Below, in pieces: positions 1 through 64,000 of a DNA stretch of 64,000 bases. Numbering within the stretch: position 1 is the stretch's first letter; every line of letters starts with the position of its first letter. The notes under the pieces are model-generated. The model made no database searches and had not been told where the DNA came from. It saw nothing but the letters and a program-made list of their open reading frames with translations. Position numbers and translations under genes: made by a program. This DNA comes from Siphonodentalium dalli (taxonomy: Eukaryota > Mollusca > Scaphopoda > Gadilida > Siphonodentaliidae), in NCBI GenBank assembly GCA_032622095.1, contig CP136069.1:8882036-8946035 (forward strand). The letters run 5' to 3'.

Positions 1-3000
1 ATATGAAACATTCAAGAAAAGTGAGTGTCAATATAAAACATTCAAGAAAAGTGAGTGTCAATATGAAACATTCAAGAACAGTCAGTGTCAATATGAAACA
101 TTCAAGAAAAGTGAGTGTCAATATGAAACATTCAAGAAAAGTGAGTGTCAATATGAAACATTCAAGAAAAGTCAGTGTCATATGAAACATTCAAGAAAAG
201 TGAGTGTCAATATGAAACATTCAAGAAAAGTCAGTGTCAATATGAAACATTCAAGAAAAGTCAGTGTCAATATGAAACATTCAAGAAAAGTCAGTGTCAA
301 TATGAAACATTCAAGAAAAGTCAGTGTCAATATGAAACATTCAAGAACAGTCAATGTCAATATGAAACATTCAAGAAAAGTGAGTGTCAATATGAAACAT
401 TCAAGAAAAGTGAGTGTCAATATGAAACATTCAAGAAAAGTGAGTGTCAATATGAAACATTCAAGAAAAGTCAGTGTCAATATGAAACATTCAAGAAAAG
501 TCAGTGTCAATATGAAACATTCAAGAAAAGTCAGTGTCAATATGAAACATTCAAGAAAAGTGAGTGTCAATATGAAACATTCAAGAAAAGTGAGTGTCAA
601 TATGAAACATTCAAGAAAAGTCAGTGTCAATATGAAGCATTCAAGAAAAGTCAGTGTCAATATGAAACATTCAAGAAAAGTCAGTGTCAATATGAAACAT
701 TCAAGAAAAGTCAGTGTCAATATGAAACATTCAAGAAAAGTGAGTGTCAATATGAAACATTCAAGAAAAGTCAGTGTCAATATGAAACATTCAAGAAAAG
801 TCAGTGTCAATATGAAACATTCAAGAAAAGTCAGTGTCAATATGAAGCATTCAAGAAAAGTGAGTGTCAATATGAAACATTCAAGAAAAGTCAGTGTCAA
901 TATGAAACATTCAAGAAAAGTGAGTGTCAATATGAAACATTCAAGAAAAGTCAGTGTCAATATGAAACATTCAAGAACAGTCAGTGTCAATATGAAACAT
1001 TCAAGAAAAGTGAGTGTCAATATGAAACATTCAAGAAAAGTGAGTGTCAATATGAAACATTCAAGAAAAGTCAGTGTCAATATGAAACATTCAAGAAAAG
1101 TCAATGTCAATATGAAACATTCAAGAAAAGTGAGTGTCAATATGAAACATTCAAGAACAGTCAGTGTCAATATGAAACATTCAAGAAAAGTGAGTGTCAA
1201 TATGAAACATTCAAGAAAAGTGAGTGTCAATATGAAACATTCAAGAAAAGTGAGTGTCAATATGAAACATTCAAGAAAAGTGAGTGTCAATATGAAACAT
1301 TCAAGAAAAGTCAGTGTCAATATGAAACATTCAAGAAAAGTGAGTGTCAATATGAAACATTCAAGAACAGTCAGTGTCAATATGAAACATCAAGAAAAGT
1401 GAGTGTCAATAGAAACATTCAAGAAAAGTGAGTGTCAATATGAAACATTCAAGAAAAGTGAGTGTCAATATGAAACATTCAAGAAAAGTCAGTGTCAATA
1501 TGAAACATTCAAGAAAAGTGAGTGTCAATATGAAACATTCAAGAAAAGTGAGTGTCAATATGAAACATTCAAGAAAAGTCAGTGTCAATATGAAACATTC
1601 AAGAAAAGTGAGTGTCAATATGAAACATTCAAGAAAAGTCAGTGTCAATATGAAACATTCAAGAACAGTCAGTGTCAATATGAAACATTCAAGAAAAGTG
1701 AGTGTCAATATGAAACATTCAAGAAAAGTGAGTGTCAATATGAAACATTCAAGAAAAGTCAGTGTCAATATGAAACATTCAAGAAAAGTCAATGTCAATA
1801 TGAAACATTCAAGAAAAGTGAGTGTCAATATGAAACATTCAAGAAAAGTCAGTGTCAATATGAAACATTCAAGAACAGTCAGTGTCAATATGAAACATTC
1901 AAGAACAGTGAGTGTCAATATGAAACATTCAAGAAAAGTGAGTGTCAATATGAAACATTCAAGAAAAGTGAGTGTCAATATGAAACATTCAAGAAAAGTG
2001 AGTGTCAATATGAAACATTCAAGAAAAGTCAATGTCAATATGAAACATTCAAGAACAGTGAGTGTCAATATGAAACATTCAAGAAAAGTGAGTGTCAATA
2101 TGAAACATTCAAGAAAAGTGAGTGTCAATATGAACATTCAAGAAAAGTCAGTGTCAATATGAAACATTCAAGAAAAGTCAGTGTCAATATGAAACATTCA
2201 AGAAAAGTCAGTGTCAATATGAAACATTCAAGAAAAGTCAGTGTCAATATGAAACATTCAAGAAAAGTCAGTGTCAATATGAAACATTCAAGAAAAGTGA
2301 GTGTCAATATGAAACATTCAAGAAAAGTGAGTGTCAATATGAAACATTCAAGAAAAGTGAGTGTCAATATGAAACATTCAAGAAAAGTCAGTGTCAATAT
2401 GAAACATTCAAGAAAAGTGAGTGTCAATATGAAACATTCAAGAAAAGTGAGTGTCAATATGAAACATTCAAGAAAAGTCAATGTCAATATGAAACATTCA
2501 AGAAAAGTCAATGTCAATATGAAACATTCAAGAAAAGTGAGTGTCAATATGAAACATTCAAGAAAAGTCAATGTCAATATGAAACATTCAAGAAAAGTCA
2601 GTGTCAATATGAAACATTCAAGAAAAGTCAGTGTCAATATAAAACATTCAAGAAAAGTCAGTGTCAATATGAAACATTCAAGAACAGTCAGTGTCAATAT
2701 GAAACATTCAAGAACAGTCAGTGTCAATATGAAACATTCAAGAACAGTCAGTGTCAATATGAAACATTCAAGAAAAGTCAGTGTCAATATGAAACATTCA
2801 AGAAAAGTCAATGTCAATATGAAACATTCAAGAAAAGTCAGTGTCAATATGAAACATTCAAGAACAGTCAGTGTCAATATGAAACATTCAAGAAAAGTCA
2901 GTGTCAATATGAAACATTCAAGAAAAGTCAATGTCAATATGAAACATTCAAGAAAAGTCAGTGTCAATATGAAACATTCAAGAAAAGTGAGTGTCAATAT

Positions 3001-6000
3001 GAAACATTCAAGAACAGTCAATGTCAATATGAAACATTCAAGAAAAGTCAATGTCAATATGAAACATTCAAGAAAAGTCAGTGTCAATATGAAACATTCA
3101 AGAAAAGTCAATGTCAATATGAAACATTCAAGAAAAGTCAGTGTCAATATGAAACATTCAAGAAAAGTCAGTGTCAATATGAAACATTCAAGAAAAGTCA
3201 GTGTCAATATGAAACATTCAAGAAAAGTCAGTGTCAATATGAAACATTCAAGAAAAGTCAATGTCAATATGAAACATTCAAGAAAAGTCAGTGTCAATAT
3301 GAAACATTCAAGAAAAGTCAATGTCAATATGAAACATTCAAGAAAAGTCAGTGTCAATATGAAACATTCAAGAAAAGTGAGTGTCAATATGAAACATTCA
3401 AGAACAGTCAATGTCAATATGAAACATTCAAGAAAAGTCAATGTCAATATGAAACATTCAAGAAAAGTCAGTGTCAATATGAAACATTCAAGAAAAGTCA
3501 ATGTCAATATGAAACATTCAAGAAAAGTCAGTGTCAATATGAAACATTCAAGAAAAGTCAGTGTCAATATGAAACATTCAAGAAAAGTCAATGTCAATAT
3601 GAAACATTCAAGAAAAGTCAGTGTCAATATGAAACATTCAAGAAAAGTCAGTGTCAATATGAAACATTCAAGAAAAGTCAGTGTCAATATGAAACATTCA
3701 AGAAAAGTCAGTGTCAATATGAAACATTCAAGAAAAGTCAATGTCAATATGAAACATTCAAGAAAAGTCAGTGTCAATATGAAACATTCAAGAAAAGTCA
3801 ATGTCAATATGAAACATTCAAGAAAAGTCAGTGTCAATATGAAACATTCAAGAAAAGTCAGTGTCAATATGAAACATTCAAGAAAAGTCAGTGTCAATAT
3901 GAAACATTTAAGAAAAGTGAGTGTCAATATGAAACATTCAAGAACAGTCAGTGTCAATATGAAACATTCAAGAAAAGTCAATGTCAATATGAAACATTCA
4001 AGAAAAGTCAGTGTCAATATGAAACATTCAAGAACAGTCAGTGTCAATATGAAACATTCAAGAAAAGTCAATGTCAATATGAAACATTCAAGAAAATTCA
4101 ATGTCAATATGAAACATTCAAGAAAAGTCAATGTCAATATGAAACATTCAAGAAAAGTCAGTGTCAATATGAAACATTCAAGAAAAGTGAGTGTCAATAT
4201 GAAACATTCAAGAAAAGTCAGTGTCAATATGAAACATTCAAGAAAAGTCAGTGTCAATATGAAACATTCAAGAAAAGTCAGTGTCAATATGAAACATTCA
4301 AGAAAAGTCAATGTCAATATGAAACATTCAAGAAAAGTCAGTGTCAATATGAAACATTCAAGAAAAGTCAGTGTCAATATGAAACATTCAAGAAAAGTCA
4401 GTGTCAATATGAAACATTCAAGAAAAGTGAGTGTCAATATGAAACATTCAAGAAAAGTCAATGTCAATATGAAACATTCAAGAAAAGTCAGTGTCAATAT
4501 GAAACATTCAAGAAAAGTCAATGTCAATATGAAACATTCAAGAAAAGTCAGTGTCAATATGAAACATTCAAGAAAAGTCAGTGTCAATATGAAACATTCA
4601 AGAAAAGTCAATGTCAATATGAAACATTCAAGAAAAGTCAGTGTCAATATGAAACATTCAAGAAAAGTCAGTGTAATATGAAACATTCAAGAAAAGTCAG
4701 TGTCAATATGAAACATTCAAGAAAAGTCAGTGTCAATATGAAACATTCAAGAAAAGTCAATGTCAATATGAAACATTCAAGAAAAGTCAGTGTCAATATG
4801 AAACATTCAAGAAAAGTCAGTGTCAATATGAAACATTCAAGAAAAGTCAGTGTCAATATGAAACATTCAAGAAAAGTGAGTGTCAATATGAAACATTCAA
4901 GAAAAGTCAGTGTCAATATGAAACATTCAAGAAAAGTCAGTGTCAATATGAAACATTCAAGAAAAGTCAGTGTCAATATGAAACATTCAAGAAAAGTCAA
5001 TGTCAATATGAAACATTCAAGAAAAGTCAGGGTCAATATGAAACATTCAAGAAAAGTCAATGTCAATATGAAACATTCAAGAGCAGTCAGTGTCAATATG
5101 AAACATTCAAGAAAAGTCAATGTCAATATGAAACATTCAAGAAAAGTCAATGTCAATATGAAACATTCAAGAAAAGTCAGTGTCAATATGAAACATTCAA
5201 GAAAAGTCAGTGTCAATATGAAACATTCAAGAAAAGTCAGTGTCAATATGAAACATTCAAGAAAAGTCAGTGTCAATATGAAACATTCAAGAAAAGTCAA
5301 TGTCAATATGAAACATTCAAGAAAAGTCAGTGTCAATATGAAACATTCAAGAAAAGTCAATGTCAATATGAAACATTCAAGAAAAGTCAGTGTCAATATG
5401 AAACATTCAAGAAAAGTGAGTGTCAATATGAAACATTCAAGAAAAGTCAGTGTCAATATGAAACATTCAAGAAAAGTCAATGTCAATATGAAACATTCAA
5501 GAAAAGTCAGTGTCAATATGAAACATTCAAGAAAAGTCAATGTCAATATGAAACATTCAAGAAAAGTCAGTGTCAATATGAAACATTCAAGAAAAGTCAG
5601 TGTCAATATGAAACATTCAAGAAAAGTCAGTGTCAATATGAAACATTCAAGAAAAGTCAGTGTCAATATGAAACATTCAAGAAAAGTCAATGTCAATATG
5701 AAGCATTCAAGAAAAGTCAGTGTCAATATGAAACATTCAAGAAAAGTCAATGTCAATATGAAACATTCAAGAACAGTCAGTGTCAATATGAAACATTCAA
5801 GAAAAGTCAATGTCAATATGAAACATTCAAGAATAGTCAGTGTCAATATGAAACATTCAAGAAAAGTCAATGTCAATATGAAACATTCAAGAAAAGTCAG
5901 TGTCAATATGAAACATTCAAGAAAAGTCAATGTCAATATGAAACATTCAAGAAAAGTCAATGTCAATATGAAACATTCAAGAAAAGTCAGTGTCAATATG

Positions 6001-7140
6001 AAACATTCAAGAAAAGTCAATGTCAATATGAAACATTCAAGAAAAGTCAGTGTCAATATGAAACATTCAAGAACAGTCAATGTCAATATGAAACATTCAA
6101 GAAAAGTCAGTGTCAATATGAAACATTCAAGAAAAGTCAATGTCAATATGAAACATTCAAGAACAGTCAGTGTCAATATGAAACATTCAAGAACAGTCAG
6201 TGTCAATATGAAACATTCAAGAAAAGTCAATGTCAATATGAAACATTCAAGAAAAGTCAGTGTCAATATGAAACATTCAAGAACAGTCAGTGTCAATATG
6301 AAACATTCAAGAAAAGTCAGTGTCAATATGAAACATTCAAGAAAAGTCAATGTCAATATGAAACATTCAAGAAAAGTCAATGTCAATATGAAACATTCAA
6401 GAAAAGTCAGTGTCAATATGAAACATTCAAGAACAGTCAGTGTCAATATGAAACATTCAAGAAAAGTCAGTGTCAATATGAAACATTCAAGAACAGTCAA
6501 TGTCAATATGAAACATTCAAGAAAAGTCAATGTCAATATGAAACATTCAAGAACAGTCAGTGTCAATATGAAACATTCAAGAAAAGTCAATGTCAATATG
6601 AAACATTCAAGAAAAGTCAGTGTCAATATGAAACATTCAAGAACAGTCAGTGTCAATATGAAACATTCAAGAAAAGTCAGTGTCAATATGAAACATTCAA
6701 GAAAAGTCAATGTCAATATGAAACATTCAAGAACAGTCAGTGTCAATATGAAACATTCAAGAAAAGTCAGTGTCAATATGAAACATTCAAGAAAAGTCAG
6801 TGTCAATATGAAACATTCAAGAAAAGTCAGTGTCAATATGAAACATTCAAGAAAAGTCAGTGTCAATATGAAACATTCAAGAAAAGTCAGTGTCAATATG
6901 AAACATTCAAGAAAAGTCAGTGTCAATATGAAACATTCAAGAAAAGTCAGTGTCAATATGAAACATTCAAGAAAAGTCAGTGTCAATATGAAACATTCAA
7001 GAAAAGTCAGTGTCAATATGAAACATTCAAGAAAAGTCAGTGTCAATATGAAACATTCAAGAAAAGTCAGTGTCAATATGAAACATTCAAGAAAAGTCAG
7101 TGTCAATATGAAACATTCAAGAACAGTCAGTGTCAATATG

Positions 7141-10100
7141 AAACATTCAAGAAAAGTCAGTGTCAATATGAAACATTCAAGAAAAGTCAGTGTCAATATG
7201 AAGCATTCAAGAACAGTCAGTGTCAATATGAAACATTCAAGAAAAGTCAGTGTCAATATGAAACATTCAAGAACAGTCAGTGTCAATATGAAACATTCAA
7301 GAACAGTCAGTGTCAATATGAAACATTCAAGAAAAGTCAGTGTCAATATGAAACATTCAAGAAAAGTCAGTGTCAATATGAAACATTCAAGAAAAGTCAG
7401 TGTCAATATGAAACATTCAAGAACAGTCAGTGTCAATATGAAACATTCAAGAACAGTCAATGTCAATATGAAACATTCAAGAACAGTCAATGTCAATATG
7501 AAACATTCAAGAAAAGTCAGTGTCAATATGAAACATTCAAGAACAGTCAATGTCAATATGAAACATTCAAGAACAGTCAATGTCAATATGAAACATTCAA
7601 GAACAGTCAATGTCAATATGAAACATTCAAGAAAAGTCAGTGTCAATATGAAACATTCAAGAAAAGTCAGTGTCAATATGAAACATTCAAGAAAAGTCAG
7701 TGTCAATATGAAACATTCAAGAACAGTCAATGTCAATATGAAACATTCAAGAACAGTCAATGTCAATATGAAACATTCAAGAACAGTCAATGTCAATATG
7801 AAACATTCAAGAAAAGTCAGTGTCAATATGAAACATTCAAGAACAGTCAATGTCAATATGAAACATTCAAGAACAGTCAATGTCAATATGAAACATTCAA
7901 GAACAGTCAATGTCAATATGAAACATTCAAGAAAAGTCAGTGTCAATATGAAACATTCAAGAAAAGTCAATGTCAATATGAAACATTCAAGAAAAGTCAG
8001 TGTCAATATGAAACATTCAAGAAAAGTCAGTGTCAATATGAAACATTCAAGAAAAGTCAGTGTCAATATGAAACATTCAAGAAAAGTCAATGTCAATATG
8101 AAACATTCAAGAACAGTCAATGTCAATATGAAACATTCAAGAAAAGTCAGTGTCAATATGAAACATTCAAGAAAAGTCAATGTCAATATGAAACATTCAA
8201 GAAAAGTCAGTGTCAATATGAAACATTCAAGAAAAGTCAATGTCAATATGAAACATTCAAGAAAAGTCAGTGTCAATATGAAACATTCAAGAAAAGTCAA
8301 TGTCAATATGAAACATTCAAGAAAAGTCAATGTCAATATGAAACATTCAAGAAAAGTCAGTGTCAATATGAAACATTCAAGAAAAGTCAATGTCAATATG
8401 AAACATTCAAGAAAAGTCAGTGTCAATATGAAACATTCAAGAAAAGTCAGTGTCAATATGAAACATTCAAGAAAAGTCAATGTCAATATGAAACATTCAA
8501 GAAAAGTCAGTGTCAATATGAAACATTCAAGAAAAGTCAGTGTCAATATGAAGCATTCAAGAACAGTCAGTGTCAATATGAAACATTCAAGAAAAGTCAG
8601 TGTCAATATGAAACATTCAAGAAAAGTCAGTGTCAATATGAAACATTCAAGAGCAGTCAGTGTCAATATGAAACATTCAAGAAAAGTCAGTGTCAATATG
8701 AAACATTCAAGAAAAGTCAGTGTCAATATGAAACATTCAAGAAAAGTCAGTGTCAATATGAAACATTCAAGAAAAGTCAGTGTCAATATGAAACATTCAA
8801 GAAAAGTCAATGTCAATATGAAGCATTCAAGAAAAGTCAGTGTCAATATGAAACATTCAAGAAAAGTCAGTGTCAATATGAAACATTCAAGAAAAGTCAG
8901 TGTCAATATGAAACATTCAAGAAAAGTCAGTGTCAATATGAAACATTCAAGAGCAGTCAGTGTCAATATGAAACATTCAAGAAAAGTCAGTGTCAATATG
9001 AAACATTCAAGAAAAGTCAGTGTCAATATGAAACATTCAAGAAAAGTCAATGTCAATATGAAACATTCAAGAAAAGTCAGTGTCAATATGAAACATTCAA
9101 GAAAAGTCAGTGTCAATATGAAACATTCAAGAAAAGTCAATGTCAATATGAAGCATTCAAGAACAGTCAGTGTCAATATGAAACATTCAAGAAAAGTCAG
9201 TGTCAATATGAAACATTCAAGAGCAGTCAGTGTCAATATGAAACATTCAAGAACAGTCAGTGTCAATATGAAACATTCAAGAGCAGTCAGTGTCAATATG
9301 AAACATTCAAGAACAGTCAGTGTCAATATGAAACATTCAAGAACAGTCAGTGTCAATATGAAACATTCAAGAAAAGTCAGTGTCAATATGAAACATTCAA
9401 GAAAAGTCAGTGTCAATATGAAACATTCAAGAAAAGTCAGTGTCAATATGAAACATTCAAGAACAGTCAGTGTCAATATGAAACATTCAAGAACAGTCAA
9501 TGTCAATATGAAACATTCAAGAACAGTCAATGTCAATATGAAACATTCAAGAAAAGTCAGTGTCAATATGAAACATTCAAGAACAGTCAATGTCAATATG
9601 AAACATTCAAGAACAGTCAATGTCAATATGAAACATTCAAGAACAGTCAATGTCAATATGAAACATTCAAGAAAAGTCAGTGTCAATATGAAACATTCAA
9701 GAAAAGTCAATGTCAATATGAAGCATTCAAGAACAGTCAGTGTCAATATGAAACATTCAAGAAAAGTCAGTGTCAATATGAAACATTCAAGAAAAGTCAA
9801 TGTCAATATGAAACATTCAAGAAAAGTCAGTGTCAATATGAAACATTCAAGAAAAGTCAGTGTCAATATGAAACATTCAAGAAAAGTCAATGTCAATATG
9901 AAGCATTCAAGAACAGTCAGTGTCAATATGAAACATTCAAGAAAAGTCAGTGTCAATATGAAACATTCAAGAGCAGTCAGTGTCAATATGAAACATTCAA
10001 GAACAGTCAGTGTCAATATGAAACATTCAAGAGCAGTCAGTGTCAATATGAAACATTCAAGAACAGTCAGTGTCAATATGAAACATTCAAGAGCAGTCAG

Positions 10101-13100
10101 TGTCAATATGAAACATTCAAGAACAGTCAGTGTCAATATGAAACATTCAAGAGCAGTCAGTGTCAATATGAAACATTCAAGAACAGTCAGTGTCAATATG
10201 AAACATTCAAGAACAGTCAGTGTCAATATGAAACATTCAAGAAAAGTCAGTGTCAATATGAAACATTCAAGAAAAGTCAGTGTCAATATGAAACATTCAA
10301 GAAAAGTCAGTGTCAATATGAAACATTCAAGAACAGTCAGTGTCAATATGAAACATTCAAGAACAGTCAATGTCAATATGAAACATTCAAGAACAGTCAA
10401 TGTCAATATGAAACATTCAAGAAAAGTCAGTGTCAATATGAAACATTCAAGAACAGTCAATGTCAATATGAAACATTCAAGAACAGTCAATGTCAATATG
10501 AAACATTCAAGAACAGTCAATGTCAATATGAAACATTCAAGAAAAGTCAGTGTCAATATGAAACATTCAAGAAAAGTCAGTGTCAATATGAAGCATTCAA
10601 GAACAGTCAGTGTCAATATGAAACATTCAAGAACAGTCAATGTCAATATGAAACATTCAAGAAAAGTCAGTGTCAATATGAAACATTCAAGAAAAGTCAG
10701 TGTCAATATGAAACATTCAAGAAAAGTCAGTGTCAATATGAAACATTCAAGAAAAGTCAGTGTCAATATGAAACATTCAAGAAAAGTCAGTGTCAATATG
10801 AAACATTCAAGAAAAGTCAGTGTCAATATGAAACATTCAAGAGCAGTCAGTGTCAATATGAAACATTCAAGAACAGTCAGTGTCAATATGAAACATTCAA
10901 GAAAAGTCAGTGTCAATATGAAGCATTCAAGAACAGTCAGTGTCAATATGAAACATTCAAGAAAAGTCAGTGTCAATATGAAACATTCAAGAACAGTCAG
11001 TGTCAATATGAAACATTCAAGAACAGTCAGTGTCAATATGAAACATTCAAGAAAAGTCAGTGTCAATATGAAACATTCAAGAAAAGTCAGTGTCAATATG
11101 AAACATTCAAGAAAAGTCAGTGTCAATATGAAACATTCAAGAACAGTCAGTGTCAATATGAAACATTCAAGAACAGTCAATGTCAATATGAAACATTCAA
11201 GAACAGTCAATGTCAATATGAAACATTCAAGAAAAGTCAGTGTCAATATGAAACATTCAAGAACAGTCAATGTCAATATGAAACATTCAAGAACAGTCAA
11301 TGTCAATATGAAACATTCAAGAACAGTCAATGTCAATATGAAACATTCAAGAAAAGTCAGTGTCAATATGAAACATTCAAGAAAAGTCAGTGTCAATATG
11401 AAACATTCAAGAAAAGTCAGTGTCAATATGAAACATTCAAGAACAGTCAATGTCAATATGAAACATTCAAGAACAGTCAATGTCAATATGAAACATTCAA
11501 GAACAGTCAATGTCAATATGAAACATTCAAGAAAAGTCAGTGTCAATATGAAACATTCAAGAACAGTCAATGTCAATATGAAACATTCAAGAACAGTCAA
11601 TGTCAATATGAAACATTCAAGAACAGTCAATGTCAATATGAAACATTCAAGAAAAGTCAGTGTCAATATGAAACATTCAAGAAAAGTCAATGTCAATATG
11701 AAACATTCAAGAAAAGTCAGTGTCAATATGAAACATTCAAGAAAAGTCAGTGTCAATATGAAACATTCAAGAAAAGTCAGTGTCAATATGAAACATTCAA
11801 GAAAAGTCAATGTCAATATGAAACATTCAAGAACAGTCAATGTCAATATGAAACATTCAAGAAAAGTCAGTGTCAATATGAAACATTCAAGAAAAGTCAA
11901 TGTCAATATGAAACATTCAAGAAAAGTCAGTGTCAATATGAAACATTCAAGAAAAGTCAATGTCAATATGAAACATTCAAGAAAAGTCAGTGTCAATATG
12001 AAACATTCAAGAAAAGTCAATGTCAATATGAAACATTCAAGAAAAGTCAATGTCAATATGAAACATTCAAGAAAAGTCAGTGTCAATATGAAACATTCAA
12101 GAAAAGTCAATGTCAATATGAAACATTCAAGAAAAGTCAGTGTCAATATGAAACATTCAAGAAAAGTCAGTGTCAATATGAAACATTCAAGAAAAGTCAA
12201 TGTCAATATGAAACATTCAAGAAAAGTCAGTGTCAATATGAAACATTCAAGAAAAGTCAGTGTCAATATGAAGCATTCAAGAACAGTCAGTGTCAATATG
12301 AAACATTCAAGAAAAGTCAGTGTCAATATGAAACATTCAAGAAAAGTCAGTGTCAATATGAAACATTCAAGAGCAGTCAGTGTCAATATGAAACATTCAA
12401 GAAAAGTCAGTGTCAATATGAAACATTCAAGAAAAGTCAGTGTCAATATGAAACATTCAAGAAAAGTCAGTGTCAATATGAAACATTCAAGAAAAGTCAG
12501 TGTCAATATGAAACATTCAAGAAAAGTCAATGTCAATATGAAGCATTCAAGAAAAGTCAGTGTCAATATGAAACATTCAAGAAAAGTCAGTGTCAATATG
12601 AAACATTCAAGAAAAGTCAGTGTCAATATGAAACATTCAAGAAAAGTCAGTGTCAATATGAAACATTCAAGAGCAGTCAGTGTCAATATGAAACATTCAA
12701 GAAAAGTCAGTGTCAATATGAAACATTCAAGAAAAGTCAGTGTCAATATGAAACATTCAAGAAAAGTCAATGTCAATATGAAACATTCAAGAAAAGTCAG
12801 TGTCAATATGAAACATTCAAGAAAAGTCAGTGTCAATATGAAACATTCAAGAAAAGTCAATGTCAATATGAAGCATTCAAGAACAGTCAGTGTCAATATG
12901 AAACATTCAAGAAAAGTCAGTGTCAATATGAAACATTCAAGAGCAGTCAGTGTCAATATGAAACATTCAAGAACAGTCAGTGTCAATATGAAACATTCAA
13001 GAGCAGTCAGTGTCAATATGAAACATTCAAGAACAGTCAGTGTCAATATGAAACATTCAAGAACAGTCAGTGTCAATATGAAACATTCAAGAAAAGTCAG

Positions 13101-14520
13101 TGTCAATATGAAACATTCAAGAAAAGTCAGTGTCAATATGAAACATTCAAGAAAAGTCAGTGTCAATATGAAACATTCAAGAACAGTCAGTGTCAATATG
13201 AAACATTCAAGAACAGTCAATGTCAATATGAAACATTCAAGAACAGTCAATGTCAATATGAAACATTCAAGAAAAGTCAGTGTCAATATGAAACATTCAA
13301 GAACAGTCAATGTCAATATGAAACATTCAAGAACAGTCAATGTCAATATGAAACATTCAAGAACAGTCAATGTCAATATGAAACATTCAAGAAAAGTCAG
13401 TGTCAATATGAAACATTCAAGAAAAGTCAATGTCAATATGAAGCATTCAAGAACAGTCAGTGTCAATATGAAACATTCAAGAAAAGTCAGTGTCAATATG
13501 AAACATTCAAGAGCAGTCAGTGTCAATATGAAACATTCAAGAACAGTCAGTGTCAATATGAAACATTCAAGAGCAGTCAGTGTCAATATGAAACATTCAA
13601 GAACAGTCAGTGTCAATATGAAACATTCAAGAACAGTCAGTGTCAATATGAAACATTCAAGAAAAGTCAGTGTCAATATGAAACATTCAAGAAAAGTCAG
13701 TGTCAATATGAAACATTCAAGAAAAGTCAGTGTCAATATGAAACATTCAAGAACAGTCAGTGTCAATATGAAACATTCAAGAACAGTCAATGTCAATATG
13801 AAACATTCAAGAACAGTCAATGTCAATATGAAACATTCAAGAAAAGTCAGTGTCAATATGAAACATTCAAGAACAGTCAATGTCAATATGAAACATTCAA
13901 GAACAGTCAATGTCAATATGAAACATTCAAGAACAGTCAATGTCAATATGAAACATTCAAGAAAAGTCAGTGTCAATATGAAACATTCAAGAAAAGTCAG
14001 TGTCAATATGAAACATTCAAGAAAAGTCAGTGTCAATATGAAACATTCAAGAACAGTCAATGTCAATATGAAACATTCAAGAACAGTCAATGTCAATATG
14101 AAACATTCAAGAACAGTCAATGTCAATATGAAACATTCAAGAAAAGTCAGTGTCAATATGAAACATTCAAGAAAAGTCAATGTCAATATGAAGCATTCAA
14201 GAACAGTCAGTGTCAATATGAAACATTCAAGAAAAGTCAGTGTCAATATGAAACATTCAAGAGCAGTCAGTGTCAATATGAAACATTCAAGAACAGTCAG
14301 TGTCAATATGAAACATTCAAGAGCAGTCAGTGTCAATATGAAACATTCAAGAACAGTCAGTGTCAATATGAAACATTCAAGAACAGTCAGTGTCAATATG
14401 AAACATTCAAGAAAAGTCAGTGTCAATATGAAACATTCAAGAAAAGTCAGTGTCAATATGAAACATTCAAGAAAAGTCAGTGTCAATATGAAACATTCAA
14501 GAACAGTCAGTGTCAATATG
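7141..14520 (+). repeat. Older higher-order repeat region within the satellite
   Basis: The order of unit variants repeats at long range. A landmark run (a GAACAGTCAA unit after GAAAAGTCAA) occurs at 8101, 11821, 15181 and 19051, giving spacings of 3720, 3360 and 3870 bp. Matching is good but broken by whole-unit gains and losses: 9781-9960 has no counterpart in the second copy, and a 25-unit (750-bp) sub-block recurs at 9151/9901 and 13441/14191. This is the pattern expected from repeated unequal exchange. These copies have more block-level differences than the two duplications further right, so they are probably older. Confidence 0.8.
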
Positions 14521-17500
14521 AAACATTCAAGAACAGTCAATGTCAATATGAAACATTCAAGAACAGTCAATGTCAATATGAAACATTCAAGAAAAGTCAG
14601 TGTCAATATGAAACATTCAAGAACAGTCAATGTCAATATGAAACATTCAAGAACAGTCAATGTCAATATGAAACATTCAAGAACAGTCAATGTCAATATG
14701 AAACATTCAAGAAAAGTCAGTGTCAATATGAAACATTCAAGAAAAGTCAGTGTCAATATGAAACATTCAAGAAAAGTCAGTGTCAATATGAAACATTCAA
14801 GAACAGTCAATGTCAATATGAAACATTCAAGAACAGTCAATGTCAATATGAAACATTCAAGAACAGTCAATGTCAATATGAAACATTCAAGAAAAGTCAG
14901 TGTCAATATGAAACATTCAAGAACAGTCAATGTCAATATGAAACATTCAAGAACAGTCAATGTCAATATGAAACATTCAAGAACAGTCAATGTCAATATG
15001 AAACATTCAAGAAAAGTCAGTGTCAATATGAAACATTCAAGAAAAGTCAATGTCAATATGAAACATTCAAGAAAAGTCAGTGTCAATATGAAACATTCAA
15101 GAAAAGTCAGTGTCAATATGAAACATTCAAGAAAAGTCAGTGTCAATATGAAACATTCAAGAAAAGTCAATGTCAATATGAAACATTCAAGAACAGTCAA
15201 TGTCAATATGAAACATTCAAGAAAAGTCAGTGTCAATATGAAACATTCAAGAAAAGTCAATGTCAATATGAAACATTCAAGAAAAGTCAGTGTCAATATG
15301 AAACATTCAAGAAAAGTCAATGTCAATATGAAACATTCAAGAAAAGTCAGTGTCAATATGAAACATTCAAGAAAAGTCAATGTCAATATGAAACATTCAA
15401 GAAAAGTCAATGTCAATATGAAACATTCAAGAAAAGTCAGTGTCAATATGAAACATTCAAGAAAAGTCAATGTCAATATGAAACATTCAAGAAAAGTCAG
15501 TGTCAATATGAAACATTCAAGAAAAGTCAGTGTCAATATGAAACATTCAAGAAAAGTCAATGTCAATATGAAACATTCAAGAAAAGTCAGTGTCAATATG
15601 AAACATTCAAGAAAAGTCAGTGTCAATATGAAGCATTCAAGAACAGTCAGTGTCAATATGAAACATTCAAGAAAAGTCAGTGTCAATATGAAACATTCAA
15701 GAAAAGTCAGTGTCAATATGAAACATTCAAGAGCAGTCAGTGTCAATATGAAACATTCAAGAAAAGTCAGTGTCAATATGAAACATTCAAGAAAAGTCAG
15801 TGTCAATATGAAACATTCAAGAAAAGTCAGTGTCAATATGAAACATTCAAGAAAAGTCAGTGTCAATATGAAACATTCAAGAAAAGTCAATGTCAATATG
15901 AAGCATTCAAGAAAAGTCAGTGTCAATATGAAACATTCAAGAAAAGTCAGTGTCAATATGAAACATTCAAGAAAAGTCAGTGTCAATATGAAACATTCAA
16001 GAAAAGTCAGTGTCAATATGAAACATTCAAGAGCAGTCAGTGTCAATATGAAACATTCAAGAAAAGTCAGTGTCAATATGAAACATTCAAGAAAAGTCAG
16101 TGTCAATATGAAACATTCAAGAAAAGTCAATGTCAATATGAAACATTCAAGAAAAGTCAGTGTCAATATGAAACATTCAAGAAAAGTCAGTGTCAATATG
16201 AAACATTCAAGAAAAGTCAATGTCAATATGAAGCATTCAAGAACAGTCAGTGTCAATATGAAACATTCAAGAAAAGTCAGTGTCAATATGAAACATTCTA
16301 GAAAAGTCAGTGTCAATATGAAACATTCAAGAACAGTCAGTGTCAATATGAAACATTCAAGAACAGTCAGTGTCAATATGAAACATTCAAGAAAAGTCAA
16401 TGTCAATATGAAACATTCAAGAAAAGTCAGTGTCAATATGAAACATTCAAGAAAAGTCAATGTCAATATGAAGCATTCAAGAACAGTCAGTGTCAATATG
16501 AAACATTCAAGAAAAGTCAGTGTCAATATGAAACATTCAAGAAAAGTCAGTGTCAATATGAAACATTCAAGAACAGTCAGTGTCAATATGAAACATTCAA
16601 GAAAAGTCAGTGTCAATATGAAACATTCAAGAAAAGTCAGTGTCAATATGAAGCATTCAAGAAAAGTCAGTGTCAATATGAAGCATTCAAGAAAAGTCAG
16701 TGTCAATATGAAGCATTCAAGAAAAGTCAGTGTCAATATGAAGCATTCAAGAAAAGTTAGTGTCAATATGAAACATTCAAGAAAAGTCAGTGTCAATATG
16801 AAACATTCAAGAACAGTCAGTGTCAATATGAAGCATTCAAGAAAAGTCAGTGTCAATATGAAACATTCAAGAAAAGTCAGTGTCAATATGAAGCATTCAA
16901 GAACAGTCAGTGTCAATATGAAACATTCAAGAAAAGTCAGTGTCAATATGAAACATTCAAGAACAGTCAGTGTCAATATGAAGCATTCAAGAAAAGTCAG
17001 TGTCAATATGAAACATTCAAGAAAAGTCAGTGTCAATATGAAACATTCAAGAAAAGTCAGTGTCAATATGAAACATTCAAGAAAAGTCAGTGTCAATATG
17101 AAACATTCAAGAAAAGTCAGTGTCAATATGAAACATTCAAGAACAGTCAGTGTCAATATGAAGCATTCAAGAAAAGTCAGTGTCAATATGAAACATTCAA
17201 GAAAAGTCAGTGTCAATATGAAACATTCAAGAAAAGTCAGTGTCAATATGAAACATTCAAGAACAGTCAGTGTCAATATGAAGCATTCAAGAAAAGTCAG
17301 TGTCAATATGAAACATTCAAGAAAAGTCAGTGTCAATATGAAACATTCAAGAACAGTCAGTGTCAATATGAAACATTCAAGAGCAGTCAGTGTCAATATG
17401 AAGCATTCAAGAACAGTCAGTGTCAATATGAAACATTCAAGAGCAGTCAGTGTCAATATGAAGCATTCAAGAACAGTCAGTGTCAATATGAAGCATTCAA

Positions 17501-20500
17501 GAGCAGTCAGTGTCAATATGAAGCATTCAAGAACAGTCAGTGTCAATATGAAGCATTCATGAACAGTCAGTGTCAATATGAAGCATTCAAGAACAGTCAG
17601 TGTCAATATGAAACATTCAAGAGCAGTCAGTGTCAATATGAAACATTCAAGAACAGTCAGTGTCAATATGAAACATTCAAGAGCAGTCAGTGTCAATATG
17701 AAACATTCAAGAACAGTCAGTGTCAATATGAAGCATTCAAGAACAGTCAGTGTCAATATGAAACATTCAAGAGCAGTCAGTGTCAATATGAAACATTCAA
17801 GAACAGTCAGTGTCAATATGAAACATTCAAGAGCAGTCAGTGTCAATATGAAACATTCAAGAACAGTCAGTGTCAATATGAAACATTCAAGAGCAGTCAG
17901 TGTCAATATGAAACATTCAAGAACAGTCAGTGTCAATATGAAACATTCAAGAGCAGTCAGTGTCAATATGAAACATTCAAGAAAAGTCAGTGTCAATATG
18001 AAACATTCAAGAACAGTCAGTGTCAATACGAAACATTCAAGAACAGTCAGTGTCAATATGAAGCATTCAAGAACAGTCAGTGTCAATATGAAACATTCAA
18101 GAGCAGTCAGTGTCAATATGAAACATTCAAGAACAGTCAGTGTCAATATGAAACATTCAAGAGCAGTCAGTGTCAATATGAAACATTCAAGAACAGTCAG
18201 TGTCAATATGAAGCATTCAAGAGCAGTCAGTGTCAATATGAAACATTCAAGAACAGTCAGTGTCAATATGAAGCATTCAAGAGCAGTCAGTGTCAATATG
18301 AAACATTCAAGAACAGTCAGTGTCAATATGAAACATTCAAGAAAAGTCAGTGTCAATATGAAACATTCAAGAGCAGTCAGTGTCAATATGAAACATTCAA
18401 GAGCAGTCAGTGTCAATATGAAACATTCAAGAACAGTCAATGTCAATATGAAACATTCAAGAACAGTCAATGTCAATATGAAACATTCAAGAAAAGTCAG
18501 TGTCAATATGAAACATTCAAGAACAGTCAATGTCAATATGAAACATTCAAGAACAGTCAATGTCAATATGAAACATTCAAGAAAAGTCAGTGTCAATATG
18601 AAACATTCAAGAAAAGTCAGTGTCAATATGAAACATTCAAGAAAAGTCAGTGTCAATATGAAACATTCAAGAACAGTCAATGTCAATATGAAACATTCAA
18701 GAACAGTCAATGTCAATATGAAACATTCAAGAACAGTCAATGTCAATATGAAACATTCAAGAAAAGTCAGTGTCAATATGAAACATTCAAGAACAGTCAA
18801 TGTCAATATGAAACATTCAAGAACAGTCAATGTCAATATGAAACATTCAAGAACAGTCAATGTCAATATGAAACATTCAAGAAAAGTCAGTGTCAATATG
18901 AAACATTCAAGAAAAGTCAATGTCAATATGAAACATTCAAGAAAAGTCAGTGTCAATATGAAACATTCAAGAAAAGTCAGTGTCAATATGAAACATTCAA
19001 GAAAAGTCAGTGTCAATATGAAACATTCAAGAAAAGTCAATGTCAATATGAAACATTCAAGAACAGTCAATGTCAATATGAAACATTCAAGAAAAGTCAG
19101 TGTCAATATGAAACATTCAAGAAAAGTCAATGTCAATATGAAACATTCAAGAAAAGTCAGTGTCAATATGAAACATTCAAGAAAAGTCAATGTCAATATG
19201 AAACATTCAAGAAAAGTCAGTGTCAATATGAAACATTCAAGAAAAGTCAATGTCAATATGAAACATTCAAGAAAAGTCAATGTCAATATGAAACATTCAA
19301 GAAAAGTCAGTGTCAATATGAAACATTCAAGAAAAGTCAATGTCAATATGAAACATTCAAGAAAAGTCAGTGTCAATAAGAAACATTCAAGAAAAGTCAG
19401 TGTCAATATGAAACATTCAAGAAAAGTCAATGTCAATATGAAACATTCAAGAAAAGTCAGTGTCAATATGAAACATTCAAGAAAAGTCAGTGTCAATATG
19501 AAGCATTCAAGAACAGTCAGTGTCAATATGAAACATTCAAGAAAAGTCAGTGTCAATATGAAACATTCAAGAAAAGTCAGTGTCAATATGAAACATTCAA
19601 GAGCAGTCAGTGTCAATATGAAACATTCAAGAAAAGTCAGTGTCAATATGAAACATTCAAGAAAAGTCAGTGTCAATATGAAACATTCAAGAAAAGTCAG
19701 TGTCAATATGAAACATTCAAGAAAAGTCAGTGTCAATATGAAACATTCAAGAAAAGTCAATGTCAATATGAAGCATTCAAGAAAAGTCAGTGTCAATATG
19801 AAACATTCAAGAAAAGTCAGTGTCAATATGAAACATTCAAGAAAAGTCAGTGTCAATATGAAACATTCAAGAAAAGTCAGTGTCAATATGAAACATTCAA
19901 GAGCAGTCAGTGTCAATATGAAACATTCAAGAAAAGTCAGTGTCAATATGAAACATTCAAGAAAAGTCAGTGTCAATATGAAACATTCAAGAAAAGTCAA
20001 TGTCAATATGAAACATTCAAGAAAAGTCAGTGTCAATATGAAACATTCAAGAAAAGTCAGTGTCAATATGAAACATTCAAGAAAAGTCAATGTCAATATG
20101 AAGCATTCAAGAACAGTCAGTGTCAATATGAAACATTCAAGAAAAGTCAGTGTCAATATGAAACATTCAAGAAAAGTCAGTGTCAATATGAAACATTCAA
20201 GAACAGTCAGTGTCAATATGAAACATTCAAGAACAGTCAGTGTCAATATGAAACATTCAAGAAAAGTCAATGTCAATATGAAACATTCAAGAAAAGTCAG
20301 TGTCAATATGAAACATTCAAGAAAAGTCAATGTCAATATGAAGCATTCAAGAACAGTCAGTGTCAATATGAAACATTCAAGAAAAGTCAGTGTCAATATG
20401 AAACATTCAAGAAAAGTCAGTGTCAATATGAAACATTCAAGAACAGTCAGTGTCAATATGAAACATTCAAGAAAAGTCAGTGTCAATATGAAACATTCAA

Positions 20501-22290
20501 GAAAAGTCAGTGTCAATATGAAGCATTCAAGAAAAGTCAGTGTCAATATGAAGCATTCAAGAAAAGTCAGTGTCAATATGAAGCATTCAAGAAAAGTCAG
20601 TGTCAATATGAAGCATTCAAGAAAAGTTAGTGTCAATATGAAACATTCAAGAAAAGTCAGTGTCAATATGAAACATTCAAGAACAGTCAGTGTCAATATG
20701 AAGCATTCAAGAAAAGTCAGTGTCAATATGAAACATTCAAGAAAAGTCAGTGTCAATATGAAGCATTCAAGAACAGTCAGTGTCAATATGAAACATTCAA
20801 GAAAAGTCAGTGTCAATATGAAACATTCAAGAACAGTCAGTGTCAATATGAAGCATTCAAGAAAAGTCAGTGTCAATATGAAACATTCAAGAAAAGTCAG
20901 TGTCAATATGAAACATTCAAGAAAAGTCAGTGTCAATATGAAACATTCAAGAAAAGTCAGTGTCAATATGAAACATTCAAGAAAAGTCAGTGTCAATATG
21001 AAACATTCAAGAACAGTCAGTGTCAATATGAAGCATTCAAGAAAAGTCAGTGTCAATATGAAACATTCAAGAAAAGTCAGTGTCAATATGAAACATTCAA
21101 GAAAAGTCAGTGTCAATATGAAACATTCAAGAACAGTCAGTGTCAATATGAAGCATTCAAGAAAAGTCAGTGTCAATATGAAACATTCAAGAAAAGTCAG
21201 TGTCAATATGAAACATTCAAGAACAGTCAGTGTCAATATGAAACATTCAAGAGCAGTCAGTGTCAATATGAAGCATTCAAGAACAGTCAGTGTCAATATG
21301 AAACATTCAAGAGCAGTCAGTGTCAATATGAAGCATTCAAGAACAGTCAGTGTCAATATGAAGCATTCAAGAGCAGTCAGTGTCAATATGAAGCATTCAA
21401 GAACAGTCAGTGTCAATATGAAGCATTCATGAACAGTCAGTGTCAATATGAAGCATTCAAGAACAGTCAGTGTCAATATGAAACATTCAAGAGCAGTCAG
21501 TGTCAATATGAAACATTCAAGAACAGTCAGTGTCAATATGAAACATTCAAGAGCAGTCAGTGTCAATATGAAACATTCAAGAACAGTCAGTGTCAATATG
21601 AAGCATTCAAGAACAGTCAGTGTCAATATGAAACATTCAAGAGCAGTCAGTGTCAATATGAAACATTCAAGAACAGTCAGTGTCAATATGAAACATTCAA
21701 GAGCAGTCAGTGTCAATATGAAACATTCAAGAACAGTCAGTGTCAATATGAAACATTCAAGAGCAGTCAGTGTCAATATGAAACATTCAAGAACAGTCAG
21801 TGTCAATATGAAACATTCAAGAGCAGTCAGTGTCAATATGAAACATTCAAGAAAAGTCAGTGTCAATATGAAACATTCAAGAACAGTCAGTGTCAATACG
21901 AAACATTCAAGAACAGTCAGTGTCAATATGAAGCATTCAAGAACAGTCAGAGTCAATATGAAACATTCAAGAGCAGTCAGTGTCAATATAAAACATTCAA
22001 GAACAGTCAGTGTCAATATGAAACATTCAAGAGCAGTCAGTGTCAATATGAAACATTCAAGAACAGTCAGTGTCAATATGAAGCATTCAAGAGCAGTCAG
22101 TGTCAATATGAAACATTCAAGAACAGTCAGTGTCAATATGAAGCATTCAAGAGCAGTCAGTGTCAATATGAAACATTCAAGAACAGTCAGTGTCAATATG
22201 AAACATTCAAGAAAAGTCAGTGTCAATATGAAACATTCAAGAGCAGTCAGTGTCAATATGAAACATTCAAGAGCAGTCAGTGTCAATATG
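14521..22290 (+). repeat. 3.9-kb tandem duplication inside the satellite
   Basis: Block 14521-18420 (3900 bp) is followed directly by its copy 18421-22290 (3870 bp, one unit shorter near the start). Rare private variants are shared at an offset of 3870: GAAAAGTTAG at 16751/20621, AAGCATTCAT at 17551/21421, and TGTCAATACG at 18021/21891. The match stops at both edges exactly where a tandem duplication predicts (18421 and 22291 differ). The two copies differ at only a handful of sites, so the event looks recent. Confidence 0.85.
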
Positions 22291-24966
22291 AAACATTCAA
22301 GAACAGTCAGTGTCAATATGAAACATTCAAGAAAAGTCAGTGTCAATATGAAACATTCAAGAGCAGTCAGTGTCAATATGAAACATTCAAGAAAAGTCAG
22401 TGTCAATATGAAACATTCAAGAAAAGTCAGTGTCAATATGAAACATTCAAGAAAAGTCAGTGTCAATATGAAACATTCAAGAGCAGTCAGTGTCAATATG
22501 AAACATTCAAGAGCAGTCAGTGTCAATATGAAACATTCAAGAGCAGTCAGTGTCAATATGAAACATTCAAGAGCAGTCAGTGTCAATATGAAACATTCAA
22601 GAAAAGTCAGTGTCAATATGAAGCATTCAAGAACAGTCAGTGTCAATATGAAACATTCAAGAGCAGTCAGTGTCAATATGAAACATTCAAGAAAAGTCAG
22701 TGTCAATATGAAACATTCAAGAACAGTCAGTGTCAATATGAAACATTCAAGAACAGTCAGTGTCAATATGAAACATTCAAGAACAGTCAGTGTCAATATG
22801 AAGCATTCAAGAACAGTCAGTGTCAATATGAAACATTCAAGAGCAGTCAGTGTCAATATGAAACATTCAAGAGCAGTCAGTGTCAATATGAAACATTCAA
22901 GAAAAGTCAGTGTCAATATGAAACATTCAAGAAAAGTCAGTGTCAATATGAAGCATTCAAGAACAGTCAGTGTCAATATGAAACATTCAAGAAAAGTCAG
23001 TGTCAATATGAAACATTCAAGAAAAGTCAGTGTCAATATGAAACATTCAAGAACAGTCAGTGTCAATATGAAACATTCAAGAAAAGTCAGTGTCAATATG
23101 AAACATTCAAGAAAAGTCAGTGTCAATATGAAACATTCAAGAAAAGTCAGTGTCAATATGAAACATTCAAGAAAAGTCAGTGTCAATATGAAACATTCAA
23201 GAAAAGTCAGTGTCAATATGAAACATTCAAGAGCAGTCAGTGTCAATATGAAACATTCAAGAACAGTCAGTGTCAATATGAAACATTCAAGAAAAGTCAG
23301 TGTCAATATGAAACATTCAAGAAAAGTCAGTGTCAATATGAAACATTCAAGAAAAGTCAGTGTCAATATGAAGCATTCAAGAGCAGTCAGTGTCAATATG
23401 AAACATTCAAGAGCAGTCAGTGTCAATATGAAACATTCAAGAAAAGTCAGTGTCAATATGAAACATTCAAGAGCAGTCAGTGTCAATATGAAACATTCAA
23501 GAGCAGTCAGTGTCAATATGAAACATTCAAGAAAAGTCAGTGTCAATATGAAACATTCAAGAAAAGTCAGTGTCAATATGAAACATTCAAGAGCAGTCAG
23601 TGTCAATATGAAACATTCAAGAAAAGTCAGTGTCAATATGAAACATTCAAGAAAAGTCAGTGTCAATATGAAACATTCAAGAAAAGTCAGTGTCAATATG
23701 AAACATTCAAGAAAAGTCAGTGTCAATATGAAACATTCAAGAAAAGTCAGTGTCAATATGAAACATTCGAGAAAAGTCAGTGTCAATATGAAACATTCAA
23801 GAAAAGTCAGTGTCAATATGAAACATTCAAGAAAAGTCAGTGTCAATATGAAACATTCAAGAAAAGTCAGTGTCAATATGAAACATTCAAGAAAAGTCAG
23901 TGTCAATATGAAACATTCAAGAAAAGTCAGTGTCAATATGAAACATTCAAGAAAAGTCAGTGTCAATATGAAACATTCAAGAAAAGTCAGTGTCAATATG
24001 AAACATTCAAGAAAAGTCAGGGTCAATATGAAGCATTCAAGAAAAGTCAGTGTCAATATGAAACATTCAAGAAAAGTCAGTGTCAATATGAAACATTCAA
24101 GAAAAGTCAGTGTCAATATGAAACATTCAAGAAAAGTCAGTGTCAATATGAAACATTCAAGAAAAGTCAGTGTCAATATGAAGCATTCAAGAACAGTCAG
24201 TGTCAATATGAAACATTCAAGAAAAGTCAGTGTCAATATGAAGCATTCAAGAAAAGTCAGTGTCAATATGAAGCATTCAAGAAAAGTCAGTGTCAATATG
24301 AAGCATTCAAGAAAAGTCAGTGTCAATATGAAACATTCAAGAGCAGTCAGTGTCAATATGAAACATTCAAGAAAAGTCAGTGTCAATATGAAGCATTCAA
24401 GAAAAGTCAGTGTCAATATGAAGCATTCAAGAAAAGTCAGTGTCAATATGAAACATTCAAGAGCAGTCAGTGTCAATATGAAGCATTCAAGAAAAGTCAG
24501 TGTCAATATGAAGCATTCAAGAAAAGTCAGTGTCAATATGAAGCATTCAAGAGCAGTCAGTGTCAATATGAAACATTCAAGAAAAGTCAGTGTCAATATG
24601 AAGCATTCAAGAAAAGTCAGTGTCAATATGAAGCATTCAAGAAAAGTCAGTGTCAATATGAAACATTCAAGAGCAGTCAGTGTCAATATGAAACATTCAA
24701 GAGCAGTCAGTGTCAATATGAAACATTCAAGAAAAGTCAGTGTCAATATGAAACATTCATGAACAGTCAGTGTCAATATGAAACATTCAAGAAAAGTCAG
24801 TGTCAATATGAAGCATTCAAGAGCAGTCAGTGTCAATATGAAACATTCAAGAAAAGTCAGTGTCAATATGAAACATTCAAGAAAAGTCAGTGTCAATATG
24901 AAACATTCAAGAAAAGTCAGTGTCAATATGAAACATTCAAGAAAAGTCAGTGTCAATATGAAACAT

Positions 24967-25518
24967 ATAAACCGTAAATTCACATTAGGATGATGTTGTA
25001 ATTTTACGATAGTTTTTCTGTCATAATATTACGATCATTTTGTAAATATACGATCACATTTGTAAATGTCAGAATAAGTTGATCTCGTAATTTTACGACA
25101 GTTACTGATGGTCCAATTGCTGCCAACAGTTTCTGTCGTAATATTACGATGAATTTTTTTTGAGTGATGATCATTTACATATACCAGTATGATTTTTTTA
25201 ATTACGGTTAACTAATCATCTAATCCTACGAAAGATTAACAAGCGGGCGCAAATTACGTTTACGTATCATCAAATTAGCACCTTGTTAGTTATTGGACTT
25301 GTTGAACAATCAGATACATGTATGTTTGTGCGAGCAAAACCAGTGCAATGTCACTAATATCACCATGGTTAAGTGGTCCTGTTGATGTGCTATGGCGTTG
25401 GAGGGTCCTGCTAAATTGCTACGATGTTGGTAGTGCAAACTGATGCTGTTAAGAAATGGACCGCTATTTTTTTCGAAACCTGTTATTTTCGCGGTGTTTG
25501 CAAAATCCGAGTGAATCG
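24967..25518 (+). other. Spacer copy 1: unique flank plus left inverted arm of the satellite-bearing element
   Basis: This non-satellite insert lies between array blocks 1 and 2. Bases 24967-25360 hold four palindromic words of the type CGTAATATTACG or CGTAATTTTACG, and otherwise nothing recognisable. Bases 25361-25518 match, in inverted orientation, 31973-32126 beyond the right end of the satellite. Shared stretches include GGTTAAGTGGTC-like and TTTTCGCGGTGTTTG words. The same stretch also matches 41827-41970 in direct orientation. The satellite begins immediately inside the arm, after GAATCGAAGAACAG. No coding potential was seen. Confidence 0.85.
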
Positions 25519-28500
25519 AAGAACAGTCAGTGTCAAAATGAAACATTCAAGAAAAATCAGTGTCAATATGAAACATTCGAGAAAAGTCAGTGTCAATATG
25601 AAGCATTCAAGAAAAGTCAGTGTCAATATGAAGCATTCAAGAAAAGTCAGTGTCAATATGAAACATTCAAGAAAAGTCAGTGTCAATATGAAGCATTCAA
25701 GAAAAGTCAGTGTCAATATGAAACATTCAAGAAAAGTCAATGTCAATATGAAACATTCAAGAAAAGTCAGTGTCAATATGAAGCATTCAAGAAAAGTCAG
25801 TGTCAATATGAAACATTCAAGAAAAGTGAGTGTCAATATGAAGCATTCAAGAAAAGTCAGTGTCAATATGAAACATTTAAGAAAAGTCAGTGTCAATATG
25901 AAGCATTCAAGAACAGTCAGTGTCAATATGAAACATTCAAGAAAAGTCAGTGTCAATATGAAACATTCAAGAAAAGTCAGTGTCAATATGAAGCATTCAA
26001 GAAAAGTCAGTGTCAATATGAAGCATTCAAGAAAAGTCAGTGTCAATATGAAGCATTCAAGAAAAGTCAGTGTCAATATGAAACATTCAAGAACAGTCAG
26101 TGTCAATATGAAACATTCAAGAAAAGTGAGTGTCAATATGAAACATTCAAGAGCAGTCAGTGTCAATATGAAGCATTCAAGAACAGTCAGTGTCAATATG
26201 AAACATTCAAGAGCAGTCAGTGTCAATATGAAGCATTCAAGAACAGTCAGTGTCAATATGAAGCATTCAAGAGCAGTCAGTGTCAATATGAAGCATTCAA
26301 GAACAGTCAGTGTCAATATGAAGCATTCAAGAACAGTCAGTGTCAATATGAAGCATTCAAGAACAGTCAGTGTCAATATGAAACATTCAAGAGCAGTCAG
26401 TGTCAATATGAAACATTCAAGAACAGTCAGTGTCAATATGAAACATTCAAGAGCAGTCAGTGTCAATATGAAACATTCAAGAACAGTCAGTGTCAATATG
26501 AAGCATTCAAGAACAGTCAGTGTCAATATGAAACATTCAAGAGCAGTCAGTGTCAATATGAAACATTCAAGAACAGTCAGTGTCAATATGAAACATTCAA
26601 GAGCAGTCAGTGTCAATATGAAACATTCAAGAACAGTCAGTGTCAATATGAAACATTCAAGAGCAGTCAGTGTCAATATGAAACATTCAAGAACAGTCAG
26701 TGTCAATATGAAACATTCAAGAGCAGTCAGTGTCAATATGAAACATTCAAGAAAAGTCAGTGTCAATATGAAACATTCAAGAACAGTCAGTGTCAATACG
26801 AAACATTCAAGAACAGTCAGTGTCAATATGAAGCATTCAAGAACAGTCAGTGTCAATATGAAACATTCAAGAGCAGTCAGTGTCAATATGAAACATTCAA
26901 GAACAGTCAGTGTCAATATGAAACATTCAAGAGCAGTCAGTGTCAATATGAAACATTCAAGAACAGTCAGTGTCAATATGAAGCATTCAAGAGCAGTCAG
27001 TGTCAATATGAAACATTCAAGAACAGTCAGTGTCAATATGAAGCATTCAAGAGCAGTCAGTGTCAATATGAAACATTCAAGAACAGTCAGTGTCAATATG
27101 AAACATTCAAGAAAAGTCAGTGTCAATATGAAACATTCAAGAGCAGTCAGTGTCAATATGAAACATTCAAGAGCAGTCAGTGTCAATATGAAACATTCAA
27201 GAACAGTCAGTGTCAATATGAAACATTCAAGAAAAGTCAGTGTCAATATGAAACATTCAAGAGCAGTCAGTGTCAATATGAAACATTCAAGAAAAGTCAG
27301 TGTCAATATGAAACATTCAAGAAAAGTCAGTGTCAATATGAAACATTCAAGAAAAGTCAGTGTCAATATGAAACATTCAAGAGCAGTCAGTGTCAATATG
27401 AAACATTCAAGAGCAGTCAGTGTCAATATGAAACATTCAAGAGCAGTCAGTGTCAATATGAAACATTCAAGAGCAGTCAGTGTCAATATGAAACATTCAA
27501 GAAAATTCAGTGTCAATATGAAGCATTCAAGAACAGTCAGTGTCAATATGAAACATTCAAGAGCAGTCAGTGTCAATATGAAACATTCAAGAAAAGTCAG
27601 TGTCAATATGAAACATTCAAGAACAGTCAGTGTCAATATGAAACATTCAAGAACAGTCAGTGTCAATATGAAACATTCAAGAACAGTCAGTGTCAATATG
27701 AAGCATTCAAGAACAGTCAGTGTCAATATGAAACATTCAAGAGCAGTCAGTGTCAATATGAAACATTCAAGAGCAGTCAGTGTCAATATGAAACATTCAA
27801 GAAAAGTCAGTGTCAATATGAAACATTCAAGAAAAGTCAGTGTCAATATGAAGCATTCAAGAACAGTCAGTGTCAATATGAAACATTCAAGAAAAGTCAG
27901 TGTCAATATGAAACATTCAAGAAAAGTCAGTGTCAATATGAAACATTCAAGAACAGTCAGTGTCAATATGAAACATTCAAGAAAAGTCAGTGTCAATATG
28001 AAACATTCAAGAAAAGTCAGTGTCAATATGAAACATTCAAGAAAAGTCAGTGTCAATATGAAACATTCAAGAAAAGTCAGTGTCAATATGAAACATTCAA
28101 GAAAAGTCAGTGTCAATATGAAACATTCAAGAGCAGTCAGTGTCAATATGAAACATTCAAGAACAGTCAGTGTCAATATGAAACATTCAAGAAAAGTCAG
28201 TGTCAATATGAAACATTCAAGAAAAGTCAGTGTCAATATGAAACATTCAAGAAAAGTCAGTGTCAATATGAAGCATTCAAGAGCAGTCAGTGTCAATATG
28301 AAACATTCAAGAGCAGTCAGTGTCAATATGAAACATTCAAGAAAAGTCAGTGTCAATATGAAACATTCAAGAGCAGTCAGTGTCAATATGAAACATTCAA
28401 GAGCAGTCAGTGTCAATATGAAACATTCAAGAAAAGTCAGTGTCAATATGAAACATTCAAGAAAAGTCAGTGTCAATATGAAACATTCAAGAGCAGTCAG

Positions 28501-29836
28501 TGTCAATATGAAACATTCAAGAAAAGTCAGTGTCAATATGAAACATTCAAGAAAAGTCAGTGTCAATATGAAACATTCAAGAAAAGTCAGTGTCAATATG
28601 AAACATTCAAGAAAAGTCAGTGTCAATATGAAACATTCAAGAAAAGTCAGTGTCAATATGAAACATTCAAGAAAAGTCAGTGTCAATATGAAACATTCAA
28701 GAAAAGTCAGTGTCAATATGAAACATTCAAGAAAAGTCAGTGTCAATATGAAACATTCAAGAAAAGTCAGTGTCAATATGAAACATTCAAGAAAAGTCAG
28801 TGTCAATATGAAACATTCAAGAAAAGTCAGTGTCAATATGAAACATTCAAGAAAAGTCAGTGTCAATATGAAACATTCAAGAAAAGTCAGGGTCAATATG
28901 AAGCATTCAAGAAAAGTCAGTGTCAATATGAAACATTCAAGAAAAGTCAGTGTCAATATGAAACATTCAAGAAAAGTCAGTGTCAATATGAAACATTCAA
29001 GAAAAGTCAGTGTCAATATGAAACATTCAAGAAAAGTCAGTGTCAATATGAAGCATTCAAGAACAGTCAGTGTCAATATGAAACATTCAAGAAAAGTCAG
29101 TGTCAATATGAAACATTCAAGAAAAGTCAGTGTCAATATGAAGCATTCAAGAAAAGTCAGTGTCAATATGAAGCATTCAAGAAAAGTCAGTGTCAATATG
29201 AAACATTCAAGAGCAGTCAGTGTCAATATGAAACATTCAAGAAAAGTCAGTGTCAATATGAAGCATTCAAGAAAAGTCAGTGTCAATATGAAGCATTCAA
29301 GAAAAGTCAGTGTCAATATGAAACATTCAAGAGCAGTCAGTGTCAATATGAAGCATTCAAGAAAAGTCAGTGTCAATATGAAGCATTCAAGAAAAGTCAG
29401 TGTCAATATGAAGCATTCAAGAGCAGTCAGTGTCAATATGAAACATTCAAGAAAAGTCAGTGTCAATATGAAGCATTCAAGAAAAGTCAGTGTCAATATG
29501 AAGCATTCAAGAAAAGTCAGTGTCAATATGAAACATTCAAGAGCAGTCAGTGTCAATATGAAACATTCAAGAGCAGTCAGTGTCAATATGAAACATTCAA
29601 GAAAAGTCAGTGTCAATATGAAACATTCATGAACAGTCAGTGTCAATATGAAACATTCAAGAAAAGTCAGTGTCAATATGAAGCATTCAAGAGCAGTCAG
29701 TGTCAATATGAAACATTCAAGAAAAGTCAGTGTCAATATGAAACATTCAAGAAAAGTCAGTGTCAATATGAAACATTCAAGAAAAGTCAGTGTCAATATG
29801 AAACATTCAAGAAAAGTCAGTGTCAATATGAAACAT
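25519..29836 (+). repeat. 30-bp satellite array, block 2
   Basis: About 144 units of the same 30-bp repeat. The first unit is slightly diverged (TGTCAAAATG in place of TGTCAATATG), as expected for an array edge. The first 600 bp include the rare GTGAGT-type units, which are otherwise found mainly in the first 5.4 kb of the window and in block 3. From 26141 on, the block is the second copy of the 4.9-kb tandem duplication. It ends at 29836 with the same truncated unit and junction as block 1. Confidence 0.97.
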
Positions 29837-30388
29837 ATAAACCGTAAATTCACATTAGGATGATGTTGTAATTTTACGATAGTTTTTCTGTCATAATATT
29901 ACGATCATTTTGTAAATATACGATCACATTTGTAAATGTCAGAATAAGTTGATCTCGTAATTTTACGACAGTTACTGATGGTCCAATTGCTGCCAACAGT
30001 TTCTGTCGTAATATTACGATGAATTTTTTTTGAGTGATGATCATTTACATATACCAGTATGATTTTTTTAATTACGGTTAACTAATCATCTAATCCTACG
30101 AAAGATTAACAAGCGGGCGCAAATTACGTTTACGTATCATCAAATTAGCACCTTGTTAGTTATTGGACTTGTTGAACAATCAGATACATGTATGTTTGTG
30201 CGAGCAAAACCAGTGCAATGTCACTAATATCACCATGGTTAAGTGGTCCTGTTGATGTGCTATGGCGTTGGAGGGTCCTGCTAAATTGCTACGATGTTGG
30301 TAGTGCAAACTGATGCTGTTAAGAAATGGACCGCTATTTTTTTCGAAACCTGTTATTTTCGCGGTGTTTGCAAAATCCGAGTGAATCG
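29837..30388 (+). other. Spacer copy 2
   Basis: Appears identical to 24967-25518 at an offset of 4870 bp. It carries the same palindromic CGTAAT/ATTACG words, then the left inverted arm (30231-30388). This copy is the one paired with a right arm, at 31973-32126, so 30231-32126 reads as a complete element with the satellite inside it. The unique part, 29837-30230, was probably host DNA flanking the original insertion and was carried along by the duplication. Confidence 0.85.
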
Positions 30389-32126
30389 AAGAACAGTCAG
30401 TGTCAAAATGAAACATTCAAGAAAAATCAGTGTCAATATGAAACATTCGAGAAAAGTCAGTGTCAATATGAAGCATTCAAGAAAAGTCAGTGTCAATATG
30501 AAGCATTCAAGAAAAGTCAGTGTCAATATGAAACATTCAAGAAAAGTCAGTGTCAATATGAAGCATTCAAGAAAAGTCAGTGTCAATATGAAACATTCAA
30601 GAAAAGTCAATGTCAATATGAAACATTCAAGAAAAGTCAGTGTCAATATGAAGCATTCAAGAAAAGTCAGTGTCAATATGAAACATTCAAGAAAAGTGAG
30701 TGTCAATATGAAGCATTCAAGAAAAGTCAGTGTCAATATGAAACATTCAAGAAAAGTCAGTGTCAATATGAAGCATTCAAGAACAGTCAGTGTCAATATG
30801 AAACATTCAAGAAAAGTCAGTGTCAATATGAAACATTCAAGAAAAGTCAGTGTCAATATGAAGCATTCAAGAAAAGTCAGTGTCAATATGAAGCATTCAA
30901 GAAAAGTCAGTGTCAATATGAAGCATTCAAGAAAAGTCAGTGTCAATATGAAACATTCAAGAACAGTCAGTGTCAATATGAAACATTCAAGAAAAGTGAG
31001 TGTCAATATGAAGCATTCAAGAAAAGGGAGTGTCAATATGAAGCATTCAAGAAAAGTCAGTGTCAATATGAAGCATTCAAGAAAAGTCAGTGTCAATATG
31101 AAGCATTCAAGAAAAGTCAGTGTCAATATGAAGCATTCAAGAACAGTCAGTGTCAATATGAAACATTCAAGAAAAGTCAGTGTCAATATGAAACATTCAA
31201 GAAAAGTCAGTGTCAATATGAAACATTCAAGAAAAGTCAGTGTCAATATGAAACATTCAAGAACAGTCAGTGTCAATATGAAACATTCAAGAAAAGTGAG
31301 TGTCAATATGAAGCATTCAAGAAAAGTGAGTGTCAATATGAAGCATTCAAGAAAAGTGAGTGTCAATATGAAGCATTCAAGAAAAGTCAATGTCAATATG
31401 AAGCATTCAAGAAAAGTCAGTGTCAATATGAAGCATTCAAGAACAGTCAGTGTCAATATGAAACATTCAAGAAAAGTCAGTGTCAATATGAAGCATTCAA
31501 GAAAAGTCAGTGTCAATATGAAACATTCAAGAAAAGTCAGTGTCAATATGAAACATTCAAGAAAAGTCAGTCTCAATATGAAGCATTCAAGAACAGTCAG
31601 TGTCAATATGAAGCATTCAAGAACAGTCAGTGTCAATATGAAACATTCAAGAACAGTCAGTGTCAATATGAAACATTCAAGAAAAGTCAGTGTCAATATG
31701 AAACATTCAAGAAAAGTCAGTGTCAATATGAAACATTCAAGAAAAGTCAGTGTCAATATGAAACATTCAAGAAAAGTCAGTGTCAATATGAAACATTCAA
31801 GAAAAGTCAGTGTCAATATGAAACATTCAAGAACAGATATACTTTGAAATAAATATAAAATCGGTTGCGCTGGTGCTTATGAATATCGGTTTGCAGCAGT
31901 CAACAACCTATTATTAAAATAGTTTATAACATATATGTTTTTAATGTTTTGTACACAAAACGACTTCTACTAGATTCGTTATTAGCCAAACACCGCGAAA
32001 ATGACAACTTTAGATAAAATAACCATACACTATCTTCACAACATCAGTTTCCCTCACCAGCATCATAGCAGTTCATCGTGGCCAAACAACATCATAGCAA
32101 ATTAGCATGACTACTTAACAGGGGTG
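30231..32126 (+). mobile_element. Foldback-type element carrying satellite block 3
   Basis: About 155-bp terminal inverted arms (30231-30388 and 31973-32126) begin CACC..GGTTAAGT and end near TTTTCGCGGTGTTTGG. They match along their whole length with moderate divergence. Between them lie about 48 satellite units (30389-31836) and about 136 bp of non-repeated DNA (31837-31972). The DNA just after the array, AGATATACTTTGAAATAAA, resembles the DNA just after the single unit in the related copy at 41827-42363. No coding sequence or clear target-site duplication was found, so the element is non-autonomous and its superfamily is unknown. The outermost bases are uncertain by several positions. Confidence 0.75.
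30389..31836 (+). repeat. 30-bp satellite array, block 3
   Basis: About 48 units. The first 620 bp match the start of block 2. The remainder (31011-31836) is not part of the tandem duplication and contains several GTGAGT-type units, one GGGAG variant and one TCTCAATATG variant. The last unit breaks off within GAACAG, where the right part of the host element begins. Confidence 0.96.
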
Positions 32127-32469
32127 ACTATAATGTAGTCATTAACGATGTGTTCCGCGTGAACCAATCAAGTGCGCAATGATGCACATAACATTAACAA
32201 TCGAACACTTTTATCGAAATTTGGTTTATGATCAACATACCAAGTGTGAATGTGTAGTTGTTTGTGATGTGCTGACGTTAAACTTTTACTTCGGATTCAA
32301 TCTATTTTCAGGGGGTACGCGGGCATAATTCCATTTGCACCCTCTCTTGCAACCCAGTGATCAGGCCTAATAGCCTATATATTCACAAACCATTATATAT
32401 ACACTGTATGAGAACATTCCGATATTGGAACCTGAAAATTGCATATGATATATCCTAACATATAGTGGT
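32127..32469. other. No gene recognised
   Basis: DNA between the right arm of the satellite element and the first dispersed repeat. I see no coding exon, hairpin or tandem repeat here. Confidence 0.5.
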
Positions 32470-32800
32470 CCAACTCCAGACAAACACACATGGCTACGGA
32501 CAAGAGACCAGGACCATAGTTGTTCGGCTCGGTGTGAGAAAATTTTGAAAACTAAACGAGAAAATCTCAAATCCTAGCATCTAGACTGGCCTCAATCTTT
32601 CCTAGTGTTGGAAATTTCAAACCTCATACTCACCCTTAGGCTGGGAAATTCTCCAACTGATGACCATTCCGCCAACAAATTGTTTGAAAATCAAACTTCA
32701 AGAACATTTTCAACCTAGTGTAACGTTGGTGTGAAATTTCTAACTAATGTTGTGACAGGTATTAAATTTCCAACTGTCCGTGTTCACAACCCACTGTAAG
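32470..32800 (-). repeat. Dispersed repeat family Y, copy 1
   Basis: The reverse complement matches 48735-49060 over about 300 bp. Shared landmarks include ACACAACATTAGTTG-like, GTTTGATTTTCAAACA-like and TGGTCATCAGTTGGA-like stretches. Two further copies lie at 34790-35110 and 35560-35830. There is no open reading frame, and TTGGAAATTTC recurs several times in each copy. The copy at 48735 lies inside a Harbinger-like element, so the family may be the internal part of that element. Confidence 0.65.
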
Positions 32801-33139
32801 CCGATATTGAGGATGCGTATACCCTGCCTTAAATGGTATACATGGCTTCAAATAATAGGCTGATACGCGAATTTAATGGCGACAAATTTTGCTATTTGAT
32901 GGCTTATATACTGGGCCATTTTAGCCCTTTTTGTCCTTGCTCGGGTCTCCTTCTGTTATGCAGGCGTTATACGTTGTCCTTGGCATAGAGTATAATATAT
33001 AGCTGGCAGGACCCTTTTCTGTAATGTGGTGCAGTTTGGTCGATTACTATTCAGAAAATGGATGAAAATAGATGGTTTTCAAGTGTGAAATCTACATGTA
33101 TGTCCTTCATCACACATTTTCTTAACTGTATGGAATTAA

Positions 33140-33535
33140 GTATCCACCCCATCTGTTAACTGGCGTTCAGTATTCAACCCATTTGTTAACTGGGATGCAG
33201 TAGTCACCCCTATGTTAACTGGCATTCAGTTTGGACCACTTCTGTCAGCTGGCATTCAGTATTCAGCACCTCTGTTAACTGATATTCAGTAGTCACCCCA
33301 TCTGTTAACTAGCAATTAGTATTCACCACATATATTAACTGGCATTCAGTATTCACACCTTCTGTTAACTTGCAATCAGTATTCACCCCATCTGTTAACT
33401 GGCATTCAGTATATGTACCCCTTCTGTTAACTGGCATCCCGTACACAATATGTTAACTTGCCATCAATATTCACCCCCTATGTTAACTGGCATTCAGCTT
33501 TCACCCACACTGTTGACTGGTATTCATAATTCAGG
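33140..33535 (+). repeat. Minisatellite of about 31 bp, about 13 copies
   Basis: Imperfect tandem repeat with the core CTGTTAACTGGCATTCAGTA followed by a TTCACCCC-like tail. Thirteen TGTTAACT-type cores can be counted. Units vary in both length and sequence, so the array is old or poorly homogenised, in sharp contrast to the 30-bp satellite only 1.3 kb away. The two repeats share no obvious sequence. Confidence 0.85.
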
Positions 33536-33744
33536 GGAAAGTAAATTAAATTGATAACAAAGTATTACCTTTGATTTTGAGATAACCTGTTATAACATGA
33601 ACGTTTACAGAAGATATCTTCGACACAATTACTTATCTTTCATTATACATATATTATCGATATTAGATCGTTGTTATTACCGGGGGTTCATTAAAAATGA
33701 CGTTTTGTCTCCCTTTAATTCCGACAACGAATCGTTAGGATGAT

Positions 33745-34150
33745 ACGTTAAATACATGTTATGTACTTGTTCGGGTGCGTGAAACAGATAAGTTAGTATT
33801 CAGGTGCTATGTAAACTGGGTGAATGTATCATTCTACTAACATCACCGAAAACATAAAGCAAATCGACCGTACCATTCCATAGAAAACATTGTCTAAACT
33901 ATGCTAAATTGTAAATATTTACTACTGGAATCGGGATGCTTCTGTCGGCGATGAACTATCGAAAACGATTTCGCCATCGACATTCACTGAATTTAATTAA
34001 TATATAAGAATGACGGTGTGTGTTGTCAATATAGATAACATATATATATATATATAAATAACTACTTTGAACAAGAGTATTCTCCATTTATATTTTATCA
34101 CCATACCGGAATGTTTCACATCACTTTAACGAAAACCATATGTTCCAGAA
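33745..34150 (-). repeat. Dispersed repeat family X, copy 1
   Basis: The reverse complement matches 48123-48497. Shared stretches include CACCGTCATTCTTATATATT, CACGCACCCGAACAAGT and GTACTAACTTATC-like words. There is no open reading frame. Copy 2 is inserted in a foldback element at 48 kb, which shows the family is mobile or carried by something mobile. Confidence 0.7.
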
Positions 34151-34789
34151 TATGAACGGAAACAGTGCGTTATTAACGAGATTTTGTTGTTAATATATTT
34201 GTCATGTGCAAATAGACATTAGTTCACGACATATGTTCCTCGACATTACGCGATAACATCTTGTTTAGTTGTTGTGGAAATGCCACGTATAATTCTTCGA
34301 TTTGTCATGCGAGAATAGAGGATCTCATTAGAACCACATGGTACACCTCACTCTCAATAAATACCCAGTGGCGCCCCACCAGTCACCAATCTGTTTCAGA
34401 GTTCCAAAGAAGATTCCTGCAGGTGAGTGGAGTTTTATTTCAAATTCTTTTTTTTAGTGTAGGGAAACTTTTATAGAAGTTCTTTTTCAAGTAAGCACAT
34501 TTATTGTCAATGACAAAAGTGTTAGTTCTTTATAAAAAAGGGTCTAACTCCGTCAAAAAGCACCGAACCATGACAAACTTCTAACTTATCTAACAACTTG
34601 GGGTAGGGTTTAGGACTGTTTTAGTCTACAATGTAGGGCGTGCAGTTATAAACTCCATAAAACTTGAACTATGCAATTGGGACCCGGAGTAAGTTGTGAG
34701 AGTACAGTACATGTAGTACGTTATATTAGTTACATTGAAAGACAAACATTCTCCTAAAAATCAACCTAATTTGAACGTGGCGACAGGGA
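34151..34789. other. Unassigned; one weak exon-like stretch
   Basis: A short open stretch starting at 34261 (71 codons to 34476) runs into a textbook splice donor, CTGCAG followed by GTGAGT, at 34422/34423. No partner exon or recognisable protein was found, so a coding role is doubtful. The rest shows nothing recognisable. Confidence 0.25.
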
Positions 34790-35110
34790 GGTTGTTGGTC
34801 ACCCCAATTTGGTAAAAAAAATTCAAAGGTTGCATGAAATGTCATGTCATGTCATGCCAACATTATTTGCAAATTTTACACAACTATTGGTTGAAATTGT
34901 TCTCATTGTTTGATTTTCCAACCAGTGGGGTATTTGTTCTTTTTAGACCAACAGTAGCATAAATTTCTTACTTTTGGTTGGTTGGTCTGAAATTTTCTAA
35001 ACTTTTAGGTGGATGTCAGGTTGGAAATTTCTAAACAGTTGAAAAGCTTGAAGTGCTAGTTGAAAAGTTCCATTCTAACCAGGGGGTGGTGCAAATATAA
35101 TTCCACAGAC
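34790..35110 (+). repeat. Dispersed repeat family Y, copy 2
   Basis: Diverged copy in the same orientation as 48735-49060. It contains the TTTGATTTTCCAACCAGT-like, ACCAACAGTAGCATAAATTTC-like and GGTTGGAAATTTC words typical of the family. No coding sequence. Confidence 0.55.
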
Positions 35111-35559
35111 ATGGTTCAATGGGAGGTACATTGGAAATGTCAAGGTGGACTCCAGTCATCCTCTCCCACACTCCTCGTGGACTCTATTGCCATGTCCATG
35201 CGCTATATATCTTACTAACATCGCGGTGATCAACATATAGGCTGATAAGTACATTTAATACTCTCATAAGGACTTCATATCCCTCAAAAATACATATTCA
35301 GGTCGTAGAAATTTAGAAATATCTGGTCCCGACTTTTCTTCAGCCTGGATCAATAATGAGCGTTCGATCTTTGCTATTGTTTTTCTGATATGGTACACAT
35401 AAATTGCATTTGTCCGAATATGTCGCACATTCGGGCGTTAATTTTAAAACACATGGTCAATATTGCTATGACATTGTCAATGTTTGTCACAGGACACGTA
35501 CATGGACTTGACAACAGGGTATGACGAGGGGGAGATCGGGTTCGAGTGATCAATCTAAA

Positions 35560-35830
35560 ACCCCAACTTTGGCCAAATCTTTCAATAGTTGGAAATTTCA
35601 TGCCAAACACAACATTTGTTGGAAATTTTACAGTAACTGTATATGTTGGAATTATTCTGTTATTTTGATTTTTCGACCAGTATTTAATATGAAATATGTT
35701 GTTTAAACATAAAAAATATTTAAAAAAAAATCCTATTTGTGTCAAATGTTTGGTCTGAACTGGGCATCAGTCGGTAATTTCCCAACTTTAGAGGGTGCAG
35801 AAAGAAATTGTCCAAGAGGTACCACAAGGT
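35560..35830 (+). repeat. Dispersed repeat family Y, copy 3
   Basis: Diverged copy with repeated TTGGAAATTTC/TTGGAAATTTTAC words, then TTTGATTTTTCGACCAGTA-like and TGGGCATCAGTCGGTAATTT-like stretches matching copies 1, 2 and 4. No coding sequence. The flanks at 35111-35559 and 35831-36280 hold nothing I can name. Confidence 0.55.
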
Positions 35831-36280
35831 ACCAACTTCAACCCGTAGGGCTGGAACTGGAATGTTAATGTCTTCGGAAAAATCTGTCTGTAAAATGTTT
35901 ACAATATTTAAAATAAACATAGCATGGGAGTTGTTGGTACATGAGAGGCGATGGACGTGTCCTTGAGAAACTTCTCATTGATGAAGAATATGGCAATCAT
36001 CTACTTTTGCAGATAATTCCAACCACATCGATAATGCCATTCCAAAAAAAAAAAAATGGAAGACGAATATAAAGTCTGAAGTAATTTATGCATAAGTATG
36101 ATGTTTCGTTATGGATATACCAGTTATGATAATGACCACTTTGTGGAAGAGCATTCTCTATTCTCATCAAATTTACACAGCGAAGGGATCCATATAACTT
36201 TAACCTATGGCACACTTCCGTATTTCATGATCAGGAATTATCAGCCTTTTACATGTGCCATCAGAACCCCAGGAAACCAT

Positions 36281-37133
36281 TGATAATATGGGAGACCCTT
36301 GCTGAAAACAGACATCAAGAGAGACAGCTCAAACACATCGCGTACACATTGTCATTGAATAAGACTACAATCATCAATAACATACAACCTTACTCATATT
36401 TAAATTTGCGCAGTACTATTTTTCGCGCACCCATCGGCGCGCGAATTTAAAACTGAGCGAAAAATAGTACGACTCCCAAGTTTAATCTAAACCATAGTCC
36501 ATAAAAGAGTGCTATGTTGCTGAGTTTACATATATTATGAATGGTTGAATAGACAATTGTGCCAACACATATATACATTCGGCTAACCGCTATCAAGACC
36601 ATTGCTCACAATTAAAGCGACATATCATGGTAACCTAGACATTGTTGAAATGCTTGTATAAGCAAAATGCTGATAGTCCAGGTCATGTATGTTGTCACTA
36701 GTTTATTGTCTACATGATGTAAATCCGCCGCGATGGTGTTCATACACATATACTATCTATGGCAATGACTAAGAGCCGAAACTGTCATCAGCTCCAAGAT
36801 ATATAAGAAAATATCACTGAAATATTACGAAAATAGTTTTCTCAGTTTTGAATTCGCGCAGTTATAGGTGCGCGAATTTAAAGTGCGCGAATTCAAAACT
36901 GAGTGAAAAATAGTACTGCGCGATTTTAAATAGGAGTAAGGTATGTCGTTCATGTGGCGAAAACTATCAGAATGAACTGAAGCATGTTCTTATCGCGTGT
37001 CATTCCCTGGTATTGGTGTACATCAGAAATACATATTGGGACTTGATCGTCAACAAGTATGGAGTGGACATTTACGTATTCGTAAGCCACCTAACTGATG
37101 ATCAGTTCGAGTCACCCATATTATGGAATGTTG
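36281..37133 (+). pseudogene. LINE (non-LTR retrotransposon) 3' end, interrupted by a MITE
   Basis: Bases 36945-37133 read in one frame through CRSCGE, then NELKHVLIACHSL, and on past YIRNTYWDLIV. This matches the C-terminal zinc-binding tail of LINE reverse transcriptases, where a CxxC pair is followed by HxLxxC. Bases 36281-36386, before the inserted MITE (36387-36942), are open through LAENRHQERQLKH and may be the preceding part of the same tail. The reverse transcriptase core and endonuclease are absent, so this is a dead 5'-truncated copy. The exact LINE clade cannot be set from so little sequence. Confidence 0.6.
36387..36942. mobile_element. MITE with inverted ends ACCTTACTC...GAGTAAGGT
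   Basis: The left end reads ACCTTACTCATATTTAAA with GCGCAGTACTATTTTTCGC just inside. The right end is the inverse, with GCGAAAAATAGTACTGCGCG-type sequence before GAGTAAGGT. Each end also folds on itself through GCGCGAATTTAAA-type words, giving paired subterminal hairpins. The element is 556 bp with no coding sequence. It sits inside LINE-derived sequence. I could not assign a clear target-site duplication, so the superfamily is unknown. Confidence 0.7.
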
Positions 37134-37189
37134 GTATGTGTGCAGACTCTGACCTGTTACCAATCTATATCTAACTTCATATCGTACTT

Positions 37190-37390
37190 AGTGCGGTCAT
37201 GTAGAAAAATTATTTATGATCATTATTTAAATAGAGCCACATTTACTATTAAAATGGATCATCAACCCTTAAAATATTTATCAACAACTCAGTATAATAA
37301 TCCGAAAATTCAGAGGTGGATGTTGTGTTTATCAGCTTATAATTGTATTATAGAATATCTGCCAGGTAGTGAACATTGTTTTACAAAGAC
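37190..37390 (+). pseudogene. Ty3/gypsy-type retrotransposon RNase H fragment
   Basis: One open stretch reads RATFTIKMDHQPLKYL, a short gap, then IQRWMLCLSAYNCIIEYLPG. This is the characteristic RNase H strand and tether segment of Ty3/gypsy pol: a DHxPLxYL motif, then RW, then IEYxPG. The usual catalytic Asp of TDHQPL is retained here as MDH. Reverse transcriptase and integrase are missing and the frame ends soon after, so it is a degraded fragment. It follows directly on the LINE tail. Confidence 0.75.
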
Positions 37391-37557
37391 GGGAACTTCA
37401 GGCCCCAAAAATACAAGCAGGTAAACACGTACATATATGCATATAATTAAATAGCGTTATTTGTTATAAATATTGCGGACTCCAACAGTCCAACTCCTTG
37501 TACGCATAAAATGCGCTAATACATAATTATTTAATATAATGTAGGATAACGTTTTGT

Positions 37558-37578
37558 GGCCGACATTCAATGTCGGCC
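37558..37578. other. Perfect 10-bp-arm hairpin, GGCCGACATT/AATGTCGGCC
   Basis: GGCCGACATT and AATGTCGGCC are separated by a single C. The hairpin is followed by a CGTCCGTCCG-type pyrimidine/CG-rich stretch (37588-37612). This could be the terminus of a mobile element such as a Helitron relative, but no matching partner is visible. Confidence 0.5.
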
Positions 37579-37612
37579 ATTTAGTCAGTCCGCCCGTCCG
37601 TCCGTTTGCGTC

Positions 37613-38463
37613 TGTTTTCCGCGAGTGATTTTTATGTCTCACCTGGATGCCATAATTTGTGTATACTATATTTAATATGCAAAATACACATATGATAACG
37701 CGGAAATATGTAAACTATAGGAATTGATGCGCCCGATGCGATCTCGGTGGATTCCGATACCTCCCGCTAACAACAAGGGCACCTCCGATGTTTATATTAA
37801 CAATACAACCTGTCTACGACTGTTGTTGAATTTATAGTTGTAAATGTTGGGCTTTGTAAGTGTATACCATCGTGTAAGCAATTCATGATATTCAGGATTC
37901 TCTACAATTTTATTTACACTATTTTTATTTTTGACTGGCTAAAACTGCTCCTACGGCAGACTGTCTGTTCATCATTGGCATTATATAAGCCTCCGGTGAG
38001 CAAGGCGGGGTACCTTGTCTGTGGGCCCAGGACACTGTGGCATCACCTGCTCATTCTGTATATGGGCTCTATAAAGCAGATTTATTAAGTAGAATACCTG
38101 AGACAGAAGCACAAATGTCTGACAACAATATATATATACATACTAAGTGTTGTCATCACTAAATCCAGCATTCTGATTGGTCGACGCCCACGTGGCTAGT
38201 TGCAATTATTTCTCGGTGAATGCGCAACAGCTAATAACTACAAGCTCATAACAACATCAATACGTCATTTGGGTTTGGAAAGACGAACGCGTAATGTTTT
38301 GGGCGCATTTGTATTCGCGCAGGATTGACTTAATAAATCATCGGGTTCCAATTGTTCCTGTTAACTTTTGCCAAGGGTGCTATGGGATATTTTGGGCTGG
38401 TTTTGTCACGATACACTTTTCGATTTAAATACATTTACACAAGTGGCTTTATCGCTAAATGTA
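37613..38463. other. No gene recognised
   Basis: Unassigned DNA between the hairpin and the first Helitron. Short open stretches exist on both strands but have no recognisable protein features. Confidence 0.4.
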
Positions 38464-38489
38464 TCTATATATATATATAACCCGTCGTC

Positions 38490-38530
<41 letters not shown>

Positions 38531-39187
38531 ATAACTCGGTCACGCTTTTGGCGCGTTTATAACTTTTCAAACATGCGTCCAATGTGGCCCAAATTTGTAC
38601 CCCGACCTATCGTGTGTCATAAAAGGTGACTCACCAAATTTCACGCCGATTGGTTAAAGTAAACCTGAGACCTAACATGCTCCCCAAATGCAGCATTTGC
38701 ACTCAAGTAGACACTTTTTCTTATGACGTTAGTCGAAATGACGTCATTGACGTCGAACGCAAACCAACACTTGCTTTGCTATTGTAGGCGAAACTTCCAT
38801 GCGCTCTACCAAAGCGTTGTAAAGAATGCTCTATTTGATACGAAAGTTGTGCATTGAATGTGGAATCGAACGAGTACCGGTATACTCGGAAGATGGCGAA
38901 TGGACACAGTCTGGCCTCCCGCCAGTGGGTACCGCGAACTCAGTTAGAAAAATCACATTCCCGAGCCGGGACTAATAGTACAGAGTAAACACTACTGTTG
39001 ACGCTAATTAATGCTCTTTTAGTCTTTCGGTTGAGTGCAAATCTGATACAAAAAATGTTTAAAAGATCAAAATGTGCGCGAAGCGCACAAAGTTAAAGAT
39101 CATATAATGTGCGCGAGGCTCACAAGGGGCTATAGGCCCCTCACCACAAAATAAAGGTTCCGAATTGAGCCTGTTTCAGTTAGTATA
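38464..39187 (+). mobile_element. Helitron-like element copy A, 3' part missing
   Basis: Begins TCTATATATATATATAACCC after an A, as Helitrons do (5' TC, insertion after A). It continues through (GT)n and ATAACTCGGTCACGCTTTTG, and matches the four copies at 53.7-59.2 kb throughout. It stops at TTAGTATA, exactly where the CACTG end of the large CACTA-like element begins. It is non-autonomous, with no Rep or helicase sequence. The GT run at 38490-38530 is an internal microsatellite shared by the family. Confidence 0.75.
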
Positions 39188-39690
39188 CACTGTAAAAATA
39201 GGTGTTTAGGATCTCAACACAATCTTAAACGCAATACCGTTACAGTTTTCACACGCGTCCACGCATTTATTTTCTAAATGGAATGTTTATTATCTAAACG
39301 TCACGTTTTTAATGAATAAATGTCAAATATGTTTAGAAAATAAACAAATGTGTTTAAGGAATAAACACATAGTGTTAACATGGCGTTTAGTTTCTAAACA
39401 TATTGATGTGTTTATTACCTAAACACCACGTTTGTGTCATTAAACACATATAATGTTTTGGAAATAAACGCATTATAATAACATGCCATTTAGGTTATAA
39501 ACATAATAATGTGTTTAGCTGATGTGTTTATGTGTTTAGGTTAAAAACACATCGGGGCGTTTATGGGGTTGTTCCACTTTACACACACATGGACACGTTT
39601 ATAAGACGAAATATGTTTATAAAATAGAATGTGTTTATTCAAGTAACATATTTAACAGTAACAGGATAGTAAAATTTACATATGTTTAAC
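39188..39690. promoter_or_regulatory. Left subterminal repeat region of the CACTA-like element
   Basis: About 17 copies of TGTTTA or its complement TAAACA in both orientations lie within 500 bp, often as GTGTTTAG or TAAACACA (for example 39201, 39356, 39364, 39450 and 39512). In plant CACTA elements such clustered motifs bind the second element protein (TNPA). A similar role here is inference. The right end (about 53600-53752) has at least five of the same words. Confidence 0.6.
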
Positions 39691-40162
39691 AGCTACAGAC
39701 AAAACATAATTAAAATTATACATTCTCACAGTTCAATAGTTGTATACATATTTTCAGGCTGATTTTGATGTTAGGTCTAAAAAATAGTCATGTTTCCGCT
39801 AACAGACGGGGACAAAATTAGGGGGGGGGGGGGGTAAATAATATTTTATTTTTTTTAACATTCATATATGGATTATATTCATCTGTTTTTCCAAGGGACT
39901 TGTAATAAACATAGGGTGCTAAATAAGCACTGTAATGGTGGGATTTTAACACAAATGATCCTAACTACATGTACCTGTATTCGGGGCCAGAAAATATAAT
40001 CAGAGATAATAAAGGAAATTTTAATTAGGTTTTTGCATTTATTAATTTTTTCACGGGTTAGTACAATAGTAGCGGCGAATGTCCGGAAATATCACTATTT
40101 TTTTTTACCTTAGCAGTAATGCATTAGGAAAATTTATACGTTTCTCAATATTCTTGAGACCT
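39691..40162. other. Interior of the CACTA-like element, 3' side, no gene
   Basis: Non-coding DNA with a run of 14 G at 39821-39834 followed by a T-rich stretch. Nothing else is recognised. Confidence 0.5.
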
Positions 40163-40507
40163 TAAAGGGGTAATGTATACTAAATCCAGTAATTTTTGGG
40201 ACCATCTCCTTTTATACTCAACAGATTATGTGTAAGAAATGAATGAATTTGAGCCATGTATTAGTGCAAAATCCACTCATATGCTCTATGAACGATGCAA
40301 ATAACATGGTAATTATAATGAATATGAATACATGACTCATTTTAATTATAATTATCATGATGTTTGCATTGTTATTAGAACACATGAGTGTATTTTGCGC
40401 TCATCCATGGCTCTAATTTATTCATTTGTTCCATTGATTCTGTTATAAAAGGAGATGATCCTATAAAATGCCAGATTTAGGGTACACTGGTACAGTCCCC
40501 CTTTAAA
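40163..40507. mobile_element. Foldback MITE, family A copy 1
   Basis: The two arms of about 150 bp are inverted copies. The left arm runs TTAAAGGGG, ACTAAATCCAG, GGGACCATCTCCTTTTATA, GAGCCATG, then GTGCAAAAT. The right arm is the reverse complement of a closely similar series, ending CCCCCTTTAAA. The loop is AT-rich. No coding sequence. A second copy at 48024-49592 has been split by later insertions. Confidence 0.8.
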
Positions 40508-41826
40508 AAAAACAAAAAAAAACAGCTTGCCTACACAAAGTCCAAAACGAATTGCTACAAAGTAATCTACCGGGTATCTATAATTCCAAAATGTTTGCTG
40601 CCTTGCACCTAATACAACTGAGTTATTCCAATAGTTCTCTGTGGTAATGTCAAAATGTGCTATTTTCCATGACTGCTCATAGTACTGGTGTATACAAATT
40701 ATGTTTCACATAGATATTAACACATTAAAAGACTGCATTATAAACATATTTAATATGTTGCTATAATTTCTACATACTAATGACCTAACGATAGATGTGT
40801 CGTAATTCGGTCTGGAGCCATGAATATATCCTTGAAAATTCAGCACAAAAGCATATGAAAATAGGCATAACATTGTAGATGGTGCCATAAGTTATTCAAT
40901 TAAATATACGGATGGCCTTTGCGCTGTGTATTGTGTTATAAATCTTTGGTTAAAATTGAAGCCAGATTATTTATAACATACCGATAAGGCGCTCACTAAT
41001 CCTCGTCACTCAAGATATTTCAATATTGATTGGTCACAGTAAATCACTCTCGGAAAAAAATTGCCACTTTGTTCATTATTTTGCTTATCAAACACTAATT
41101 ATGTCATGTATATAAACAAATGCTTAGTTCACACAAAGTGTGTTTTGTGGGTAATATCGCATTCATACTATCATTATAGTGTACTATTATAGTATATTCA
41201 TGAGTAAATTCATAATATGGTAACTTATTTGTCTAAATTATAACCTACAACCATGGCCATCAGTACCGTTAAAATGTTAAATATATCAACTTTTCTAAAT
41301 ATATAAGATTGAGAATAGAAAGCAGCAACAATATATCTTTAGCACCAAAAGATGAGTTGTCAAAACAGAGAAAGCTGTTTGTGACAAAACAATGGCATAC
41401 CTAGCCAGTACTATTGTTCTGAACATGCAGAGCTACAACAGTTATTCCCATTGATTTCATGATTTGTTAACCCTCCATAACTGGAGCCTCGCAAATATAA
41501 GAGAATACATTGGCCTAACAACATTTACATTGACCTTGTAAGCCAGTGCTTTCTCTCAAATATGTAAGACCCTCTATGGGATCCGGACTCACATTTATAA
41601 GAGAATGCACTGGCACAGGATCTTAAGTGCTGCACCAGCGCAGATCCCATCATAAAAGGATTAAAAATAGATACTCCTCATAATCAAGAAACTCCAACTA
41701 TTCATGTGGTGGATCCCACAGAAAAATGTTAAATCAGATGCAGTCTCAGATACTGTGCTGCAGATTGATTGTTATAAGGCCACATATACATATCAGTTCA
41801 TAATGCATATACCAAAGCCTGTGACT
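40508..41826. other. Interior of the CACTA-like element, no gene recognised
   Basis: About 1.3 kb of AT-rich non-coding DNA. Short open stretches on both strands show no domain or splice context. Confidence 0.4.
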
Positions 41827-42363
41827 CGCCCTCTGGTCCTGTTAATTTGCTATGATTTTGGATGATCTTGCTGAATTGATTTGGTGCTGGTAGAAATAAA
41901 TGATGCTGTTAAGAAAATGAATTATTTTACCTAAGTTATCATTTTTGCTGTTCATGATTTAACGAATCGAAGAAAAGCAGTTGTGTGTGTTTAAAACATT
42001 CAAGATATACATGTATATTGCGAAATATTTTAACAATTGATGTGTTGGTTGTTGCAAATAGACCATAATCAAGATGGCTGGCTATTCATATCATTTTACA
42101 AATACCAGCACAGGCATTATTAAAACATATATTAAGTAGTTTCATTTCCTTGACCATTTTTCTGTAGTCCAGTTCATATATACCGGTATATATATAGCAA
42201 AATTTAACATCATCGGATATTTAGTAGACACTGTTTTTTCTCAAATCGCTTAATAGAGTACTTAACCAAACACTGCAAAAATAAATAATGGTACTTTTTC
42301 TTACAACATCAGTTTGCCCTTCTAACATCATAGCAACTCAGCAGAACCACTTAACCAGGGATG
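41827..42363 (+). mobile_element. Diverged relative of the satellite-bearing element, with a single repeat unit
   Basis: The left arm (about 41827-41970) matches the spacer arms at 25361 and 30231, sharing GGTCCTGTT, GCTATGAT, GATGCTGTTAAGAAA and finally AACGAATCGAAGAA. The right arm (about 42240-42363) matches 31973-32126, sharing CCAAACACTGC/CCAAACACCGC, ACAACATCAGTTT, CATCATAGCA and ACTTAACCAGGG. Where the other copy has its array, this one has a single stretch, 41970-42003. It starts GAAAAGCAG and ends AAAACATTCAAGA, and is recognisable as one satellite unit with a TGTGTG expansion. It continues ATATAC as after block 3. No coding sequence. The element ends about 25 bp from the stop codon of the neighbouring exon. 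Confidence 0.7.
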
Positions 42364-42388
42364 TGTAGGTATGTACATCAATTGGCAT

Positions 42389-42724
42389 TCACTCGAGCAT
42401 CAGACGTTTTTCATATTTCTTGACAAATGTTGTGAAGTTAGAAGATTTTTGCTCTGTAAACTGACATTTCAGAACAAATTGTTGCAAAAGCCCTAACATA
42501 CACTGATAAATTTTTGGATATGACAGATGACCAACATAATAAATGGCCAAGAGGCAGAGAACAGCTTCATATGGGTCATTACTATGCAACCAAGTCCGAA
42601 CACCATCGCCTACAACAGCTGCTCCCTCCATCTCTCCACTGTCCTCCGAAAGAAAGAGCACTAATTTTGGGGCTGTCTGATGATCTGTTTTTGTTTCTTT
42701 ATCCAATGCTTCAGACATTACACC
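42389..42724 (-). CDS. Terminal exon of the second CACTA-element gene (SAMD3-like C-terminal segment)
   Basis: An open exon of 111 codons plus stop, entered by a splice acceptor (TTCCATTCTAG before 42724) in phase 0 and ending at TGA (42389-42391). It reads through KLVLFLSED, GDGVRTWLHS, then AVLCLLAIYYVGHLSYPKIY and a Lys-rich tail. The LLAxYYxxxxxYPK pattern is characteristic of the C-terminus of large families of uncharacterised, SAMD3-like proteins in fish and invertebrates, which I recall as often being transposon-linked. Exon 2 ends in phase 1 while this exon needs phase 0, so at least one connecting exon is unseen or lost. Function unknown. Confidence 0.5.
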   Translation of the reverse strand, partial: GVMSEALDKETKTDHQTAPKLVLFLSEDSGEMEGAAVVGDGVRTWLHSNDPYEAVLCLLAIYYVGHLSYPKIYQCMLGLLQQFVLKCQFTEQKSSNFTTFVKKYEKRLMLE

Positions 42725-43022
42725 CTAGAATGGAAGACACATTCTAATTAATATTTGTGGTTTTAAGGACTTAGTCCATAATAATAAATGTTTAAATGTG
42801 CTCAATCCGATCTGACACTCATAAATTACTATTTCTTTGGCTTCGGGGGTAAAAACTATTTGACTCGGGACGAGGAACCTACCCATCAACGCTCCGACCA
42901 GTATTGGGGTTCTGCTGTGTCAGACAGTAGATAGAAAAGGATTTCATTTATACACACTAAAAATATTTACAATAGCAGTCGGCTGATCACAGAATACCTT
43001 ACCTACGTCAAATTATACTTAC

Positions 43023-44062
43023 ATTTCTGTCCATCTTCATTTGCACTTTCCACAACTAGAGACGTGCATGGTCCCTCACTTGTTATATCAGGCACATGAA
43101 CGGGTACATTTGGTTTTGTATCAGATTCACTGTGCCATGTCTCAGATTCTGTCAGACAGAGAATCGTGGCCCCTTTGAACAACTTCAGTTCATCGAAGTC
43201 TTCGATCTCTGTTCCATCAGATTCTAATACGAATCTAATCAACGTTGTATTTGAATAGCCAAACTTCTTCAGAACTGGAAGAAAACAACTTGAAATATTA
43301 CCTGATAGGAAGAAAGAAGGTTTTGGATACTGAATCTGCTAAATAGAATATGTATCCAAATTTGTCACTTTGTGTTGGATTTGTATTAATCCAGTAAATT
43401 CATTGTTTTATTCAAATTATGGACAAATTATATTCAGTGGGTGACATTTTCCTTAGTCTGAGATGTTGACCCATTACCTAAGGCTGACAATAGCACATCA
43501 CACAACTGTTCAGAACTGACCTATTTATGACAGTGTTTCTGTGTTGCATTAAGGCATTTGATTAGTTATTGGCACAATGCAAACTTCCATTGCCCAAATA
43601 CTAGTAGAGTGTTGCATGGATATAAATATTGTGTGTGCATGTTAGTGTAGCCCACGCAAATGTGTATATATAGGCGGCTATGACCTGCCATGGTCGAGAA
43701 ATAACAGTTGGTTATATCATCATGCGTGGGAAAGGGAGCCCCTCTATGTCCATATACGCGGCAAAGCTTTCACTTAACCTAACCCGAAGCATGCACTTCC
43801 GCCCACGATTATGTTTTAATTACCGGCATGATAAGTAAATCTGATTCATGACTTCAAGGATAGACCTACATGTAAACCTCTTTGTTTGTATAATACAGCA
43901 TTTCCACGTAGAAAACAAACTTGCACAGTGTACGCGTACATGCAGATTGTAAAATAAGTTATTGTTACCTTTTTGTTGAAATGAATCTATGGCATTTGCA
44001 ATAATGACTTTCTTCACATTTCGTGCACCATTCCAGACCTTGAAGCAATCAATGGACTCCAT
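43023..44062 (-). CDS. First coding exons of the second CACTA-element gene: CIDE-N-like domain
   Basis: Exon 1 (44062-43969) starts at ATG with MESIDCFKVWNGARNVKKV. It has 31 codons plus one base and ends at AAAAG followed by the donor GTAACA. Exon 2 (43274-43023) is entered from TTTTCTTCCAG, completes the split codon and runs 83 codons to a strong GTAAGT donor. The join reads QQK-VLKKFGYSNTTLIRFV, then LESDGTEIEDFDEL, then GATILCL and ESETW. The order (basic first strand, helix, V/FVLExDGTxI, loop, ILxLxxxxxW) fits the CIDE-N ubiquitin-like fold of DFF/CIDE proteins, which mediates protein-protein interaction. After the domain the chain is acidic and Ser/Pro-rich. An acceptor-like TTATTTTAG lies 24 bp upstream of the ATG, so a 5' non-coding exon is likely. 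The product may be an accessory protein of the transposon; that is inference. Confidence 0.6.
43275..43968 (-). other. Intron 1 of the CIDE-N-like gene
   Basis: A 694-bp intron with GT (43967-43968) and AG (43275-43276) borders. The phase-1 join restores an open frame across the CIDE-N-like domain, which is the main support for the gene model. No feature was seen inside. Confidence 0.6.
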
Positions 44063-44531
44063 ACCCAAATTGTCTGTAATTCCTAAAATAATAAGATATA
44101 TTTTATGTACTCTGCATACCGGATGTAAAGGTTCATGTAAATGAGAAAAAAGTTTATCCAGGGAAAACACCAGTAATCAATTAATCCTTTGCCAATAGGT
44201 CTACACATTTCAAATCTAGTAATTTTTATGTGGTTTGTCAGGGTTTGTGAGTAATTTTTATGTGGTTTGTAAAGAAATGCGGGTGAGTGCACCTTTCAGT
44301 TATTTCCCCTTTATTTGTATGCTACATTTTCAAATTGTTAAAAATCTTGTGACAAATTTATTGTCATATTGTAATCATGAAATAGAATATCCTTACTAAC
44401 CGGCTGTATTTCAGAGTTTACTGGCCAACAACATTTGTAGTGACTAAGGCGTGGCTGGCAAGCAATATGCAGCTTTAATATATGCTGTCTAGACTACATG
44501 TATCTATAGAGTCAAAGTCACAAAACTGTGC
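44063..44531. other. Upstream of the CIDE-N-like exon, no gene
   Basis: Holds the probable acceptor just before the first coding exon and an imperfect direct repeat of GTAATTTTTATGTGGTTTGT (44218 and 44252). Otherwise nothing is recognised. Confidence 0.4.
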
Positions 44532-44533
44532 TA

Positions 44534-44763
44534 CAGTAATGCTCTAGTAATCGACTTCTTAACCACAGCAGAATTATGGGAAACTTTTCAGGATTTAGTC
44601 GGAAATATGGCTTGTTGCCATTCAAGCAACTCTCTCAGGGAGAGCTTTCCGATTAATGGCAACAAGCCATATTTCCGACTAAATACTAAAAAGTTTCCCA
44701 TAATTCTGCTGTGGTTAAGAATTTCTGCTTTGGTTAAGAAGTCGATTACTTAGAGCATTACTG
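44534..44763. mobile_element. Tc1/mariner-like foldback MITE, copy 1
   Basis: The ends CAGTAATGCTCTAGTAATCG and the inverse are flanked by TA on both sides (44532-44533, 44764-44765). Both arms contain TTAACCACAGCAGAATTATG and GGAAATATGGCTTGTTGCCA, so the element folds almost completely into a hairpin. The right arm has a small internal duplication of the TTCTGCTxTGGTTAAGAA part. The TA target site and CAGT ends suggest mobilisation by a Tc1/mariner transposase. Confidence 0.8.
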
Positions 44764-44765
44764 TA

Positions 44766-46016
44766 CATGACCATAAATTAAATAAGGAACTTACCCGTTG
44801 ATTTTCATAATTCTTTTTGTTCATAGAGTATGCAAGTGTGTCGGCTTGTTTAAATGATTAAATGATAAAATATAATTTGATTGCAGAAGTTTATGATTCA
44901 AGTGTTACCATATCACATAAAGGAAGAAAATCACCATTTGAAGGACTAATTTTCCAAATTTACCCAATTTATGACAATACTAGTACATGTATATGTAAAT
45001 GCTGCCTAGAATGTAACAATCATGTAATACATAGTAGTTGAAGTAAATTGAAATGGCATGATGTACCGGTACTGTTTTTAGGCCTAAACAAAAATAGTGA
45101 TGTTTTTATTTTAAACATGCTTAGGAATATACATGCACATGTATTCATGCTGAAATTACTGATATCATATGACACAATGAGCGTATGACATTACGCCAGG
45201 TATTGGAACTCTGGAAGCGGTGGTAGTATTTTAATTAAAACTGATCGTGACATTAATCACAAGTTGAACTGGCAACTTTTTGTTTTTGTTTTTGAGTTTA
45301 TTTATCTTTTAAAAATTTGTAGGGGTCCCGATGTCTGGACCAGGGTGGGTAACCGGAAACATCACTGGTTTTCTTAGGCCAAACAGGACATATTCCATAT
45401 GTATAAAGATGTTTACTTCTCAATTTTGTTGGGACAGTGCTAAGAAATTTAAATAGTTGTCAACTTTGTTTGAAATTCTAGCGAGAATACACACTCGGAC
45501 CGATCTATATGTAACACTAAAAGTTGGATGTCGGTATGGCTGTAGGCCGGAGCTAACATTCAACGTGCATGGTCGATGTGTTCCATTTATTATATAGAGT
45601 ACACTTTATTTAGTTTTTACTGAAATGCTCCGGATTATGAATGACCACACATGGTGCTGCACATTGCACGCTAGCTCCAACCTCCAACAGTTACATGTAC
45701 ATCTAGATGAACAGAGGAAGTGATCAAACCCGACATTGCTAGGACACACGGCGGAAAGCCTGTGTAATCGTTACCTCAGGCGGTATAAATTTAGAAACTC
45801 TAACTTAGTGTATCGTGATATGTATCATATCGTTGATCATGTATCGTGACTTGTATCATACATGTATCATGACCAAAGTTGAAAAAAGAATATGTTACAC
45901 AGATATAGTACATGTATAAGGAGAATCACTGAACTTGATGTACATAATGACATGTGGTAAATGTGTATTTCATATGCGTGTTACGGTACTGTTACCATCC
46001 ATATACTGGCCCACCA
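44766..46016. other. Interior of the CACTA-like element between MITEs, no gene
   Basis: About 1.25 kb with frequent TACATGTA-type words and a TATCATGTATCGTGA-like short repeat near 45810-45880. No exon or inverted-repeat element was recognised. Confidence 0.4.
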
Positions 46017-46018
46017 TA

Positions 46019-46231
46019 CAGTAATGCCCTAAGTAATCGACCTCTTAACCAAAGCAGAATCATGGGTAACTTTTCGGGATTTAGTCGGAAATATGGCTTG
46101 TTGCCAGTCATAGGAAAGCTCTCGCCGAGAGCTTTCCAGTGAATGACAACAAGCCATATTTCCTACTAAATCCTGAAAAGTTACCCATAATTCTGCTTTG
46201 GTTAAGAGGTCGATTACTTAGGGCATTACTG
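46019..46231. mobile_element. Tc1/mariner-like foldback MITE, copy 2
   Basis: Near-complete hairpin of 213 bp with ends CAGTAATGCCCTAAGTAATC and the inverse, flanked by TA (46017-46018 and 46232-46233). The loop lies around GCTCTCGCCGAGAGC. It is the best preserved member of the three. Confidence 0.85.
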
Positions 46232-46400
46232 TAGGTTTTTCCACAAGAAAATTCCAGCAAAAATTTTGTGCAAACTTTCGAGTGTATGAACATACCCTTA
46301 GGCATGGACTGGTATGCTATTACAAATGAGAAATAGATCAATTATTATACCATTTTATAAACTGGCAATTGGCAGTTTGAATGGAAACTTGTAGTAACTA

Positions 46401-46557
46401 CAGTATTGCCAAAGTAATTGACCCCTTAACCACAGCAGAGTTATGAGTAATTTTTCAGGATTTAGTTGGAAATATGGCTTCTTGTCATTCATCGGAAAGC
46501 TCTCGGCGAGAAATAATTATGCTGTGGTTAAGGAGTCAATTATTTAGGGCATTACTG
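46401..46557. mobile_element. Tc1/mariner-like foldback MITE, copy 3, shortened
   Basis: Starts CAGTATTGCCAAAGTAATTG and ends GGGCATTACTG, flanked by TA. It lacks most of the right arm: after CTCTCGGCGAGAAATAATTATG the sequence jumps to the distal part. It is only 170 bp from copy 2. Confidence 0.75.
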
Positions 46558-46669
46558 TAGTTGGCAGCCTACTTACTACAGGGACTCAAGGCCTTCATTA
46601 ATAAGTCGTGTCATATAAATGCATGGGCCTGGAACTCGGACTAAACACTAGCATCTCCATCCCAAAATC

Positions 46670-46886
46670 TTAGCTAGTTTTAGTACGAGAAGACTTGGAC
46701 TAGTAAATAGTATGTTATTGTAAAGTTCATATGCCTTGTTATGTAAACAAAAGCCAGGTTCTGTGACTGTTTTGGTTTCTGTTTACATAACTAAGCATAC
46801 TAAATTGACAATAGCATACTATTTAGTTTTAATGGCTGTGACTATTTTAACAACAATACCCACCGCGAAGGCCATCCGTGCCTTTA
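46670..46886. mobile_element. Partial relative of the TTAA element at 47.4 kb
   Basis: The right end, ACCCACCGCGAAGGCCATCCGTGCCTTTAA, is a diverged copy of the right end of the element at 47430-47927. Inside, AATAGTATGTTATTG and CAATAGCATACTATT form inverted arms around two TTATGTAAACA-type words, also seen in the other copy. No matching left end was found. Confidence 0.55.
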
Positions 46887-47425
46887 ATGAAATGTGAAAA
46901 ATATATTTTATCGCATTGTTTACATAAATGTGAACTCGTTTGACCTCGCGAAGTGACAGTGTGAAATAAATTGTACACAAACCAAGGTTACTCATAATTG
47001 CGTGGCATAATGTATGCGCAATTTAACATGAAAGTTTGATTAGAACATTATGACCATAAGATATGACTCTTTCTGATATATATACATGTACTAGTAGTAC
47101 ATATACATGTACTAGTAGTACATGTATCATGTATTGATTTGTTGGGTAAAATCGATTAAAACTGACAAAAAATCTCCCCACTGGATCTTGGCATAAAGTC
47201 TGCCATAGAAAGATATATACACAGGACTTTGATGTAAAACAGCATTATCCCAACCGATTTCAACATAAATTCAGAGTCCTAGATAAAGAACGTTTGTCTT
47301 ACATGTACTTCTGTGCGAAAAGCTGAAAACTGCTTTACAGGGAGTAATTGAATGCTTGTCATATAATTTTGCTTATAAAAATAGGTTGATTAAAAACTTT
47401 AATTAAAATAATAGACTTACTAGTA
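46887..47425. other. Interior of the CACTA-like element, no gene
   Basis: Contains a 25-bp word beginning ATATACATGTACTAGTAGTA, present twice in tandem (47081-47130) and internally palindromic. Nothing else was recognised. Confidence 0.45.
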
Positions 47426-47429
47426 TTAA

Positions 47430-47927
47430 AGGTACGTGAGGCCTTAGTTGTCGAAAATATTCATATTTGTTCTAATCACCGTAAACAGAAAAACATTAAA
47501 ACGCATACAGTTTCGTTCATATATACCATGACCATCGCGTAAACAGCATGTTATCATAAAGATTTACTATGTTTTACCTAAGCAAGAGCCTGATTGTGTT
47601 ACAGAAGACAGCACAATGATGCTGGCTAATCACACACAAATGGCATAAACGCTCTTTATTCGTTCCATATCAGGAATTCACCAACAAAAAAAGAACGCTC
47701 TTTATGTTTACCATCATAATATAAACAAACACCAGAAAAGTAACTTTTTATGCTTTTGTTTACATAACAATGGTCAAAGATATGACAATAACATACTGTT
47801 TATGCGATATTTCTTATTTGTATACGGACAAAGTCTGTCTACATTTTGTTGTTCTTTCTGTTTGTGGCGGTTTTTGATGGGTGGAAATATTTTCACAGGA
47901 TACCCACCGCCAAGGCCAACCGTACCT
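47430..47927. mobile_element. Non-autonomous element with TTAA flanks
   Basis: The left end is AGGTACGTGAGGCCTTAG. The right end is GGCCAACCGTACCT, inverted relative to the left. A direct TTAA lies immediately outside each end (47426-47429 and 47928-47931). It is 498 bp with no coding sequence. The TTAA duplication is piggyBac-like, but the ends are not the usual CCY type, so the superfamily is open. Confidence 0.65.
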
Positions 47928-48122
47928 TTAAGTACTATGTCTCAGAAAGATGCACTGAAGTGAACTTATTGCCTTGAATTAATACATAAATCCATATACC
48001 ACTGCATGTAACAAATTTGTAGGTTTAAAGGGAAACATACTGTACACTACCGGTACATCCGGCCTTTTATGGGACCATCTCATTTTATACTCAACAGAAT
48101 ATATGCGACAAGTCAATGAATT

Positions 48123-48497
48123 TAAAGTGATATGAAACACCCCGGTAGGGTGATCAAATAGAAATTGAGAATAATCTTGCTCAAAGTAGTTATTTGTTGC
48201 GAATATTAATCCAAATTCACGGTACACACCGTCATTCTTATATATTAATTAAATTCAATGACTCTCTATGGCGAACTCATTTGTGTTATATTATCGCCGA
48301 TAGTTACGTCCCGAATCTAGATGTAAATATTTACAATTGGGCGTAGTTCAGACGATGTTTTCTAATGAGTGGTATGGTAGATTTCTTTGAAAATTTCGGG
48401 GATGTTAGTAGAATGCTACACTCCCCAGGTTGGCATAGCGCCTGAGTACTAACTTATCAATTTCACGCACCCGAACAAGTCCATAATATGTCTTTAA
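48123..48497 (+). repeat. Dispersed repeat family X, copy 2
   Basis: Inverted relative to 33745-34150. It starts AAGTGATATGAAACA and ends TATGTCTTTAA at the border of the Harbinger-like element. No coding sequence. Confidence 0.7.
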
Positions 48498-49471
48498 GGG
48501 TGCATTTACATTGCTATAGAAATGTACACAGATCTACACGCAGACAGTGTAAACGGGTTGATATAGAAATGCACACAGAAAGAAAACGGTATTAGTTCGT
48601 GTGACCAAAAATCGTGACCGCTACACGTCACGGTCAACGCCCATATATTGCGACAGGCAAATCAGTTTTGATTAATTGTTACTCGGGCTTGGCGAATGTT
48701 TTCGTTGTCATTTCAACCCGTGTATTTCGAATATTGAACACGGATAGGGACGTGGCAACTTGTGCAACGGTTGGATATTTCATACCTGACACAACATTAG
48801 TTGTAATTTCCAAACCAACAATAGATTAAAAATGATCTTGCAGTTTGATTTTCAAACATTTTATTTGGGGGGAGGGTATGGTTTTCGGACCAATATTTGC
48901 ATAATTTCCTACTTTTTATCAAAATTTTGGACTGGAATGGCCATCAGCTGGAAATGTTTCCAACCTTATCATAGGGGCGGGTGTAATGTTGGAAATGTCC
49001 AACACTTGGAAAGATTGTGTCCTGGTCCCTCCCCGTGGCCAGTCATCATCATCATATTTATTGTCTAACAGCTATATATAAAAACTGCATGTAATTTAAG
49101 AAAACATTATTGTCCTACATTGGTTAACATTGTCATTGGAATTGTCATCAGTTGAAAATTTTACTACATTTGGTCAAATAAAGGGTGTTGTAGGGTAACT
49201 GCATGATTTTCATTCTTTCTTCGAACCATTATCAAGTGGTATAAGGATACACTTTAAATACATGCGGCACATACCAAATCGCTGTTATCTGCTGATAGTT
49301 GATACATTTTCATGTCTGGCCTAAACTGACACGACTCGCGGTGAATTGTCAATTACCAGAGTACAGATCAGAGCGCGTTCACTATTGGTAATCATGTTGT
49401 GATCACAGTAATGCGCGACACGTGACTTTATACAGATCTATATACATTTCTATAGCAATGTAAATGCACCC
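48498..49471. mobile_element. Harbinger-like non-autonomous element
   Basis: The ends GGGTGCATTTACATTGCTAT and the inverse are long and nearly perfect (about 40 bp, through the AGATCT words). TAA is duplicated on both sides (48495-48497 and 49472-49474). A 3-bp TWA target duplication with GGG ends fits PIF/Harbinger. The 974-bp interior holds a family Y repeat (48735-49060) and no transposase. Confidence 0.8.
48735..49060 (+). repeat. Dispersed repeat family Y, copy 4
   Basis: Lies inside the Harbinger-like element and matches the reverse complement of 32470-32800 and the direct sequence at 34790 and 35560. No coding sequence. Confidence 0.6.
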
Positions 49472-49654
49472 TAAGCCATGGATGAGTGCAAAATACACTT
49501 GTGTTGCATACTAGTATAATCTGTTCAATATAAAATGAGAATTAGGAGATGGTCCCATAAATGGCCAGATTTAGTGTAAACAGTACCCCTATAGATTTGA
49601 AGATTGCTGTACTGGTAAATGTTGATTGACCAAAGCGAGTTGATAACTGAACAC

Positions 49655-52099
49655 TCATAAAATTGTTGGGGCTTGGCTGAATATATTCATCAAATACATT
49701 TTGCCATTAAATTTGTGAGCAGAAAGTACCCACCTATTCTTCAAATCCAAATGTTTGACTAAATCAGATTCACCTGATGACACACAGTAAGACATCAAAT
49801 GAGGAACAAATTGTTCAATCAACAAATCTTGAACAATAAAATATTTGGTATCGTTTGATACAATAATTGTTTTGATCAGCGCAAAATCAGACATTCCAAA
49901 TTCATCACAACCTTTAACAATAACACATCCAGCACGATATTCAATCCCATGAATATTTACTTTATTTGTTGAATACACTACTTCCTGTGATGCAAGTTCA
50001 GGAAATCGAACCAATGCAGGTATTATCTCTGGAAAAACATTTTCCATAATAATTTCATCTCCTTCTCCCACAACATCTCCAGTGTAAAGGAAATTTGCGT
50101 TTTTTGACCCATTCGGTCCAAGTTGGGCATGGCACATCATAAGTTGGTGTTTTGTGGCCAACGATTTTGGTAAATTTTTGAAGCATTTCCACTTGAATCC
50201 TTTGAAGAAAGCATGCTTTCCTTCGAAGCGCATACACCAATGATGTCGGAGTGGTCCAAATTTCAACATCTGCATAGGCAGGTGCAGAAGATAGTGCATT
50301 TTTGGTGTAACTGAAGCATGAGGATATTCATGTTGGAATTGTACATGATGAGATGCTATAAGTTGTTCCAGGTAGCCCACTGTCGACAACGTTACTTCGG
50401 GTGCTAACACAATGAAAGTTAGTTGTATCAGTTGGAGAAATAAATTCCACTTTGTGTAGCCCTCTGGTATCTTTTTCCCCAGTATGAAAGGTAATATTTT
50501 GCACAGAGTCATTACTGCACCCGATGTTTGTTTAATCTTGGTTTCTGACAGCAAACTTTGTTTTTCAATGCGGCATGGTCTGTCAACTTCAAGATATGAG
50601 TAGCTGAAGGCTGATAGTTGTGAATTGAACCAGTCCATAGTGAAAAACTTTTCATCAATGACACAACAGTACAGCATTAATTTCAGTTCATATGGAATAA
50701 CACCTTCCAACAAAAGATGCATAGGGTCTTGAAGAATGCATTGACATACGTCGAACATGGGAATGTCATTCAGAAAACTCTTGTTATTGATCCCCCAATG
50801 CTTACTCCAATATATCCGAGTTTTTTTTGACAAGGACGCCAATTGATCACACCGTTGCTTATGTTCATCGATTGTCCTCATTATACATTGTTTTTCTATT
50901 GCCACTGGTTTCATTAGTTGTTTTGTAATATCACAATTTCTACACGGCCGATTTGCAAACCCAACTCCTTCTTTGAATCCACCAAGCCAGTGGGCTGCCG
51001 GTGTGTCAGCACAAATAGCCAGTAGAGAACCCTTTATTATCTCATTATTATTGTTTACACAGATATTTATGCCTTCCGTTGACAAAACTTTAACAGTATC
51101 AACAAAATCTTTCAGTAGAATTCCAGTTCCATATTTTCGAACATCCTTTGTCTTACTCACCGCAAGAAGTTGAATGCTCGTTAACTTAGATCGGTATTTT
51201 GGAGGAATATTCACAAGCGTGAAGTAAAATACAGTTATTTTGTGTCTTTTTACATTAGTTCCAATTGGATTCACAATCTCAATGTCATCTGTATACAAAA
51301 GAATCTGCAGAGCCTTAATGTCCTTTCCAAATAAATTGTGCTGAGAAATATAACTGCCATCACAGAAGTCACTCATTGTGTTAACGTTAGTGTGAGATGA
51401 TCCTATAGAGAGCCAAACCTCCGGTAGTGAGAGAAAATTTTCCAGATTTTTCCGGAAAGGAACAACATATCCATAATTAAGTTTCTGAATTATTTTCCCA
51501 TTGACACGATGCATATGATGACCAAGAATAATTTCCTCAGGTTCGAGATAGCCAAAATGTTCCTTATAAAATTTGAGACGCTTATATTGAGTTTCCAAAC
51601 CTTCGAAGCAGTCATCAGTTCTAACATCCATTATGGTGTGACTGTCATTAATACCACGTTGCTCAAGTTCAGATGTGATCCGCTGTTTGAAAGCACTGAT
51701 ATGATGAGACATGAGCTCTGGTGTGGTTGAAATGACACTTTGTAGTGCTTCCTGTGAAAGTTTGTGTTTTGTTTCCAAAGATAACAGATAGGCAGCACTG
51801 TATGAAATTAAACAGTTTGGTTGAAGCAAGTTATTTGGCATATGCATGTCACTAGGAAGATTGTCATTATATTCTTCTGCCTCGTCGAACATAACTGAAT
51901 CACTTGTGCTTGTCAGAGAATCAATCACAGAAGAGTGCCTTCGTTTCATATGCATTTTAAAAGCTGGCCAACTTTTCGTAGTGTAAGCACACGATTCAAC
52001 TGTACAATTAACAATGAACATCTTATCAAATTTATGAAAGCGAACAACATGATAAAAAAATTGTCTATAACAACACATAGTGCATTTGAAGACATTCAT
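49655..52099 (-). CDS. CMC/CACTA-type transposase with N-terminal zinc fingers
   Basis: A single exon of 814 codons, uninterrupted, from ATG (MNVFKCTMCC) to TGA. The open frame extends 23 codons further upstream but has no ATG there, so 52099 is the likely start. Two zinc fingers come first: C6-C9-H17-H22 and C32-C37-H50-H55. The core resembles TNP2/Plavaka transposases. It has LLYTDDIEIVNPIG (residues 267-280), followed by FYFTLVNIPPKYRS; ICADTPAAHWLGGF with PCRNC (362-389); DPMHLLLEGVIPYE (458-471); and TPKMHYLLHLP then FGPLRHHWCMRFEGKH (598-629). These acidic and DxxH/CxxC positions are the probable catalytic and structural residues, though I cannot fix which Glu completes the triad. It would excise and insert the element in the nucleus. 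A likely 5' non-coding exon ends at CACAACAAG, with donor GTAACA at 53029-53030. An intact frame amid many nested insertions suggests recent activity or host use. Confidence 0.85.
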   Translation of the reverse strand: MNVFKCTMCCYRQFFYHVVRFHKFDKMFIVNCTVESCAYTTKSWPAFKMHMKRRHSSVIDSLTSTSDSVMFDEAEEYNDNLPSDMHMPNNLLQPNCLISYSAAYLLSLETKHKLSQEALQSVISTTPELMSHHISAFKQRITSELEQRGINDSHTIMDVRTDDCFEGLETQYKRLKFYKEHFGYLEPEEIILGHHMHRVNGKIIQKLNYGYVVPFRKNLENFLSLPEVWLSIGSSHTNVNTMSDFCDGSYISQHNLFGKDIKALQILLYTDDIEIVNPIGTNVKRHKITVFYFTLVNIPPKYRSKLTSIQLLAVSKTKDVRKYGTGILLKDFVDTVKVLSTEGINICVNNNNEIIKGSLLAICADTPAAHWLGGFKEGVGFANRPCRNCDITKQLMKPVAIEKQCIMRTIDEHKQRCDQLASLSKKTRIYWSKHWGINNKSFLNDIPMFDVCQCILQDPMHLLLEGVIPYELKLMLYCCVIDEKFFTMDWFNSQLSAFSYSYLEVDRPCRIEKQSLLSETKIKQTSGAVMTLCKILPFILGKKIPEGYTKWNLFLQLIQLTFIVLAPEVTLSTVGYLEQLIASHHVQFQHEYPHASVTPKMHYLLHLPMQMLKFGPLRHHWCMRFEGKHAFFKGFKWKCFKNLPKSLATKHQLMMCHAQLGPNGSKNANFLYTGDVVGEGDEIIMENVFPEIIPALVRFPELASQEVVYSTNKVNIHGIEYRAGCVIVKGCDEFGMSDFALIKTIIVSNDTKYFIVQDLLIEQFVPHLMSYCVSSGESDLVKHLDLKNRWVLSAHKFNGKMYLMNIFSQAPTIL

Positions 52100-53599
52100 T
52101 TTGAGAATTCTAATTGATCTATTGTTGAACTTGAAATTATTGATAAGATTCAATGAGATTTCACTCAATGTTTAATTATTTCTTTAAAAATTCACAAAAT
52201 ATAAAAGATTACTACCATCTATTTCATGTAAAACTAGGGACAGCACAATATTTTGTCTTGAATCTAAGTTGATGCAATGATGGTTTGAAATTAAAATTTA
52301 ATGTGGTTCAAATCAAAGCCCAAAATTATATATTTATAATATAATTATATACCACACATTACCATAATATTTCTACAGAATTTTAGTTTACATGTAATTG
52401 TTCAGTGTTGTTATGTCAGTGTTGATGTTCAGTTATAGTCAATATGAATTTTCAAAAATATAGATAAAAAACTTGAAAAAGTAACAGAATAAACATGCCA
52501 TACATGTACTATGATTATACTAGTAGCCTACTAATATATCGGTAAAACATTTAAGTACATGTGCAATAGTATTATTAGTGCATGTACATGTAACAATCAT
52601 GTACCGTGGCCTACATGTACGGTACATGTAAATATTAGTCTCAAGACTAAACTTAAACATTAAAATTTAAATACAAGTTAAAAATCATATGTATACAATC
52701 TTTATACTCTTAGTAGATTTATTTGCATAATATAAATCAAGCTGTGAAAATTAGGTAAATTCTCTAAATTAGTCCTTACATGTACTGTATGATATGAATT
52801 TCTAAGTTAATACTAAAATTGTGATATGAATCTGTCACTTCACCGACCAATCTCACTCTCAGTCGCAGAGCAGTAATGGCCGTCAGTCACTTTCACTTTC
52901 AGTTTGACTGAGTGACTTGAACTTACTTGACTTGTTTTCGATAGGTTTTAAAAGTAAATCAACCGCAGTTGCAAATAAAATGTACTTACGAAATTCAGAA
53001 AGTGTCCAAGAATTGGAATATTACTGTTACCTTGTTGTGGAAATGAACAAACCGACACAAACTCTGATCAACGACTGAATGCCGACATCATTCTTGAACT
53101 TCATCTTTGAATAACGTGATGCCAACACGCGCATGCGCCGCGGAATCAAAATCTGTGGATCGGTGCTATGAAATCGCGGAATCAAATTACCTAAACGCCA
53201 ATATATATGTCAATGGGTCTGACTGGTTAAACGCATCGTTTGTTTTGGTGTCGTATAACAATTAAAGAAGAATATGGCCGAACAAGGCAATCGTTGTTAT
53301 CGACATACAATAATGCTGTCACATGCAGGGATTCTAGGGGCTCCTATGTCCGTCATGTCCCGCAGGCTATTTTATCGCATATGAAGCGGGTGGGGTAATA
53401 AAATGAATAAACATTCGCCGTAATCAACACCCAGATCCTGGTGGGGGTTTTCCCCCGATTTTCTGCAATAAAAACATTTATGTGTACACAATCAGCAGGT
53501 TTAATTTATGTCTAGACTAAGCATTGAGAATTTCTACAATCCATGTAGCCAATACATTAGATTTGTTTTATACACTGTATGGAAAATGACCTATGCCTT
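52100..53599 (-). promoter_or_regulatory. 5' region of the CACTA-like element
   Basis: Non-coding on both strands. It includes an exon-donor-like CACAACAAG/GTAACAG on the minus strand (53031/53030) that could join either to the transposase exon or to the acceptor before the CIDE-N exon. A GC-richer stretch with GCATGCGCCGCGG (53131-53146) may lie near the promoter. No TATA box is convincing. Confidence 0.35.
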
Positions 53600-53752
53600 T
53601 GCAACAAGTTAAACACTTTGTTGCTATACACCTATACATAAACACATTGGTATAATACATCAAAATATGAAACGTGCCGTTTAGATTCCAAACATTTAAT
53701 AAACAGCTAAATGCCTATTAAACACATATAACGTCAATTACTATTTACAGTG
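53600..53752. promoter_or_regulatory. Right subterminal region and end of the CACTA-like element
   Basis: Several TAAACAC/GTTTAG words occur (53619, 53639, 53681, 53700, 53719), mirroring the left subterminal region. They are followed by the terminal CTATTTACAGTG. The next base starts the TG run of a Helitron. Confidence 0.6.
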
Positions 53753-55490
53753 TGTGTGTGTGTATCTGTGTATCTGTGTGTGGTATAACTCGGTCACGCT
53801 TTTGGCGCGTTTATAACTTTTAATCATTCGTCCAATGTGGCCCAAATTTGTACCACTGCCTACAGTCTGTCATAAAAGGTGACTCACCAAATTTCACGCC
53901 GATTGGTCCGAGCAAACCTGAGATCTAACATGGTCCCCAAATGCAGTATCTGCACTCAAGTATACACTATTTCTTATGACGTTTGTCCAAATGACGTCAT
54001 TGACGTCGAACGCAAACCAACACTTGCTTTGATATTGTAGGCGAAACTTCCATGCGCTCAACCAAAGCTTTGTTGGAAATAAGCGCTAACTTAATGTGTC
54101 AGTTCAGGTAAATTGTGAATTTAGATAACGAATGTTGATTTTGTGCATGTATAGTGGAAGTGCATGTATAGTGGGGTGTAGTCAAGACTCGAACGTTCTA
54201 CCGTCGTTGGGACAGGCGGATGTAGTGGGGTGCAGAGTCAAGACTCGAACGTTCGTCGTTGGGCATGGGTACTAATTATAATATGGTATTTTGATTCTAT
54301 TTTAATTTGCCAGTTGGGTTTGAACATAAGTAAATAATGCTGTATTTGATACGAAAGTTGTGCCTTGAGTGTGGTATCGAAGGAGTACCAGCATACACGG
54401 AAGATGGCGAATGGACAGTCTGACCTCCCGCCAGTGGGTACCGTGAACTCAGTAAATTCGCCAAACTCAGTTAGAAAAATCACATTCTCGGGACAGGCCT
54501 AGGAATAGGGCCTACAGTGTAAGCAATACTGCCGACGCTAATTAATGTTCTTTTAATCTTTCGATTGAGTGCAAATCTGATAAAAGAATAAATGTTTAAA
54601 AGATCACAATGTGCGCGAAGCGCACGCAGTTTAAATTCATATAATGTGCGCGAAGCTCACTAAGGGGCTGCCGACCCCTCCCCCGCTAAATAAAGGTTCC
54701 GAATAGAGCCTGTTTCAGTTAGTAGGCCCTATAGATAAAGTAGAATATCTTGATTGTTGCGTTCCATATGTGCATGCATATACGTGGGTTGGGGAGATGA
54801 TGATGGGGGCAAAAATACAGTTTTATTGAAATAAAGTTTTCATACAAATGGGCCGCGCAATGCATGGCGTGTGATCATTTTAAAATGTGCTGCAAGCTCC
54901 CTATATGTGCGCGAAGCTCACGCAGTTCAAGATCATATATAATGTGCGTGATGCGCAGAAAGGGGCTGAAGACCCCTCCCCGCTGAATAAAGTCTCCCGA
55001 ATTGAGCCTGTTTCAGTATAGATAAAGTACAATATTTTGATTGTTGCGTTCCATATGTGCATGCATATACATGGGTTGGGGAATTGGGGGTGGGGGTAAA
55101 AAATACAATTTTATTGAAAAGTGTTCATACAAATGGACCGCACAGTGCAGGCGTGTGATAATTAGGCGGCATGCGGAATACAGGTTCCAAAGTGGGTCCG
55201 TTCAAAATGTGCAACAAGCTCCCAAATGAAGGCTCCTGAATTGAGTATGTTTCAGTTGGTGAATAGTAGTATTTAAATAATATACTGATTTTGTTTCGTT
55301 CAATATGTGCATGCGCATATGTAGACTGGGTGTGTAGAAATACAGTTTTAGTGAAATAAAGTGTTCCAACGCGCATCCAGTAACAAAAAAAGAGAAGCAT
55401 GACAATGCCATGTGTCCATGAAAGCGGACACTATAGAAAATGACAAAGAACATTTATATACCCGTCATTTTGTGACGGGCAACCCCCTAG
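53753..55490 (+). mobile_element. Helitron-like element copy B, 5' tip missing
   Basis: Begins within the TG run, then ATAACTCGGTCACGCTTTTG. It ends with the hairpin CCCGTCATTTTGTGACGGG (55461-55479) followed by CAACCCCCTAG, the Helitron 3' signature of a hairpin about 10 bp before CTAG. The interior has GCGCGAAGCGCAC-type words and repeated segments with TTGCGTTCCATATGTGCATG. Short open stretches in its minus strand recur in copy C but look like by-products of the repeat. It has no Rep/helicase and is non-autonomous. Confidence 0.75.
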
Positions 55491-56606
55491 TCTATATATA
55501 TAAAACCCGTCGTCTGTGTGTGTGTGTGTGTATCTGTGTGTGTGTGTATAACTCGGTCACGCTTTTGGCGCGTTTATAACTTTTCAACCATGCGTCCAAT
55601 GTGGCCCAAATTTGTACCACGGCCTATAGTGTATCAGAAAAAAAGGAGACTCACCAAATTTCTCGCCGATTGGTCAAGGTGTCAAGACTCGAACGTTCGT
55701 CGTTGGGAATGGGTGCTAATATGGTATTTTAATTTGCCAGTTGGGTTTGAACATAAGTAAAGAATGCTGTTTTTGATACGAAAGTTGTGCATTGAGTGTG
55801 GAATCGAAGGAGTGCCGGTATACACGGAAGATGGCGAATGGACACAGTCTGACCTCCCGCCAGTGGGTACCGTGAACTCAGTAAATTCGCCGGAACTCAG
55901 TTGGAAAAAGCACATTCCCGGGACAGGCCTAATAATAGGGCATACAGTGTAAACAATACTGCCGACGCTAATTAATGCTCTTTTAATCTTTCGGTTGAGT
56001 GCCTATCTGATACAAGAATAAATGTTTAAAATATCACAATGCGCGAAGCGCACGCAGTTTAAATATATGCATGTTGAATACAGGGTCCGTTTAAAATGTT
56101 CTGCAAGTTCCCTATATGTGCGCGAAGCTCACGCAGTTTAAGATCATATAATGTGCGCGAAGTGCAGAAAGGGGCTGTAGACACCACCCCCTCTAAATAA
56201 AGATTCCGAATTGAGCCTGTTTCAGTTAGTATAGATAAAGTAAAATATTTTGATTGTTGCGTTCCATATGTGCATGCATATACATGGGTTGGGGAGATGG
56301 GGTGGGGGTAAAAATACAGTTTTATTGAAATAAAGTATTCATACAAACGGGCCGCGCAGTGCAGGCGTGTGATCATTAGGCGGCATGCTGAATACAGGTT
56401 CCAAAGTGGGTCCGTTCAAAATGTGCAGCAAGCTCCCGAATGTAGGCTCCTGAATTGACTATGTTTCAGTTGGTGTATAGTATTTAAATAATATACTGAT
56501 TTTGTTTCGTTCAATATGTGCAAGCGCATAATGTGGACTGGGTGTGTAGAAATACAGTTTTAGTGAAATAAAGTGTTCCAACGCGCATTCAGTAACAAAA
56601 CGGAGA
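55491..56606 (+). mobile_element. Helitron-like element copy C, 3' part lost
   Basis: Starts TCTATATATATAAAACCCGT directly after the CTAG of copy B, so the two stand head to tail with no DNA between them. It is collinear with copy B to CAGTAACAAAA near 56600 and then gives way to a different element. Confidence 0.75.
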
Positions 56607-57349
56607 ATTGATTTAGGTACCCCATGGAACCTAAAGCCGCGAAGCCTTTAGAGCCTTTTTAGCGTTATAGAACCACATGAGTTGGTACTCCACAGAGTGC
56701 CAATCGTTGGCTCCATGCTGATTGGGTGAGACCGTGGGTGTGTCAATATCGAGTGCCGTGTGCAAACGATTAAATTAAAGTGAAAAATGGCCGCCCGTCG
56801 ACTCGCGGTCGTAGATCTGTAGGATTATTTCATTTAGCACTATGCAAGGGAGACTTTGTGGTTTTGTACTTAATTGGATGTTTAAACGCGGCAGCATAAT
56901 TTGGAATGTCACATTGTTAAATTTGCCGGTATCAGGGCTGTTTTGTTCTCTGGAGTATCAAATTGCTGGATCTATGCGTAGTACCTAAATACTTCAGAGT
57001 ACCTGTCTTGATATTTTGGTACTTCAGATAATATATAGGGTGTATCATGAAAGCATCTATTTCTTGGCACCTCATATCGTGAGCGTCATGGCTTGGGTGA
57101 CATAAATGCGGGGTGGGTATTATATGCACAATGCCCGGGTAGAACTTAAATAATTATTAGGTAATCCAGAGTACCAACAATTTGGTACTCTAGAGTACCA
57201 AGAAGTTGGTACTCCAGAGTACCAAACATTTTGGTACTCTAGAGTACCTAAACTTTTGGTACTCCAGAGTACCAAAAAGTTGGTACTCCCCCTGGGACAA
57301 AGCTTAGTACCTACGTAGGTACTCTGAAGAACCTATATTTTTAAGAGTG
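56607..57349. mobile_element. CACTA-like remnant rich in TTGGTACTC/GAGTACC words
   Basis: The right end, CCTATATTTTTAAGAGTG, is the inverse of CACTCTTAAAAATATAGG, a common terminus of animal EnSpm-type elements. Just inside are at least eight alternating GAGTACCAA and TTGGTACTC words (57170-57290). The left side has the similar GATTTAGGTACCCCATGG (56608) but no CACT end, so it is truncated. No coding sequence. Confidence 0.55.
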
Positions 57350-57494
57350 TACGCATGCGTTACAAAGATTACCGTTATTTCGTTAAAGGTACCCTCCGAG
57401 TTTGGATATATTTACGAAATAACGAGGTCCTCACAACTACGGTATTGTTTGAATTTCTAAAGAAATGTACCCACAACGTATGTAATACAAACAA
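57350..57494. other. Short unassigned stretch between elements
   Basis: Contains TACGCATGCGT next to the CACTA-like end and no other recognised feature. Confidence 0.4.
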
Positions 57495-58665
57495 GGGTGT
57501 GTGTGTATCTGTGTATAACTCGGTCACGCTTTTGGCGCGCTTATAACGGTTCAACCATGCCCGCAATCTAGCTCAAACGGTCTATATTGTGTCGTAAAAG
57601 GTGACTCACAAAATTTGACGCCGATTGGTCAAAGCAAACCTGAGATCTAACATGGTCCTCAAATGCAGTATTTGCACCCAAGTAGACACTATTTCTTATG
57701 ACGTTTGTCGAAATGACGCCATGTGACGTCGTACACAAACCCACACTTGCGTTGCTATTGTATTGACGAAATTTCGATGCGCTCTACCAAAGAGTTGTTG
57801 AAAATGGGCGCTATAAATTAAATTGTCAGATCAGTTTGCCGTGGAAGGGTGTATAGTCGATACTAGAACGTTCTATACCGTCGTTGGAAATTGGTGCTAA
57901 ACGGTCTTATAATATGTCACTTCAGTGTGAATATAAGTAATGGATTGTGTCTTTGTTATGAAAGTTGTGCATTGTGTGTGTAATCGAAGGAGTACATATA
58001 CGGAAGACGACAAATTGATAAATAACGTTTTATATAATCTAAAAAATGGGCGCGAAGTGGGCAAATGGGCCGCAGTGCAAGGGCCTGTGACATTAAGCCT
58101 ATATACGGTGCTGAATAAAAGCTCCCAAGGGGAGCCTGTTTCAAAATATCATAATGTATGTGCGCAAAGCGCACAAAGGGGCTGCAGTCCATTCGGTTGC
58201 TGAATAAAGGCTCTGTTTCAGTTATACTGGACTATATATAATAGTAATACAGAACTATAAGTTGATTTTGTTGCATTCCATATGCGAATGCATATATGTG
58301 GGTGGTAGTATAGAAACTACAGTTTTTCTTTGAAAAAAGTGTTCCCGAGCCACAGGCTCATATATAGCGCAAAAAGGGGACCGTAGGCCTCCCCGCCGCT
58401 GAATAAACGCTCCCAAATGGAGTCTATACAGTAATAAAAATAACATGTTGATTTTGTTGCGTTCCAAATGTGCATGCATATATGTGGGGTAGGGTGGGGG
58501 TAACAAATACAGTTTTAGTTCAATAAAGTGTTCCCACGCGCCTCCGGTGAAAGAGAAGTATGACCAATCCATTGCTAATATAGAAATGATGTGTTCATGG
58601 CCGTGGAGACCAGAAAGTAACGAAGAACATTTATATACCCGTCATTTTGACGGGCAATCCCCTAG
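57495..58665 (+). mobile_element. Helitron-like element copy D, 5' tip missing
   Basis: Enters at the GT run, follows copies A-C through GACGCCGATTGGTCAAAGCA, and ends with the hairpin CCCGTCATTTTGACGGG then CAATCCCCTAG at 58665. Internal parts differ from B and C by deletions. Confidence 0.7.
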
Positions 58666-59230
58666 TCTTTATATAAAACCCGTCGTCTGTGTGTGTGTGT
58701 GTGTCTGTGTGTGTATAACTCGGTCACGCTTTTGGCGCCTTTATAACTTTTCAACCATGCGTCCGATGTGGACTAAATTTGTACCACGACCTATAATGTG
58801 TCGTAAAAGGTGACTCACCAAATTTCACGCCGATTGGTCAAAGCAAACCTGAGATCTAACATGGTCCCCAAATGCAGTATTTGCACTCAAGTAGACACTA
58901 TTTCTTATGACGTTTGTCGAAATGACGTCATTTGACGTCGTACGCAAACCCAAACTTGCGTTGCTATTGTATTGACGAAATTTCCATGCGCTCTACCAAA
59001 GCGTTGTTGAAAATGGGCGCTATAAATTAATTGTCAGATCAGGTTGAGTGTGAATATTATAAGTAATGCATGTTGCTTTTGTCGTGGAAGTGCATGTTGA
59101 GTCGAGACTAGAACGTTCTATACCATCGTTAGAAATGGGTGTTAAATGGTCTTATAATATGCCACTTCAGTGTGAATATAAGTAATGGGTTGTGTCTTTG
59201 TTATGAAAGTTGTGCATTGTATGGGGAATT
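58666..59230 (+). mobile_element. Helitron-like element copy E, 3' part missing
   Basis: Starts TCTTTATATAAAACCCGTCG immediately after the CTAG of copy D, the second precise head-to-tail junction in this region. Similarity stops after AAAGTTGTGCATTGTATG, so the 3' hairpin end is lost. Confidence 0.7.
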
Positions 59231-59922
59231 CCAGCTCTAACCAGGCAATACATTGTATATGGAAATCGATTAGGAGAAAAATAAATATAATGACTGCGTT
59301 GAGAGAGGTGGGATATGGGATAAGGTTATCTTTGATCGGCCATCGTGCAACGATGTTTATTAGCAATATTGATCATTTCATAACTGGTGTTTGTGTAAGT
59401 AATTCTGCTAAATAGCGCGGCTTTTGTTTTACATTTGAACATTATCCTTGCCGTAAATTGTTGGTATATTGTATTGTACCATTGTTCCCTTAAAACATAA
59501 CGCGTGTTCAGGTTAATATATACAATGCAACTAATCGACTTGGGATTCTGGAGTCGACTTTTGGTGAACAATTAGTCGACGTCGACTTATCAACAAATCA
59601 TTTCAACACTACATATATATTATATGATCCCCGAGTCGCGACAGAAGAAATAAGTTAAAATAACATTTACCAGTAAGATAGAAAAAGTGGGTGTGCCCAT
59701 TTCTATATATGACGATAATTTTGGGAGATTGGCGCCACAAGAACATGATGCCACTCATGTTCTAACAAAAATTGAAATGTCGTAACAAAAAATCATTATA
59801 TAAATGATAAACAACCTGTGGACTTCTGACTGTGCAGCAAAAATAAAACACTGCCTATGATTGTGGCTATTGTTTACAAATTTGTCACTCAGCGTCAACA
59901 AAAAAGGGCCAATTTTAATTAA
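59231..59922. other. No gene recognised
   Basis: Unassigned DNA after Helitron E. It includes a GTCGAC-rich spot (59552-59586) and nothing identifiable. Confidence 0.4.
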
Positions 59923-60236
59923 TTAAACAGAGATTTGTGACTGATTAAGAATGGAATTGCATTTTTGAAGCATTTGACATATCCAATGATGATTGTCAGT
60001 GATCTGAAAAATGTCATTTGGATCAGAGAAACAGGGCTTTCGTACTGACAATGGACGCGCAAAGGACACACCCACTGGCATAGAGTGAATGTGTTAACAA
60101 GTATTCCTACATTTGTACCTGTCCACTCTTCTTTCATTTTGTGAAACATCCATGATGTGCAGCTTCTCGAAAGAACACAACGTTTAGCCAGAGAGGCAGC
60201 CTTGTATGACATAGAGGTGACCTTGTCAGCCAGAGG
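59923..60236 (-). CDS. Last two exons of an unidentified gene
   Basis: The penultimate exon 60236-60119 is entered from TTTGTTTTGCAG. It reads in phase 0 through PLADKVTSMSYKAASLAK and RCVLSRSCTSWMFHKMKEEW, and ends at GGACAG with donor GTACAA. A 74-bp intron (60118-60045) ends in CATTGTCAG. The final exon 60044-59923 continues in the matching phase (split codon GTA) through RKPCFSDPNDIFQITDNHHW and ends in ISQ-free QSQISV plus TAA. Phase agreement, good splice sites and a higher GC content than the surroundings support a real gene. I do not recognise the protein. Upstream exons would lie above 60236 but none was found with confidence, so it may also be a detached fragment. Confidence 0.45.
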
Positions 60237-61587
60237 CTGCAAAACAAATTGTAGGTCACGTAGGTGTGAATATAATGATATCGAACATATGATCCCATTT
60301 ATTGGTTTTAATGATCACCATCAGGTACCGTACCAGTATGCTCTCAAAATCAAAACATCTAACTTGTACGATAAATGTTAACTTTATGCTTTCATTACAG
60401 CATAGCTGTAATTATTAAAAGTGTTCTCAGAGGAATATGTTTTAAGGAGTGTTCAGACGAGTCTGTTGTGTTGGTCCGTAAATTGTCTTGATCCGATCTG
60501 CTGTCTGCATTAAGCTGTTAACCACACAACGGCGTGCGTTGCGCTATAACGCAGAGCTTCCAATTAATAATTGGAGCTAATAAGTTCGAACTTGGAATAA
60601 ATGCAATATTGCATTCAAATCAATCTACTGGTATCTGTAATAAATTATTTGCATAATAATGTCAAACATGTCAAATCCAAATAACTAAAACTAGATGCTG
60701 ACATGCATACAATTTGATTACCCTTCGCTTCGATGACAACAGATGGATAACTCTAAAATCAAGTGGTAATAATATTCACTTGATTTTAGAGTTACATGTA
60801 TTCATCTTCATCCGCAAGACCGTCCAGTTGATCACATGTTTCTGGGCCACTTATTACTGCAGATCTCGAGAAATAACACACTTCAAAAATAGATATCTGA
60901 TCACTCTGAGTTTTGATGGGTGGGTTCCTCGACTCGAATCAAATATTGTTTACCCCCGGAGCCAAAGAAATAGTAATTTAGGAGTGTCTTATCGGATTGA
61001 GTACCGTTAACAGATGCATCGCAGGTGTCTGAACGCACTGCTGTTATTGTCTGTAGTCTAATTTCAACACTATGTACGCAGCGGACTTGTGGGAACGCTA
61101 CTTTATGCTGATTTGGAATTTCATTTGGGTGATATTTAATTCTGTTTATCTTGGGTAATTACAATGGATCCACTGCTAAATTTGGAAGAAGTTCGGGAGG
61201 GGGGTATTCATATTTATTTTGAGCAAAGTTGAAAATAAAATGAAAAAATAAAATAAAATGAAAAGACACCCACCCGCCCCTGTTTGTTTCTACCATGTCA
61301 CAAGAATCACAGGTATACATTTGTTTAGCATAAGAAGAAGTTTGAACTTAATTGTAATGTACATCATCTAGAGGTGGTACATGTGCATCCTCTTATGGGG
61401 TAAAACTGTCAAAATCATTAAACCGTTCCTTATGCAATATGAATATACATGTACATGTACCAGTAGTCTTTATTTTTACTGTTGATTATCCGTCGAAGAT
61501 TGAGGTGTTCCAACTTAATGCAATTGCATACTGTTACCATTCTGTAGATTAAACTTCCCAATTGTATATCAGTAATCAGTAATAGTT
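60237..61587. other. Mostly unassigned; possible small inverted-repeat element
   Basis: GAGTGTTCAGACGAGTCTG (60449) and the inverse-type GTGTCTGAACGCAC (61026) could be ends of a roughly 600-bp non-autonomous element. Both are followed inwards by loosely similar sequence. Within it is the hairpin at 60748-60794. No exon was recognised. Confidence 0.35.
60748..60794. other. Perfect 18-bp inverted repeat, 11-base loop
   Basis: TAACTCTAAAATCAAGTG (60748-60765) and its exact reverse complement (60777-60794) flank the loop GTAATAATATT. It is too AT-poor in the stem and lacks the T-run of a bacterial-type terminator. A role is unknown; it may be the centre of a foldback element. Confidence 0.8.
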
Positions 61588-61809
61588 TTACTGAGTCAAT
61601 ATGCTGATGTCACTAATGATCCAGTGGTTTTCATTCGTAACGTAGATAGTTCGTTTCCTCGTCCGCAAACTGGAAATTGGAATAATTTTGACAGCCTGTA
61701 TTTTTCGATATCTGTGAACAACCATACAAATAACATCGCTGAATCTTGTATTTAAATTCACAATATATCCGATTTGTAGCTTGTCGACCATTTTCTGTTG
61801 GTAATTCAT
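61588..61809 (-). CDS. Possible 73-codon ORF, unidentified
   Basis: From ATG it reads MNYQQKMVDKLQIGYIVNL, then FSDVICMVVHRYRKIQAVKI and ENHWIISDISILTQ, ending in TAA. A TTTTATAG word lies about 30 bp upstream. Its composition is protein-like (hydrophobic/basic alternation, few rare clusters), but the length alone is not convincing. It could be an exon or chance. No family is recognised. Confidence 0.25.
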   Translation of the reverse strand: MNYQQKMVDKLQIGYIVNLNTRFSDVICMVVHRYRKIQAVKIIPISSLRTRKRTIYVTNENHWIISDISILTQ

Positions 61810-62044
61810 GTTAATTTGTGACTAAATTACTATAAAAGACGCCCTGTCGATAACGCGTATTTTCTTTGGAAACTATTTAATTAAAAGACAGGATTGTAGT
61901 TGGCTGGTGAAGCGAAACGAACTTTAAACATTAAAGGGACAAACAATAATTCTATCCTTTAATATTTTTCTATTCATTGGGGGTGTAATATAGTTCCCTC
62001 AACTTGTAAGCAATGTTAACACTAAAAAGTGGCCGTGCAGACAC

Positions 62045-63395
62045 CAGACAAGATGGCGTTCAATATGGCCGCCTTTTTTTCCAGACCAGTCACTGGATCA
62101 ATTTGATGCATATTATACATACCCTTTTGTGAAGCTAAGATGTATTGCCACGTTTGGAAGGCAAAATTGGAACTCCCCTCCAAGTTGGCCGGCAAAATTG
62201 CAGCCAGAAGTGGAAAATTTGACGTTTTTACGCTAATATCTTATAGATTAGATTATGCTCTATGGAACTGGTTCAGAATTGGGACTTTATTTTGTATTGT
62301 TCAAGTTAAATGATCGTTGGAAATGTGCCACTCATAGGGTCCCAGCCCCTTCCAATCCCTCAAAAATTCGATTTCACAGAACGCGGAAACAAATTGTTTA
62401 TTTTTTCTCAAAATGGCGGCCAAAATGGTAAATATTGACTTGGCATGACATGTAATCGCGTATAAAGTGTGGCTGATAAATAAAATTGGCTATTATGTGT
62501 TATGTGCTTTGAATACTAACAATTATGATGCATGTTGTTACTGGTGTAACTACTGACATTACAAGAACAAATTAGATTTTTCTATCACAAGCTTCACATC
62601 GAAATCGTCAATATAACATCCAGGGAGTGAATATGTGGTCATAGGTGAGGTGCATAGGTATACAAGGAGTTATTTTATTATCACACCATGACCATATATA
62701 GCACTTCTTGTTTTTCGTGATCACACAGTAACTCCCTGTATACCTATTCACCTCACATTTGCCCGCACACAAATTTTAGTATTCAATTTATACAAGATAG
62801 AATAGTCAGTATTATTCATCAACCACAACTCGTAAGCGATTACATGACATGATGGGCAATATTTGGCTTTTTCCATATTTTTATCGCCATTTTTGGCAGC
62901 TAGTTTGAGACGAAGTGACAATTTTGGTTCAGTTGAGTTGGAATATTCATAGGTAATGATATGCCTCACTTACTTTGCTCAGTTCTCTTTATTTCTTGTT
63001 GAACAATGACTAGAACCACAATGGTGATTTTTTATGAAATGTTATACAAGTTCTGTCAAAATCGAATGTTCGAGGTGTAGCAAGGAGCTGGGACCACAAG
63101 AATGTCATATTTCATTACTTCAATGATCAGTTAAGATGAAAAATAACCAAAAAATACAGTCCCAATTGTGAACCAGTACCATACAGTATAAACTGATCTA
63201 GAAGATATTAGCGTAAAATTTTCCACTTCTATCTTCCATTTTGGAAGGGTAGTGCCAATTTTGCCGTAAAAATGTGGCATTTTAACTCCACAAAAACATA
63301 TACATTTGTATACATATGACAAGATATTCTCAGTTTAATTTCCATCAAACTGACTTAGTGACTCGTCTGAAAAAACGGCGGCAATATAGGACGCC
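62045..63395. mobile_element. Large imperfect palindrome (foldback element), about 1.35 kb
   Basis: The outer arms, 62045-62530 and about 62790-63395, are inverted copies at moderate divergence. Shared stretches include GTGGAAAATTT with ACGCTAATATCTT, CTGGTTCAGAATTGGGACT against CTGGTTCACAATTGGGACT, and CATGACATGTAATCGC against CATGTCATGTAATCGC. A nested pair near the centre (GGTGAGGTGCATAGGTATAC and the inverse, 62645-62755) continues the fold. Minus-strand open stretches in the right arm are by-products. No transposase; superfamily unknown. Confidence 0.75.
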
Positions 63396-63519
63396 GGTAT
63401 GCATCATTGGGGTGGGTGAGTGCAGGAGGGACATATCAGATGAATTATGGTTTTGCTTCATATGTCCGTATTGTATTGTCATATTGCGATAAGAGCATCA
63501 AGTTATGCAGATTATACAT

Positions 63520-63870
63520 TTTAACAAATATACCCGGTTTGTATCCAGGCGATAACCGGGTGTATATATACCCAGTTTATCATGGGTGAAAATATTTTAT
63601 ACATTTTAACGAATATACCCGAGTTTCACCCGGTTGTACCCAGGTGATACCCGGGTGTATTTATAGCGGTTTAACCCAGGTGTATATATTTTACCGAGAT
63701 AACATGGGTCTGGCAGCGTCTTTCTAGCTTTTATCCGTCAACACTTGGGTTAACTAGGGTGATATCCCTATCTGATAGACAAAACACCACGGTAAATCCA
63801 TATAAATTGTTTTTTACCAACCAAGGCATACCTGGGTGTATCAGTGGGTTAACCACGATATACCCATATG
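63520..63870. repeat. Cluster of ACCCGGGTGTATATA-type words
   Basis: TACCCGG, ACCCAGGTG, ACCCGGGTGTAT and CCTGGGTGTATC occur at least ten times in both orientations over 350 bp, some pairing as short inverted repeats (for example 63532 with 63558). It is not a regular tandem repeat. It may be the terminal part of an element that continues to the right. Confidence 0.55.
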
Positions 63871-64000
63871 TTTACCAGGTGGAGTTTTACATGGGTAAGG
63901 TATCACTCGAATGGTCTGTTCTAAAAAAAGACAAACATAATAAAACATTATAAATAAAATCAATATTAATTGATAGAAGCCTTTCCGGACAGGGGTCTTC

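Follow-up and report, generated by a model that had tools for sequence, protein, structure and literature searches.

We analyzed a stretch of 64,000 bp (the window), the left half of which is a 30-bp satellite, with two inverted-repeat elements to its right, A (30230-32127) and B (41827-42363). Tandem Repeats Finder reported the satellite as a single row (1-31833) that bridges two interruptions; in the window it fills positions 1-24966, 25519-29836 and 30389-31836, about 30.7 kb. The first-pass annotation had placed the satellite between the arms of A, which holds for the array at 30389-31836, but the other two stretches lie outside them. The features are the following:

1-24966 (+): main satellite array, about 830 units, running past the left end of the window, with block duplications (e.g. 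lags 3720 and 3870)
24967-25359 (+), again at 29837-30229: 393-bp flank left of A, part of a duplicated block
25360-25518 (+): second, identical copy of the A left arm, within a 4870-bp block duplication
25519-29836 (+): middle block of the satellite, 143 full units
30230-30388 (+): A left arm up to the array entry, from arm alignments
30242-30328: two, perhaps three, direct repeats of approximately 29 bp in the A left arm (shift-29 self-match 20/28, 0 of 1475 tiles as good; third repeat by inspection)
30389-31836 (+): 30-bp satellite array of A, 48 full units plus the 8-base partial unit AAGAACAG
31837-31937 (no strand): A interior, lying between the array and the right-arm single unit; its part 31890-31937 is a reverse match to B 42006-42058
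31938-31978 (-): putative unamplified single-unit counterpart at the inner end of the A right arm, limits set by eye; matches the B unit
31979-32127 (-): A right arm, from arm alignments
41827-41963 (+): B left arm, from arm alignments
41964-42005 (+): single degenerate unit of B (score 37 against the A entry unit, 38 against the A right-arm unit)
42006-42265 (no strand): B interior; 42206-42256 may hold an eroded right-arm unit
42266-42363 (-): B right arm, shortened by an alignment gap

A BLAST search of the whole window with the arms (E 0.01) returned elements A and B, the second copy of the A left arm at 25360, short matches in the satellite to the last 17 arm bases of A, and one 18-bp palindrome inside B. 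The window contains the A left arm twice and the A right arm once. No open reading frame of at least 70 amino acids lies inside B, and neither Rfam at the gathering threshold (24900-64000) nor ARAGORN (window) gave a match. The neighborhood holds further repeats. A palindromic stretch of the GTAATTTTACGA type at 25085-25149, in the left flank of A, is perhaps another small element. Strong inverted repeats at 40174-40486, 44531-44765 and 46017-46511 are probably small transposons, of which the second and third are related, and a dispersed repeat occurs in several copies of roughly 72-91% identity at 38472-39185 and 53750-59229. An RNase H domain fragment of a retrotransposon lies at 37095-37424 (Pfam RT_RNaseH, 1.5e-09), and near B an open frame at 43003-43338 (-) matches the CIDE-N domain just below the cut-off (21.1 versus 23.5 bits). 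The long open frame at 49655-52171 (-) has weak similarity, below the Pfam cut-offs, to Plavaka and tnp2 transposases. Its 813-aa transposase-like frame (49655-52096, -) has 94 relatives at 29-47% identity, and the 9 that carry an organism name are all animals (starfish, limpet, feather star, sea urchin, oyster, ribbon worm, fish, lancelet and rotifer), so the window itself is probably animal DNA; no relatives were found for a second open frame of the window. A second 30-bp tandem array (33131-33533, 13.5 copies, 72% matches) lies about 1 kb from A. Its unit resembles the right tip of A, but 88 of 5936 control tiles and 27 of 2000 unit shuffles did equally well, and the other three of the four arms tried were far weaker; we therefore dropped its reading as an amplified arm tip.

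The arms of A and B are related, as the first-pass annotation had claimed: five of the six arm pairs, with scores of 44-118, surpassed every one of 200 shuffles (maxima of 25-33), while the two arms of B itself reached a local score of 29, below their shuffle best of 31. In a MAFFT alignment of the four arms including the unit, identity was 59-67% across the six pairs. The two arms of A are 67% identical over 189 columns, and the A arms are 62-67% identical to the B arms. Since the arms of A have diverged from each other about as much as from those of B, divergence marks B neither as older nor as ancestral. This removes the ground on which a collapse of an array to one unit in B had been called the less likely course, namely that the whole copy of B is diverged. 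Three arms also contain a direct self-repeat of approximately 29 bp above background (0, 2 and 2 of 1475 tiles as good), which is weaker in the fourth, B-right (44 of 1475). We rejected a derivation of the satellite unit from this repeat, for which the best of the four arms was equalled by 864 of 2950 tiles.

The presence of one degenerate unit in B was confirmed. Segment 41964-42005 aligned to the first satellite unit of A with a score of 37, which none of 6220 control tiles reached (maximum 29; the tiles are 50 bp long, taken every 10 bp on both strands, and overlap, so that such counts are ranks and not probabilities). It aligned equally well, in reverse, to the inner end of the A right arm at 31938-31978 (score 38, again 0 of 6220). 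The entry and exit strings said to be common to both elements did not hold up: CGAATCGAAGAA and CAAGATATAC occur exactly in B only, and their counterparts in A are TGAATCGAAGAA, with 11 bases in common with the B entry string, and CAAGAACAGATATAC. The array of A is bounded by an 8-base direct repeat arising from the partial unit AAGAACAG; this repeat could be the microhomology from which the array started, or the array could have produced it. The bases of B at the array-bounding position share AAGA with it. The first-pass annotation suggested that AAGA could have primed the first slippage or unequal exchange, but such pairs are common: among the 140 AAGA sites at 32127-64000 there are eight pairs spaced 28-34 bp apart, that of B included.

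The pairwise arm alignments placed B differently from the first-pass annotation, in which B was the direct pre-amplification form of A, in the same orientation and with its unit at the place of the array. The arms aligned above chance, but the best pairing was B-left with A-right in reverse. B 41836-42058 aligned to A 32111-31890 with 71% identity over 230 columns (E 4.7e-19 and 5.1e-17 in two runs), an alignment that spans the left half of B, the unit and 53 bp past it. The B-left score was 118 with A-right reversed and 76 with A-left. For the sequence past the unit, none of 5936 tiles was as good as the match of B-left to A-right reversed, in both directions. The sequence past the B unit did not convincingly match the post-array sequence of A, whether the comparison was anchored (equalled by 132 and 435 of 5936 tiles) or local (by 415 and 905 of 5936). 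For the whole interiors, reversing one gave a score of 33, reached in 11 of 2920 cases, and keeping both in the same orientation gave 21, reached in 646 of 2920; of the gap-free informative sites across the four arms, 14 in all, nine grouped B reversed, four in the same orientation and one with the arms of each element together.

Some comparisons argue against reversal. The outer arm of B-left is 77% identical to A-left over 83 bp and 70% identical to A-right over 87 bp, and the B unit segment also has an in-place fit to the A left arm that 1 and 5 of 5936 tiles equalled. Moreover, two matches expected if B is reversed were absent: the post-array sequence of A did not match the right interior of B (426 and 736 of 5936), and the entry unit of A did not match the candidate eroded unit of B at 42206-42256 (680 and 987 of 5936), although this candidate does resemble A-right (12 and 3 of 5936). 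Arm-to-arm exchange within an inverted-repeat element could, we infer, mix orientation signals in this way. An inverted symmetry continuing past the array of A seemed good in an anchored comparison (3 and 6 of 5936), but an offset-start control with the same self-overlap gave 871 of 5840 and we dropped it. A direct ancestor in the same orientation thus has in its favor the in-place fit and the outer arm just described, together with GAATCGAAGAA and AAACATTCAAGA, which the B unit and the A entry unit both contain (0 of 6220 tiles). Against it stand the past-unit sequence, which matches the right half of A reversed and not the post-array sequence, the higher overall score in reverse and the approximately equal distances among the arms, and we regard it as unlikely. 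Judged by these alignments, the closest counterpart of the B unit in A is the inner end of the unamplified right arm, not the place of the array, and B would be reversed relative to A. The best reading of B is that of a sister copy of the ancestral type, which would be neither a datable precursor nor the parent of the array.

This places the unit within the arm. Compared directly, the A right-arm segment and the A entry unit do not match (local score 16, with 1221 of 6220 tiles as good; anchored score 13, with 91 and 142 of 5936). This direct match is weak; the link between A-right and the satellite unit relies on the B unit as a bridge and on collinear position. In our preferred reading the unit forms the inner end of the arm; B-left and A-right would have it once, and A-left alone would have it amplified. 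A change from single unit to array is the economical polarity, since the sequence common to B-left and A-right continues unbroken across one unit and beyond it, and a second unit was seen in neither; to this extent the earlier proposal, that the unit was once single in the transposon family and was later amplified, was upheld. In the opposite polarity, arrays formerly present in the arms of the family would have contracted, leaving a single unit in B. Tandem arrays do contract, and nothing in the window dates the event, but this course would require contraction to a single unit in both B-left and A-right, with the same uninterrupted inner sequence left in each, and we consider such a collapse very improbable. 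A similarly small likelihood attaches to capture, in which the tandem repeat came first and was then taken up by the transposon family, as is reported to have been proposed for miDNA4 in Xenopus (PMC12628747). The satellite greatly exceeds the element in size and continues past it, as capture would allow, but in each of A-left, A-right and B-left the unit is collinear with the arm, so that it would have to have been captured before the arms diverged.

We favor an origin from the arm, followed by growth beyond the element. Of the 900-bp blocks of the satellite, 35 in all, 24 are at least 99% identical to a partner elsewhere in the array, at lags of 3720 (6 blocks), 4900 (5), 3870 (4), 4870 (4), and 4290, 7080, 8770 or 10950 (5 together); the best partners of the other 11 are 67-98% identical. 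An exact match of 1634 bp, between 24244-25877 and 29114-30747, begins and ends in array and takes in the 393-bp flank and the A left arm between. This flank does not resemble the flanks of B or the right flank of A (96, 544 and 398 of 558 tiles as good); it is therefore most likely host sequence, the array having grown over the left border of A. Some of the block duplications may be artifacts of the assembly. An exact-match search with one satellite and one arm pattern gave no hits in viral_contigs or genome_contigs, which hold viral and prokaryote records and from which the genome of the window is perhaps absent, so that little follows from this result.

Two marks of foldback elements, long pairing inverted arms and tandem repeats inside the arms, were looked for. 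Without its array, A folds at -78.5 kcal/mol, compared with -42.3 (sd 4.7, lowest -56.8) for 60 mononucleotide shuffles, and thus has long pairing arms. B does not, as 88 of 100 dinucleotide shuffles fold as well (z +1.1), probably as a result of decay. Tandem repeats inside the arms are present as the self-repeats of approximately 29 bp and, in A-left, the 30-bp array. No convincing target-site duplication was found for A or B, exact pairs being of at most 4 bp; one 7-bp pair with one mismatch for A lies off its presumed ends. TTAA occurs near both tips of A, and by eye the similarity of the tips extends past it.

Satellites that began inside a transposon are already known in flies and frogs, and the present case would be a new instance. 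Published accounts describe several systems with which it can be compared. In Tetris/TIR-220 of Drosophila virilis, tandem repeats in foldback arms grew into satellites (PMC4079207). Like A, Tetris is apparently non-autonomous, with long inverted arms, tandem repeats in the arms and long arrays grown from them, and its repeat may derive from part of the arm. That account gives repeats of approximately 220 bp, arms of up to 1,735 bp, target duplications of 8-10 bp, and three complete and several rearranged copies, whereas here the units are 30 bp, only one arm is amplified, no target duplication is clear and there are two copies (PMC4079207). In reviews of miDNA4, a Tc1/mariner MITE of Xenopus, the unit is likewise described as a single monomer or in arrays inside an inverted-repeat element, and short direct repeats are proposed to mediate its gain and loss; there the unit is proposed to come from a captured tandem repeat, with AT-rich direct repeats of at least 5 bp at its flanks, while here it appears to be part of the arm (PMC12628747, PMC9659126). 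Xstir of the Xenopus Xmix MITE also exists as MITE, tandem-array and composite forms with MITE-derived repeats, which come from the TIR according to one review and from internal sequence according to the other; a stem-loop hybrid-element mechanism is proposed there, and we liken it by description and not by sequence (PMC12628747, PMC9659126). Helitrons and Helentrons are described as carrying arrays inside elements (PMC12628747; compare the oyster papers PMC7492417 and PMC8268682), and plant Helitron arrays with many 5' ends and one 3' end (PMC12628747) recall the repeated left and single right arm of A. Unlike these, A and B are bordered by inverted arms about 100-180 bp long, and the repeated block holds 393 bp that the B flanks lack. 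A literature search for this particular satellite, made without a species name, found none.

Altogether, we think it rather probable, from a comparison of orientation and origin in two elements only, that A and B are old copies of one inverted-repeat transposon family lying in opposite orientations, that the unit of A-left was amplified, and that the satellite outgrew the element. A and B would belong to a foldback- or MITE-like DNA transposon family without evident coding capacity, with a segment of approximately 40 bp at the inner end of each arm. In the left arm of A, a 30-bp part of this segment would have become a tandem array, first by a local duplication, either slippage or microhomology-mediated, and then by unequal exchange and multi-kb block duplications; the duplicated blocks themselves are seen as identity, and how they formed is what we infer. 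A block duplicated beside A would have taken in its left arm and the 393-bp flank, whereby the satellite outgrew the transposon, and the unamplified state would have been kept in the A right arm and the B left arm. A more specific proposal, which we hold with about equal belief and doubt, is that of a foldback element with an amplification-prone inner arm end, in which one arm gave rise to a satellite of about a thousand units that escaped through its own left boundary by block duplication, the opposite unamplified arm providing a before-and-after comparison in one element. The value of the locus would be that a single stretch shows the seed, the array and the beginnings of outgrowth: the opposite arm serves as a control for the pre-amplification state, and the block with arm and flank hints at the way in which an array can leave its element. 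It would offer a testable example of this process rather than a new principle.
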